From Anabaena lutea FACHB-196 (GTDB taxonomy: Bacteria; Cyanobacteriota; Cyanobacteriia; Cyanobacteriales; Nostocaceae): a stretch of 52,823 bases of DNA. Below, piece by piece: positions 1 to 52,823 of the stretch (its first letter is position 1; every line of letters starts with the position of its first letter). The stretch lies in assembly GCF_014698305.1 (NCBI RefSeq), contig NZ_JACJST010000034.1, forward strand, positions 1-52,823, in the 5' to 3' direction. Made by a program: the position numbers and the translations under genes. The notes under the pieces were generated by a model. The model saw only the letters and a program-made list of their open reading frames with translations, did no database searches and had not been told where the DNA came from.

Positions 1-76
1 AGTAATATTATTTATTTGTTATGTGTAAAATCATTTTTTTGTACGGTAAAGATTTTTTAGTGATGCCTGTTTTTAA

Positions 77-532
77 CTTGGCGATCGCACTTTTTTTGCC
101 CTACCTCACAAAATCGCGTTGCTCCCAGGGACTGTCACCTTTAGCACCTCTGGGGTGAATCCCGCTCAAGGGTTGGTGGAAATACCGCAAAATGTCGTTG
201 ATCCTAATACTTTAATTGCAGCTAATCCCTGTACAAGAGGCGCAGGGAGCGAGTTTTCTATCACTGGACGGGGGGGAGTACCACCGAGTCCTAATGATGC
301 TCTGAGCGGTAATTCTCAGCAGTTTGCTTGGGTGGAAGAGAGCAGGGAGCAGGGAGCAGGGGGCAGAGGTCAAGAATTTTCCCAATCACCAATCACCAAT
401 TACCCATTACCAGTCCCGGCAAAAAGTTGGGTGATGAATGAAAAGGGGGAAGTAACGCTTTTGGCTGATGAACCTACAGGTCAGTTTTCTCAACGTTCTT
501 GGCGACCTTTATCTAGTTGTACGCCACAGTGA
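77..532 (+). pseudogene. 3' remnant of a filamentous-haemagglutinin-like secreted protein
   Basis: The frame is open from 77 to the stop at 532, but it has only a TTG candidate start (119) and no signal peptide, and a stop lies just upstream at 74-76. The peptide carries the C-terminal signature I recognise from large cyanobacterial haemagglutination-activity-domain (two-partner secretion) proteins: GLVEIPQNVVDPNTLIAANPC, then GRGGVPPSPNDAL, then a W-x-x-N-x-x-G-E-V segment. Full-length members run to many hundreds of residues, so only about the last 140 remain. The upstream bases are AT-rich and hold a HIP1 site, not the expected beta-helix coding sequence. An in-frame short repeat interrupts the middle (339-413). 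In other cyanobacteria these genes sit near TPR-CHAT and DUF928 genes, both present elsewhere in this window. I call it a decayed gene; a 5' part outside the window cannot be excluded but would be out of frame with this end. Confidence 0.7.
339..413. repeat. Short tandem heptamer-type repeats inside the haemagglutinin remnant
   Basis: GGAGCAG-type heptamers (339-369) are followed by CAATCAC/CAATTAC-type heptamers (380-413). These are the usual STRRs of heterocystous cyanobacteria, normally intergenic. Here they are translated as a low-complexity Glu/Gly/Gln-rich stretch that leaves the downstream frame open. Confidence 0.75.
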
Positions 533-541
533 AGAAATAAA

Positions 542-569
542 TATAGCAGTATGCAGTTGAATGAGATAC
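542..569 (+). repeat. 28-bp dispersed repeat, inverted copy at 5591-5618
   Basis: TATAGCAGTATGCA followed by G-TTGAATGAGATAC. The reverse complement occurs at 5591-5618 with one mismatch. There it forms one end of a small palindromic element, so this copy is probably a solo end of the same family. Confidence 0.7.
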
Positions 570-608
570 GAACCTATGTGCTGATAAAAGTTGATTATTC
601 ATTTCCTG

Positions 609-715
609 GATAAGCTGTTAAGCAGGTAAATTTGATAATCCTAATATTGTTAAGTCTTGTAGTACGCACATCTTGGACACTAGGTTTATACAAATTAAAT
701 GCACAACAGCTTATC
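609..715. repeat. Inverted repeat with 11-bp perfect arms
   Basis: GATAAGCTGTT (609-619) and AACAGCTTATC (705-715) are perfect reverse complements about 85 bp apart. No gene lies between them. The structure looks like a small non-autonomous element or repeat remnant; family unknown. The rest of the 533-764 gap shows nothing else I can name. Confidence 0.45.
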
Positions 716-764
716 AGCATGAGAAATTAGATATTTTGCTGGCAAGTGGAACTATCAATTATCC

Positions 765-1712
765 TTAATTTGTGCCAGCCAGTCTATCTAAAAAAGATAA
801 ATTCACAGCTAAATTAATAATACCTTCATTGGTGTTAACATTCTTAATTTCAGCATTATTCAAGGCTACAATGTAAGGCTGATTATTAATCCAACCAATA
901 ATCGGACCACCAGAAGAACCTCCGGTTGTGTCGCAATCATGTAACAGTATATCTCTATCTTCCTTCACAATACTGCATCCCTCTTGAAAACCAGCAGTCC
1001 AACCAGCACCAGCACTTAAAAACTCATAACCTCTTTTACTGGGATTAGGATAATCACCAGAATAACCAACAAAAGAGAATTTTTTGGGATTATTAATCAT
1101 CGTTGAAACTGGTAAATTTCTCCAGCCTAAATAACCATATTTTCTACCAATTGGTTTATTTAATCTGACTACTGCCCAATCTTGAGTTTGATTAGTGATT
1201 GTATCTGCTGTAAAATCAGTACCATAAATTACTCTTTCTGCAAAAGCAATATCTTGTCTATCAGCAACTTGACCGTTAATTACATTAGGTAAAAAAGCAA
1301 TTTCTCTACTGAGTTGATGAGTTTTCGGATCAATCACACAATGGGCATTTGTTAACACTAAATTTTCAGCAATTAAAGTACCTGTACAATGATAATTTTT
1401 TTCGTCTGTGGTAGTTCCTTGAATCCGACCAATAGCAGACCAAGGATATTCTCTACTTAACATTGGTTCACGGTTATCATAGCCAATAATACCCCGATCT
1501 CCAGCATAAGGTTTTTTAGATTGTTTAAAATTACTCGGTTTAAAAGGATTACCAGCAGAAGATAAATTTAATTTACCTGCATTTTCCAATTTTACAAAAG
1601 TAGGGGCATTTGTTGGTTTATCTTTAGGTTTACTTTGTGCTTCCACAGATAAACCAGCAGCAGCTACAATTACAGCACTTGCTGTTAATAAAGCAAATAG
1701 TCTTTTAGACAT
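765..1712 (-). CDS. Secreted trypsin/V8-type serine protease
   Basis: A 315-residue chymotrypsin-fold serine endopeptidase (S1/glutamyl-endopeptidase-like), probably exported to the periplasm or outside. The catalytic triad is visible: His in LTNAHCV (about residue 122), Asp in DWAVVRL (about 177) and Ser in GGSSGGP (about 264). The N-terminus (MSKRLFALLTASAVIVAAAG, then ...VEA-QS) is a signal peptide, followed by a Lys/Pro/Asn-rich propeptide-like stretch. I chose ATG at 1712 because GAGGAG lies 8 bases upstream; the GTG at 1721 would be almost on top of it. Oxyanion-loop glycines are intact, so it should be active. Substrate is unknown. It is a single gene with no obvious operon partner; the TPR-CHAT gene upstream on the same strand is 390 bp away and separated by a repeat. 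Confidence 0.9.
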   Translation of the reverse strand: MSKRLFALLTASAVIVAAAGLSVEAQSKPKDKPTNAPTFVKLENAGKLNLSSAGNPFKPSNFKQSKKPYAGDRGIIGYDNREPMLSREYPWSAIGRIQGTTTDEKNYHCTGTLIAENLVLTNAHCVIDPKTHQLSREIAFLPNVINGQVADRQDIAFAERVIYGTDFTADTITNQTQDWAVVRLNKPIGRKYGYLGWRNLPVSTMINNPKKFSFVGYSGDYPNPSKRGYEFLSAGAGWTAGFQEGCSIVKEDRDILLHDCDTTGGSSGGPIIGWINNQPYIVALNNAEIKNVNTNEGIINLAVNLSFLDRLAGTN

Positions 1713-1771
1713 GGTAAACACTCCTCATTTGAAATTCTGTAATGTGTGGATTTTCTTAGTAATTTGTATGA

Positions 1772-1793
1772 TGTGTTAGCGTAGCGTAACGCA
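1772..1793. repeat. Small palindrome in the protease leader
   Basis: TGTGTTAGCGTAGCGTAACG is the core of a near-perfect palindrome of a common cyanobacterial dispersed type. It lies about 60 bp upstream of the protease start codon and would fold in the 5' leader if transcribed. Confidence 0.5.
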
Positions 1794-1900
1794 CCATTAA
1801 TAAGAAAATAAATCTTTGACTTTTTAAGTATAAAATGCCAAGGAATAAATACTGGTGCAGTTACAATTTTTGTAACCAATAATTTTTATATTCTCTCATA

Positions 1901-2082
1901 ATTGTAGGTTGGGTAGAACGCAGTGAAACCCAACAATTATTAATGTTTACAAGAAATGTTGGGCTGTGTGGAAAAGGCATCTTGCCTGTTATAATCATCT
2001 ACATTATAATGTTTTGGAGATTGATCATCTTCATCAAGAAAAGAAATGTTGGGTTGCGCTGTCGCTTAACCCAACCTACAAT
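1901..2082. repeat. MITE-like element with 14-bp perfect terminal inverted repeats
   Basis: ATTGTAGGTTGGGT (1901-1914) and ACCCAACCTACAAT (2069-2082) are exact reverse complements bounding 182 bp without an ORF. Each end can also fold on itself (GGTTGGG...CCCAAC), and AAGAAATGTTGGG occurs twice inside (from about 1951 and 2041). The right half closely resembles the repeat disrupted at 35061-35249. Confidence 0.75.
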
Positions 2083-2098
2083 GGTTAATTATTAATAA

Positions 2099-5000
2099 CT
2101 ATTTTTGCCATTCACCTTGCACGGTAAACGCAGCCCAAAAACGGGGATCTTGGGTTTTTTGTTGTTGCCATAATTTTAACTGGGCATTTCTTAAAGCCAC
2201 AATAGGAGATTTACCTTCTTTCAATACTTGACCAGAAAATTCAGTCATTAATTCTGCTGTTGCTTCATCATTCACTTTCCATAAAGATACGACAACCTTA
2301 GCCGCACCTGCATACATGAAACCCCTGGTTAAACCTATTAAACCTTCTCCTTTAACTTCCCCAGCTAAACCTGTTTCACAAGCACTTAATACCACTAATT
2401 CCGCAGGTAAATCTAAGTTGAAAATATCATTCAATCTTAAAAATCCTTTTTTCGGGTTTCCTTGTTTATCAAACAATGATAAAACTATGCCAGATAAATC
2501 TGGGTTTTCCATGTCAATTAGTCCATGAGTGGCAAAAAGTACCATCTGATATTGATTTAATTTTTCTCTTATGACCCATTCATAATTAGCATCAAAATCA
2601 AAGGCTTGGATACTTTCATTATTGGGAACAAGTTTTAAAACTTCCTCTCCTTCTTTACGAGTTCCTGGTAGTCGAGATAATGAACCTCTATTAGCACTAG
2701 AACGCCTTAAAGCAGAACGTTCTAAATCTAAATCGGTGGATAAAGCAACTTCTGTTTTACCTGTGACACGGCTATCATTATTACTAAAAACTGGGTCAGC
2801 TAATACAGCTAATTTTTTCGGTGCTGTTTTGCGGTTTTTGAGTTTTTCCTGGTGGGTAGCTAAACTGGTGACGGATGGTAAGTTAATGATTTCATGATTG
2901 ACTAATAATGGTTGATATTTGACCTCTCCCCCTACCCCTCTCCTAGAAGGCGAGGGGAGTAACTCTTGCTCCCCATTCCCTTGCAGGGAAGAGGGTTGGG
3001 GGGTTAGGTCAGATAATGCAGCAAAGGGGATTTGATGTAAGATACCATCAGCGACAATTACTAACCGTTTTTTCCCTAATTTATCAGCCACAGGTTTAAG
3101 AATTATTTGACTGAGTTCATTAGCTGCTTTAGCTGTTTCTGCTACATATTGGGCGGTTTCCTGGAGTGATGCACCAGCAATGACGGGGGCTTTTAATTTG
3201 TCAATTAATGGTTGGGCAACTTTGTTAATATCTGCTTCTTTGGGTAGTTGATAGGTGGTGAAACTGTTATGAGTGACTAACCATAAATAACTATTTTCTG
3301 CACCTAATGAATATTGTAATAGGACTGTATCAGGGTCTAGTTGTTGTTGAATTTGGGGTAATGTTAGAGGTTCGGGATATTTTAAGTCTGCGTATTCTTT
3401 GTTAGTAGCGCGGAGTTGATTTTTTAGTTCCTTTTGTTGTTGGATGATATTTTGAATTTCTTGCTTAGTGGTTTGGATAATTTCTTCGGGAGGTTTTGGT
3501 TTACTCATCAGTTCTGAGAGGAGTTTTTCTTTACCATCTCTCAGGGACAGTAAGCGGGTTTCTTCGGCTAAAAGTTGGGGGTTAATGTCTTTACGGATGT
3601 TGATGTTAGCTTCGGTGAGAAGTTCAACTAAACCCCTAGCGCGGGAACGTTCACTAATGTGTAGTGCTTGTGCGTCGTAGCCTTTATTGGGGTTTTGTTT
3701 GTGTATCCGCATTAACAGGTCTATGTAGCATTTGTAGCAGCCCTGTTTGGTGGCGAAGTAGGATGTACGTAGTTCTGTGCTGGCTATTTTGGTGCGTAGG
3801 TCTTCGATGATGTTGATGGCGGCTTGAATGTTGGTCAGGGCTTCTTGGAGGTTGTTTTGGCTGCTTTGTAGGCTGGCGATGTTAGAGAGAGTAGCGGCTT
3901 CTCCATCCCTATCCCCCACTGCACGTGCTAGGGGAAGTGCTTGGTTATAGTATTCCAGTGCTTTCTGCTTTTCTCCCAGGTCGGAGTAGACACTGCCAAT
4001 ATTATTGAGAGTAGTGGCTTCTCCACCCCTATCCCCCACTGCACGTCTGAGGGGAAGTGCTTGGTTATAGTATTCCAGTGCTTTCTGCTTTTCTCCCAGG
4101 TCGGAGTAGACAGTGCCAATACCATTGAGAGTAGCGGCTTCTCCACCCCTATCCCCCACTGCACGCATCAGGGGAAGTGTTTGGTTATAGTATTTCAGTG
4201 CTTTCTGCTTTTCTCCCAGGTCGGAGTAGACAGCGCCAATACCAGTGAGAATTCTACCCACTGCACGTGCTAGGGGAAGTGCTTGGTTATAGTATTCCAG
4301 TGCTTTCTGCTTTTCTCCCAGGTCGGAGTAGACCAAGCCAATATTATTGAGAGTAGCGGCTTCTACATCCCTATACCCCACTGCACGTGCTAGGGGAAGT
4401 GCTTGGTTATAGTATTCCAGTGCTTTCTGTCTTTCTCCTAGGTCGGAGTAGACAGTGCCAATATTATTGAGAGTATTGGCTTCTCCACCCCTATCCCCCA
4501 CTATACGTCTGAGGTCAAGTGCTTGGTTATAGTATTCCAGTGCTTTCTGCTTTTCTCCCAGGGAAGAGTAGACAGTGCCAATATTATTGAGAGTAGTGGC
4601 TTCTCCACGCTTATCCGACACCGCATGATACAGGGGAAGTGCTTTGTTCAAGTATTCTAGTGCTTTCTGCTTTTCTCCCAAGGAGTTGTAGACAGTGCCA
4701 ATATTAGTGAGAGTAGTGGCTTCACCACCCCTATCCGCCACTGCACGATACAGGGGAAGTGCTTGGTTATAGTATTCCAATGCTTTTTGCTTTTCTCCCA
4801 GGGAAGAGTAGACAGTGCCAATATTATTGAGAGTATTGGCTTCACCACCCCTATTCTCGACTGCACGTCTGAGGGGAAGTGCTTGGTTATAGTATGCCAG
4901 TGCTTTCTGATTTTCTCCCAGGTCGGAGTAGACACTGCCAATATTATAGAGAGTAGTGGCTTCTAGACCCCTATCTCTCACTGCACGTAATAGGGGAAGT

Positions 5001-5260
5001 GCTTCTTCCCATTTATTAATTGCTTGTAATAAAGATTCCTTTGTACCCTGCTGATAAAGCTGCATTCCTTCTTGAAATAACTTTTTAGCTTTAGCAAGCA
5101 TGGCTTCCTGTTGTGTTCCTTGCTGTTGTGCTATCTGTAACCCTGTACCTCTTGGCATTGCTCCCACTGAGTCCACCAGTAACACCGCAGTTAGCAACAT
5201 TGTTAACCCACAACGGCTAAATATCGGTAGCAAACCCCGGTCATTTCCCTGATATTTCAT
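2099..5260 (-). CDS. Secreted TPR-repeat CHAT-domain protein
   Basis: About 1053 residues: signal peptide (MLLTAVLLVDSVGAM region), nine TPR-like repeats of about 40 residues with the core NIGTVYS-LGEKQKALEYYNQAL plus a degenerate tenth, a linker, then a C-terminal CHAT domain. CHAT is a caspase/separase-like peptidase fold. Its His (ATHGLID, about residue 908) and Cys (SACETG, about 957) are both present, so it may be proteolytically competent. The TPRs would bind a partner. I prefer ATG at 5260 with AGAGG upstream over GTG at 5284, which has none. Odd points: the TPR DNA is a near-identical 120-bp tandem array, one unit is 18 bp short, and a 90-bp repeat element is inserted in frame at 2921-3010 just before the CHAT core. 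Its natural substrate is unknown. Confidence 0.88.
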   Translation of the reverse strand: MKYQGNDRGLLPIFSRCGLTMLLTAVLLVDSVGAMPRGTGLQIAQQQGTQQEAMLAKAKKLFQEGMQLYQQGTKESLLQAINKWEEALPLLRAVRDRGLEATTLYNIGSVYSDLGENQKALAYYNQALPLRRAVENRGGEANTLNNIGTVYSSLGEKQKALEYYNQALPLYRAVADRGGEATTLTNIGTVYNSLGEKQKALEYLNKALPLYHAVSDKRGEATTLNNIGTVYSSLGEKQKALEYYNQALDLRRIVGDRGGEANTLNNIGTVYSDLGERQKALEYYNQALPLARAVGYRDVEAATLNNIGLVYSDLGEKQKALEYYNQALPLARAVGRILTGIGAVYSDLGEKQKALKYYNQTLPLMRAVGDRGGEAATLNGIGTVYSDLGEKQKALEYYNQALPLRRAVGDRGGEATTLNNIGSVYSDLGEKQKALEYYNQALPLARAVGDRDGEAATLSNIASLQSSQNNLQEALTNIQAAINIIEDLRTKIASTELRTSYFATKQGCYKCYIDLLMRIHKQNPNKGYDAQALHISERSRARGLVELLTEANINIRKDINPQLLAEETRLLSLRDGKEKLLSELMSKPKPPEEIIQTTKQEIQNIIQQQKELKNQLRATNKEYADLKYPEPLTLPQIQQQLDPDTVLLQYSLGAENSYLWLVTHNSFTTYQLPKEADINKVAQPLIDKLKAPVIAGASLQETAQYVAETAKAANELSQIILKPVADKLGKKRLVIVADGILHQIPFAALSDLTPQPSSLQGNGEQELLPSPSRRGVGGEVKYQPLLVNHEIINLPSVTSLATHQEKLKNRKTAPKKLAVLADPVFSNNDSRVTGKTEVALSTDLDLERSALRRSSANRGSLSRLPGTRKEGEEVLKLVPNNESIQAFDFDANYEWVIREKLNQYQMVLFATHGLIDMENPDLSGIVLSLFDKQGNPKKGFLRLNDIFNLDLPAELVVLSACETGLAGEVKGEGLIGLTRGFMYAGAAKVVVSLWKVNDEATAELMTEFSGQVLKEGKSPIVALRNAQLKLWQQQKTQDPRFWAAFTVQGEWQK
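2921..3010. repeat. In-frame palindromic repeat element inside the CHAT gene
   Basis: The ends GACCTCTCCCCC and GGGGGGTTAGGTC form imperfect terminal inverted repeats around a C/G-rich interior, a type common in cyanobacterial intergenic DNA. The element is 90 bp, exactly 30 codons, and encodes a Pro/Ser/Gly/Glu-rich insert between the AALSD and YQPLLVNHEI motifs, which I would expect to be nearly adjacent. Confidence 0.75.
3917..4998. repeat. 120-bp tandem array encoding the TPRs
   Basis: The motif CACTGCACG, or a close variant, recurs at 3917, 4037, 4157, 4259, 4379, 4499, 4619, 4739, 4859 and 4979. All intervals are 120 bp except 4157-4259, which is 102 bp. Units are highly similar in DNA as well as protein, which suggests recent duplication or gene conversion. 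Confidence 0.9.
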
Positions 5261-5410
5261 GATTTTGCCTCTATTACTCCTCACTACTTGGATTGTACGA
5301 GGGGTAATTTATGATCTGGGGTGCTGTTGCGTTTTTTGTAACAATGTCAGTTAAGGGTGTAGGGTAGGTAAGCAACACTGTGATAAACCATGATCACATA
5401 TTTGATGTAT

Positions 5411-5618
5411 TATAGCGGTTATCGGTTGTGTAAGATACTTTACTCACATCTTGCACCTTCTCAATAAGGGTGCGGTGGGCAATGCCCACCCTACGCAATA
5501 ATAAGGGTTGTAGACTTAGATTTTCGCAATAAGATGATGGTGCAAGATATGATTTTAGCCCCTCATTGCAAGCGAGGAGAGAACTATGATGTATCTCATT
5601 CAAGTGCATACTGCTATA
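5411..5618. repeat. MITE-like palindromic element
   Basis: Imperfect terminal inverted repeats: TATAGCGGT...TTG...AGATAC at 5411 and the reverse complement of TATAGCAGTATGCACTTG...AGATAC ending at 5618. Inner arms ATCTTGCACC and GGTGCAAGAT pair, and a GGTGGGCAATGCCCACC palindrome lies near the centre. No protein-coding signal. The right end matches the solo repeat at 542-569. Confidence 0.65.
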
Positions 5619-5736
5619 TATTTATTATTCCTGTTTTTCTCCTACGATCTATCTAAGGAAATATCTATTTTTTAATGCTATTTCCACTTGGTTTTATTGA
5701 TATAGAATAGCGGCATCTTTAAGACCTAATATAAAG

Positions 5737-6870
5737 ATGAGTTCATCAACAATTTTACAAAACATTGACAAACATATTCCCATAGTGGGAGATGTGCATA
5801 CTAAAAGTCCTATTGCTTACAGAGCAACACGCCTCGCAGTTAGTACAGTTAATGCTGTGCAAATGGCAGTAGCAGAGTCTTATATCAACGGATTAGAAGT
5901 ACCAGATTCTGTATTGCGATCGCTTTTTGATAGTTGTATGCCCGTGTTATTTAAGTATTTTCCATCCCTCCTTGCACCCTATGAATGGGTATTAACCGAA
6001 ACTGAGCATACCGCCGAAGGTTCACGGGATTTAATGAAGATTCAGTACGATTTGCCTCAAGCTATGCTGAATCCCATGTTAGGTGATGGAAAACTCATTT
6101 ATCCTAAATACAGTATGGGATTGTGGGAAAAAGGAGCAGCCAATCTCGAACAATCACAAATACAAATGCTTGATGATGTGATTGAAAAACTAGAGATTAA
6201 AGATGGTGATAATATTTTAGATTTTGGTTGCGGTTGGGGTTGCGTAGCAAATTATATTCTTGCCAAATTCCCCAATGTCAAGTTTACAGGAATTAACTTG
6301 AGTCACCAGCAATGTGAGTATATGCGTCAGAAAATGCAAGATCCCGAAAGTTACCTTAGTTCCGGTCGTTTTACTCTCTATGAAGGAGATTTAAATGATG
6401 CCAAATTTGAGACAAAATTTGACAAAATTCTCTCAATCGGTGTTTTTTGTCATGTAGGTAATTTAACAAAAGCTTTCCAAAAGCTGGCATCTTTTCTCAA
6501 GGATAACGGTCGGGTTTTTATTCACATTATCACAGTCCGCACTCCCAATAATATATCTAGCGTTTTCACCCACAAATATATTTTCCCTCATGGACGTTAC
6601 TGGAAATACGATGCAATTCCCAGCCACAATAAAGACCTCAAAACTATTGATAGATGGTATCTTAATGGCTCTAATTACTCCAAAACCTTTGCTAATTGGC
6701 TGAAAAATTTTGATGATTCTCAGGCGATAGTCAAAGATTTAGACTACGGTATTGACTATGCCAAATTTCGCCGAATCTGGCGCTTTTATTTGATTTGGTT
6801 TGTTGCTAATTTTGCAAGTTGTGACGGTGAATACAATGGTAATGGACAATATTTAATGGTTCATGCTTAA
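5737..6870 (+). CDS. Class I SAM-dependent methyltransferase, CFA-synthase/coclaurine N-methyltransferase-like
   Basis: 377 residues. The SAM-binding motif I is ILDFGCGWG (about residues 161-169), followed by the expected acidic strand-2/3 positions and a post-motif GVFCHVGN where cyclopropane-fatty-acid-synthase-like enzymes have their active-site segment. A helical N-terminal domain of about 130 residues precedes the Rossmann domain, as in that family and in plant coclaurine N-methyltransferase-like proteins. There is no signal peptide or membrane segment, so it is cytosolic. The substrate cannot be read from sequence; a lipid or small amine is possible. It stands alone on the plus strand, convergent with recQ, with 87 bp between stop codons. 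Confidence 0.8.
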   Translation: MSSSTILQNIDKHIPIVGDVHTKSPIAYRATRLAVSTVNAVQMAVAESYINGLEVPDSVLRSLFDSCMPVLFKYFPSLLAPYEWVLTETEHTAEGSRDLMKIQYDLPQAMLNPMLGDGKLIYPKYSMGLWEKGAANLEQSQIQMLDDVIEKLEIKDGDNILDFGCGWGCVANYILAKFPNVKFTGINLSHQQCEYMRQKMQDPESYLSSGRFTLYEGDLNDAKFETKFDKILSIGVFCHVGNLTKAFQKLASFLKDNGRVFIHIITVRTPNNISSVFTHKYIFPHGRYWKYDAIPSHNKDLKTIDRWYLNGSNYSKTFANWLKNFDDSQAIVKDLDYGIDYAKFRRIWRFYLIWFVANFASCDGEYNGNGQYLMVHA

Positions 6871-6957
6871 TCAAATTGTCAAAATAGTAAAAGAAATTGA
6901 CAGTGATTTAATTGACAATCGCAAAAAACTAGCTACTTGACTAAGAACAGATAGTTA

Positions 6958-9123
6958 TTACTTGAGTTTTTCTCGTCTCCACTTGCCTCTAACTAGGCGA
7001 ATTTCGTCAAAACTGTAGTTTTCACCTAAATAATCTCGAATAGGAGTCAGCGCGATATCACCGAGAACTTCTAAAACTTGCCAAATTTTTTGTTGATGTT
7101 CCAAAGTTACTAACTGACTTAAATCTACAGGTTGATTTTTCTCGATTAAATCTGCTAAATGACGGATAATTGTTGTAGGGCGAATATTACGTTTTTGGGC
7201 GATTTCTTCAATACTAAAACCCTGCTGATATAATTGAAGTGTTGTTAATTCTGTATCAGAAGGAAAGTTATTAACTGGTGTGTAATTAACTTGATTAGCT
7301 GTTGATGGCTGTAAACCTTGTTCTTGACGATAGGCTTGAATTTCTGCTAAAAACTTATCGCCATATTGTGATAATTTGTAACTAACTACGCCATCAAGTT
7401 TACCAAGTTCATCTAAAGTTTTCGGTTTGATTTGTGCCATTAATTTTAGGGTGGAATCCTGAAATATCATATAAGGTGGGACAGATTGTTCATCAGCGAT
7501 TTGTTTACGAAGCGATCGCAATCTGTGCATCAGAATTTCTACCTCTGCGGCTTTGACATTCCCCTCATCGAAGGTAATTTTCTGGGCTACAGGAACCGCA
7601 ATGGAGACTGGACGCTGTTTTCGCATTACTTCCCAACTCAGGGCGTTAAGCTTCAAAACCGAGTAACCATCGGGGGTTTGTTCTAGTATACCTTGATGTA
7701 AAAGCGATCGCCCTAACATTCTCCACTCATCTACAGTTTTATCTTTACCAATCCCGTAAGTAGACAGTTGATCATGTCCGTTTAGGGCAATTTTTTGGTT
7801 TTTCGCACCTCGTAACACATCAATAATGTAAAGCATTCCATATCTTTCTTTACATCGTGCTACACAAGATAAAAACTTCATAGCTTCAATTGTCCAATCT
7901 TGCATAGGTTTGGGATAACGACAATTATCACAATTCCCGCAATTTCCCGGAAATCTTTCCCCAAAATATCCTAATTGAATTGTGCGTCTACAATCGGTTC
8001 CTTCTGCATAATCAATTACTTGTCGCAGTTGCTGTTTAGCTATTAGCTGTTCTTGCGGATCTGTTTTTTGATTAATACTCCATTCAATAGTTTTAATATC
8101 ACCATAATTGAAAAAAAGTGTACATCTAGAAGGTTCATCATCTCTCCCAGCCCTACCTGATTCTTGATAATAACTTTCTAAATTGCGGGGTAAATCAAAA
8201 TGAACTACAAACCGCACATCAGGTTTATTAATTCCCATGCCAAAAGCAATTGTTGCCACCATTACCCGCACATCATCCCGAATAAATCGAGTTTGATTTT
8301 TTGACCTTTCATCATCACTTAATCCAGCATGATAAGGCAAGGCTGAAACTTTATCATTTTGTAATTTAAAAGTTAGTTCATCAACTTTTTTGCGCGTTAA
8401 ACAATAGATAATTCCTGAACCTTCATTTTCTCTGACTATTTCTAATAATTCAGCGTAAGCACGTTTACTTTTAGAACGAACTTCATAATAAAGATTTTGA
8501 CGATTAAAACTGGCAATATGAATACTTGGTTGTTTTAATCCTAATTGTTCAATTATATCAGCCCGGACTCTATCTGTAGCCGTAGCAGTAAGCGCAACAG
8601 TAGGTACATCAGGATAACGTTTCCTTAATAATCTTAATTGTCGATATTCTGGGCGAAAATCGTGTCCCCATTCAGAAACACAATGGGCTTCATCAATAGC
8701 AAAAGTGGAAATGCCGACTTTTTCTTTAACTACATCTAAAAGCGGCAAAAATCTCTCACTAATCAGACGTTCTGGGGCGACATAGAGCAATTTTACTTTA
8801 CCATTCATGATCGCTTCTTCACGAGAGCGAACTTTATAGGCGTTGAGACTACTATTGAGAAATGTGGCAGAAATGTTATTATTTCGCAGTGCTTCCACTT
8901 GATCTTGCATTAAAGCTATCAACGGTGACACCACCACAGTTAAACCTGGTTTCAGGAGTGCAGGTAATTGAAAGCACAAAGACTTACCTCCACCAGTCGG
9001 CATCACTACCATTAAATCCCGATTGTGCAGTGCGTCTTCAATAATTTGTCTTTGTCCGGGACGGAATTGATCATAACCAAAGTGATATTTTAAGGCTTTT
9101 TCGAGATTAGGATACTGAAGCAT
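6958..9123 (-). CDS. recQ: ATP-dependent DNA helicase RecQ
   Basis: 721 residues with the full bacterial RecQ layout. The helicase core carries Walker A PTGGGKS (about 42-48), the DEAH box (IDEAHC, about 143-148), the GSGIIYC motif and the SGRAGRD motif VI. A zinc site follows (Cys in CRRTIQLGYFG and CGNCDNC), then an RQC winged helix and an HRDC domain (about 530-610). A C-terminal helix-turn-helix extension (LQLYQQGFSIEEIAQKRN) is often seen in longer RecQ proteins. It unwinds 3'-5' and acts in recombination repair and fork restart. The ATG at 9123 gives the usual MLQYPNLEKALKYHFGY start. Monocistronic. Confidence 0.95.
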   Translation of the reverse strand: MLQYPNLEKALKYHFGYDQFRPGQRQIIEDALHNRDLMVVMPTGGGKSLCFQLPALLKPGLTVVVSPLIALMQDQVEALRNNNISATFLNSSLNAYKVRSREEAIMNGKVKLLYVAPERLISERFLPLLDVVKEKVGISTFAIDEAHCVSEWGHDFRPEYRQLRLLRKRYPDVPTVALTATATDRVRADIIEQLGLKQPSIHIASFNRQNLYYEVRSKSKRAYAELLEIVRENEGSGIIYCLTRKKVDELTFKLQNDKVSALPYHAGLSDDERSKNQTRFIRDDVRVMVATIAFGMGINKPDVRFVVHFDLPRNLESYYQESGRAGRDDEPSRCTLFFNYGDIKTIEWSINQKTDPQEQLIAKQQLRQVIDYAEGTDCRRTIQLGYFGERFPGNCGNCDNCRYPKPMQDWTIEAMKFLSCVARCKERYGMLYIIDVLRGAKNQKIALNGHDQLSTYGIGKDKTVDEWRMLGRSLLHQGILEQTPDGYSVLKLNALSWEVMRKQRPVSIAVPVAQKITFDEGNVKAAEVEILMHRLRSLRKQIADEQSVPPYMIFQDSTLKLMAQIKPKTLDELGKLDGVVSYKLSQYGDKFLAEIQAYRQEQGLQPSTANQVNYTPVNNFPSDTELTTLQLYQQGFSIEEIAQKRNIRPTTIIRHLADLIEKNQPVDLSQLVTLEHQQKIWQVLEVLGDIALTPIRDYLGENYSFDEIRLVRGKWRREKLK

Positions 9124-9619
9124 GGTAAATAGCTATGCGGGTGATGCCTGTATGGATAGTTATAAAAATACAGTAGGGAAAAGGGAATAGAAGGTAGGTA
9201 GATGAGTAGGTTGTTTTGTAAGCGCAAAGCGCAGGCACTTTCACAAAACTCAAATAAGATTCCTATATCTATTGCAGAATTACATGAAACTGCTACTATA
9301 AATGGTAAATTGAATCTTACAGATAGTCAAAAATCCTATTAGATTAAATCTGATAAATGACGAGAATATTTAGCAGAAACTCGGACAATTTATCGTAAAT
9401 TCAAGAGTTTAAGACCCCTAGGTCTACACTTAGTCTCAGTTGAGTTGGGGTAAGTGTCCCCTACTGCAACGGTCTTCAATTTTTAATTGTTAATTGGTAA
9501 GTATTCAGGATAGAGAATACTCCAAGCCAGGAGAATAAAGGCTTTTTTAGTAAACTTTGATGATTTTGATAAAATCTCACTTCTCTCTATTCTTGATTTC
9601 ATAAGCATTCTGAACCAAA

Positions 9620-9640
9620 GGTCTGCGAAGCGTCTCCTGA
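9620..9640. repeat. 21-bp dispersed repeat
   Basis: The core TCTGCGAAGCGTCTCCTGA is identical at 13895-13915 and occurs in reverse complement at 23685-23705. It is one of the short palindrome-rich families scattered through Nostocales intergenic DNA. Confidence 0.7.
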
Positions 9641-9662
9641 CTCCTGAATTCTTACTTTAATT

Positions 9663-9845
9663 GTGCCATTTATGCCACTGGATAAGATTGCTATAGCAGC
9701 AGCAAATCCTAGCAGCGTAGTTAAATATACATTTACTCTTCCGAATCTCACTTTTCCCGACCGGCAATTAACAAAAAGTTTTAAGAATTTGTACTATGTG
9801 TACCAACAATTTGATAAATTAATACATAGTTCGCAACAATTATAG
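9663..9845 (+). CDS. Possible small protein upstream of sat
   Basis: A 60-residue ORF ending 13 bp before the sat start. The sequence ([20 protein letters not shown] start, [18 protein letters not shown] end) has reasonable composition but no motif I know, no signal peptide and no clear ribosome site; GTGCC precedes the ATG. The second Met at codon 4 is equally possible. It could be a leader peptide or chance ORF in the sat 5' region. The tight spacing to sat is the only argument for it. Confidence 0.3.
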
Positions 9846-9858
9846 GGAAAGAATCACG

Positions 9859-11040
9859 TTGAGTCACCATCAAGATGCCATTGCCCCCCACGGTGGAGAG
9901 TTGGTTAACCGGGTTGCTACACCCGCACAAAAGGAAACATTTCTCTCCAAAGCCGACTTCTTGCCACGAGTTACACTGGATGAGCGAGCCGTTTCTGATT
10001 TAGAAATGATTGCAATCGGTGGTTTTAGTCCGCTGACTGGTTTTATGAACCAAGAAGACTACAACCGAGTAGTAGGAGAAATGCGGCTGGCTAACGGTCT
10101 TGTCTGGTCAATACCAATTACACTATCTGTAACAGAAGAAGTTGCAGCCCCTTTGATAGAAGGTGGTTTAGTGCGTCTGGATAACCCTGATGGCGAATTT
10201 ATAGGGGTTTTAGAACTTACCGAAAAGTATACCTACGATAAAAAACGCGAAGCTATCAATGTTTATCGCACTGATGATGCCAAACATCCCGGTGTGCAGG
10301 TAGTCTACAATCAAGGTTCTGTGAATCTTGCTGGCGATATCTGGTTATTACAACGTGATTCCCATCCTCATTTTCCCAGCTATCAAATTGATCCCGCCGC
10401 TTCACGGGAAATGTTTAAAGAGAAGGGTTGGAAAACTATAGTTGGTTTCCAAACTCGTAACCCTATCCACCGCGCCCATGAATATATTCAAAAGTGCGCC
10501 TTAGAAACTGTAGATGGTTTATTTTTACACCCCTTGGTAGGGGCAACAAAAGAGGATGACATCGCCGCTGATGTGCGGATGCGTTGCTATGAAATTTTGA
10601 TAGAACACTATTACCCTTTAGATAGAGTCATTTTGGCAATTAATCCAGCGGCGATGCGTTATGCTGGGCCAAGGGAAGCAATTTTCCATGCTTTAGTTCG
10701 CAAGAATTACGGCTGTACGCATTTTATAGTTGGGCGAGATCATGCTGGAGTAGGTGACTACTACGGCACTTATGATGCTCAACATATATTTGATGAGTTT
10801 GCGCCTGAAGAATTGGGCATTGTGCCAATGAAGTTTGAACACGCTTTTTATTGCACACGCACCAAACAAATGGCGACAACTAAAACTAGTCCTAGCAAAC
10901 CAGAGGAACGGGTTCACCTGTCAGGGACAAAAGTCCGGGAAATGCTACGTCGTGGTGAATTACCCCCACCAGAATTCTCTCGTCCTGAAGTAGCGGCAGA
11001 ATTGACACGGGCAATGCGTGTTCCAGCAGTATTAGCTTAA
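9859..11040 (+). CDS. sat: Sulfate adenylyltransferase (ATP sulfurylase)
   Basis: 393 residues, the normal length for the monofunctional homodimeric/hexameric bacterial enzyme without an APS kinase domain. It makes adenylylsulfate from ATP and sulfate, the first step of assimilatory sulfate reduction. The signature Q-T-R-N-P-x-H-x-x-H ([11 protein letters not shown], about residue 195) and [17 protein letters not shown] are intact. The start codon is TTG at 9859, preceded by AGGGAAAG; it yields [20 protein letters not shown], which fits the family N-terminus. No ATG in frame would preserve that conserved start. Confidence 0.95.
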
Positions 11041-11141
11041 CACTGTCTTGGAATTATGAAATAGTATAATCAGAAACTTTACTCTACAGACTTCAGCCCT
11101 TTAAGCTATTATGCTGATGGGCTGATGGCTGATAGCTAATT

Positions 11142-13271
11142 ATGAAACGGCGTGCGTTTTTAGAACGAATAAGCCGCTTACTGGCGGTATTGGGATTGAC
11201 TGAGGCTGAGTGGTTGACTTTGGGCGATCGCTATTATCAAGCTTTAGCACAACCTACCTCTCGGAAGTTGGCGTTATTAATAGGCATTAATAAATATCCA
11301 CATAGTCCCGCCCTTGGTGGTTGTCTGACTGATGTGGAATTGCAAAGGGAACTTTTGATTCACCGTTTTGGCTTTGCAACTTCAGATATTCTCACCTTAA
11401 CGGAGGAACAAGCCAGCCGAGAATTTATTGAAGCGGCTTTTTTCGATCATTTGGGTAAGCAAGCAAAAGCAGGTGATGTGGTTGTATTCCACTTTAGTGG
11501 TTATGGCACTCGTGTGAAATTGGGGACTTTGCCAGAAACTGTGCAGAATGCCATTATCCCAGTTGATGAAAAAAATATCCAAAACAAGCGCGTTGTCAAC
11601 TATTTATTAGAAGAAACACTTTTATTATTATTGCGATCGCTCCCCTGCGACAAAGTAACCGCAGTGTTAGATACTAGTTACCATGCCCCAACTACATCAC
11701 AGCCCTCAACTTGGCGAATTCGCACCCGCCCAGAATTACCAGTTGCAAAGTTAGCAGTCGAAGAACTGGAGTTTCTCCAACAACTCAAAACCCAGAACTC
11801 AGCCGCCAACAATGCTATTGTCCTCAAAGCCACCTCCGATGAAAATCAGCAAGCTGGAGAATTGCTGTTTTCTGGCTTTAGTGCCGGATTATTTACTTAT
11901 GCTTTGACTCAATATCTATGGGAAGCTACCCCAGCTACAACTATTCAATTTCTTCTTTCTCATGTGAGTAGTTCTATTTCCAAACTGGGAATTCAACAGC
12001 AGCCAGGGTTATTGAGTGAGCAAAAAAATCCTCAAACTGCTTTGATTGTCGATCACCTCCCCCTAGAAAGCACCAGCGCGGAAGGCTTTGTCACAGATGT
12101 AGATGAAGACGGTAAAACACTCCAGTTATGGTTAGCTGGCTTACCTCCGCAAATTCTGGAATACTACGGTGTTAATTCTCGATTAACTTTAGCTACTGGA
12201 GAAGAACTAATATTAAAGTCACGAACGGGATTAACTGCAAAAGCACAACTATCTCCAGAACCTACTACCACGCCACAAGTAGGACAACTTGTCCAAGAAG
12301 CAATCCGCGTATTACCGAGAAATATTAATTTAACCGTAGCCTTAGATACTGAGTTAGAAAGAATTGAGCGGGTAGACGCAACCAGCGCTTTTGCAGCAAT
12401 TACCCGCATTGCCAACATAGCAGCAGAACAGCCAGCAAATTATGTATTTGGTAAACTGCAACAAACTCCCAGCCGTTATGGTCTTTTTTCTGTTGGTGGT
12501 GAACTAATTCTCAATACTGCTGGGGAAGTTGGGGAAGCGGTGAAAGTAGCAGTACAGCGATTAAAACCGCAATTTTCCACTCTGTTAGCTGCAAAGTTAT
12601 GGCGACTGACAGAAAATGAAGGTTCTTCCCGCTTACCAGTGAAAGGGACTTTAGAGATTATTCACAACATCTCAACACGTGTAGTTATGCAACGGGAAAC
12701 CGGGCGCAGTCGGAGTGGGGAAACTGCGACTAACAAAGCATTGACTACTCAAGGAAAAGCCATTCCCACCGTTCCCGGCGGGAGTCGAATGCAGTACCGA
12801 GTGGAAAATTTGAGCGATCGCTCTATATATTTAATGCTGATAGGGTTAAATAATACTAGAAGTGCGATCGCTTTTTACCCTTGGCAAATCGCCCCTGAAG
12901 AAGTCTCAGACACCAAACCTCATTTACAAGAAATAGTTATTGCCCCAGGCCAAACTCGGAGGATACCACAAAATGATGCATCCATCGGCTGGATGCTACC
13001 TACACGCGCTCTATTTTGTGAACATCAATTAATTCTCAGCACTTCACCATTCAGCGAAACCCTGGAAGCTTTAAGAACTGCTAAGTATCCTACAGCTGAT
13101 CAACAGCCCATTAGTCCGTTAGTTAATCCTTTAGAAGTTGCCCAAGCTTTGCTGCAAGACTTGCATAACGCCAGTCAAGTCAAAACTGAAATGAATGGAA
13201 CTGCTACAGACTCATACATTTTAGATGTGAATAATTGGGCAAGTCTTAATTTTAGTTTTCAAGTACTTTAA
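11142..13271 (+). CDS. Caspase-like (orthocaspase) protein with substituted catalytic residues
   Basis: 709 residues. An N-terminal MKRRAF-LERISRLLAVLGL segment is Tat-like or membrane-proximal. A peptidase C14 (p20) domain follows from about residue 42 (KLALLIGINKYP, then DVELQRELL, then GDVVVFHFSGYG). Active orthocaspases have HFSGHG and D-x-C-H; here the His position is Tyr121 (HFSGYG) and the Cys position is Ser179 (LDTSYH). Both dyad residues are therefore replaced, making this a YS-type pseudo-orthocaspase, a class described in cyanobacteria. A long C-terminal region (about 320-709) contains a beta-rich segment with SRMQYRVENLSDRSIYLMLIG, which resembles the DUF4384-type tail often fused to these proteins. 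It is probably a binding or scaffold protein. It lies 101 bp after sat in the same orientation. Confidence 0.85.
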   Translation: MKRRAFLERISRLLAVLGLTEAEWLTLGDRYYQALAQPTSRKLALLIGINKYPHSPALGGCLTDVELQRELLIHRFGFATSDILTLTEEQASREFIEAAFFDHLGKQAKAGDVVVFHFSGYGTRVKLGTLPETVQNAIIPVDEKNIQNKRVVNYLLEETLLLLLRSLPCDKVTAVLDTSYHAPTTSQPSTWRIRTRPELPVAKLAVEELEFLQQLKTQNSAANNAIVLKATSDENQQAGELLFSGFSAGLFTYALTQYLWEATPATTIQFLLSHVSSSISKLGIQQQPGLLSEQKNPQTALIVDHLPLESTSAEGFVTDVDEDGKTLQLWLAGLPPQILEYYGVNSRLTLATGEELILKSRTGLTAKAQLSPEPTTTPQVGQLVQEAIRVLPRNINLTVALDTELERIERVDATSAFAAITRIANIAAEQPANYVFGKLQQTPSRYGLFSVGGELILNTAGEVGEAVKVAVQRLKPQFSTLLAAKLWRLTENEGSSRLPVKGTLEIIHNISTRVVMQRETGRSRSGETATNKALTTQGKAIPTVPGGSRMQYRVENLSDRSIYLMLIGLNNTRSAIAFYPWQIAPEEVSDTKPHLQEIVIAPGQTRRIPQNDASIGWMLPTRALFCEHQLILSTSPFSETLEALRTAKYPTADQQPISPLVNPLEVAQALLQDLHNASQVKTEMNGTATDSYILDVNNWASLNFSFQVL

Positions 13272-13311
13272 TGAAGATGTCTGAACATAACTCAGCCAAA
13301 ATTCAAATACC

Positions 13312-13635
13312 ATGACATACTCACTAGAAGAAATTGCAAGACATAGCAGAATAGCCAAAGAATATCTCGGAGAAATTCCTAAAGAGGAAATACCACAGAG
13401 TGAACTATGGGAGGAAATACAGTCCGAAATTCTTACAAACTACAGTGAACAGTTAAAAGTGCTTGGAATCAATCTTTGTGACTCAGAGTTAATAGTTGCA
13501 ATCAATTACGCCATCTGCCTAGAAGATGCCATTATCCGAACGCTGCAACGCGCAAAGTATGGGTTTGAAAGTGAAGTTCATGCTCACAATTACTTTGTAG
13601 CCGCAGTTAAGGAAGGTTGGAAACCAATCTGGTAA
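13312..13635 (+). CDS. Conserved-looking small protein of unknown function
   Basis: 107 residues, acidic and mostly helical, with no signal peptide or membrane segment. It starts 40 bp after the caspase-like gene, so co-transcription is possible. I recognise no domain. Codon usage and a steady alternation of charged and hydrophobic residues (for example EEIARHSRIAKEYLGEIPKE) suggest a real protein rather than noise. Confidence 0.55.
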   Translation: MTYSLEEIARHSRIAKEYLGEIPKEEIPQSELWEEIQSEILTNYSEQLKVLGINLCDSELIVAINYAICLEDAIIRTLQRAKYGFESEVHAHNYFVAAVKEGWKPIW

Positions 13636-13894
13636 GTGGTTAATTTATATGATGTCCGGCAAATTATCCATAATAAAAAATTTCTCAGCATCCTTATGTC
13701 AAGGATAATTAGGGCTTGCTTAATAATGCTAAAACTTAGATATATCAAGAGTTTGAAGGTGAAAAAGGTGAATCAGGTGCAAGGAATAAGCTCTGAAACT
13801 AGAAAAAACCTATCACTTGAACAGATTCAAGACGATTCTTGTCTTCTTTTAATTCTTCCTCCTGAACCGATAGCGCAGCTTGGCGTAAGCCATA

Positions 13895-13915
13895 GGTCTG
13901 CGAAGCGTCTCCTGA
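13895..13915. repeat. 21-bp dispersed repeat
   Basis: Identical to 9620-9640. It lies in a roughly 385-bp stretch (13636-14020) that otherwise shows only a weak overlapping ORF on each strand, both running through the repeat, and no recognisable gene. Confidence 0.7.
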
Positions 13916-14020
13916 CGGATGTATTCTGACTCCTAGCCCATGACTTACGTCACGCTGCGCGAACACAGATAACTTTTTCAGCAAACCCTAATTATGGATA
14001 TTTAACCGGACATGATATTA

Positions 14021-14914
14021 CTACAAATACTTGTTCAACAACAAACCCAACTTCTCCTTAGTCGCTGCCGGTGCTTTATCTAAATTCGTCAAAATCGCAT
14101 ACTTTAATGCCGAATGTGCATCACTAGCAGGCGGATTTTCAGTTAATCGCTTCACAGTCTCTTGGATTACCTTTTGAGCATTTACCGCATTTTTATGTAA
14201 ATTACCAATCACCATCTCTACCGTGACACTATCATGATCTGGATGCCAACAATCATAATCTGTCACCAACGCTAAAGTTGCATAAGCAATTTCCGCTTCT
14301 CTGGCTAACTTGGCTTCAGGTAAATTTGTCATCCCAATTACCGTTGCACCCCAACTACGATAAAGATTCGATTCCGCCTTTGTAGAAAATGCCGGCCCTT
14401 CCATGCACACGTAAGTACCGCCCCGGTGCAGACTCACATCTGGTAAATTTAAAGAAGCGTTACCTTCGGTCAGCGTAGCTATCGCATCAGCAACCACACT
14501 AGCCAAATTTTTACAAATCGGCTCACCAAAAGTGATATGTGCCACAATTCCTTCACCAAAAAACGTAGAAATTCGATTTTTTGTTCGATCAATAAACTGA
14601 TCTGGTACTACCATATCTAGTGGTTTCGCTTCTTCTTTCAAAGAACCAACTGCACTAGCTGAAATTAAGTACTCCACACCCAATTGCTTCATTGCATAAA
14701 TATTGGCGCGAAATGGCAACTCGGAAGGTAATAACGTATGATTACGACCATGCCGAGCTAAGAAAGCAACTCTAGTTTCTCCCAGTGTACCTAAAATTAA
14801 AGCATCTGATGGTGAACCAAAGGGAGTCTGTACCTCTAATTCTTCCACATCTTTAAGGCTCTCCATTTTGTATAAACCACTGCCACCTATAATACCTATT
14901 TGTGCTATTGTCAT
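14021..14914 (-). CDS. mtnP: S-methyl-5'-thioadenosine phosphorylase
   Basis: 297 residues of the PNP/MTAP family. It cleaves methylthioadenosine with phosphate to adenine and 5-methylthioribose-1-phosphate, the entry to methionine salvage. Visible motifs are the phosphate-binding GIIGGSGLY (residues 7-15), [19 protein letters not shown], the CMEGPAFST substrate loop, [15 protein letters not shown], and [13 protein letters not shown], which is typical of MTAP rather than PNP. Soluble, full length, ATG start. Monocistronic, facing away from the small gene at 15102. Confidence 0.93.
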
Positions 14915-15101
14915 ACTATCAAGTTTGTTAATTCTTTAAAGTGCTAAGTTATTTTACCGAAAATTTGCCGAGTACAAAGCTACCAAGTAGTAATTAGCTA
15001 ACTTTTTTTGTTTAAGTAAAGCTACCAATGGCAACTTAGTCAAATTTTGTTATTGTGCAATTAATTAAGTATGAAAATTATATTAAGGCGTGGTAAAAAA
15101 T

Positions 15102-15305
15102 ATGCAATTTACAGATAAATCACCCCAAAGTAACTTAGAGGCGATCTTGGAACGCATATTTAGTAATCGCCGAATTACACGTCAAGATCAATATATAATG
15201 ATGTCTAACCTTTTACATGGGGAAGGCTTAAGCGATTATGATATGAAGCAAATTAATAAAGTATTTGATGCCTTAAAAAGAGGACTAATTAAGGTAGTAG
15301 ATTAA
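15102..15305 (+). CDS. Small conserved cyanobacterial protein of the RRITRxDQ type
   Basis: 67 residues from ATG (MQFTDKSPQSN...), or 71 from a GTG at 15090 that sits almost on the AAGG motif. The core ILERIFSNRRITRQDQYIMM followed by a helical segment ending in FDALKRGLIKVVD is a pattern I have seen in short Nostocales proteins. I think some are linked to heterocyst development, but I cannot confirm the family. No signal peptide. Possibly a small regulator; no DNA-binding motif is evident. Confidence 0.6.
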   Translation: MQFTDKSPQSNLEAILERIFSNRRITRQDQYIMMSNLLHGEGLSDYDMKQINKVFDALKRGLIKVVD

Positions 15306-15605
15306 GGGGATGAATGCACAAGTCTCAATTCATACTACCTGGGGCGGAATTTAAAATTCAAAATTTACAATTTAAAAAGCAGATTACACAAGCTTTTCAG
15401 GAATTTTTAACTAGTTCCGTGGGTTTAAGTCCCCCAGTTCTATAAATAAGCAGGTTTTGTCTTGGAGTTAAATCCCCATTACGAATTACGAATTACGAAT
15501 TACGAATTACGAATTACGAATTATTTTAACTCTCCCCAATCTCCTGTACCCAAAATCTCTCAACTTTCGCTAAATTAGAAAAAGGTACACTTAAAGGAAT
15601 TTTCA
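15306..15605. other. Intergenic region with heptamer array upstream of the response regulator
   Basis: AAAATTCAAAATTTACAATTT-like imperfect heptamers (around 15350-15378) and a six-unit ACGAATT array (15481-15522) fill most of this gap. The promoter of the response regulator gene presumably lies in the last 80 bp. Confidence 0.6.
15481..15522 (+). repeat. ACGAATT heptamer x6 (STRR)
   Basis: Six perfect consecutive ACGAATT units, 84 bp upstream of the response regulator start. This kind of array is a hallmark of heterocystous cyanobacterial genomes and varies in copy number. Confidence 0.9.
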
Positions 15606-16301
15606 ATGTCAGCACAACTGTTACTGGTAGATGATGAACCAGGATTGCGGGAAGCCGTGAAAGAGTATTTACAAGAAAGCGGTTTCAGTGTTCAAACTGC
15701 CAGTAACGCCCGTGAAGGTTGGGACTTGATGCAGCAAAATACACCAGATTTGGTGATTTCTGATATCATGATGCCCCAAGTAGATGGTTATCAGTTTCTC
15801 AAACAACTGCGAGATGACCCCCGCTTTCAAGCAATGCCTGTAGTATTTTTAACTGCTAAAGGCATGACAGGCGATCGCATTCAAGGCTACCAAGCTGGTG
15901 TTGACGCTTATCTACCCAAGCCCTTCGATCCTGATGAATTAGTGGCAATTATCGAAAACTTGCTGATCCGTCGCTCTGCTCAAGCACCAGCAGCAAGTGA
16001 AGATGGAGAAAACATGGATATTGCCAAATTAGCCCAGGAAATTTCCAAAATTAAAGATTTGTTAAGTCCCCGAACAGCAATTTCTTACTCCCCACCACCG
16101 TTCAAAATCGATTTGACTCCCAGAGAGCAAAGCGTTTTAAACTTAGTAGCAGAAGGATTGATGAACAAAGAAATCGCTCGACGCTTAGAAACCAGCGTTC
16201 GCAATGTCGAAAAATATGTCAGCCGTTTATTTAGTAAAACCGGCACTAATAGTCGTACAGAGTTAGTTCGTTTTGCTTTAGAACATGGATTGGCTAATTA
16301 A
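15606..16301 (+). CDS. NarL/LuxR-type response regulator
   Basis: 231 residues. The receiver domain (1-120) has the acidic pair in LLVDDEPG, the phospho-acceptor Asp in VISDIMMPQVDGYQF (about residue 56), the conserved Thr in FLTAKG and the Lys in LPKPFDPDEL. A linker with an Ala-rich stretch leads to a LuxR-type HTH (about 170-231: LTPREQSVLNLVAEGLMNKEIARRL). It should bind DNA when phosphorylated. The arrangement and MPQVDGYQFL wording resemble the Ycf29/Rre1-like cyanobacterial regulators, but I cannot assign the orthologue. No histidine kinase is adjacent, so it is an orphan regulator. Confidence 0.88.
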   Translation: MSAQLLLVDDEPGLREAVKEYLQESGFSVQTASNAREGWDLMQQNTPDLVISDIMMPQVDGYQFLKQLRDDPRFQAMPVVFLTAKGMTGDRIQGYQAGVDAYLPKPFDPDELVAIIENLLIRRSAQAPAASEDGENMDIAKLAQEISKIKDLLSPRTAISYSPPPFKIDLTPREQSVLNLVAEGLMNKEIARRLETSVRNVEKYVSRLFSKTGTNSRTELVRFALEHGLAN

Positions 16302-16825
16302 GCCGATGGAATTAAATCAAACCATGTTCAGCAATGTAAAATTATCATAATTCACTTCTTAGTAAGGGCTAAAGCCCTTATTCATTGATAATTTTTGTAT
16401 TCCATATCGGTTTTTAATCCAAAAAAACTTTGTTTTTGGCGTTACCCTTTGATCAAAAAATTGGGAAGATGCACCCTGCGAAGTTTGCTAACAATAGATA
16501 ATATGTGGGTTCTTATCATGGAAGCGGAACCCTCCTATATGTTGAAATTTATCGGAAAATAAACTTTCAACAACTCTAACCTAAATTTGAAGCAAGGGAT
16601 GACTTCCTTAAGTAGACATCCATGTATGTTGGTAGCGCACTATTATTAAGGGCTGATGTAGATACTTGCTTAAACTTCCCTGAGGTGATTTTCTCACTTG
16701 TATCTGTAGAGTCTGATTATACAAGCTGACTAGTAATGATAGCAAATAGGTAGGGGACAACGTAAATAAATTTACTATTTGATGCCCGAATCAGAATTTG
16801 CTACTTCTCAAAAGTACAGCTTTAG
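16302..16825. other. 524-bp convergent intergenic region with hairpins
   Basis: Holds the 8-bp-arm palindrome at 16363-16380 and a second hairpin at 16507-16532 (GGGTTC...GAACCC). The sequence between about 16430 and 16790 is not repeat-like and has no ORF of note. An unannotated small RNA is possible but I can identify none. Confidence 0.4.
16363..16380. terminator. Candidate bidirectional terminator hairpin
   Basis: TAAGGGCT-AA-AGCCCTTA forms a perfect 8-bp stem 61 bp after the response regulator stop. There is no strong T-tract, and this palindrome is also a common dispersed repeat, so a terminator role is only plausible. Confidence 0.4.
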
Positions 16826-17107
16826 TTATTGGCTATTATCAGCAAAGTTCCGTAAACGCATCAGTTGACGTCTCATTTGAGGCGAGGCTTTGAACTCAGA
16901 AACCTCTTGCGCTTTTACAGACGCTTGTAGTGTCTCCAAAAAGTCGTCAGATCCCTCAGTTAGCGCATCTAGTAGCACCTGCAAAAGTTGTTCCCGATCG
17001 CCCAATAGACTTTTTTCTTCAATCAACCGGAATTTGAGATGAATTTCGCATTCATAAACACCCACTTCGAGATTATTTATTTGGCGTGGTAATGCTTTGG
17101 AGTTCAT
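16826..17107 (-). CDS. Small conserved protein of unknown function
   Basis: 93 residues with no signal peptide or membrane segment. The middle (EIHLKFRLIEEKSLLGDREQ) looks like a beta-strand plus amphipathic helix; the C-terminal third (SPQMRRQLMRLRNFADN) is basic. I recognise the sequence style as a conserved Nostocales hypothetical but know no function. It has ATG with GGAAT upstream and its own promoter region in the large gap to ndhM. Well-formed codons and ordinary amino-acid composition support a real gene. Confidence 0.65.
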   Translation of the reverse strand: MNSKALPRQINNLEVGVYECEIHLKFRLIEEKSLLGDREQLLQVLLDALTEGSDDFLETLQASVKAQEVSEFKASPQMRRQLMRLRNFADNSQ

Positions 17108-18233
17108 AGTCTGAGGATTCCTTTACTTGGTGTTCATGCGAGTGAGAAACTAGATATCCGGAAAAAAACTCTTTATATTTTTTTGAATACAAAGAAGTAT
17201 TTGAATTAAGAATTTTTTCTTATACATCACATTTGCATTCGATTTAACTCCTCCTGCTTTTGTTCCAGCTACATTTTCGTCTCAGTTTTGATGATCCTGT
17301 GTTAGTTATCGCATATGTTACTCATAAACTATTATTCAGTTTTTAAGATTCCATACAATAAAGTTTCTGTAAGAACTTGCCAGACCTTTTTAAAAGTTTT
17401 TACATCAACTTTATCTAAACGTCAATAACAGTTTTACTTATCATTGTTTTTTAAGTATATACACTTAAGCGCGAACGCTGAGTTTTGTCATTGGATTAGA
17501 GCTATATGTCATTGTGGCTATTATAAGTACAATTACTAATTGTACTCTTTTTTATCAGTAAATTTATTGAGACTAAATCGGTAAAATTATGAATTGTAAA
17601 AATTTCTTTCTGGAGAATCACATACATACTGAATTAAGTTATCTTAGCCCAGAATTTTACCAAATAGGATAGCAAGTTTTAAAGATTACTAGCTGCACTG
17701 AGAAGGCATCAGCCAAAAAGAAAATTTCTTGTTTCTTTCCCCTGTCACTACTGCTCGCTTTGTAGATATTTAACTCAGAATTGGAACTTGAGAACAGGTT
17801 ACTGGTACTAAATTTCTTTTAAAGGTATGACACTTTTGTCAGTTAATTGTCATACCTGTATCCCTTAAGAAAGGCATAGGTGATGGCTGACGCTGCCGTC
17901 AAGGATACATAAAATTCAAATACCGACAGACTTTCAACCCTGCTGCTTGTTAAGAATTAAGACTTCCCTGCTATATACTGGAAGAAAAGGCTGGGAACCT
18001 TGTTAATTTTTTCTTTTCAGTTGAACTGAAGCACTAGCTGCACAACCTGCTTCAATCGTTCAGTTTTCTGTCTCTAGCAGCAATCGCAGCAGACAGTGTG
18101 TTGATAAATGCAAACTAAATATTTCCCAAAATTCGTGAAAACTGCAATCACAGCTTGTAAGTTGGAGGAATTAAGCCCAAGCACAGCAGTTAAAATGATT
18201 GCAGTGTAATTAATCGAAATCTTACACCTTTTT
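17108..18233. other. 1.1-kb gene-free region between divergent genes, with several hairpins
   Basis: No ORF longer than about 60 codons looks real. Visible structures are AGCG-CGAA-CGCT (17468-17479), the palindrome AGTACAATTA-C-TAATTGTACT followed by CTTTTTT (17526-17553), and a perfect 10-bp inverted repeat AGGTATGACA/TGTCATACCT with a 15-nt loop (17823-17857). None of the usual heptamer repeats are present, which is unusual for a gap this size here. It presumably holds the promoters of ndhM and the gene at 16826, and perhaps a small RNA. Confidence 0.5.
17526..17553 (+). terminator. Candidate intrinsic terminator within the gene-free region
   Basis: A 21-nt perfect palindrome (10-bp arms around one C) is followed by CTTTTTT on the plus strand. 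The AT-rich stem is weak. If it is a terminator it would end a transcript with no recognised protein, hence a possible small RNA starting upstream. Confidence 0.35.
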
Positions 18234-18590
18234 ATGGATAACCCGATGCTGCTCAAGTCTACAACCCGCCATATTCGCATTTTTGCGGCTGAAATGGACA
18301 AAGATGAACTAGTTCCTAGTAATCAGGTGTTGACCTTAGATGTTGACCCAGACAATGAATTTAACTGGAATGAAGATGCTCTGCAAAAAGTTTATCGCAA
18401 GTTTGATGAACTAGTAGAAGCCTCCAGTGGTGTAGACCTAACAGATTATAACTTGCGTCGTATTGGGTCAGACTTGGAGCATTATCTGCGATCGCTTCTG
18501 CAAAAAGGCGAAATTAGCTACAATCTCTCTAGCCGCGTTACTAACTACAGCATGGGACTACCCCAAGTTGCAGCTAACTCAAATCAATAA
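18234..18590 (+). CDS. ndhM: NAD(P)H-quinone oxidoreductase subunit M (NDH-1)
   Basis: 118 residues. NdhM is a small subunit of the oxygenic-photosynthesis-specific part of the cyanobacterial and chloroplast NDH-1 complex, on the cytoplasmic side of the thylakoid, working in cyclic electron flow and respiration. The family block [20 protein letters not shown], then [30 protein letters not shown] and [19 protein letters not shown], is essentially complete. No membrane segment, as expected. The ATG at 18234 gives [18 protein letters not shown]; the internal Met5 matches the start used in some species. A monocistronic gene is normal for ndhM. Confidence 0.93.
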
Positions 18591-19027
18591 GGTGAATAAT
18601 TATTGTTGGTGATTTATAAATTTTGTAACTCACCAACAATTTAGGGACTAACCAAAGTGAGAATCCCTAGTCCCTAGTAAACAGCAGACTGAAGGGCTGG
18701 GTAAGGGTGCTGCAAGGAACATCCCACTTCCCTGCCTTTTCAGCCCCTTCCATCTTCCCAAGTCAAGCTTTGCTGACAGGGTGAAATTTAGTTACTTTGA
18801 TGGTAGAAAGTCCCAGAGCAATAGAAGCTATGATGAGGCTGTAGGGTTGACTTAGGAGTATGCTATTGGGATAAGTGAAGTAGTAATAAGTATTAGCAAC
18901 GACTGCTAGTCACCAGCTAAAATCACAATCCAAAGTTGGTTGTGTTGAAGACAAAAACATAAGCGGTCTAAATTACCGCAGCAAATACTGTTGAAGAAAT
19001 TGCCAATCGCTGATCGGTGCGACAAAT
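18591..19027. other. 437-bp intergenic region after ndhM
   Basis: Begins with two hairpins (18602-18640 and 18643-18675), then GC-richer non-coding sequence with no ORF I can support. The promoter of the phosphatase gene is presumably here. No repeat family of the heptamer type is seen. Confidence 0.5.
18602..18640 (+). terminator. Candidate ndhM terminator hairpin
   Basis: ATTGTTGGTGA (18602-18612) pairs perfectly with TCACCAACAAT (18630-18640), starting 11 bp after the ndhM stop. A second stem, AGGGACTA/TAGTCCCT (18643-18675), follows directly. No long T-tract, so efficiency is uncertain. Confidence 0.5.
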
Positions 19028-20974
19028 ATGGAAAATGACGCGGCAACACTCTACTGCCCAAATGAATATTGTCAAGCTGCTAACCCCCTGACACACAAGT
19101 TTTGCCAGCGATGTTCCACACCACTACCCAAGCGTTACTTGTGGGCTGTGGGGGATAATTTAAGTCTGGGTAGTCCTGGAGAAATTTTAGCCGATCGCTA
19201 TCTAGTCATTGGTCAATCTATTATTTTTGATCTCAAGCCTGGTTTACTACCCCAAATACCTGAACTAGATAATTTCCAGAAAATTAAAGCCTATCTCAAA
19301 CTAATTCCCTACCGCTTACACATACCGCAAATATATGGGGTGTTAACTGTAAATAAAGAACAATTGCAGCCAGAAATATTACTTCTGGAAAAACCGCCTC
19401 TGTTAGTTGATGGTATAAGCTCTCAAGTACATCTGTGCAGCGAGTTAACCACTGTTTGGGGTGAAGCCTCATCAATCCGGCAAATTAATTGGCTCTGGCA
19501 ATTAGCTCATTTGTGGCAACCTCTTTTAACCGAAGGAGTAGCTTCCAGCTTATTAGATCCCAATTTATTGCGAGTTGAAGGGGCATTAGTGCGGTTACTG
19601 GAGTTGCATTTGGATTCAGAACCAGCACCAACATTGTCACAATTGGGAGAATTTTGGCGATCACTGCTGAAGGATGCCAAGCCAGCCATAGCTGAATTTA
19701 TCAAACAAATTAGTGATGCTCTCATTCAGGGCAAAATCAACTCATCTGAGCAATTAATTACAGTTCTAGATCAAGGACTAGCACAATTAGGGACAGGTGG
19801 CACTGGACGCACTTCTCCAGCACAAACCACCATTAAAATTGTCACCCAAACTAACACAGGCCCTAGTCGTCAACGTAATGAAGATGCCTGTTACCCCCCT
19901 ACTGGTGTCATTGTCAGTAAACCACCACAGCAAAACGCTTTAGCTATTGTCTGTGACGGTATTGGTGGACATGAAGGAGGTAACATAGCATCAACTTTAG
20001 CCATTGAAACCATTCAGCAACAGGTAATCGAACTAACCTCAGTTCCTTATGAAAACATCGATCCCTTACTGCTACTGAATGATTTGGAGCAGGCTGTAGC
20101 ACTCGTTAATGATAAAATTAGCCAGCGCAATGATACTGAACATCGTCAAGGGCGACAACGGATGGGAACCACCCTGGTAATGGCTTTGCCCATTGCCCAC
20201 GAAATGTATATCACCCATATTGGTGATAGTCGTGCCTATTGGATTACGCGCCAAGGTTGTTATCAAGTTACCCTAGATGATGATGTGGCTTCCCGCGAAG
20301 TGCGGTTAGGTTATGCTGTATACCGCGAAGCATTACAACATAGTGGTTCTGGCTCTTTGGTGCAAGCTTTAGGGATGAGTAAAAGCGCTTCATTGCATCC
20401 CACAGCCCAAAGGTTTATTCTTGATGAAGATGCTGTTTTTCTACTCACTTCTGATGGTTTGAGTGATTTTGACCGCGTAGAAGAATATTGGGAAACAGAA
20501 ATTTTACCTATTCTTTCTGGCGAGACAAATATAGAAAATGTTGCCCAGCGACTTATAGAAATCGCTAATACCAAAAATGGACACGATAATGTCACCATCG
20601 CTTTATTACATTATCAAGTCCAATACTCCGAACCCGATTTAACACTCAACGCGGACATCGGTACTATTTCCTCTAGCAAAACGGTAGATTTGACCCCAAA
20701 AATCACAAACGGCACAGTTTTGGAAAACTCTTACCAGCAAACTCAAGTCATTCCAGAAACCAAGCCGACTCGCACGTCTCAATTACCGCTACAGTTGCTA
20801 GTTCTTCTGGGGATACTTTTAGCATCTGGTTCACTGGGATATTGGATCAAAATCCAACGGCAGCTACCACCTCCGATTGCTAATCCAGTAAATCCATCTG
20901 TAAACCCACAACCAACAAACCTGGAAAACCAGCAAGATTTCTCGCCACCAGTTAGTCAACCACCTGCACCTTAG
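19028..20974 (+). CDS. Zinc-ribbon PP2C-type serine/threonine phosphatase, membrane anchored
   Basis: 648 residues. A zinc ribbon has Cys10, Cys15, Cys26 and Cys29. A region from about 45 to 250 has the general spacing of a degenerate protein kinase (RYLVIG near its start, LLLEKPPL in the middle, LLDPNLLRVEGALVRLLEL later) without catalytic residues. The PP2C domain runs from about 268 to 525, with metal-binding Asp in RNEDA, VCDGIGGHEGG (about 310), HIGDSRAYW (about 400), LLTSDGLSD (about 474) and GHDNVTI (about 518). A transmembrane helix (about 590-608) and a Pro/Asn-rich tail follow. It should remove phosphate from Ser/Thr proteins. The CHAT-FHA gene follows by 137 bp on the same strand, suggesting that the two work together. 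Confidence 0.88.
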   Translation: MENDAATLYCPNEYCQAANPLTHKFCQRCSTPLPKRYLWAVGDNLSLGSPGEILADRYLVIGQSIIFDLKPGLLPQIPELDNFQKIKAYLKLIPYRLHIPQIYGVLTVNKEQLQPEILLLEKPPLLVDGISSQVHLCSELTTVWGEASSIRQINWLWQLAHLWQPLLTEGVASSLLDPNLLRVEGALVRLLELHLDSEPAPTLSQLGEFWRSLLKDAKPAIAEFIKQISDALIQGKINSSEQLITVLDQGLAQLGTGGTGRTSPAQTTIKIVTQTNTGPSRQRNEDACYPPTGVIVSKPPQQNALAIVCDGIGGHEGGNIASTLAIETIQQQVIELTSVPYENIDPLLLLNDLEQAVALVNDKISQRNDTEHRQGRQRMGTTLVMALPIAHEMYITHIGDSRAYWITRQGCYQVTLDDDVASREVRLGYAVYREALQHSGSGSLVQALGMSKSASLHPTAQRFILDEDAVFLLTSDGLSDFDRVEEYWETEILPILSGETNIENVAQRLIEIANTKNGHDNVTIALLHYQVQYSEPDLTLNADIGTISSSKTVDLTPKITNGTVLENSYQQTQVIPETKPTRTSQLPLQLLVLLGILLASGSLGYWIKIQRQLPPPIANPVNPSVNPQPTNLENQQDFSPPVSQPPAP

Positions 20975-21111
20975 TGAACAATGCCTTTTCGGTATCCCAC
21001 ACTATCTTATAATGCAGGTGATAAACGAATAAAAAATTACCAGGTAAAAATTTCTGCCTGGACTAAGTTTATTGTTAATTATTTGTTCTTAAAGTTTAGT
21101 TTCTTGAATCC

Positions 21112-22689
21112 ATGTCCTGCCTGAATCTGGCGATCGCCCGTCTGGTAAATACTGGCACTGATAACTTCGCTATTTGGGTGGTTAAAGCTCCCTATCCCAG
21201 TGGTTATGTTTTGCGTGACTGTGTTTTTTCTACTGAACTTAGTCAAATTTGGCAAGAATGGCAGCAGATGTTTGCTGGTCATAATCCCTTGGATATTGTT
21301 TCATTGCCGACATTACCAGGAGTAAATACATTACCCATTGATTTCAATTTACCCGTGGCCGGTCAAACCACCAGTCCTTACAGTAGTCGTTTGATGCAAT
21401 ACCTAGGCATCAGTTTATGGCGTTGGGTATTCGATGGGTCAATTCTTGGTAGTCTAGAACGTAGTCGTGGTATTGCTATGGGTCAGAATAAACGGTTGCG
21501 CTTTCGTTTAGAAATTCGTGACCCTGATCTTATAGCTCTGCCTTGGGAAATTATGCAGCGTGAACCTGGCCAATCGGCAATATCTCTTTCCCAAGACATT
21601 TTATTCAGTCGCACTACTAGTGAAGTTGAACCTCTGCCAAATTTGCGAACCGATCCAGCTTTAAATGTCTTATTGGTTTTAGGACATGATGACAATCTGC
21701 AATTAGAAACAGAAGCTGCTATTCTTGAAAAAATATTGTCAGACTGTAGTCCATTAGGAAAAAATGCTTACGCGCCTTGTATGGTGAAGACACTCTTGCA
21801 ACCCACTCCACAACAGTTAATTCAAGAGTTAGAAACCAAAGCCTACAATGTCTTTTTTTTCGCTGGCCACGGTCTACCTGCTCCAGATGGTGGTTTATTA
21901 TTTTTGGGGTCAGATATGAACCTCAATGGTATAGAATTAGCGCAAGTATTAACACGTACAGGTGTCAAGTTGGGGGTCTTTAATGCCTGCTGGGGGGCGC
22001 AACCAGCGAAAATTAATCAACAAGTCATACCCGCTAGTAGTTTAGCAGAAGTACTCATCCGTCATGGTGTGCCTGCGGTATTAGCAATGCGGGATGAAAT
22101 CGCTGACCAAGAAAGTCACAGTTTTATTCAAGCTTTTACAGAAGGATTGCGATCGCGTAAACCAATTGATGAAGCAATGGCAGCAGCAAGGCAAGAACTG
22201 TTAACACTATATAAGTTCAATCAACCGGCTTGGACATTACCAGTTCTCTACCTGCATCCAGATTTTAATGGTGACTTGATCAAGAGTGTTGATGAAGGAA
22301 TTACAGAATTACCAGATACTGCTATATCTGGACTGGGTTCCCCAAAAACCACAGCATCATTGCGATCGCTCTCACCAGAAGGAAAAACTTGGTTATTGCG
22401 TTCTGGTGTCACCCGTATTGGTCGCACTAAGGATAATGATATTGTCATCCCTGAACTCTATATTTCCAAACGCCATGCCGAAATTTTATGCCGAAATACT
22501 CTCACCGGTACTACATCAGTGCAAACATACTACCTGCAAGATTTATCAACTTATGGTACAACTTGGTGTTTAGGTCCAAATGGCTGGCAACAAATCCTCC
22601 GAGAAGAAGTGCCTCTAAGATCGGGAATGCAATTAAAGTTTGGCAACGCTAAAGGTGAAACCTGGGAATTCCTAATTAAAAATTCCTAA
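21112..22689 (+). CDS. CHAT-FHA fusion protein
   Basis: 525 residues without signal peptide, so cytosolic. An N-terminal region of about 100 residues precedes a CHAT (caspase-like) domain with His in FFAGHG (about residue 251) and Cys in FNACWG (about 290); both catalytic residues are present. The C-terminal FHA domain (about 425-510: TRIGRTKDNDIVI, then SKRHAEI, then YGT) has the Arg, Ser and His used to bind phosphothreonine. A CHAT protease that can dock on phosphoproteins, next to a PP2C phosphatase, suggests phosphorylation-controlled proteolysis. That is inference; no cognate kinase is in the window. The N-terminal part resembles the CHAT-adjacent region of other cyanobacterial effector-like proteins. 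Confidence 0.88.
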   Translation: MSCLNLAIARLVNTGTDNFAIWVVKAPYPSGYVLRDCVFSTELSQIWQEWQQMFAGHNPLDIVSLPTLPGVNTLPIDFNLPVAGQTTSPYSSRLMQYLGISLWRWVFDGSILGSLERSRGIAMGQNKRLRFRLEIRDPDLIALPWEIMQREPGQSAISLSQDILFSRTTSEVEPLPNLRTDPALNVLLVLGHDDNLQLETEAAILEKILSDCSPLGKNAYAPCMVKTLLQPTPQQLIQELETKAYNVFFFAGHGLPAPDGGLLFLGSDMNLNGIELAQVLTRTGVKLGVFNACWGAQPAKINQQVIPASSLAEVLIRHGVPAVLAMRDEIADQESHSFIQAFTEGLRSRKPIDEAMAAARQELLTLYKFNQPAWTLPVLYLHPDFNGDLIKSVDEGITELPDTAISGLGSPKTTASLRSLSPEGKTWLLRSGVTRIGRTKDNDIVIPELYISKRHAEILCRNTLTGTTSVQTYYLQDLSTYGTTWCLGPNGWQQILREEVPLRSGMQLKFGNAKGETWEFLIKNS

Positions 22690-22840
22690 AGGAATAATTT
22701 CAACCGGAAAATTTCTGTTCTCGGCATTGGGTTTAATCCCCTACTTTTGATATAGAGAAACAATCATTGTTTTTTGCGGAAATTTGATTCTTCAAGTTGT
22801 AGCTGTCAACAAGGCTAATCAATTAATTGTGAGGTGAAAC

Positions 22841-23479
22841 ATGATTAATAAAATCAATGGTTTAGATATCGGCTCTGTTTTTCCATCTTCAGTAGATTTA
22901 GATTTATTAGAAGCACTACTACAACCTGAAGATGCTACTTATCCCTGGAATCCCGCTGATGAAGAATCAGAAGCTTATTTTTCCCAACTAGAGCAGCAGT
23001 TTGAGTGTCAGGATTTGCTAGCAGAAGACCTGACTACCAGAGCGGAGAATTTTTATCACCATCTAGATGACATTTGGTCTCAGGTTTCCCATTCTCAAAC
23101 TGACCATGATCAACAGCCATCTAATCGTCTTCAATCCGCTTTACATAGGGCTTTTTCTACCTCTGTCCCCTCAAATTGGCTCAATGCCATCGCCCAAAAA
23201 GCTGCGGAAATTATCACTTTAGAACAATCTACTAGTGATAAACTAGTGGAATGTGTGCAAGCTTTACTACCAAATTGGGGAACAGATGATCTGCTAGTCT
23301 TAGCTCGTCCTTTTGCCTATGCCATGCGAAGTAACGAACAACAAAACTTGGTATTTGTCACCAAAAATATTGAAAATCGAGACTGGACAAGTTTATCAGA
23401 AATAGAACAAGCAAAAGTTAGTTTAGCAATCGCTGACTATGCCTTCAAACAACTCTCTAGCTTGCAGACTGAATCCTAA
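22841..23479 (+). CDS. Unknown acidic protein downstream of CHAT-FHA
   Basis: 212 residues, acidic, mostly helical, with no signal peptide, membrane segment or motif I recognise. A strong ribosome site (GAGGTG) precedes the ATG by 6 bases. It lies 151 bp after the CHAT-FHA stop in the same orientation and could be the third gene of that operon. The C-terminal half (EQSTSDKLVECVQALLPNWG... DDLLVLARPFAYAMRS) reads like a compact helical domain. A candidate substrate or regulator of the CHAT protein by position only. Confidence 0.65.
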   Translation: MINKINGLDIGSVFPSSVDLDLLEALLQPEDATYPWNPADEESEAYFSQLEQQFECQDLLAEDLTTRAENFYHHLDDIWSQVSHSQTDHDQQPSNRLQSALHRAFSTSVPSNWLNAIAQKAAEIITLEQSTSDKLVECVQALLPNWGTDDLLVLARPFAYAMRSNEQQNLVFVTKNIENRDWTSLSEIEQAKVSLAIADYAFKQLSSLQTES

Positions 23480-23979
23480 ATTTTTCTCTCATCACTGGGC
23501 TGATATCAAATTAAGTCGATATTTATTTTCAACTCTTTGTAGTTCTGTTTTTCTGTGTATTAAAGTCTCTGGCTGAATTTCCATTTTTTATTCATATTTG
23601 GTTCAGCATAAAATACGTATAAACTGATTACCATCATTGCCTTATTTATAGCAGGAGTCAGGAGACGCTACGCAGACCTCCGGTTCAGGAGACGCTTCGC
23701 AGACCTCCGGTTCAGGAGTAAAACCCTCTTGTAGTGAGAGTTTCATGATCAATTGATGTCCTAACCACCCTGTCCACGGCTATAAAATCTAAGTCTAACA
23801 TCCAAACTGGCATAATCTAAGGCGTAGAGATTCATGAAGCTGATACTTGTGAGGGACTGGGGAGATGAGGAGATGGAGAGATTTTTAGATTTTAGATTTT
23901 AGATCGGAGTTAATTAAATACAATCCAAAATCCGAAATTCAAAATCGAATCACCAATCACCAATTACCCCAGAAATGTT
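23480..23979. other. 500-bp convergent intergenic region, mainly repeats
   Basis: Contains the 27-bp tandem repeat at 23658-23718 and heptamer-type A/T repeats at about 23884-23966 (TTTTAGATTTTAGAT and CAATCACCAATCACCAATTA types). No gene. No clear terminator for either convergent transcript. Confidence 0.6.
23658..23718. repeat. 27-bp tandem repeat, 2.3 copies
   Basis: Units start at 23658 and 23685 with a partial third at 23712; they differ by one base (GCTACGC versus GCTTCGC). The unit contains the reverse complement of the dispersed repeat at 9620 and 13895. Confidence 0.8.
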
Positions 23980-25350
23980 TTATTTTGGTTCGAGAAAGCG
24001 AGTTGCAAAATTTTGCGATCGCGTTGGAGATAATGCTCGTGCTTTCAGAATTGCCGCCATCAAAAAAGCGTAAGATAAAACCCCAACTACCACCAACAGC
24101 AAAGCATTGATTGAACCTGTAGCATTCCACAAAGCATGAAGTGCGGAAGCGCTTAAATACCCAACTGAGAGAATTTGCCAACTCATCAGCGGCTTGAGGA
24201 CAGCTAACCCGATAAAATAACCCAAGTATCCACTGTAAGCCATATGTCCGGCTACAGAGCCTAAAATTCGCGGAATCAGTAGTTGCAAACCCACCAACTG
24301 GCCTGCACCTATGCCATCTTGTTGGGTAACATTTTGGGTGATCACAGGCACATATTGACCAAGAGTTTCTAGCAAAGTAAAACCCACAGCCGAAGCAGTT
24401 CCCAGCAAAATACCATCTAGAGGTTCCCAAACGCCGATCCGTTCGCGCCAAGGTGATGGTAATGAGTTACCTATGAAATAAGCGCCTAATACGGGCAATG
24501 CCTTTAGTAATTCCTCCATTAACCCAGCACCAAAAAACATCCGCACCAGCAATTCTGTGAAGGTGATTGACTCTTGAGATGAGGGCAAACTTCCAGGAAG
24601 GATAACGCGAAAGACAAAGATCAGAAAATCTAATACAGGACTAAGCAAAATCAGTGTTGTACTCAATGCCATCGAAATGAGTACCCACCAAGGTTTCGGT
24701 TTCCCACAAAGTTGGTACACAAAGTAGTAAGCAGCAAAGGCAATGTAAGACCCAACAATCAATTGATTTGCTTGGGGATTGCCTACTGTCGCAAACATCA
24801 GCACTACAAATACTACTGTCAGGATTCCCGGTACTAAGTAAGCTTTCCGTGTTAAATCTTTCCCAGTGGAAATAATTGGAAACAGTTGTGTGAAGCTAAC
24901 TGAATCATGCTGTGATGGCAATTGTTTATTTTTAGCAGATGGTAGTTCCTTCCCGTGGTTAGCTGACATCACAGTTGGTTGAGAGGGAAATTCATACTCA
25001 AAAATGAATTGCGGACCATCTGCACCTAGAGAAATGCGATCGCCTGGGTGCAATTCTTGAGAACCTTGCAACAGTTGTCCATTTAACAAAGTTCCATTGG
25101 CACTATTCAAATCACAAATCACCCAGCTGAATCTGCTATCTGGAGATAACGAAAGGGGTCGAACCACCGCATGACGACGAGATACCATCCGGTACATCAT
25201 GGCATCCAAGACAACTTGGCAGCTGGGGTCACGTCCAATGACCGTCTCTTTAGTGGGAAGCAGTGAGTAGCGGGCTTCTGACCCAGAAGCTACGACCTTA
25301 CTAGACACTAGCCGCAGAAATGCATTATGTCTTGCGTTGTTGCCTGTCAT
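23980..25350 (-). CDS. FHA-PrsW fusion: membrane protease with phosphothreonine-binding domain
   Basis: 456 residues. An N-terminal cytosolic FHA domain (about 30-115: TVIGRDPSCQVVL, VSRRHAVV, LNSANGT) carries the phosphothreonine-binding Arg, Ser/Arg-His and Asn. A linker of about 50 residues leads to a multi-spanning membrane region matching PrsW/RsiW-degrading intramembrane proteases: EELLK (about 277), FTLLE (about 322), GHMAYSG (about 367) and HALWNATG (about 403) supply the conserved Glu and His residues. PrsW-type enzymes cut membrane proteins, classically anti-sigma factors. The FHA domain implies substrate or partner choice by phosphorylation. It is convergent with the PP2C/CHAT-FHA genes, 500 bp away. 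Confidence 0.85.
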   Translation of the reverse strand: MTGNNARHNAFLRLVSSKVVASGSEARYSLLPTKETVIGRDPSCQVVLDAMMYRMVSRRHAVVRPLSLSPDSRFSWVICDLNSANGTLLNGQLLQGSQELHPGDRISLGADGPQFIFEYEFPSQPTVMSANHGKELPSAKNKQLPSQHDSVSFTQLFPIISTGKDLTRKAYLVPGILTVVFVVLMFATVGNPQANQLIVGSYIAFAAYYFVYQLCGKPKPWWVLISMALSTTLILLSPVLDFLIFVFRVILPGSLPSSQESITFTELLVRMFFGAGLMEELLKALPVLGAYFIGNSLPSPWRERIGVWEPLDGILLGTASAVGFTLLETLGQYVPVITQNVTQQDGIGAGQLVGLQLLIPRILGSVAGHMAYSGYLGYFIGLAVLKPLMSWQILSVGYLSASALHALWNATGSINALLLVVVGVLSYAFLMAAILKARALSPTRSQNFATRFLEPK

Positions 25351-25776
25351 CGAGTTAGTGAGTGTGTCTATACAAATTCTGTGGCTTACGCCACCCTAGG
25401 CTATCAAATTTTTTGGTAGTAGATTTAACCTTAGTCAGAACAACAGCCACAGCTATTGCTAAATACACTATAGCTTCACTAACCGTCGCTTTGCTCCAAT
25501 TCAAAATACAAAATTAAAAATTCAAAACCAAGAAAGTCACAAATGTACAATATTAGTTGTTTTACTCCTGACCCAGAAGCAGGAAAGATTTCTCATTTTC
25601 TAGTCAGGGGAACCAATAAAATATTCCCTTCCATATCAGTAGAGGATTACTATATCTATGTTCAAAAAAACAAAAAATATTGATACAATAAATGTTTTAT
25701 ATTGGGATATAAAGCAAACTATCTTCAATATTCTAGGTTTATCTATGGGGTTAATCCAAAATCTAAAATCGATTTA
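25351..25776. other. 426-bp intergenic region with a tiny ORF
   Basis: AT-rich, with a heptamer-like stretch (TTCAAAATACAAAATTAAAA, about 25499-25518). A 46-codon ORF at 25543-25683 on the plus strand is described separately. Nothing else recognisable; the promoter of the FHA-PrsW gene must lie at the left end. Confidence 0.45.
25543..25683 (+). CDS. Possible 46-residue ORF
   Basis: Encodes MYNISCFTPDPEAGKISHFL and then a short polar tail. There is no convincing ribosome site and no family I know. It may be a remnant of a longer gene or chance; listed because it is the only ORF of protein-like composition in the gap. Confidence 0.2.
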   Translation: MYNISCFTPDPEAGKISHFLVRGTNKIFPSISVEDYYIYVQKNKKY

Positions 25777-26229
25777 CTAAAACAGATTAAATTCTGCCAT
25801 TGCTGCGGCAAAATTTTTGTTTTCATGTCCTGAACGACTAAGTTTAATCAGAGCAAAACGTTGTAAAAGTGTTAAAGCAAACCATTGTTGTAACGTAATA
25901 GTAACACCCATTTCTTGTGCTTTCTCTTGAAGGCTAGGTGGTATAGTTTTAGCATCCATCCAAGGGGGAAGAGATTCAATAGGTAATTGGGCAGGTGGTT
26001 TACCTGTAAGTTCTAAAATTAATTTTTGTAGATACTCTTGGTAAGATTGAATCTCTATTGCTGTCAAGCAGGGTAATTCAACTAAAGCTGTACGTTCTGC
26101 TAGATTCATCTGGTTCCACTCAGATAATCTGAGTTTGATACCACAGGTATCTAATTTGTAACGTACTTGCATCGGTATGCAACGTAGATTATCAACAAAT
26201 TCTGTTTCAAATTCAAATAACTTGGACAT
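25777..26229 (-). CDS. Nitrate reductase-associated protein
   Basis: 150 residues matching the conserved cyanobacterial family named for its genetic neighbourhood with nitrate reductase (Pfam Nitr_red_assoc). Recognisable are FEFETEFVDNLRCIPMQVRY, KLDTCGIKLRLSEWNQM and ERTALVELPC near the N-terminus and the TLQQWFALTLLQRFALIKL segment near the end. Soluble, helical. The molecular role is not established; an accessory role for NarB or its regulation is suggested only by synteny, which holds here. It begins 16 bp after the PsiE-like gene and is probably co-transcribed with it. Confidence 0.85.
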   Translation of the reverse strand: MSKLFEFETEFVDNLRCIPMQVRYKLDTCGIKLRLSEWNQMNLAERTALVELPCLTAIEIQSYQEYLQKLILELTGKPPAQLPIESLPPWMDAKTIPPSLQEKAQEMGVTITLQQWFALTLLQRFALIKLSRSGHENKNFAAAMAEFNLF

Positions 26230-26245
26230 AAAATTAAAACCTATT

Positions 26246-26704
26246 CTAATGTTCTTTTCCAGAATTGTTACTCCGAATTATAAAATAACTAATTGATAGG
26301 GAAAGAATAGCAATACCTAAACCTATAATTTCTATACCTTCAGTTACTTTTAAATCAAGAATAATAATTTTGCGAGCAATTGCAATTAGCGAAGTAACAA
26401 TAACTAATTCAACTTGTAAAACGTGCTTTTTTAGGTAGCCTGTAATATTTTCTAATATTTCCAAAGCAATCAGAACATTTAGAAATAATCCAAACGTTTT
26501 AAACAATGCCTGACTAAAACTGCCTTCTGCTGGGGAAAGTATCTCCTTAATTATAAATATTGTTAAATCGGCAAGTGTTGCAAAAATTACCAGTACCATC
26601 AGTAGAGATAGCAATTTTGAAACTATGACCTCCACAATTTCGATGAGGTGCATGAAGTTTTTATCGCTGGTAAGTTCTATCAATTTTTTGATTAGTTTAC
26701 TCAT
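26246..26704 (-). CDS. PsiE-like membrane protein
   Basis: 152 residues from ATG at 26704 (MSKLIKKLIEL), preceded by CAGGG at a suitable distance; a GTG at 26743 would add 13 residues without a ribosome site. Four hydrophobic helices (for example LLSLLMVLVIFATLADLTIF and GLGIAILSLSISYFIIR) and the charged loop motif VELVIVTSLIAIARKIIILD fit the phosphate-starvation-inducible PsiE family. Function is unknown. It sits between narB and the nitrate-reductase-associated gene, 16 bp from the latter, so it may be a membrane partner in nitrate metabolism or simply read through from that operon. Confidence 0.75.
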   Translation of the reverse strand: MSKLIKKLIELTSDKNFMHLIEIVEVIVSKLLSLLMVLVIFATLADLTIFIIKEILSPAEGSFSQALFKTFGLFLNVLIALEILENITGYLKKHVLQVELVIVTSLIAIARKIIILDLKVTEGIEIIGLGIAILSLSISYFIIRSNNSGKEH

Positions 26705-26983
26705 CTGTAGTACCCTGTTTAAAATCAACCAAAAAACTATCACTATAAAAGAAAAATCCTCTAGATTTATCTACAGGATAAGAAAGGCTATTTATCTATC
26801 TAAGTAAACCACATTGGCTGATTATAAGAAATGTATTTATTTATATTTAAGACTTTATTATCCAAGATACTGGCTCATGATTAAGTCCTAGAAAATTATG
26901 TATCAAAAAACCTAATCATAACTATTGAATATTAATATTAGGTTAAGTTAATAATTCCCAGTTTAGGAAACATATTAAGCAGC

Positions 26984-29239
26984 TTACCATTGTGAGGACA
27001 AAACTTGATGATTTGTGGTAGTAATTTCTACAGAGATAGGTACTAATTGCACAGCACAAGCCTTTAATTCTGGTTGTAAAGAATCTGGGCAAGCTTCTGA
27101 GTGAGTCAGTGCATTAGCTTCAGCATCATCTGCCCAAAGCTTACCCCAGTGCATGGGGACAAAAACAGTACCAGGAGAAATAGCTTTTGTGACTTTAGCA
27201 GGAAACTTAGTTATACCACGGCGCGATCGCACTTCCAACCACTGATGATCAAGAATTCCCAACGTCGCAGCATCACGGGGATGAATTTCAATAAACGGTT
27301 GGGGGTGCATTTGGCGAATTTTCTCAATTCTACCCGTGCGCGTTTGTGTGTGCCAATGTCCGTAAAGTCGTCCAGTAGTTAACACAAAAGGATAATTCTC
27401 ATCAGGTGGTTCTGCGAGTCCTTTTGAATAATAGGCCCCAAATCTAGCGCGTCCATCAGGAGTATGAAAGCGTAAATCTGTATACAAGCGTTTTCCGTCC
27501 TTGAGTGAAGAAGTTTTTTCTTTCGCTTCTAGTGCAAAACTCCCAACTCCTGTTTCCGCATCAATAAATATTGGTTGTGCTTTCTTTTCAGGGTGTGGCC
27601 ATTGAGTCGGTCCCTTTGTTTGTAAAACCTCATGACTCAAACCCGACATATCACAAGGACGCTGACGAGTTAATTGCACAAACTCCGCATAAACTTCCGC
27701 AGAATTATTAAAAGCAAATTCCTTCTCAAAACCTAAACGTCTTCCCACTTCTGCAAAAATTTCCCAATCTGGTTTTGCTTCTCTTGGTGGTTCACGAAAA
27801 GCTGAACACAATGTTACTCTTCTTTCAGAATTAGTCATGATCCCAGTTTTTTCACCCCACTGTGCCGCAGGTAATAAAACATGAGCATAAGCTGATGTTT
27901 CTGTAGGGTAATAAGCATCTTGATAGATAGTAAAAGGAGATTTTAATAAAGCTTTTTTAGTGCGTTCTAAATCTGGCATACTCACAGCGGGGTTCGTAGC
28001 TGCAATCCATAATAAACCCACATTTCCAGTTTCCAAACCAGTAATCATTTCCCAAGCAGTCAAACCAGGAACAGAGGAAATTTGTCCTCTTTTGAGTTTC
28101 CAAAAATCCTCAACTTCTGCTCGATGTTGGTCATTTTTCACCAATCGATATCCCGGTAACAAATGCGCCAAACCTCCCGCTTCTCTTCCTCCCATAGCAT
28201 TAGGTTGACCGGTAAGAGAAAAAGGACCCGCACCAGGTTTACCGATTTGTCCCGTCATTAAATGTAAATTAATAATAGTTCTAACTTTAGCAGTACCTTC
28301 CGAAGATTGATTGACACCCATTGACCATAAAGAAAGTACAGATTTAGATTTTCCCCAATATTTAGCAGCCGTTTCTAAATCTTCAATACTAATACCACAT
28401 CGACTAGCTACCACCTCTGGAGAATAATGACGAATTACTTCTGCATAAGCTGGAAAATTGCTGGTACATTCATCCATGAATAATGTATCGATGTAATTCC
28501 ACTTCATTAATAAATGGGCGATACCATTTAATAGATCAATATCTGTACCAGGACGAATAGCTAAATGTAAATCGGCTGCTTCTGCGGTAGGAGTGCGACG
28601 AGGATCAACCACAATCATTTTCACGTGACGATTTTTTTTATGATATTTCGCTAACTTATTAAAAACAATTGGATGACATTCTGCTGTATTCGTCCCAATT
28701 AAAAAAGCACAATCAGTTAACTCCAAATCGTCATAACAACAAGGAGGACCATCAGCACCAAAACTTTGAATGTACCCAGACACCGCACTAGACATACAAA
28801 GACGGGAATTAGCATCAAAATTATTAGTTCCTAAACAACCTTTGAGTAATTTTTGAGCAATATAATAATCTTCGGTTTGAAATTGTCCAGAACCATACAT
28901 ACAGATAGAATCTGTTTCTTGGTTCAAGCGCAATGTTTGCATCCGTTGGGTAATAATATCAAAAGCTTCATTCCAACTCACACGGCGAAATTCTTGATCT
29001 AAAGAATCGCGCATCATTGGATAATGCAATCTATTTTTATCTAATGATTCAGCAATTGTTGCACCTTTAACGCATACCATTCCTTGACTAGATGGATGTG
29101 ATTTATCACCACGTACCCGCCAAGTTGGAGTTCCTTCACTATCTCGATTTGTGGCTTTTCCATGTTGGGCTGGTGGGGAAACTTCTAAACCACAACCAAC
29201 ACCGCAATAAGGACAAAGTGTTTTGGTAAATTCATTCAT
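26984..29239 (-). CDS. narB: Assimilatory nitrate reductase (ferredoxin-dependent)
   Basis: 751 residues of the molybdopterin oxidoreductase superfamily. It reduces nitrate to nitrite in the cytoplasm with electrons from reduced ferredoxin. The N-terminal 4Fe-4S motif is C-P-Y-C-G-V-G-C plus a later Cys in GMVCVKG. The likely molybdenum-ligand Cys is in SRLCMSSAV (about residue 147). The bis-MGD binding regions ([33 protein letters not shown]) and the C-terminal molydopterin dinucleotide domain ([10 protein letters not shown]) are intact. Last core gene of the nir cluster. No nitrate reductase small subunit is needed in cyanobacteria. The molybdenum cofactor genes are not in the window. Confidence 0.95.
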
Positions 29240-29260
29240 GGTATTTATAATTTTTTATTT

Positions 29261-29398
29261 CACGCAGAGACGCGGAGAGGAGGAAAGTGTGATTTTGACA
29301 ATTTCTTTGTATTCTTACCTTTGCGTCTAACGCACTTCGTGCTAAAGCCTACGGCTCCCGTTAGGGATACGCTTCGCTGGTGCGCCTTTGCGTGAGAC
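29261..29398. repeat. Palindromic repeat between nrtP and narB
   Basis: TTCACGCAGAGACGC at the left and GCGCCTTTGCGTGAG at the right form imperfect terminal inverted repeats. The interior carries CTTTGCGTCTAACGCAC and a GGCTCCCGTTAGGGATACGC palindrome, both common dispersed repeat modules. It fills most of the 161-bp gap. Related modules lie at 34975-35033. Confidence 0.65.
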
Positions 29399-29400
29399 AA

Positions 29401-30891
29401 TTATTCTTCTATAAAAACAGGTTGATGAATAATTATTTCTTCAGTTTCATCACAAGCAAATGAATCTTTTGGTTCTTTGAGGAAGAATGCACACATAAAT
29501 GAGCAAATCATGGCGGCTATTCCCATTGTGGCAAATAGGGTTGATGGGTCAGTTAAGCTATAAATTGTGAGATAAACTACACCACCAAAATTACCGTAAG
29601 CGCCAACGTTTCCTGCTATTTGTCCAGTTGCTTCTTTTTTAATTAATGGGACTATTCCGTAAGTTGCACCACAACCAGCTTGAGCAAAGTAAGCAGCGAA
29701 CATTGTCGCAGCAATTGCTAAGGGGATAGGCCAATCTTTGTTAATAAAATGTGCCATTAAATAACCAAGAGCAATGCCAGCAGAAACTATTGTCATTGTC
29801 CATTTACGAGAACCTAATTTATCAGAAATTAAGCCTCCACTAGGACGGGAAACTAGGTTTAAGAAGGGATAGGTGGCAGCGATCATTCCGGCTACTACGT
29901 GTTCTAATGCAAAGGTTTTTTCAAAGAAGGAAGGTAGCATGGAAACGACTGCAAGTTCTGAACCAAAGTTGGTAATATAAGTGAATTCTAGTAATGCTAC
30001 TTGACTAAATTGATAACGTTGATTTGCAGGGTAAGTTTTTTGTCCAGTTAGTAATTCTTTATTGACTTGATATGCTTGATAATTTTGGTAAGCAAATAAT
30101 CCTGCTAACGCCAACCAAACTATATACATTTGGCTGAGTGTAAGGAAGTGAATATTTTTTTGTTCTAACCGCCAAGCTAATAAGCCTAATGCAAAAATTA
30201 ACCCAAAGTTAGACACAATCATCGCCCAAAAGCTTTTGATTGATGTGACTTCTAAAGAGCCATTTTTCTTGGGCTTTTTATAAACTTTACCAATGGGTGT
30301 ATCTTGAACGCTTTTGTAGTAGATTACGCCATACATTCCGGCTATAATTCCTGTTAATGCAATTGTTAATCTCCAGTTAGAACCACCACCACCTAAAAAG
30401 CTAGTTACAATTGCAATTGTTGGTAAAGCAAATTCTGCTCCAAATGCTCCAAAGTTACCCCAACCGCCATAAATACCTTGAGCAATTCCCATTTCTTTGG
30501 GAGGAAACCATTCGGCTACCATGCGGATACCAACAACAAATCCAGAACCGACTATTCCCATTAATAAGCGACTAATAACCAATTGGTTGAAGTCTTGGGC
30601 TAATGCTGTTGCTAAACAGGGAATAACAGCAAACATTAATAATATGGAATAGGTAATTCTGGGGCCAAATTTATCCAGTAACATCCCAATAATGATGCGG
30701 GCTGGAATTGTTAAAGCTAAATTGCAAATACCTAAAGTTTTAATTTGTTCAGGTAATAAATTTAATTCTTTACCAATTGTGGTAGCGAAGGGTGCAAAGT
30801 TAAACCAACAGACAAAGGTGAGAAAAAAAGCAAACCAAGTCTGATGTAAAATGCGATAGCGACCCTGAAACGAAAATAATCCCTTCAACAT
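29401..30891 (-). CDS. nrtP: MFS nitrate/nitrite permease, NrtP type
   Basis: 496 residues with about 12 membrane helices. The nitrate/nitrite porter family signature GWGNFGAFGAEFALP and the second-half GAYGNFGGVVYLTIY are present, as is the MFS loop motif GMLLDKFGPR. This is the single-component, high-affinity permease known in some marine and filamentous cyanobacteria (also called NapA). It lies between nrtD and narB, with 230 bp upstream and 161 bp downstream, both occupied by repeats. It is unusual beside a complete nrtABCD set, because most cyanobacteria use one or the other in this operon. Two transporters could differ in affinity or regulation. Confidence 0.9.
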   Translation of the reverse strand: MLKGLFSFQGRYRILHQTWFAFFLTFVCWFNFAPFATTIGKELNLLPEQIKTLGICNLALTIPARIIIGMLLDKFGPRITYSILLMFAVIPCLATALAQDFNQLVISRLLMGIVGSGFVVGIRMVAEWFPPKEMGIAQGIYGGWGNFGAFGAEFALPTIAIVTSFLGGGGSNWRLTIALTGIIAGMYGVIYYKSVQDTPIGKVYKKPKKNGSLEVTSIKSFWAMIVSNFGLIFALGLLAWRLEQKNIHFLTLSQMYIVWLALAGLFAYQNYQAYQVNKELLTGQKTYPANQRYQFSQVALLEFTYITNFGSELAVVSMLPSFFEKTFALEHVVAGMIAATYPFLNLVSRPSGGLISDKLGSRKWTMTIVSAGIALGYLMAHFINKDWPIPLAIAATMFAAYFAQAGCGATYGIVPLIKKEATGQIAGNVGAYGNFGGVVYLTIYSLTDPSTLFATMGIAAMICSFMCAFFLKEPKDSFACDETEEIIIHQPVFIEE

Positions 30892-30948
30892 TTAAATTTT
30901 CCTCGTGATTTATTAATTTCTTGGAGGTAGGGAATTATGAAATACTTA

Positions 30949-31112
30949 GAGGTTGTTTGAAAACTTTTTCTTGTGGTATCTAATACTTGTAGATCCCCCT
31001 AAATCCCCCTTTTTAAGGGGGACTTTGATTGATTTATCCCCCCCTTATCAAGGGGGGTGAGGGGGGATCTGAAATTGCTTGATACACCATGAGGGACTTT
31101 TCAAACGTCCCC
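30949..31112. repeat. MITE-like element, copy 1 (nrtD-nrtP gap), flanked by TTA
   Basis: The left end GAGGTTGTTTGAAAACT and the reverse complement of the right end (GGGGACGTTTGAAAAGT) are imperfect terminal inverted repeats. TTA occurs immediately outside each end (30946-30948 and 31113-31115), consistent with target duplication. The inside is G/C-run palindromes (CCCCCTTTTTAAGGGGG and similar). Same family as 35084-35232. Confidence 0.8.
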
Positions 31113-31121
31113 TTACACTAA

Positions 31122-31967
31122 TTACTCTTCTAAATGAGCGCAGCGACGATATAGGAAGTCTAAGGCGTAGTTTCGTAGGTTGTAATATTCTGGGTTTTCC
31201 ATGATGCGACGACGGTTGCGAGGACGGGAGAAGGGTATTTCTAAAACTTCGCCAATATTTGCCGCAGGGCCGTTTGTCATCATTACGAGTTTGTCTGCTA
31301 AGAAAAGTGCTTCATCAATGTCATGGGTAATCATTAAAACTGTGACTTGATGTTCTGACCAAATTTGCAGTAGTTCTTCTTGTAATTCTTCTTTGGTGAT
31401 GGCATCTAAAGCGCCGAAAGGTTCGTCTAATATGAGGAGTTGGGGACGGATGGCTAAAGCACGAGCGATCGCTACTCTTTGTTTCATCCCCCCAGATATT
31501 TGACTGGGTTTCTTTTCGGCTGCTTCTGTCAGTCCTACCATTGCTAAATGTTCTCTGACTATTGCTCGTTTTTCAGCTTGGCTTTTTCTGGGAAATACGG
31601 AATCAACAGCTAGGTAAACGTTATCAAAAACATTCAACCAAGGTAGTAAACAATAGTTTTGAAATACCATCATTCTGTCTGGGCCTGGTTCTGTGATGGG
31701 TTGACCTTGCAACCACACGACACCGTTGGTAGGTTTATTAAATCCAGAAACCATGTTGAGGAGTGTAGATTTTCCACAGCCAGAATGTCCTATCAAACAA
31801 ATAAATTCACCTTCACGGACTTTGAGGTTAATGTCATCTAGAACAGTGTATGGGCCTTCAGCAGTAGGGTAAATTTTGTTGACACCATCAATTACTAAAA
31901 AATCTTCTTTTTTCTGACTTTGTAATTGTTGGTTTTGGGTTTTGTTCTTAAAGTTTAATGCTGTCAT
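31122..31967 (-). CDS. nrtD: Nitrate ABC transporter ATP-binding protein NrtD
   Basis: 281 residues. ABC ATPase with Walker [10 protein letters not shown] (about 60-68), signature [14 protein letters not shown], Walker [13 protein letters not shown] and the switch His in ITHDIDEA. It is cytosolic, paired with NrtC to drive NrtB. It lacks the C-terminal NrtA-like domain of NrtC, as expected. It lies 99 bp downstream of nrtC, a gap filled with short repeats. Confidence 0.95.
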   Translation of the reverse strand: MTALNFKNKTQNQQLQSQKKEDFLVIDGVNKIYPTAEGPYTVLDDINLKVREGEFICLIGHSGCGKSTLLNMVSGFNKPTNGVVWLQGQPITEPGPDRMMVFQNYCLLPWLNVFDNVYLAVDSVFPRKSQAEKRAIVREHLAMVGLTEAAEKKPSQISGGMKQRVAIARALAIRPQLLILDEPFGALDAITKEELQEELLQIWSEHQVTVLMITHDIDEALFLADKLVMMTNGPAANIGEVLEIPFSRPRNRRRIMENPEYYNLRNYALDFLYRRCAHLEE

Positions 31968-31984
31968 GATTTTTTTGTAATGGG

Positions 31985-32062
31985 TATTTCAATTTTGGAT
32001 TTTGGATTGTTTTTTAACACTAATCTAAAATTATTCTGACTCCTGACTCCTTGATCTCCTGA
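31985..32062. repeat. Short repeats in the nrtC-nrtD gap
   Basis: TTTTGGATTTTGGATT-type heptamers are followed by CTGACTCCTGACTCCTTGAT-type repeats. They occupy nearly all of the gap upstream of nrtD. Confidence 0.7.
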
Positions 32063-32066
32063 CTCC

Positions 32067-34040
32067 TTATATAAAAACTTCTTCAACTCGCAACTGACGT
32101 TTAATTTCCAAACTTCTGAGATATTCTATGGGTTCTGAAGGATTAAAGACTTTGCCATCAAATAATTGAATTGTTTCTTCTCTACCAATATCTAAAATTC
32201 CCATTTCTCGTGCGGCTGCACCAAAGATATCTGAACGGCAAACTCTATCAATTACTTCTATCCAGTTTTTGGGGAAAGCTACCAAACCCCAACGGGCTAG
32301 TTGAGTTAAAATCCATAGCATTTCATTACGGTCTGGGTAGTTGGCTTTGTTGAAATAAAATTGATGTGAAGTCTGGGATTGGTTGTAATTATTCTGCTGG
32401 TAATTATCTATTAAACCTGGACGAAGATGCAGAGAATTACTACCCAAATAATTAGGTTGAGAAATTAATGTGAGAATTTCTTCCCGGTTGCGAATGTCAT
32501 CGCAATATTCACAAGCTGCTAATAGGGCTTTTACTAATGCTAGATGTGTTTGGGGATTTTCCTGCGCCCAATCTTCTCGCACTCCTAATATTTTGTCTGG
32601 ATGTCCTTGCCAAAGTTCTGAGGTAATAGCGATGATAAAACCCAAATTTTGATCAACTGCGTGAGAGTTCCAAGGTTCTCCTACACAGTAACCATCAATT
32701 TTTCGGTCTTGGAGGGAAGTCACCATTTCTTGTGGTGGAATTACCATCAAACTCACATCTACATCAGGTTGAATCCCACCTGCTGCTAACCAATAGCGCA
32801 ATAATAGGTTTTGCATGGATGCAGGATGGACAATTCCCAAGGTGTGGGTTTTGTCTAAGTCAGCGTTGATGGTGGCTTGAAAGTCTGCTAAGTTTCTTAC
32901 TCCAGTGTTGAGTAGTTCTTTGCTGAAGGTAATGGCGCTACCATTGCGGGAGAGGGTCATGGCTGTCACCATTGACACCGCATTTTTACCTCCAGCACCT
33001 AAAGTCATGGCTAGGGGCATTCCTGCTACCATTTGGGCTGCATCAAGTCTACGAGTTGCTACACCTTTGGCGATGTCTTTCCAGCTAGTTTCGCTGTTAA
33101 GGTTGACTTCTAAACCGTATTCGGCAAAGAAACCTTTTTCTTTGGCAACTATTAAGGGCGCGGCTTGGGTGAGGGGAATATAGCCAATTTCTAAATGAAC
33201 TTTTTCTAAATTGTTGTTGGAAATAATTGCAGGTGCTGTGGGTTGTTTTTGGCGTTTTTTAGCTTGTTTTTGTTGGTTGAGAAAGTAAATTATTTCGTTT
33301 CGCAAGTTGTAATAACTGGGATGGTTAACTACTTCCAAACGTTGACGGGGACGGGGAATAGGAACTTCCAGAATTTGCCCAATGTGTGCTTCTGGTCCAT
33401 TGGTCAACATGACAATGCGATCGCTCAATAATAAAGCCTCATCAACATCATGTGTCACCATTACACAGGTAATTCTGTGTTCATTGCAGATTGTCATTAA
33501 TTGTGCTTGTAAATTGCCCCTTGTCAGGGCATCCAAAGCGCCAAAAGGCTCATCTAGCAGTAATAGTTTAGGACGGGTAGCTAAAGCACGAGCGATCGCA
33601 ACTCGCTGTTTCATTCCCCCCGATAATTCACTAGGACGTTTGTTAGCTGCACGACGCAACCCCACCATATCAATATGTTCTTCTATTATTCCTCGACGTT
33701 CTCCTTTAGGTAGATTTTGATGTACTTCATCCACAGCCAAAGCGATGTTTTCCCGCACAGTTAACCAAGGAAGCAACGAGTAATTTTGAAAAACTACCAT
33801 CCTATCAGGTCCAGGTTCTCTTACTTCCCGACCTTCCAGAGTCACACCACCAATACTAGCTTGATCTAAGCCAGCAATAATATTTAGTAAAGTGGACTTA
33901 CCACAACCTGAATGTCCAATTAAGGAAACAAATTCACCTTCAGAAATTTTCAACTCAATATTTTTTAAAGCGATATATTTACCACCATCAGGGAGGTTAA
34001 ATATTCGGTCTACGTGGTCAATTTCTAAAAAAGTCTTCAT
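32067..34040 (-). CDS. nrtC: Nitrate ABC transporter ATP-binding/sensor protein NrtC
   Basis: 657 residues from ATG at 34040 ([20 protein letters not shown]). The longer frame from 34079 would translate a heptamer repeat ([11 protein letters not shown]), so I reject it. An N-terminal ABC ATPase (Walker [10 protein letters not shown], signature LSGGMKQRV, Walker [13 protein letters not shown]) is fused, after a Lys/Gln-rich linker, to an NrtA-like solute-binding domain (from about residue 285: [22 protein letters not shown]). In this family the C-terminal domain mediates inhibition of transport by ammonium or nitrate. Full length and without disrupting changes. Confidence 0.95.
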
Positions 34041-34071
34041 AGGGAATAGGGAATAGGGAACAGGGAACAGG
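34041..34071. repeat. Heptamer repeats immediately upstream of nrtC
   Basis: AGGGAATAGGGAATAGGGAA then CAGGGAACAGG: 7-bp units abutting the nrtC start codon. On the coding strand they read TTCCCTATTCCCT and leave no normal Shine-Dalgarno sequence. Confidence 0.8.
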
Positions 34072-34090
34072 TAATTCAAATAATTCGTAA

Positions 34091-34933
34091 TTATTTTTGT
34101 TCTGTATTTACAACCTTTTGGGCAACAAAAGCCACCATTCTATCTAGAATTAATCCCACCAACCCGACATATACCAAGGCGATAATAATCTCACTCATAT
34201 TGGTTTCGGTAGTAGTGTTATAGGCATCCCAAATAAACGAACCAATGCCCACACCACCAACTAACATTTCCGCCGCGACAATTGCCAACCAAGATAAACC
34301 GATACCAATTCTCAAACCCGTGAAAATATAAGGAACAGTTGCCGGAAATATAATTTTCAAGAAATAATTACCCTTCCGCAACCGCAAAACACGAGCCACA
34401 TTTACATAATCTTGGGGAATATTCTGCACCCCCACAGTTGTATTAATCAAAATCGGCCAAATCGAAGTTATAAAAATTACGAAAATTGCTGAAGGATTAG
34501 CTTGTTGAAAAGCTGCCAAAGAAATTGGCAACCAAGCCAAAGGAGGGATAGTTCTTAATACCTGAAAAATCGGGTCTACAGAATTATATAGAAATTTATT
34601 AGAGCCAATTAATATTCCTAAAACAACCCCGACAACTGCTGCTAGAGAAAAACCTAAAGCCACCCGTCCTAAACTCGTTAATATCTGCCAACCTAAACCC
34701 TTATCACTGTCACCATTATCAAAAAAAGGATGAAGAATAAAAGGGTCCCAAGTTTCACGAATTGTTTCTATCGGACCAGGTAATTGAAAACTAGGAATTA
34801 AACAAAGTAATTCCCACAACACCAGAAACATAATCAATCCAAACAGCGGCGGCATAACCTTGTTAATCAAAAATTTATTAATAGCCTTTTGCTGTTTACT
34901 AATAACTCTACGACTTCCAACAATAGCAGTCAT
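34091..34933 (-). CDS. nrtB: Nitrate ABC transporter permease NrtB
   Basis: 280 residues with an N-terminal cytosolic stretch and about six membrane helices. The EAA-type loop typical of binding-protein-dependent permeases is seen around [36 protein letters not shown], which couples to NrtC/NrtD. It forms the membrane channel of the nitrate/nitrite importer. ATG start. It is 50 bp upstream of nrtC and 315 bp downstream of nrtA; the second gap is filled by repeats. Confidence 0.95.
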
Positions 34934-34974
34934 GTATTTCTCCTAAGTAAAATATTAAAAATCTCTTTTCCTTC

Positions 34975-35033
34975 TCTTCTCTGCGTCTTTGCGCCTACCC
35001 TGCGGGATCTCCTGACGGAGATTGCGTGAGACT
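34975..35033. repeat. Palindromic repeat in the nrtA-nrtB gap
   Basis: TCTCTGCGTCTTTGCGCC...GATTGCGTGAGAC: the same modules as the nrtP-narB repeat, with a CTGCGGGATCTCCTGACGGAG insert. Confidence 0.6.
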
Positions 35034-35060
35034 TAAAAAATTTAATTAATCCAGTAGACT

Positions 35061-35249
35061 ATGTTGGGTTGCACTTTCGCTTAGAGGATGTTTGAAAAGT
35101 ATCAGAATTAATCGATATCCTCCCTAGCCCTTAGAAAGGGGGGCTAAATTCTTCAAAGTCCCCCTTAGAAAGGGGGATTTAGGGGGATCAGCGGGTGTCA
35201 GATCCAACACGAAAAAGTTTTCAAACAACCTCTTAACCCAACCTACAAT
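35061..35249. repeat. Host repeat split by a MITE (nested insertion)
   Basis: ATGTTGGGTTGCACTTTCGC-TTA at the left and TTA-ACCCAACCTACAATT at the right reconstitute the end of the 1901-2082 element type (compare 2046-2082, GTTGGGTTGCGCTGTCGCTT followed by AACCCAACCTACAAT) once the 35084-35232 insert and one TTA are removed. Confidence 0.8.
35084..35232. repeat. MITE-like element, copy 2 (nrtA-nrtB gap), with TTA duplication
   Basis: The ends GAGGATGTTTGAAAA and TTTTCAAACAACCTC are inverted repeats with one mismatch. TTA lies at 35081-35083 and 35233-35235, and the undisturbed host sequence at 2046-2082 has one TTA, so this is a target-site duplication. The interior is CCCCCTTAGAAAGGGGG-type palindromes. 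Same family as 30949-31112. Confidence 0.85.
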
Positions 35250-36574
35250 TACACCTTCTTAATTTGCAAACTCTTTAAATATTCTTCCGGTTTTTCTGGG
35301 TCGAATTTCACCCCATCAAAAAATGTTTCCACACCACGAGAAGAACTTGCTGGAATTTGAGCAGCAGCTACACCCAAAGCTTTAGCAGCTTGTTTCCATA
35401 AATCTTCTCTATTTACCTGGTCAACAATTTCCTTCACCTTCGTATCTTTAGGTAAATAACCCCAACGAATTTCTTCAGTTAAAAACCAAGTATCATGACT
35501 CTTATAGGGATAGGAAGCATTATCTTCCCAATACTTCATGCGATATGCGAAGTTTTGCTCTTTGCGTCCATCACCATAATCAATATTACCTTTAGCCCGT
35601 TCTAAAATATCAGCCACAGCAACATTAAAGTATTTTCTATCAGCGCAGATTTTACACATTTCTTCTTTATTTTCTGGCTGATCACACCATTGTTGTGCTT
35701 CCATAATTGCCATCAAAATTGCTTGTGTAGCATTGGGATTTTTATCAACCCAATCTTTACGCATAGCAAAGGCTTTTTCTGGATGATCATTCCATAATTC
35801 ACCTGTCGATAAAGCGGTATAACCTAATTTTTGACTAACTAATTGAGCGTTCCAAGGTTCTCCCACACAAAAAGCATCAACAGTTCCAACTTTCATATTT
35901 GCTACCATTTGTGGTGGTGGTACTGCTTCCAAAATTACATCTTGATCAGGATTAATACCGCCAGCAGCTAACCAATAGCGCATCCATAAATCGTGTGTAC
36001 CACCGGGAAAAGTCATGGCAACTTTCATGGATTTTTTATCAGCTTTAGCTTTATTTACTGATTCTTTAAGTGATTTACTTTGTAAACCAACTTTCAAATC
36101 TTTGAATTTTTCCGCAACTGAAATGGCTTGACCATTGATATTTAAACGCGCCAAAAGATACATTGGCACTTTATCATTCATGGTGAGAAGATAAGGCATT
36201 GGGGTAAGAATGTGTGCGCCATCAATACCACCACCAGATGAACCAATTTTCAGATTATCGCGTGTGACTGGCCAGGATTTTTGTTTGCTGACTTCAACAT
36301 CAGTCATGCCATATTTAGCAAAGAAACCTTTCTCTTTGGCAATAATTAAAGGTGCAGAATCAGTTAATGCAATAAATCCTAATTTGGCTTTGGTTGTTTC
36401 AACTTTTGACGCATTACTAACTGTGGAATTGTTAGCCAGTTTAGCAGTGGAAGAAGCAGCAGTATCTGTTGTTGCTGACTTAGAGTTACCGGATGAACAA
36501 CCGTGTACCAAGATAGAAGTTGCTGCTGCTACACTTGAAGTAATAATAAATTTTCTGCGAGAAATATTGCTCAT
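35249..36574 (-). CDS. nrtA: Nitrate/nitrite-binding lipoprotein NrtA
   Basis: 441 residues from ATG at 36574 (MSNISRRKFIITSSVAA); the TTG at 36580 adds two residues. The signal has an RRKF twin-arginine-like start and a lipobox ending LVHGC, so it is exported and lipid-anchored. A Ser/Thr/Ala-rich linker follows, then the binding protein ([29 protein letters not shown]... [20 protein letters not shown]... VGTVDAFCVGEPWNAQLV). It captures periplasmic nitrate or nitrite for NrtBCD. Homologous to the C-terminal half of NrtC. It lies 61 bp after nirA. Confidence 0.95.
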   Translation of the reverse strand: MSNISRRKFIITSSVAAATSILVHGCSSGNSKSATTDTAASSTAKLANNSTVSNASKVETTKAKLGFIALTDSAPLIIAKEKGFFAKYGMTDVEVSKQKSWPVTRDNLKIGSSGGGIDGAHILTPMPYLLTMNDKVPMYLLARLNINGQAISVAEKFKDLKVGLQSKSLKESVNKAKADKKSMKVAMTFPGGTHDLWMRYWLAAGGINPDQDVILEAVPPPQMVANMKVGTVDAFCVGEPWNAQLVSQKLGYTALSTGELWNDHPEKAFAMRKDWVDKNPNATQAILMAIMEAQQWCDQPENKEEMCKICADRKYFNVAVADILERAKGNIDYGDGRKEQNFAYRMKYWEDNASYPYKSHDTWFLTEEIRWGYLPKDTKVKEIVDQVNREDLWKQAAKALGVAAAQIPASSSRGVETFFDGVKFDPEKPEEYLKSLQIKKV

Positions 36575-36635
36575 TGTCAACTCTCAGTCAGGTTTTATTT
36601 AGGTTTACGGTTATGTCTGGATTTTGGCGATTGAT

Positions 36636-38204
36636 TTAATGGGAAATTAAGGCTTCTTCCCGAACTTTTGCGCCGAAGTTTTGAATGAGTATTTCTCTCA
36701 ACACGGGTTGTAAGTCTTCACAGGGAATACTTTTTTGTACACAAGTTCCTAGATGTGCATCTTTCCCAACTGTTCCACCCATGTAAATGTCTACACCTTC
36801 CGTCATTTTGCCATTTTTACGGACTTTAGTTCCCATTAAGCCAATATCTGCTACTTGGGGTTGTCCGCAGGAATTAGGGCATCCAGTCCAATGAATTCGC
36901 ACAGGACGAGATAAAATTAATTCAGATTCCAATGATTTAATCATTGCTAAGGCGCGGTTTTTGGTTTCTATTAAGGCAAAGTTGCAAAATTGTGCGCCGG
37001 TGCATGATACTAGCGATCGCATCAATAAACCAGGATTAACTGCAAATCTCTTTAATATTTCTTCGGTGAAAAATGTTGTTAAACTGGAATCGGGAATATT
37101 GGGGATAATGATATTTTGCTCTACGGTAAACCGGATTTCTCCACTTCCATAAACTTCGGCTAACCGGGCAATTTCAAACATATCATCAGCATACAATCGC
37201 CCGACAGGAATATTTAAACCTGCATAGTTAAATCCAGGTTGTTTTTGTTTGTATATCCCCACATGATCGCGTTTTTCCCAGTCAATTTCATCTTTAGCTG
37301 CTGCGGGTAATAATGATTTACCAAAACGCTTTTCTACTTCATTTCGGAATTTTTCTATACCCCATTCATCCAGTAGCCACATTAACCGGGCTTTTTGTCT
37401 ATTTGCACGTAAGCCATGATCTCGGAAAATCTCAACTATGACTTTACATAACAAAACAACTTCTGCGGGAGATACCCAAACATTTAGAGGAATAGCAGCT
37501 TCACAACGTTTTGCTGAAAATAAGCCGCCGACAATGACGTTAAAACCGAATATTGGTAATTGATCTTTATTTCCCCAAAAAGCGGGAATAAAGGCTAAAT
37601 CGTTAATTTCTGCATGAACTGAATTATCTCTTCCTCCAGTAATCGCAATATTAAATTTACGAGGAAGATTGCTGAATTCTGGATTACCTTCACCGTTGTT
37701 AGTGAGCATATCTTGGATTTGCTGCACTAATTCCCTGGTATCATAAAATTCATCTGCATCCAAACCAGCTACAGGATCGCCTGTAATATTACGGATGTTA
37801 TCCATCCCCGATTGAATGGTGGTTAAGCCAACTTTGTGAAATTTATTAAAGATATCTGGAATATCTTCAATATTGATCCCGCGTAGTTGTATATTCTGTC
37901 TGGTGGTAATATCAGCGCTGCCATTTTCACCGTAACGCTGTACCACTTCTGCTAAAGCAGACATTTGATTGCTGGTGAGAATACCGTTAGGTAAACGCAT
38001 CCGCATCATGAATTTACCGGGAGTCACTGGACGGAAGAATACACCTAACCATTTTAGGCGATGGTTGAGGTCGTCTTCGTCCATTGCTTCCCAACCGATT
38101 TGGGCAAAATTTTCTATTTCGTTTTTAACTGCAAGTCCGTCTTTTTCAGCTTTGAATTTCTCGAATTTATTGAGTTTTTCGGTGGTAGTTGCTGTTTCTG
38201 TCAT
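36636..38204 (-). CDS. nirA: Ferredoxin-nitrite reductase
   Basis: 522 residues, the normal length for the cyanobacterial/plant enzyme. It reduces nitrite to ammonium with six electrons from ferredoxin. The siroheme/4Fe-4S ligands are SCTGAQFC (C-x5-C, about residue 398) and GCPNSCGQ (C-x3-C, about 444). Ferredoxin-like half domains (FFRPVTPGKFMMRMRLPNGI, TTRQNIQLRGI) are intact. First gene of the nir operon, directly downstream of the NtcA promoter, so expression should rise when combined nitrogen is limiting and fall with ammonium. Confidence 0.96.
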   Translation of the reverse strand: MTETATTTEKLNKFEKFKAEKDGLAVKNEIENFAQIGWEAMDEDDLNHRLKWLGVFFRPVTPGKFMMRMRLPNGILTSNQMSALAEVVQRYGENGSADITTRQNIQLRGINIEDIPDIFNKFHKVGLTTIQSGMDNIRNITGDPVAGLDADEFYDTRELVQQIQDMLTNNGEGNPEFSNLPRKFNIAITGGRDNSVHAEINDLAFIPAFWGNKDQLPIFGFNVIVGGLFSAKRCEAAIPLNVWVSPAEVVLLCKVIVEIFRDHGLRANRQKARLMWLLDEWGIEKFRNEVEKRFGKSLLPAAAKDEIDWEKRDHVGIYKQKQPGFNYAGLNIPVGRLYADDMFEIARLAEVYGSGEIRFTVEQNIIIPNIPDSSLTTFFTEEILKRFAVNPGLLMRSLVSCTGAQFCNFALIETKNRALAMIKSLESELILSRPVRIHWTGCPNSCGQPQVADIGLMGTKVRKNGKMTEGVDIYMGGTVGKDAHLGTCVQKSIPCEDLQPVLREILIQNFGAKVREEALISH

Positions 38205-38334
38205 GGGCTGTTGTATTAGGAACAGGACTTAATTAACTGTGTATCCGTGTTCTTCTCGCTGATGTACTTGCCACTTTGGGGAAATAACTGATAGTAGTTT
38301 CCTGGTTGGTGGTTGTAACTGTTTCGATGTTGTT

Positions 38335-38376
38335 ACGTTAAGGTGATTTTTTATAACAATTCGTATAGTAGGTTAC
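38335..38376 (-). promoter_or_regulatory. NtcA-activated class II promoter of the nir operon
   Basis: On the minus strand GTAACCTACTATAC (38376-38363) is a perfect GTA-N8-TAC NtcA site. Exactly 22 bases later TAACGT (38340-38335) fits the TA-N3-T -10 box. This spacing is the canonical class II NtcA arrangement, with the activator site replacing the -35 box. Transcription should start near 38328, giving a leader of about 125 nt before nirA. NtcA is the 2-oxoglutarate-responsive nitrogen regulator of cyanobacteria. Confidence 0.88.
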
Positions 38377-38773
38377 TAAATTTGAGTAATCATGCAGAAA
38401 TAGGATATTGTAATTGCTGTTTTTGCATGAGGTATGGGGTTATATTTTTATAAATACGTTTAAATACATCTAAGCGATAATGGGAATCTGGTTTTTCGCG
38501 TAGGTATTTTATGAGTTGTTATTTTGTAGGGGTTTATTAACCCTCTTTCATTAAACTGGGAAGCACAAAAATAATTTCCTAATTTGTAAATCCAGATGTG
38601 ATAAAAGTTAAACCGTTTTATTGCTAACAAAATATGGCGAATATTTTGAAACATTAATAAATCGCTAAAACACTGATTAAATAAATGTTTCAAATTTTGC
38701 GCTGCCGAAAGTGATGAAACAGGGTTAAAATAAAGGAAAGAGTCAAGTTTTAAAAATGAGAAGTCTTCCACTT

Positions 38774-39186
38774 TTAAAGATCATCATATTTTTCCCCTAT
38801 TTCTTGCATTAGCCTAGAAAAATGTGCATTTTCTTCATCTACAGACAGTACTGGTAATTTTCGATATTCAGATATAGCATAAAAAGCAATAAACTCAGGT
38901 GCTGACCATCCACTTTTCCAAATCAATTTTTTATTTGTTAATACAATACCTTCTTTAGCATCATTCCAAAAGCCAGTATTCTTTAAGGCTAATATTTTTT
39001 CATCAGATTCCATAACGGAAGCTGCATAGCTAGATATAGTATTTGATAACTTATCTAAGGTAATATCAGGAGAAATTTCAAAGCCCTCAATTTTATACGG
39101 TTTATATTATGGCTACTTTCTTTGACAACCTCTTTGGTTGCACTGTCAAATTTTTTAGCAACAGCCCCAAACAACCATCCCATCAT
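38774..39186 (-). pseudogene. Frameshifted gene, PH-like domain protein of unknown function
   Basis: From ATG at 39186 the frame reads MMGWLFGAVAKKFDSATKEV, then VKESSHNIN, and loses sense about position 39100. One base out of register the reading continues as PYKIEGFEISPDITLDKL, then through SNTISSYAASVMESDEKILA to the stop at 38774. Total length is 413 bp, one short of a whole number of codons, so a single-base deletion near 39095-39105 explains it. The C-terminal part (AKEGIVLTNKKLIWKSGWS) resembles bacterial PH-like domains. The ATG at 39013 gives only the last 79 residues. Either a recent pseudogene or a sequencing error in an AT-rich run. Confidence 0.7.
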
Positions 39187-39446
39187 ATCTTCGCATCCTT
39201 TAACAGCACAATCTCAAATAGATACGATTATAAATCTAACACGCATCTTTAAGTGTGTCTAGAAACGTCAAAAATTTTTTAAGTATACAATGTAAAACTT
39301 AATAATTAAACAATTAACTTCAAAATATGACACAATCTATTACTCACAAATTAACACTGAAGGAATGAACAGACATCACAAAACTAAAAAATGCTACAAT
39401 ATATAACATCCATGAATATTATTTACATTTCTCTGGAGAAAATATT

Positions 39447-39743
39447 ATGTTATCAACAGAACTTCAACAAGAATCCATGCTCAACAGAATTGAGAAAATT
39501 GTGGCTATTTTAATGGAAGAACGTCCTTTGTTTAAAGAAGAACTTAATCCAACGGAGGTGGTTGAACTTTTATGTAAACTATTTGAAACCAACTTACCGA
39601 TTGAAGAATTTAATACTATGTCAGATCAAGAATTGAAAAAGCATTGTAGCTCGATTATGGTGACAGAAGCAGTCGCAGGGACTTTGAATGAATTAACACC
39701 TGAACAAATGGCTATTTTTGATGAAGCAATTAAACGAAAATAG
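39447..39743 (+). CDS. Probable antitoxin partner of a PIN-domain protein
   Basis: 98 residues, acidic and helical, preceded by GGAG. It ends 4 bp before the PIN-domain gene start and overlaps that gene's longer frame, the spacing usual for toxin-antitoxin pairs with the antitoxin first. I see no AbrB, MetJ/Arc or Phd domain; the segments LNPTEVVELLCKLFETNLPI and MSDQELKKHCSSIMVTEAVA are not a DNA-binding type I know. The role is inferred from position only. Confidence 0.6.
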   Translation: MLSTELQQESMLNRIEKIVAILMEERPLFKEELNPTEVVELLCKLFETNLPIEEFNTMSDQELKKHCSSIMVTEAVAGTLNELTPEQMAIFDEAIKRK

Positions 39744-39747
39744 ATCA

Positions 39748-40152
39748 ATGACTTATTTATTAGATACAAACATTGTTTCCTTAGCAATGAAAAATAATCT
39801 CAAAATTAAGGGAAGACTAGAACAATTACAATCTCAAAGAGAATTAGTGTGTATAAGTTGCATTACTTATTTTGAGGTTAAAAGAGGATTATTTGCAGTA
39901 AAAGCAACTAAACAACTGACAAGATTTGATGAGTTTTGCCAAGATTACCAAATTATTTTTATAAATGATTTAGCGATTTTAGAAAAAGCGGCAGAAATTC
40001 ATGCAAATCTCAGACTAAGAGGATTACCAATCCAAACAGAAGATATTTTAATTGCTGCAACTGCTATTATTAAAAGTTTTATTCTCGTTTCTAATGATAG
40101 TGATTTATTGAGAGTTCAAGAATTAAGTTTAGAGAATTGGTTACAGGAATAA
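39748..40152 (+). CDS. PIN-domain ribonuclease, VapC-like toxin
   Basis: 134 residues from ATG at 39748 (MTYLLDTNIVSLAM). The four acidic PIN positions are visible: Asp in LLDTN, Glu in TYFEVKRGL, Asp in QTEDILIAATA and Asp in VSNDSDLLRV. VapC-type toxins are Mg-dependent endoribonucleases, often cutting tRNA. The ORF can be extended to 39718, but that start lies inside the upstream gene. Residues are intact, so it should be active. Together with the 39447 gene it forms a compact two-gene unit. Confidence 0.82.
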   Translation: MTYLLDTNIVSLAMKNNLKIKGRLEQLQSQRELVCISCITYFEVKRGLFAVKATKQLTRFDEFCQDYQIIFINDLAILEKAAEIHANLRLRGLPIQTEDILIAATAIIKSFILVSNDSDLLRVQELSLENWLQE

Positions 40153-40221
40153 TGACAGTTTCAAAGTTTAACAGTAATAATATATATTAGTGAGAAATTA
40201 CACATTAACTAAAAGCAACTA

Positions 40222-40662
40222 ATGAAACGTCGTGAGTTTATAAACTGGGTGGGTTTAGGTTGTTTAGCTAGTTCTCTACCTGTCGCACTTGCAGCCTGTT
40301 CTCCCGAAACTAGCACCTCGGCTACTTCTGGATCTAATGATGCTAATAAGGGCTGGCAAAAGGTGGGTACTATTGCAGAATTAGACAAAACGGGGCAATT
40401 ATTGGCTGAGAATTCGCCAGTTGGTGCAGTGTTAGTAGTGGGAACTTCTAAAGCTGCAAAAAATTTAATTGCTGTTAACCCTACTTGCACTCACAAAGGT
40501 TGCACAGTTGCGTGGAAAGCAAATAAAAATCAATTTGTTTGCCCCTGTCATGATGCAGAATTTGGTGGTGATGGCAAGGTACAAGAAGGGCCAGCAGAAA
40601 AACCACTAAAAACTTACCAGGCTAAAATTGAAGCTGGTTCTGTCTTAGTTAAAGCAACTTAA
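40222..40662 (+). CDS. Rieske [2Fe-2S] lipoprotein
   Basis: 146 residues. The N-terminus MKRREFINWVGLGCLASSLP has a twin-arginine-type RRE-F and continues to a lipobox LAAC. A Ser/Thr-rich spacer precedes a Rieske domain (about 50-146) with cluster ligands CTHKGC and CPCHDAEF. An electron carrier on the outer side of the plasma or thylakoid membrane; its partner is unknown. It is much shorter than PetC of the b6f complex (about 180 residues with a membrane anchor), so it is probably a separate protein. Its stop overlaps the end of the convergent cyclase gene by 4 bases. Confidence 0.88.
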   Translation: MKRREFINWVGLGCLASSLPVALAACSPETSTSATSGSNDANKGWQKVGTIAELDKTGQLLAENSPVGAVLVVGTSKAAKNLIAVNPTCTHKGCTVAWKANKNQFVCPCHDAEFGGDGKVQEGPAEKPLKTYQAKIEAGSVLVKAT

Positions 40663-42593
40663 GAAAGTAGAACTTGGTAGATTTGAGTTAATTGATCTCG
40701 TCCTTTTAGCTGGCTACTGCCGATAAATTTTGTAGGAAACTTATCTTTAATATGTTGATAAGTTTCTTCACTAATCAAAATTCGGCAAAGTCCACAATTC
40801 AAAGATTTATCATAACTTTCTAGTCGAGATGCGATGTTTACGGTGTCTCCCAGGGCTGTATATTCGGCTCTTTGAGCATTGCCTAGTATACCTGTAACGA
40901 CTGTTCCTGTGGCAATACCAATGCGGATAGCAACGGTGGGATTACCTGATAACTGCCACTGTTGATTGAGCGATCGCAATTTATCTGCCATTGCTAAAGC
41001 ACAACCGACGGCATTTTCGGCATCAACGGTGATTTCCGCCAACTTTGTCCGTTGAATTGGCACACCAAACAGCGCCATTACCGCATCACCGATAAATTTA
41101 TTCACCATCCCGTTATATTCCAGGACAATATCAGCCATTGCTTGCATATATTCATTCAGCCAAGACATCAGCGCTGTAGGACTTATAGTTGTAGCAATAG
41201 AGGTAAAACCCTCTAAGTCTGAAAATAGTACGGTTGCTGTCATTTCTCGCCCGACAATTGACCCTTTTTGGAGCAAATTGTGGCGAGAAGTCCAGATTTG
41301 ATCAGCGACTTGAGATGTAACTTGCTGTTTAAACAAGGCCATGAGAGTGTATCGGTCTTGACGTTCTAAACGGGTAGTGTAGATAGCAATAGCGATCGCA
41401 GATCCTCCTAAACCTAGCAAAGGTGGAACTACGGGAATCCACCAACCTCGCAGGAAAACCAGGTAAGAACCAAAAATCAAACTACTTCCAGCCACTATTA
41501 AACTTAATATCGTTTCTCTGTAGGAAATATTTTTATAAATAAATTTTTGAGAACGCAATGTCCAACCAAGAATAGCACCAACAAAAGACCATAAAATAAT
41601 CCATAACCATTGTATTTCTTGGGAACTACCCCGCATCATCGGCCTACCGTCCAGTGCAGCACTCAAAATTTGGCTGATAACATTAGCATGAATAACTACC
41701 CCAGGCATTCTTTCTGGAAAAGCACTAACAGAACTGCTATAAGGGGTGAAAAAATCATCATGTAGACTAGCCGCAGTTGCACCAATTAAAACAATGCGAT
41801 CGCGTCCCCAATTTGGCGGTACTTCACCATTTACCACTTGCATGATTGAATATTTTTGAAAGTTGTCTTGCGTCCCCCGAAAATTTAGTAAAATCTGGTA
41901 GCCTCGATCATCAACCCGAATATAACCACCATCATTTTTTTGAAAAGGTATAAATGTAGCTTTTCCTAATTGATAATGGCGTTTATCTGCATCCAATTCT
42001 TGTAACTCAACACCCTTATTTTCCAAATACATTAAAGATAGTCTTGTGGCCAAACTCAAAACTTGCTCATCCGATTTAGGTTCAAGGGAAATGATCCCCC
42101 GACGGACTTTACCATCTGCATCTAATAACAAATCGGAAGCTGCTATTTGATCACGTTTACTTAAAATAGGATGGGGATTTACTTCCGGGCCAAGTCCATC
42201 TCCTACTACCTTTTTTACTCCAATCAGATTTGGTGTAGATTGGAGGATCTGAATTAGTTGTTCATGACCAGGTTGTACAGGTAAATCTCGATATAAATCC
42301 AACCCAATAGCTAGGGGTTTTTGTTGGCGAATTTTATCCAGCATTTTCGCAAGCACAGCATCGGGAATTGGCCATTGTCCAACTTTTCTAATTGTGTCTT
42401 CATCAATAGTGACTATCACAATGCGGGAGTCTTGCGGTTCTGGGGGACGCAGTTTAAAAAACTGGTCGAGTGCTGCCCAATCTATCATCTGAAACAGCCC
42501 CAGAACCCGCATGAGAATGATGAAACCCGCTACTGATGGAGTCACTATCAATACTGCTCGCCAGCTATTGAGGAACTGTTTGAGTTTAATCAC
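40659..42593 (-). CDS. CHASE2-domain adenylate cyclase
   Basis: 644 residues starting at GTG 42593. One N-terminal membrane helix, an extracytoplasmic CHASE2 sensor (about 45-320: RIVIVTIDEDTIRKVGQWPI, GLDLYRD, RIVLIGATAASLHDDFFTPY), then three membrane helices and a cytosolic class III cyclase domain (about 450-640). The metal-binding Asp is in FSDLEGFTS, and NKFIGDAVMALFG and YTALGDTVNIASRLES are typical of adenylate cyclases. It makes cAMP in response to an unknown signal. It follows the DUF928 gene by 12 bp, a combination I have seen repeatedly in cyanobacteria with TPR-CHAT proteins. Confidence 0.9.
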   Translation of the reverse strand: MIKLKQFLNSWRAVLIVTPSVAGFIILMRVLGLFQMIDWAALDQFFKLRPPEPQDSRIVIVTIDEDTIRKVGQWPIPDAVLAKMLDKIRQQKPLAIGLDLYRDLPVQPGHEQLIQILQSTPNLIGVKKVVGDGLGPEVNPHPILSKRDQIAASDLLLDADGKVRRGIISLEPKSDEQVLSLATRLSLMYLENKGVELQELDADKRHYQLGKATFIPFQKNDGGYIRVDDRGYQILLNFRGTQDNFQKYSIMQVVNGEVPPNWGRDRIVLIGATAASLHDDFFTPYSSSVSAFPERMPGVVIHANVISQILSAALDGRPMMRGSSQEIQWLWIILWSFVGAILGWTLRSQKFIYKNISYRETILSLIVAGSSLIFGSYLVFLRGWWIPVVPPLLGLGGSAIAIAIYTTRLERQDRYTLMALFKQQVTSQVADQIWTSRHNLLQKGSIVGREMTATVLFSDLEGFTSIATTISPTALMSWLNEYMQAMADIVLEYNGMVNKFIGDAVMALFGVPIQRTKLAEITVDAENAVGCALAMADKLRSLNQQWQLSGNPTVAIRIGIATGTVVTGILGNAQRAEYTALGDTVNIASRLESYDKSLNCGLCRILISEETYQHIKDKFPTKFIGSSQLKGRDQLTQIYQVLLS

Positions 42594-42605
42594 ATCAGCG
42601 GACTG

Positions 42606-43325
42606 TTAATTTTTGGGTTGCTGACAACAATCAACAACAGGGACTTGGCTAAGTTCAGTTAAGCCAACAGACTGAAGCAGTTCTTGCCATTCAGCGCCAA
42701 TTTGAGTATTTTGGGGAAGCGATCGCTTCAAGTCAGCTAATGTGGCTACAGTGTCATACCAAAGCCCATTCTGAGCATAGAGTTTAGCTTTTTCTAGAGG
42801 GCTAGCAGTTGCGAGACTACTGTTGAGAGCCGAACTGAGTTCAACACGTTCCAATCTTCCTTCCAGAACGATATCCCGTTGTCGTTCCTCTGGATCACAA
42901 ATCAAAGCCAGATTCCATTTATACTGCTTACCAACTGCCAAAGGTTCAGCTGCTTGAGGAATTTTAAAACTAGTAATCCCGGAGGTAGCATTCAAATCAA
43001 CGATAGTTTGGTAAATTCCGTTTCCTTCTTCATCCCACAAAGTTAACTCAGCCTTTCGAGTTGCAGGTTCAGATATCTTCACCAAGACGGTAGGATAAGC
43101 CGCAGCGGTTAATTCCCTTTCTGTCGCTGGAATCAATGCAGTCAAAATTGGTTGTGGGGATGAAGTCCCAACGTGCTGACAAACTCCCCTAGTTGCGCCC
43201 CCTGCGGTTTTCTGGGGACTACCTTTAGCGCGAAAGGTGACACTGTAGGCTGGTGCTAAGGGTAATAGTACCAGTCCGGTAAAGAGCATGGATAACACAG
43301 AACGAGATAATTTTTGCATATTCAT
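42606..43325 (-). CDS. DUF928 family exported protein
   Basis: 239 residues: signal peptide (MNMQKLSRSVLSMLFTGLVL, cleavage near PAYS), then the DUF928 core (TERELTAAAYPTVLVKISEP, LWDEEGNGIYQTIVDLN, KQYKWNLALICDPEERQRDI). The last third is helical and ends in a Cys pair (VVDCCQQ). Function is unknown; the family is largely cyanobacterial and lies next to CHASE2, CHAT and haemagglutinin-type genes. It is followed by the cyclase at 12 bp, so it is a translationally close operon. Confidence 0.85.
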   Translation of the reverse strand: MNMQKLSRSVLSMLFTGLVLLPLAPAYSVTFRAKGSPQKTAGGATRGVCQHVGTSSPQPILTALIPATERELTAAAYPTVLVKISEPATRKAELTLWDEEGNGIYQTIVDLNATSGITSFKIPQAAEPLAVGKQYKWNLALICDPEERQRDIVLEGRLERVELSSALNSSLATASPLEKAKLYAQNGLWYDTVATLADLKRSLPQNTQIGAEWQELLQSVGLTELSQVPVVDCCQQPKN

Positions 43326-43851
43326 AATTTAAGATTGAAAGTTATCTAGTCACGACTTACACAAAATCAGGAAGAAACGAACCGCGAAGGCGCGTTCGCA
43401 AAGCGTTCTGAAGCAAAGGACACGAAGAAAGAAGGGTTTGAGAGAGTTCTTGCGTAAGTCCTGCTAGTTATATAAACAAGGAATATTTACTGTATTTCTG
43501 TAGTTATGATTTCTAACTTTCTAAGTATTTCTCCAAAATCAGGATATTAGTGGTATTTACTGAGAAAGAAGCCTTTAGCCGAGCATTCCAGAGTTTTAAT
43601 GAACTTTTTTGTGACTTTATACAGTTTACCAATATGAATTAATTGTAAATTTTATAAGAACTAATGTGATTATACTGAAAAGAACTGAAAAATAAAATAC
43701 CCTCTGGTAAAAATTCACAATACCTTTAAACTAATCAACATCTGATAAAAAATAATTATGGGTTGTCCGAAACCCTTTGTAAGACAATGTCCTTCGGTAG
43801 GCCTACGCCCATATGAGTTGTGCCTATGCCTTTTCCGAATATCTCCAATTC
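43326..43851. other. 526-bp gap between TPR-CHAT and DUF928 genes
   Basis: Contains a MITE-like repeat at 43354-43460, then AT-rich sequence. A short plus-strand ORF at 43758-43961 overlaps the end of the CHAT gene and is rejected. It probably contains the promoter for the DUF928-cyclase pair. Confidence 0.55.
43354..43460. repeat. MITE-like element bounded by CTAG
   Basis: GACTTACACAA (43354-43364) and TTGCGTAAGTC (43450-43460) are inverted repeats with one mismatch. CTAG lies a few bases outside each end. The interior has the GCGTTCGC/GGACACGAAG modules common in Nostocales repeats. Confidence 0.65.
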
Positions 43852-46458
43852 TTATTGCCAATTTCCTATCAACACAAAGGCTGACCAAAAATAGGGATTC
43901 TGGAATTTGCGATTTTTTATTAGTAATAGTTGAGCATTGCGGAGGGCTTCGGCTTTACTAACTTTAGACTTGGCCAATTGCCGATAAAATTCACTAATCA
44001 GGATAGAGGTTGATTCGTCATTAACTTGCCAGAGAGTACCGACAGTACTACGAGCGCCGGAACGAATGGCGATACCTGCCAAGCCTAAAGCCGCACGTTC
44101 ATCACCAGAAGCAGTTTCACAGGCACTGAGAACTAACAGTTCAATAGGGAGTTTTTGGACATCATTGCGGGATTCTCGCAATAATTGGTCTAATTCTTTC
44201 ACATTTAGCCGCTGATTCCAAGTCAAAATAAAGGTATCTGCGGCATTAGAGCTAAATTGACCATGTGTAGCTAAATGAACAATAGGAAAAGACACGGCTT
44301 TGATTTGCTTTTGTAGCGACTCAACTATAAACCGCTGATTTAAAAGTGTATGTGTTGGTATCTCCGATGAAATCTGCTGAATTTCAGTAGCCACATCTGG
44401 TAAAGCTGGAAAACCCTGACGCGCTTCTGTCAGTGCAGCAATTAAGGCTTTTAGTTTTACTTGGGTGAGGGGTTTAGGTTCGAGGAGTTGGAGTCCGGGA
44501 GTCAGAGCAATGTTATATTTTTCCAGGAGATATTGTTGGCCATCATGGAGCGTGGCCATTGGTAAACTTTGCAAAGAGCCATCGAGAACAAATACCAAGG
44601 TTTTGATGCCATTGGCGGTCAAATCAGCCTCAGCGGGACGAATTAGCCAATTATAGAGTTTTTGAACTATCGGTAATCGCTCTTGCGGGAAAGCCGTCCT
44701 TCTCAGGGAAATTCGGGCTTGTTTAATGGTAGTTTTTAATTCTGTTTGGGGTTTATTAGTAGTGTATTTACGTAAAGGTTTGTTAGGAATAGAGAGAATA
44801 ACTTCTAGACGGTCATTTAAAATAATTGGATAAATAACAGCTGCTGTGGGATCAATTTCATCAATTAATTTTGGTTTAGCATCTGCACAAGCATCACGGA
44901 AAAAGTTATCTAATTCTGCTAATTGCAAAGATTCGATTATCTGACGGGCTTGTTGCAATTTAGCCTGACTGGGAGATTCTTCTTGCAGCAGCAACCCGAC
45001 TAACTCCCGATAAATTGGTTCGACACTTTCCCGAAAAGAAAATTGGACATCAGGGTTAACTGTCACCAAATCACCGCGCAATGAACCGAGAATTTTAATA
45101 GCTTGGGTATATTGAGAAATTGCTCCTCCAGTATTTTTCTGTGATTTTTGAATACGTCCCAGTTGCCAGAACAATTGATAAGCAATATCAGGATACTCAA
45201 AAGACGGTGCTAAATTCAAGGCTTGATTGGTATAAATTTCTGCTTTTGTCCATTGTTTTTGTAGTTCAGATAATCTCCCCTGAGTGAGTAATATATAAGC
45301 TTGAGTGCGGGGAGTTCCTAAATTCCGGGCTTGTTGATAAGCACGGTTGAGAATTTGTTCAATTTCTGTAAATGATTCTGAAGAATGTATTGCTAATTTA
45401 ATTAAACTTTCAACTAAATTAATTTGGGAATAAATTCCCGTTTGATTATTGGAAATTTGGTTACTTTGTGGTTTTAATTTTAACCATAAAGTTTGTGATT
45501 CTTGCCATTTTTGCGAATCTGTCAATAAACTAAGATGATTCAATAAAGCTTGGATTTGAGTATTTTGACGAGTTGCTAATTGAGCAGAACTGACATAAGC
45601 CGAAAGTGCAGTTTCTTGATATTGGTTTTTTTGTTGTTTGTTTAAAGCAGGTTGATTAGCAAAAGCACGGGCTGTATTGCCGATATTTAAATAAACTTCA
45701 GCTTGTATTTGAGGAAGACTTAATTTTTCAGCAGATTGTAAACCTAAAGTTAAAATTTCTTGGGATTCATTCAACTGCCCTAAAACTCGCAGAACATGAC
45801 CTAAAGCATTTATAGATTGAATATTCTGCAAAGAGAATAATTGGTTTTTCCAAGTTTCTAATATTGCAGAAGTAATTTCACAGGTTGATGTTTCTAAATT
45901 TAAAGATAGTAATAATGTTTGGCAAGCTCTGGGATATAATCCTAATGATTGTAAAGCTAAACTTTGGTTAATTTGATTTTGGATAATTCGGTCTTTTGCT
46001 CCTAGATATTTGTGGATTTTAGCTGATTGAATCCAAGTATCTAGAGCATCTTGAATTTTACCCCGTTCAAATTGTAATTGTCCTTGGATATCGAGAGTTT
46101 GGGCAAGTATTCGCTGTTGTTCAGAAGTTGGAGATTGGGATTTGAGGAGGGAAAGACTAAAATTGATATTTTCTTCCGCTTGTTCCCATTGTCCTAATTG
46201 TCCGAAAGTTGCAGCCAGATTACTTAAAACCATACCTTGATTTAAGAAGTCTCCCTGATTCTTAAATCCGGTTGCAGCTTGTTGTAATAAAGGGACAACT
46301 TCTGGAAACTTTCCCGCATCATAAAGAATCCGAGCTTGTTGAATAATTGTCTGTGATTGCTGCATTTGAGCGATTACAGGAGTAATGCCCATTGTCAATA
46401 ATAAAGAGAGGAAAAACAATAAAATAGATTTTAGAAGCGATTGGGTAAATTTCATCAT
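43852..46458 (-). CDS. Secreted TPR-CHAT protein
   Basis: 868 residues from ATG at 46458 (MMKFTQSLLKS), chosen because AAGGGAAG sits just upstream; the frame from 46491 has no ribosome site. A signal peptide (to about PVIAQ) is followed by divergent TPR-like helices over about 500 residues. The C-terminal CHAT domain has His in LATHGQF (about residue 728) and Cys in SACETASGDERAALGLAGI (about 778), both intact. Unlike the TPR-CHAT gene at 2099, its TPR units are not repeated in DNA. It probably heads the DUF928-cyclase group on the same strand. A secreted caspase-like protease or a scaffold; target unknown. Confidence 0.88.
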   Translation of the reverse strand: MMKFTQSLLKSILLFFLSLLLTMGITPVIAQMQQSQTIIQQARILYDAGKFPEVVPLLQQAATGFKNQGDFLNQGMVLSNLAATFGQLGQWEQAEENINFSLSLLKSQSPTSEQQRILAQTLDIQGQLQFERGKIQDALDTWIQSAKIHKYLGAKDRIIQNQINQSLALQSLGLYPRACQTLLLSLNLETSTCEITSAILETWKNQLFSLQNIQSINALGHVLRVLGQLNESQEILTLGLQSAEKLSLPQIQAEVYLNIGNTARAFANQPALNKQQKNQYQETALSAYVSSAQLATRQNTQIQALLNHLSLLTDSQKWQESQTLWLKLKPQSNQISNNQTGIYSQINLVESLIKLAIHSSESFTEIEQILNRAYQQARNLGTPRTQAYILLTQGRLSELQKQWTKAEIYTNQALNLAPSFEYPDIAYQLFWQLGRIQKSQKNTGGAISQYTQAIKILGSLRGDLVTVNPDVQFSFRESVEPIYRELVGLLLQEESPSQAKLQQARQIIESLQLAELDNFFRDACADAKPKLIDEIDPTAAVIYPIILNDRLEVILSIPNKPLRKYTTNKPQTELKTTIKQARISLRRTAFPQERLPIVQKLYNWLIRPAEADLTANGIKTLVFVLDGSLQSLPMATLHDGQQYLLEKYNIALTPGLQLLEPKPLTQVKLKALIAALTEARQGFPALPDVATEIQQISSEIPTHTLLNQRFIVESLQKQIKAVSFPIVHLATHGQFSSNAADTFILTWNQRLNVKELDQLLRESRNDVQKLPIELLVLSACETASGDERAALGLAGIAIRSGARSTVGTLWQVNDESTSILISEFYRQLAKSKVSKAEALRNAQLLLIKNRKFQNPYFWSAFVLIGNWQ

Positions 46459-46727
46459 TTTTCTTCCCTTAACCGACTTCACAATTATCATTTACATTTA
46501 GATGCGGTTAACTAATTATTTTTTAGGCATCAATTCACTTAATTAAAGCTAAAAATAAATCTCCGCGTAAGAGCGTTTGTCCATTTGTATCAACCTTAAA
46601 GTGAAGTGGTATCACCTTCTATACTTTTGAGTTTCCCTCTCTTGACAAAAATGCCATCCTTCCCCGCCCATTAAAAAATCCCCCACCTTGCGGCAGGGGA
46701 TTGATTACCTAAAACCAGTAGTCAGGA
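46459..46727. other. Gap between psaB and the TPR-CHAT gene
   Basis: About 270 bp. It holds the psaB terminator at its left end and AT-rich sequence with the TPR-CHAT promoter somewhere in the rest. No ORF or repeat. Confidence 0.5.
46673..46702 (-). terminator. Intrinsic terminator of psaAB
   Basis: On the minus strand AATCCCC-TGCCGCAAGGTG-GGGGATT is followed by TTTT, a GC-rich stem with a T-tract starting about 25 bp after the psaB stop. Classic rho-independent form. Confidence 0.85.
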
Positions 46728-48959
46728 TCAACCGAACTTACCAGCAGTAGAGGCAATGAGGAAAGCTGCGTAAGTGACGATGTAGCCAACAGTGAAGTGA
46801 GCTAGACCAACCACACGAGCTTGAACAATGGAGAGAGCAACGGGCTTGTCTTTCCAGCGAACCAAGTTAGCTAGAGGAGTACGCTCGTGCGCCCAAACCA
46901 AGGTTTCGATCAACTCTTGCCAGTAACCTCTCCAAGAGATGAGGAACATGAAACCGGTTGCCCAGATTAGATGTCCAAAGAGGAACATCCAAGCCCAAAC
47001 AGACAAGTTATTCATGCCGTAGGCGTTGTAACCGTTAATCAACTGAGCAGAGTTAGCCCAGAGGTAGTCACGGAACCAGCCCATTAGGTAGGTAGAGTTT
47101 TCGTTGAACTGAGCAACGTTACCTTGCCAAATACCTAGATGTTTCCAGTGCCAGTAGAAGGTTACCCAACCAATGGTGTTCAACATCCAGAACATAGACA
47201 GGTAGAAAGCGTCCCATGCGGAGATATCGCAAGTACCGCCACGGCCTGGACCGTCGCAGGGGAACGCATAGCCGAAGTCCTTTTTATCGGGCATCAGCTT
47301 AGAACCACGCGCATCCAAAGCACCTTTAACAAGTACTAGGGTGGTGGTGTGGATAGCCAAAGCGAATGCGTGGTGAACCAAGAAGTCGCCAGGGCCGATT
47401 GTTAAGAAGAGAGAGTTAGTACCAGAGTTAATGGCATCTAACCAGCCAGACAACCAAACGTTACCGTAGTTGGGATAGGCTGTGTAAGCGACGCTATCGG
47501 GGTTAGACAGCAATGTGTCTAAACCGTAGAGTACTTTACCGTGAGCAGCTTGAATGAACTGAGCAAATACTGGCTCAATCAAGATTTGCTTTTCAGGAGT
47601 ACCGAAAGCAACTACTACGTCGTTGTGAACGTACAAGCCCAAGGTGTGGAAGCCTAAGAAGAGAGACACCCAGCTGAGGTGGGAGATGATCGCTTCTTTG
47701 TGCTGCAAAATCCGGTCTAATACGTTGCCCTTGTTTTGTTCGGGGTCGTAGTCACGTACCCAGAAGATGGCGGCGTGGGCGAATGCACCAACCATCAAGA
47801 AACCAGCGATGTACTGGTGGTGAGTGTACAGTGCTGCCTGTGTTGTGTAGTCCCTAGCAATGAATGCGTAAGGAGGCAGGGAGTACATATGCTGCGCCAC
47901 CAAAGAAGTAATAGTTCCTAGTGCAGCCAATGCCAAAGACAGTTGGAAGTGCAGGGAGTTATTGATGGTGTCGTACAGACCTTGGTGAGGCAGGTTGAAC
48001 TGACCTTCACTTTTGCTACCGGGAACTAAACCGGATTTGGAGTTCAGCATTTCTTTGATGCTGTGACCAATTCCAAAGTTAGTGCGGTACATATGACCGG
48101 CGATGATGAAGATAACAGCGATCGCCAAGTGGTGGTGAGCCATGTCAGTCAACCACAAGGATTCTGTTTGGGGGTGGAAACCGCCCAAGAATGTAAGAAT
48201 CGCTGTACCAGCACCAGTTGAAGTACCAAACAGATGACCGGCAGTATCAGGGTTCTGAGCGTAAACACCCCAGTTACCAGTGAAGAAGGGGGTTAAGCCT
48301 TCTGGATGGGGAGCTACAGTTAAGAAGTTATCCCAACCTACGTGAATACCACGAGATTCAGGAATAGCAACGTGAACCAAGTGACCAGTCCAAGCCAAGG
48401 AGCTAACACCGAATAAACCAGCTAAGTGGTGGTTCAGACGGGGTTCAGCACTCTTGAACCAAGAAAGACTAGGACGAAACTTGGGTTGCAAATGCAACCA
48501 ACCTGCAAACAAGAATACTGCTGACAATAGGAGCAGACCTAAAGAACCTGTGTAAAGTTCAGTGTTTGTCCGCATCCCGATTGTGTACCACCAGTGGTAA
48601 ACACCAGAGTAGGCAATGTTTACGGGGTTGCTTGCGCCAGCTTGGGTGAAAGCTTCAATCGCAGGCGCACCGAAGTGAGGGTCCCAAATCGCGTGAGCGA
48701 TAGGACGGACGTGAAGGGGATCTTTAATCCACTGTTCAAAGTTACCTTGCCAGGCTACGTGAAACAGGAGGCTGGATGCCCACAGGAAGATGATTGCCAA
48801 GTGACCGAAGTGCGTAGCGAAAATCTTTTGGTAAAGATTTTCCTCCGTCATGCCATCGTGGCTTTCAAAGTCATTGCCTGTAGCGATCGCATACCATATC
48901 CGACGAGTAGTCGGGTCCTGTGCGAGATCCTGGCTAAATTTTGGAAATTTTGTTGCCAT
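46728..48959 (-). CDS. psaB: Photosystem I P700 apoprotein A2
   Basis: 743 residues, 11 thylakoid membrane helices. With PsaA it forms the PSI core that binds P700, the chlorophyll antenna, phylloquinones and the FX 4Fe-4S cluster. The FX loop [20 protein letters not shown] carries both cluster Cys. Conserved His ligands appear in [21 protein letters not shown] and [11 protein letters not shown]. It lies 112 bp after psaA, separated by a heptamer hairpin; the two are cotranscribed in other cyanobacteria. Full length. Confidence 0.98.
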
Positions 48960-49017
48960 AGGTTTGATATGTCCTCTGACCTTTAGCCATCAGGTATCAG
49001 TAAAATTTTAGATTCTA

Positions 49018-49062
49018 GACTTTGGATTTTGGATTAAATCTAAAATCTAAAATCCAAAATTC
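49018..49062. repeat. Heptamer repeats forming a hairpin in the psaA-psaB gap
   Basis: TTTGGATTTTGGATT is followed by AAATCTAAAATCTAAAATCC: ATTTTGG-like and CCAAAAT-like units in opposite orientation, able to fold in the transcript between psaA and psaB. Confidence 0.75.
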
Positions 49063-49071
49063 AACTGATTA

Positions 49072-51330
49072 CTACCCTACTGAAAGGATGTGTGCGTGGA
49101 AGAATGCCCAGGTGGTGGCAATTCCTCCTAATAGATAGTGAGCTACACCTACAGCCCGACCTTGAGTGATGCTCAAAGCGCGAGGTTGTATTGTTGGTGC
49201 TACTTTCAGTTTATTGTGCGCCCAAACAATGGACTCAATTAGTTCTTGCCAGTAGCCACGACCACTGAACAGGAACATTAAGCTGAATGCCCAAACAAAG
49301 TGAGCGCCTAGGAACATGAGTCCATAAGCAGAGAATTCACTTCCGTAGGAGTTGATTACCTGTGTAGCTTGCGCCCACAGGAAGTCACGCAACCAACCAT
49401 TGATGGTGATAGCGCTTTCGGCAAAGTTACCGCCAGTGATGTGAGACACATTACCTGCTGCGTCTACAGTTCCCCACACATCAGATTGCATCTTCCAGCT
49501 GAAGTGGAAAATTACTATTGACAGGGAGTTATACATCCAGAACAGTCCTAGGAACACATGGTCCCAACCAGACACTTGACAGGTACCGCCACGACCTGGC
49601 CCGTCGCAAGGGAAGCGGAAACCTAAGTTTGCCTTGTCTGGAATCAGACGAGAACTGCGGGCGTACAGTACACCTTTGAGCAGAATCAGAACGGTGACGT
49701 GAATGGTGAAGGCGTGAATGTGGTGAATTAGGAAGTCTGCTGTACCCAAAGCTATGGGCATCATTGCGACTTTGCCGCCTACTGCCAACACACCGCCACC
49801 AAAAGCATAGCTAACTGGTGCTAACGCATTGGGTGCTGTGGCACCTGGAGCCAGTGTGTGCAGGTTTTGTACCCACTGAGCAAACACAGGTTGCAACTGA
49901 ATTGCTGCGTCGGAGAACATATCTTGAGGACGACCCAACGCTCGCATTGTGTCGTTGTGGATGTACAGTCCAAAGCTGTGGAAGCCTAGGAAAATACATA
50001 CCCAGTTCAGGTGAGAGATGATAGCGTCACGGTGACGAATCACTCGATCTAGCACGTTGTTTTGGTTAACTACGGGATCGTAATCCCGCACCATGAAGAT
50101 CGCTGCGTGAGCAGCACCACCAACAATCAAGAAGCCACCGATCCAAATATGGTGAGTGAAAATGCACAACTGTGTAGCGTAATCAGTTGCCAAGTATGGA
50201 TAGGGAGGCATCGCGTACATATGATGCGCGATGATGATTGTCAATGAACCCAAGAAGGCCAGGTTAGTAGCCAACTGAGCGTGCCAAGAAGTGGTGAGGT
50301 TTTCGTAAAGACCTTTGTGACCTTCGCCAGTAAAAGGACCTTTGTGGTTTTCTAGGATATCTTTGATGCTGTGACCGATACCCCAGTTGGTACGGTACAT
50401 ATGACCAGCAATGATGAACAGTACAGCGATCGCTAAGTGGTGATGAGAAATATCACTCATCCACAAGCCACCTGTGACTGGGTTCAAACCGCCTTTAAAG
50501 GTCAGAATGTCAGCATAAGTTCCCCAGTTCAAAGTGAAGAAAGGTGTTAAACCGCTGGCAAAGCTGGGATACAACTCTGTCAACAGATCCTTGTTCAAAA
50601 TGAACTCGTGGGGCAAGGGGATGTCCTTGATGGCCACGCCTGCATCTAATAGCTTGTTGGTCGGTGCGGACACATGAATTAAGTGACCAGCCCATCCCAA
50701 CGAACCACAACCTAGCAGTACTTGCAAGTGGTGATTCAGCATTGACTCCACGTTCTGGAACCATTCCAGTTTAGGAGCGCGTTTGTGGTAATGGAACCAA
50801 CCAGCAAATAGGAACAAGCCTGCTAGTACCAAGCCACCAATCGCGGTGCAGTAAAGTTGGAAGGAGTTGGTGATACCCCAGCCACGCCATACTTGAAACA
50901 AGCCAGAGGTGATTTGAATGCCGTGGAAACCACCGCCAACATCTCCGTTTAAAATGTCTTGTCCCACAATGGGCCAAACAGTCTGTGCGCTGGGCTTAAC
51001 TCCTAATGGATCGGCCAGCCAAGCTTCGTAGTTAGAGAACTTAGCGCCGTGGAAGATCATTCCGCTCAACCAGATTGTCACTACAGCCAGGTGGCCAAAG
51101 TGAGCGGAGAATATCTTGCGGGATATGTCTTCTAAATCGCTTGTATGAGTGTCAAAATCGTGGGCGAGGGCGTGCAGGTTCCAAATCCAAGTGGTGGTTT
51201 TTGGACCTTTAGCTAAGGATCTGTCGAAATGTCCAGGTTGCGCCCATTTTTGAAATGAGGTAGGTACCGGATCATTGTCAACGATGACTCTTGCTTTCTT
51301 TTCCTCTCGCTCCGGAGGACTAATCGTCAT
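49072..51330 (-). CDS. psaA: Photosystem I P700 apoprotein A1
   Basis: 752 residues, 11 membrane helices, partner of PsaB in the PSI heterodimer. The FX loop [20 protein letters not shown] has both Cys. Further hallmarks are [30 protein letters not shown] and [14 protein letters not shown]. The ATG at 51330 has a strong Shine-Dalgarno (GGAGG, about 7 bases upstream). First gene of the operon. The leader contains a stem-loop at 51508-51533. Expression is usually light controlled. Confidence 0.98.
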
Positions 51331-51659
51331 TCGACCTCCTCTCTAAATAAGGAATGAGGACTTGGGAATACCACATAGTTAGCTTTACTCGTAATTCCAG
51401 AGATTTTCTGGAGCCGCGATGACCGCGCTGTGTGGATAGTTGTTTCTGTTGAATTATAGAGTCTATACTTGTACTTTGTTAGAGACATTTTAACAATAAT
51501 TAAAAATAGCCAGATTTCTTGCCTTATCTGGCTTTTAACGTAAAACAAATTGTTAAAATGTCAATAGCTTATCCATTTAATTTACAAAGAATAACAATTC
51601 TTAAAATTTATAGGTACTACTGAGGGTAGCAAATTTGATCTTTTAGGTTATAGTTCCCT
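51331..51659. other. psaA leader and divergent promoter region
   Basis: About 330 bp between psaA and the plus-strand lipoprotein gene. It includes the stem-loop at 51508-51533. Promoters for both directions should be here; psaA in cyanobacteria often has several start sites, which I cannot place. Confidence 0.5.
51501..51533 (-). promoter_or_regulatory. Stem-loop with T-tract in the psaA leader (possible attenuator)
   Basis: On the minus strand AGCCAGAT-AAGGCAAGAA-ATCTGGCT is a perfect 8-bp stem followed by ATTTTTA, about 180 bp upstream of psaA. It resembles a terminator within the leader. It could also be the end of an antisense or divergent transcript on the plus strand, where TTTTAA follows. 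Confidence 0.45.
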
Positions 51660-51719
51660 ATGCACAGTTTGCGCCACAATAATCTGTTAACCGTTGAAGA
51701 CTATCACAGGGCGAAAGGA

Positions 51720-52823
51720 ATGAACTCTAGGCGTAAAATAGCTTTAGAGAAACTCATCTCTAGGAGTTTCCCGATCCTCAAATGGCTAATAACGTTGGTG
51801 TTGGTCTTAAGTTTATACAGTTGTGTTGAGAAAGCGGGAAGTCAAGAAGTATCTATTGACAATCAGACAAAAGCGTCACTAGTATCCCCAATTTCGGGGA
51901 AATTTGCAGAAACTACTCCACCAGATGTTATCCAAGAACTGCGTCCCAGCTTGGAAGGTTATCAGCCACAAGTGACCATTCTCAGTCCCCAAGGGGATGA
52001 AGTGCTACAAGACGAAACGGTTAAAGTCAGCTTGCAGGTTAAGGATCTACCAATATTTAAAGATCCGCAATGGCAACTTGGCCCCCATTTAAACCTAATT
52101 CTTGATAATGAGCCAGATATAGCTGTTTACGACCTAAGTCAACCTTTAGTTTTAACTAACTTATCCCCTGGTACTCATACCCTGCGCGTCTTTGCTTCTC
52201 GTCCTTGGGATGAAAGCTTTAAAAATGAGGGCGCTTATGCCCAAACAACATTTCACATTTTTACTAAAACTGACGATAACAACCCTGAACCTAATTTACC
52301 AGTATTAACTTACAGTCGTCCCAATGCCAGTTACGGTGCAGAACCGATTATGCTGGATTTTTATCTTACTAACGCGCCTTTACACATTGCTTCTGAAGAT
52401 GATGTTGAAGACACAATCAGCGATTGGCGCATTCGCTGCACTATTAACGGTGAAAATTTCGTTCTTGACCGTTGGCAAACAGTATATCTTAAAGGCTTTC
52501 AACCCGGTAAAACTTGGGTAAAACTAGAATTTCTCGATAATCAGGGAAACCCAGTCAAAAATGCCTTCAACAGTACAGTCAGATTAATTAACTATCAACC
52601 AAACGGTAAAGACACGCTTTCGAGAATTGTGAGAGGAGAATTAACCGCTGATGAAGTGCGAGGTATCGTAGACCAGAATTATACGCCTAAAATTCCCGAA
52701 ACGGAAACGACACCAACTCCCAAAGTTGAAATAATACCCAAACCTCAACCGGAGATAGAAACGCAACCAGTTCCCGAAACGGAAACGACACCAACTCCCA
52801 AAGTTGAAATAATACCCAAACCT
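51720..52823 (+). CDS. Lipoprotein with Pro/Glu-rich repeat tail, cut by the window end
   Basis: Open to the last base with no stop. The start is ATG 51720 (MNSRRKIALEKLISRSFPIL), giving a basic n-region, a hydrophobic stretch (WLITLVLVLSLYSC) and a lipobox Cys; ATG at 51660 in the same frame would add 20 residues before it. The mature part has an immunoglobulin-like beta-sandwich look (YQPQVTILSPQGDEVLQDET, LSPGTHTLRVFASRPWDESF), then a region with WRIRCTINGENF and LEFLDNQGNPVKNAFNSTVRL. A tail of PETETTPTPKVEIIPKPQ repeats every 26 residues. Probably an exported, membrane-anchored protein; function unknown. Divergent from psaA. Confidence 0.8.
   Translation, partial: MNSRRKIALEKLISRSFPILKWLITLVLVLSLYSCVEKAGSQEVSIDNQTKASLVSPISGKFAETTPPDVIQELRPSLEGYQPQVTILSPQGDEVLQDETVKVSLQVKDLPIFKDPQWQLGPHLNLILDNEPDIAVYDLSQPLVLTNLSPGTHTLRVFASRPWDESFKNEGAYAQTTFHIFTKTDDNNPEPNLPVLTYSRPNASYGAEPIMLDFYLTNAPLHIASEDDVEDTISDWRIRCTINGENFVLDRWQTVYLKGFQPGKTWVKLEFLDNQGNPVKNAFNSTVRLINYQPNGKDTLSRIVRGELTADEVRGIVDQNYTPKIPETETTPTPKVEIIPKPQPEIETQPVPETETTPTPKVEIIPKP
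52693..52823 (+). repeat. 78-bp tandem repeat in the lipoprotein tail
   Basis: A 53-bp segment beginning TTCCCGAAACGG is identical at 52693-52745 and 52771-52823, a 78-bp period (26 codons). The array may continue beyond the window. Confidence 0.85.

Follow-up and report, generated by a model that had tools for sequence, protein, structure and literature searches.

The locus

The window examined here, a stretch of 52,823 nucleotides from Anabaena lutea FACHB-196, holds a neighbourhood of four genes, three of them on the plus strand and a fourth that converges on them. The reading frames agree with the coordinates and strands reported in a preliminary description of this DNA, and Pfam matches (PP2C_2, CHAT and FHA, PrsW and FHA) bear out its domain calls for three of the four products. 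The features, with the basis for each, are these:

19028-20974, plus strand: PP2C phosphatase, 648 aa (open reading frame and Pfam)
21112-22689, plus strand: CHAT-FHA protein, 525 aa (open reading frame, Pfam and a match to the HetF model)
22841-23479, plus strand: the 212-aa protein, here called U212, PatU3-like and predicted to be all-helical (open reading frame, profile comparison and model)
22940-22948, plus strand: the codons for residues 34-36 of U212, its YPW motif (alignment of 70 U212 sequences)
23980-25350, minus strand: FHA-PrsW fusion, 456 aa, convergent (open reading frame and Pfam)

Because they are conserved across many cyanobacterial families, the four genes are no chance open reading frames. 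Relatives were sought in 292 cyanobacterial genomes, presumably the same set in every search, with E cut-offs of 1e-3 for U212 and PatU3, 1e-40 for CHAT-FHA and FHA-PrsW, 1e-60 for the PP2C protein and 1e-100 for HetF. The HetF set so defined comprises 62 genomes, 31 of which exceed the curated cut-off, and the PP2C set takes in a paralogue.

CHAT-FHA and HetF

The second protein combines a CHAT domain (Pfam, 2.7e-19) with an FHA domain at residues 434-511 (5.2e-13), and its His253/Cys293 dyad is kept in all 68 aligned CHAT-FHA sequences. Its best NCBIfam match is the model of HetF (NF045509), with 138 bits over positions 72-388, which misses the cut-off of that equivalog (1200 bits, 836 positions). 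A gene of its own encodes the true HetF in this genome. Among the 15 CHAT places of that genome, some of whose frames are truncated at the ends of the fetched loci, HetF and CHAT-FHA are each other's best match: they score 135 bits, and the next places 68.6 and 58.5. The two proteins are 31% identical over 316 aa, and the catalytic His and Cys align. HetF (Anabaena alr3546) is a CHAT protease that acts in cell division and in the differentiation of heterocysts, and CHAT-FHA resembles it further in co-occurring with a PatU-type protein, as described below. The two differ in that CHAT-FHA carries FHA where HetF has transmembrane and TPR regions beside CHAT (figure legend in PMC8406250); Pfam finds no TPR in CHAT-FHA at E<=1.

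The phosphothreonine pocket of a canonical FHA domain is lined by Arg, Ser, His and Asn. In the 67 CHAT-fused FHA domains with the residue, the first three are mostly in place (R438 in 64, S452 in 67, H455 in 65), and the Asn place is taken by Tyr in 53, Phe in 12 and Asn itself in two. To judge from this alignment, the pocket is altered, with Tyr or Phe for Asn in 65 of the 67.

Some CHAT proteases belong to defence systems, and a search with PADLOC gave CHAT-FHA a weak match to SAVED_CHAT (E 9.6e-4), as might be expected of a cell-death or anti-phage effector with U212 as its target or immunity protein. At E<=0.1, however, PADLOC finds nothing else for CHAT-FHA and nothing for U212 or FHA-PrsW, the window's family has precisely one CHAT-FHA match in each of its 32 genomes, and the nearest relative, HetF, is a cell-division protein. 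It is hard to give an effector of this kind any real weight.

U212 and PatU3

Pfam offers for U212 only RE_endonuc, at 0.11 and under its cut-off. Aligned by hhalign with the profile of PatU3, U212 gives E values of 1.2e-5 and 5.4e-7 (probability 81 and 92%) over about 100 columns, with 22-23% identity in the shared domain. The score is 53.8, as against a maximum of 24.9 in 150 column shuffles and 24.7 and 21.2 for reversed profiles. Within its own genome the U212 profile finds U212 and (E 0.008) just one other frame, the one after hetZ. In the opposite direction, the PatU3 profile does not recover U212 from that genome at E<=10. The PatU3 alignment holds 45 of 50 fetched loci, five having been excluded because a stop codon interrupts their translation, and the fetched loci leave out 12 of the 62 PatU3 genomes.

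Both proteins carry a short aromatic motif. The YPW of U212 is near-invariant (Y in 68, P in 67 and W in 68 of 70 sequences), and in PatU3 the helical domain is preceded by FPW, with P45 and W46 in 45 of 45. The predicted helices of the two correspond in order. U212 is modelled as all helical, with middling confidence (pLDDT 73.8, pTM 0.50), and the model of PatU3 has strands at 176-277, so U212 appears to lack the C-terminal beta domain of PatU3. A fold search of the PDB with PatU3 gave 1014 matches at E<=10 (best 5.1e-3), Ig-like chains and other beta sandwiches ranking high among them; with U212 it gave 199 matches at that cut-off and nothing at E<=0.001. On sequence grounds, then, U212 and PatU3 are distantly related, having in common a helical domain of about 100 aa. 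With PatU3 / PatU (alr0101, the HetZ-binding negative regulator) U212 shares this domain and the preceding [FY]PW motif. It differs in its predicted want of the beta domain and in its place in the genome: hetZ and the PatU3 frame sit together on one contig (C20) and U212 on another (C28), not downstream of hetZ.

Two other leads on U212 were dropped. One of its 70 members matches Globin at 3.8e-4 and two match a HisK-N-like globin (best 0.0082); both were taken as probable chance. YPWN, considered as a wider target motif, has 16 matches in the DNA of the genome (one in a backward-read control), three of them within frames of at least 200 aa, one being U212 itself.

Two proteins that travel together

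Among the 292 genomes, CHAT-FHA occurs in 68, U212 in 70 and both in 67 (phi 0.962). HetF and PatU3 behave the same way: 61 of the 62 genomes with HetF have PatU3, and 61 of the 62 with PatU3 have HetF (phi 0.980). Since the four mixed pairings of the two pairs already reach 0.86 (0.863-0.866), the co-occurrence of CHAT-FHA with U212 is in part common ancestry. There are genomes with only the CHAT-FHA/U212 pair (e.g. G095, G097, G105, G143, G235 and G253) and others with only HetF/PatU3 (G033, G045, G135). U212 is found without CHAT-FHA (E<=1e-40) in three genomes (G005, G123, G207) and the reverse in one (G237). In G005 no long open frame lies between the PP2C gene and U212.

Of 69 fetched loci, 49 have CHAT-FHA and U212 linked, with the two genes on one strand in every case and at most 565 bp apart. 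They lie apart, that is, not within the fetched stretch, in 17 of the 67 genomes that have both. Twenty U212 loci outside the family have no CHAT-FHA nearby, and among these no protein group other than U212 recurs in more than six. Covariation of distances was considered as a pair-specific signal and rejected as mixed and not specific. In 25 genomes of the window's own family the partial correlation of U212 with CHAT-FHA given PatU3 is 0.70 and that of U212 with PatU3 given CHAT-FHA is 0.54. The three partial correlations all fall at 0.20-0.23 in 18 other genomes and at 0.40-0.46 when all 43 are taken.

The preliminary description had named two possible roles for the 212-aa protein, as a substrate of the CHAT protease or as its inhibitor. 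The first suggestion gains real, if indirect, support from the almost perfect co-occurrence with CHAT-FHA and from the homology to PatU3, itself cleavable by HetF. The second belongs to a broader idea, that U212 is no substrate but a regulator or adaptor of CHAT-FHA (an inhibitor, an activator or a targeting subunit); the protease would then depend on its partner, which is why the pair is all but obligate. The same co-occurrence and gene order fit that idea, and a stable binding partner might well have such a conserved domain and a YPW that hardly varies. Against it, U212 is kept without CHAT-FHA in the three genomes named above, and PatU3, the nearest characterised relative of U212, is described as cleaved by HetF (PMC12288457). 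A regulator or adaptor is the less expected role, with a probability of roughly a quarter, but one to be taken seriously.

The looser neighbours

The PP2C protein (Pfam PP2C_2, 1.4e-11) has an N-terminus with four cysteines, a middle region of about 220 aa, the PP2C domain and, judged by eye, a C-terminal hydrophobic segment. D286, D310, D476 and D520 are intact in all 30 sequences of an alignment from which ten of 40 were left out, two for a stop codon and eight to shorten the list. Its scores against PRK14559 (262.1 bits) and the Stp1-type PP2C (160.6 bits) fall under the cut-offs of 374 and 230, and PADLOC matches it to PDC-M21C at 0.0048. Of the parts read into it earlier, the zinc ribbon is matched weakly by Pfam (DZR, 0.031, under the cut-off), yet Cys 10, 15, 26 and 29 are invariant in the 30 sequences; the kinase-like part is not confirmed. 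With five sequences of the middle region Pfam finds no kinase at E<=10, and a profile of 22 of the 30 aligned rows matches nothing in the PDB at the same limit. In its PP2C domain and C-terminal hydrophobic segment the protein is like PrpJ (all1731), the PP2C of heterocyst maturation, and gene order, rather than sequence, makes it possibly PrpJ. PrpJ1 and PrpJ2 are reportedly two similar PP2Cs, named in the title of one study; the genome of the window has two PP2C matches of this type.

The FHA-PrsW protein (PrsW 1.6e-36, FHA 7.6e-17) shares with PrsW intramembrane proteases their motifs, EExxK, FxxxE and two His, and differs from them in the FHA fusion. In 24 aligned sequences out of 38, E279, E280, K283, E328, H369 and H405 are present throughout, and so are the canonical Arg, Ser, His and Asn of the FHA domain.

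Besides the window, 23 of the 31 other loci of its family have all four genes together, and so do six of 38 loci outside the family, those six coming from six families. The synteny thus extends beyond close relatives, but it is not obligate. FHA-PrsW is absent from 16 of the 70 U212 genomes and present in ten without U212, the two being apart in 26 of 292. In the 38 fetched U212 loci outside the family, PP2C is found in 11 and FHA-PrsW in 10, only moderately above the unrelated ndhM with six. PP2C and FHA-PrsW are looser neighbours; the four genes are no obligate unit, and the core is CHAT-FHA with U212.

These counts bear on the circuit put forward in the preliminary description, in which phosphothreonine would guide CHAT-FHA and FHA-PrsW to their substrates and the PP2C phosphatase would reset the signal. 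The joint occurrence of the four genes speaks for it, as do the canonical FHA of FHA-PrsW and the PP2C match in all 64 FHA-PrsW genomes, a count that takes in a paralogue. The separation of FHA-PrsW from U212, the linkage only moderately above that of ndhM, the Tyr or Phe in the CHAT-fused FHA and the middle region without a kinase all speak against it. A single circuit seems unlikely.

Another reading is that the neighbourhood is kept by descent, as separate genes without common function. The 137 bp between the PP2C and CHAT-FHA genes and the 151 bp between CHAT-FHA and U212, judged from the coordinates, leave room for separate promoters, and ndhM also stays nearby in its six outside loci. 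Yet CHAT-FHA and U212 co-occur even where they lie apart, and keep strand and closeness where they are linked. I consider mere descent very improbable.

A proposed second protease/target pair

I propose that CHAT-FHA and U212 are a protease/target pair paralogous to HetF/PatU3, with a probability of roughly 55%; the cleavage itself is inferred. The pair resembles a second version of a known protease/target pair, and therefore U212 is probably the target of the protease. CHAT-FHA would bind U212 through the PatU-like domain or the YPW motif and cleave it, limiting its amount. U212, like PatU3, would negatively regulate a partner with a role in division or differentiation of the cell. Standing where HetF has its transmembrane and TPR part, the FHA domain would position or gate the protease, possibly under the control of the neighbouring PP2C. 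All this would belong to the growth of the filament and the development of heterocysts.

A bolder version may be offered as a tentative extension, one that I would sooner doubt than accept. HetF/PatU3 would belong to a broader class, and filamentous cyanobacteria would keep two matched cassettes of CHAT protease and PatU-domain protein, arisen by co-duplication, each protease recognising its own target made of [FY]PW and a helical domain. The second would be gated by the altered-pocket FHA and the adjoining PrpJ-type membrane phosphatase, tying protein phosphorylation to proteolytic control of both division and differentiation.

In HetF, bacteria have a caspase-like protease whose developmental target, PatU3, is known. 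Another pair of protease and PatU-domain protein with a different distribution, if real, would make this a repeated regulatory design and give U212 a concrete role. The comparison also suggests the PatU-like domain and the [FY]PW motif as candidate recognition features of HetF-type proteases. U212, two genes downstream of the possible PrpJ (all1731), would fit the number all1729 by gene-number arithmetic. If U212 is all1729, one unexplained filament gene gains a testable function: in Table 4 of a comparison from 2010 (PMC2821919), all1729 is one of ten core genes, hetR, hetZ and patU3 among them, that are confined to filamentous cyanobacteria.

Co-occurrence of CHAT-FHA and U212

Each of the four proteins was searched separately in 292 cyanobacterial genomes, and the resulting counts, which ignore shared ancestry, give U212 (the 212-residue protein) in 70 genomes, CHAT-FHA in 68, FHA-PrsW in 64, and PP2C in 98, paralogue included. 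CHAT-FHA and U212 are common to 67 (co-occurrence coefficient phi 0.962): only genomes G005, G123 and G207 have U212 without CHAT-FHA, and only G237 has CHAT-FHA without U212. FHA-PrsW and U212 share 54 genomes, with FHA-PrsW by itself in 10 and U212 by itself in 16 (phi 0.750). Among the 66 PP2C-positive genomes outside the window's family, 34 contain both CHAT-FHA and U212, three U212 only, one CHAT-FHA only, and 28 neither. At the G005 locus (L041, 6400-8150) no CHAT-FHA lies between PP2C and U212, and the order PP2C, U212, FHA-PrsW is kept.

HetF and PatU3 provide a benchmark, sharing 61 of 62 genomes each (phi 0.980, n=292, against 0.962 for CHAT-FHA and U212). The mixed pairings (CHAT-FHA/PatU3, HetF/U212, CHAT-FHA/HetF, U212/PatU3) fall to 0.863-0.866; CHAT-FHA occurs without HetF in ten genomes and HetF without CHAT-FHA in four. 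Two matched pairs would produce this pattern. Across 43 genomes, distance covariation is unspecific (0.40-0.46 for all three pairs). Within the 25 genomes of the window's own family, U212 covaries with CHAT-FHA given PatU3 (0.70) and with PatU3 given CHAT-FHA (0.54), and no such relation holds between PatU3 and CHAT-FHA once U212 is given (0.04); in the 18 genomes outside it, all values lie at 0.20-0.23.

Gene order

The preliminary description had placed four open reading frames, coordinates that an ORF check of the window bore out, and the domains it had named (PP2C; CHAT and FHA; PrsW and FHA) were recovered by Pfam. U212 has no Pfam match above cut-off. The genes stand as follows:

18234-18590, ndhM, 5' of the four genes
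19028-20974, plus strand, PP2C
21112-22689, plus strand, CHAT-FHA
22841-23479, plus strand, U212
23980-25350, minus strand, FHA-PrsW
25777-38204, minus strand, nitrate assimilation set including narM and a PsiE-family gene, 3' of the four genes, several names being read from domains

The domain-based names are narB, MFS permease, nrtD, nrtC, nrtB, nrtA and nirA. The set has two kinds of transporter, one of the ABC type (nrtA, B, C, D-like) and an MFS permease that lies between nrtD and narB. A short tandem repeat, gacgct.cgcagacctccggttcaggag, is visible in the sequence between U212 and FHA-PrsW (23655-23720). The best named match among genome contigs, within the best 80 of 229 and with own-genome records possibly absent, is Anabaena catenula FACHB-362, with U212 98% identical. 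PP2C has 648 residues here, against 722-864 in 34 of 39 extracted orthologues; the short ones come from loci L079-L081 (659-666), L102 (629) and L118 (655).

Of 69 U212 loci fetched (31 from the window's family, 38 from outside), 49 have CHAT-FHA within the stretch, all 31 in the family and 18 outside, and the latter linked loci come from 11 of 18 families. In every one of the 49 the two genes share a strand and are no more than 565 bp apart. Both genes are present in separate stretches in 17 genomes, and contigs that end near the gene (L048, L057, L078) could mask linkage in some of them. FHA-PrsW is found in 37 of the 69 stretches, always on the opposite strand, and all four genes stand together in 23 of the 31 family loci and 6 of the 38 others. 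The closeness of PP2C (11 of the 38 outside loci) and FHA-PrsW (10) tells little alone, because ndhM is also near in 6. FHA-PrsW is a conserved convergent neighbour, and a role for it in the CHAT-FHA/U212 scheme has no support beyond location. CHAT-FHA and U212 themselves are very probably coupled in function.

CHAT-FHA is related to HetF

The best NCBIfam model for CHAT-FHA is HetF, at 138 bits. That is far under the cut-off of 1200, so CHAT-FHA is not HetF itself; the true HetF lies elsewhere in the same genome (1484 bits). Among the 15 CHAT places of that genome, 14 of them above cut-off, HetF and CHAT-FHA are reciprocal best matches at 135 bits, the next scoring 68.6 and 58.5. The active-site residues are intact: His253 and Cys293 occur in 68 of 68 CHAT-FHA sequences, and HetF has His and Cys at the aligned positions. 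The functional residues of FHA domains are Arg, Ser, His and Asn. Of 67 CHAT-fused FHA domains, 64 keep Arg, 67 Ser and 65 His, and in 65 the usual Asn is replaced by Tyr or Phe.

U212 is very probably related to PatU3

A 70-row U212 profile run against the 6.06 Mb genome (E<=10) found U212 and one other place (E 0.008, profile positions 99-197), the open reading frame directly 3' of hetZ (HetZ model 637 bits, cut-off 550). Since PMC12288457 and PMC7377430 give the gene order as hetZ-patU5-patU3 or hetZ-patU, this frame is taken from its position as PatU3. Compared by hhalign, a 45-row PatU3 alignment and that of U212 agree over about 100 columns (E 1.2e-5 and 5.4e-7, probability 81 and 92% in the two directions); U212 against FHA-PrsW or CHAT-FHA gives a probability of 0.4. 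The score of 53.8 compares with at most 24.9 for 150 column-shuffled PatU3 alignments, 24.7 for PatU3 reversed and 21.2 for U212 reversed. A PatU3 profile search of the genome missed U212; the evidence for kinship therefore comes from the search with the U212 profile and from aligning the two profiles.

Helices predicted in U212 (111-124, 131-142, 148-164, 187-211) lie near those of PatU3 (85-98, 105-116, 121-133, 157-175) in the alignment. Outside the aligned columns, each protein has a predicted helix followed by an [FY]PW motif, conserved in U212 as Y34 (68/70), P35 (67/70) and W36 (68/70), and in PatU3 as F44 (44/45, Y in one), P45 and W46 (45/45 each). PatU3 has a C-terminal beta domain, which U212 lacks. 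Homology of the two is highly probable. One U212 member matched Pfam Globin (3.8e-4) and two a HisK-N-like globin (best 0.0082), which over 70 scans may be chance.

A proposed second protease/target pair

HetF can cleave PatU3, according to PMC12288457. I propose that CHAT-FHA and U212 form a second such pair, paralogous to the first, in which CHAT-FHA would cleave U212, U212 would act as a negative regulator, and the reaction may be gated through FHA and PP2C. I put this full reading, cleavage included, at slightly better than even (about 0.55).

No description of the pair was found in the literature searched, which covered few subscription journals and not the central report on HetF and PatU3. 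PMC6161253 equates prpJ with all1731 and cites a title that makes PrpJ a plasma-membrane PP2C involved in heterocyst maturation. Should the window's PP2C be PrpJ, gene-number arithmetic would make the two genes downstream of it, CHAT-FHA and U212, all1730 and all1729 of PCC 7120. PMC2821919 places all1729, along with hetR, hetZ and patU3, among ten core genes listed as restricted to filamentous cyanobacteria.

Four caspase-like proteins are encoded in the 52.8 kb: CHAT-FHA, a pair of the TPR-CHAT type and a single member of the caspase family (Peptidase_C14). The three besides CHAT-FHA lie at 2099-5284 (minus), 11142-13271 (plus) and 43852-46491 (minus). A CHASE2 plus adenylate/guanylate cyclase protein is encoded at 40662-43325 (minus), adjoined by a DUF928 gene.
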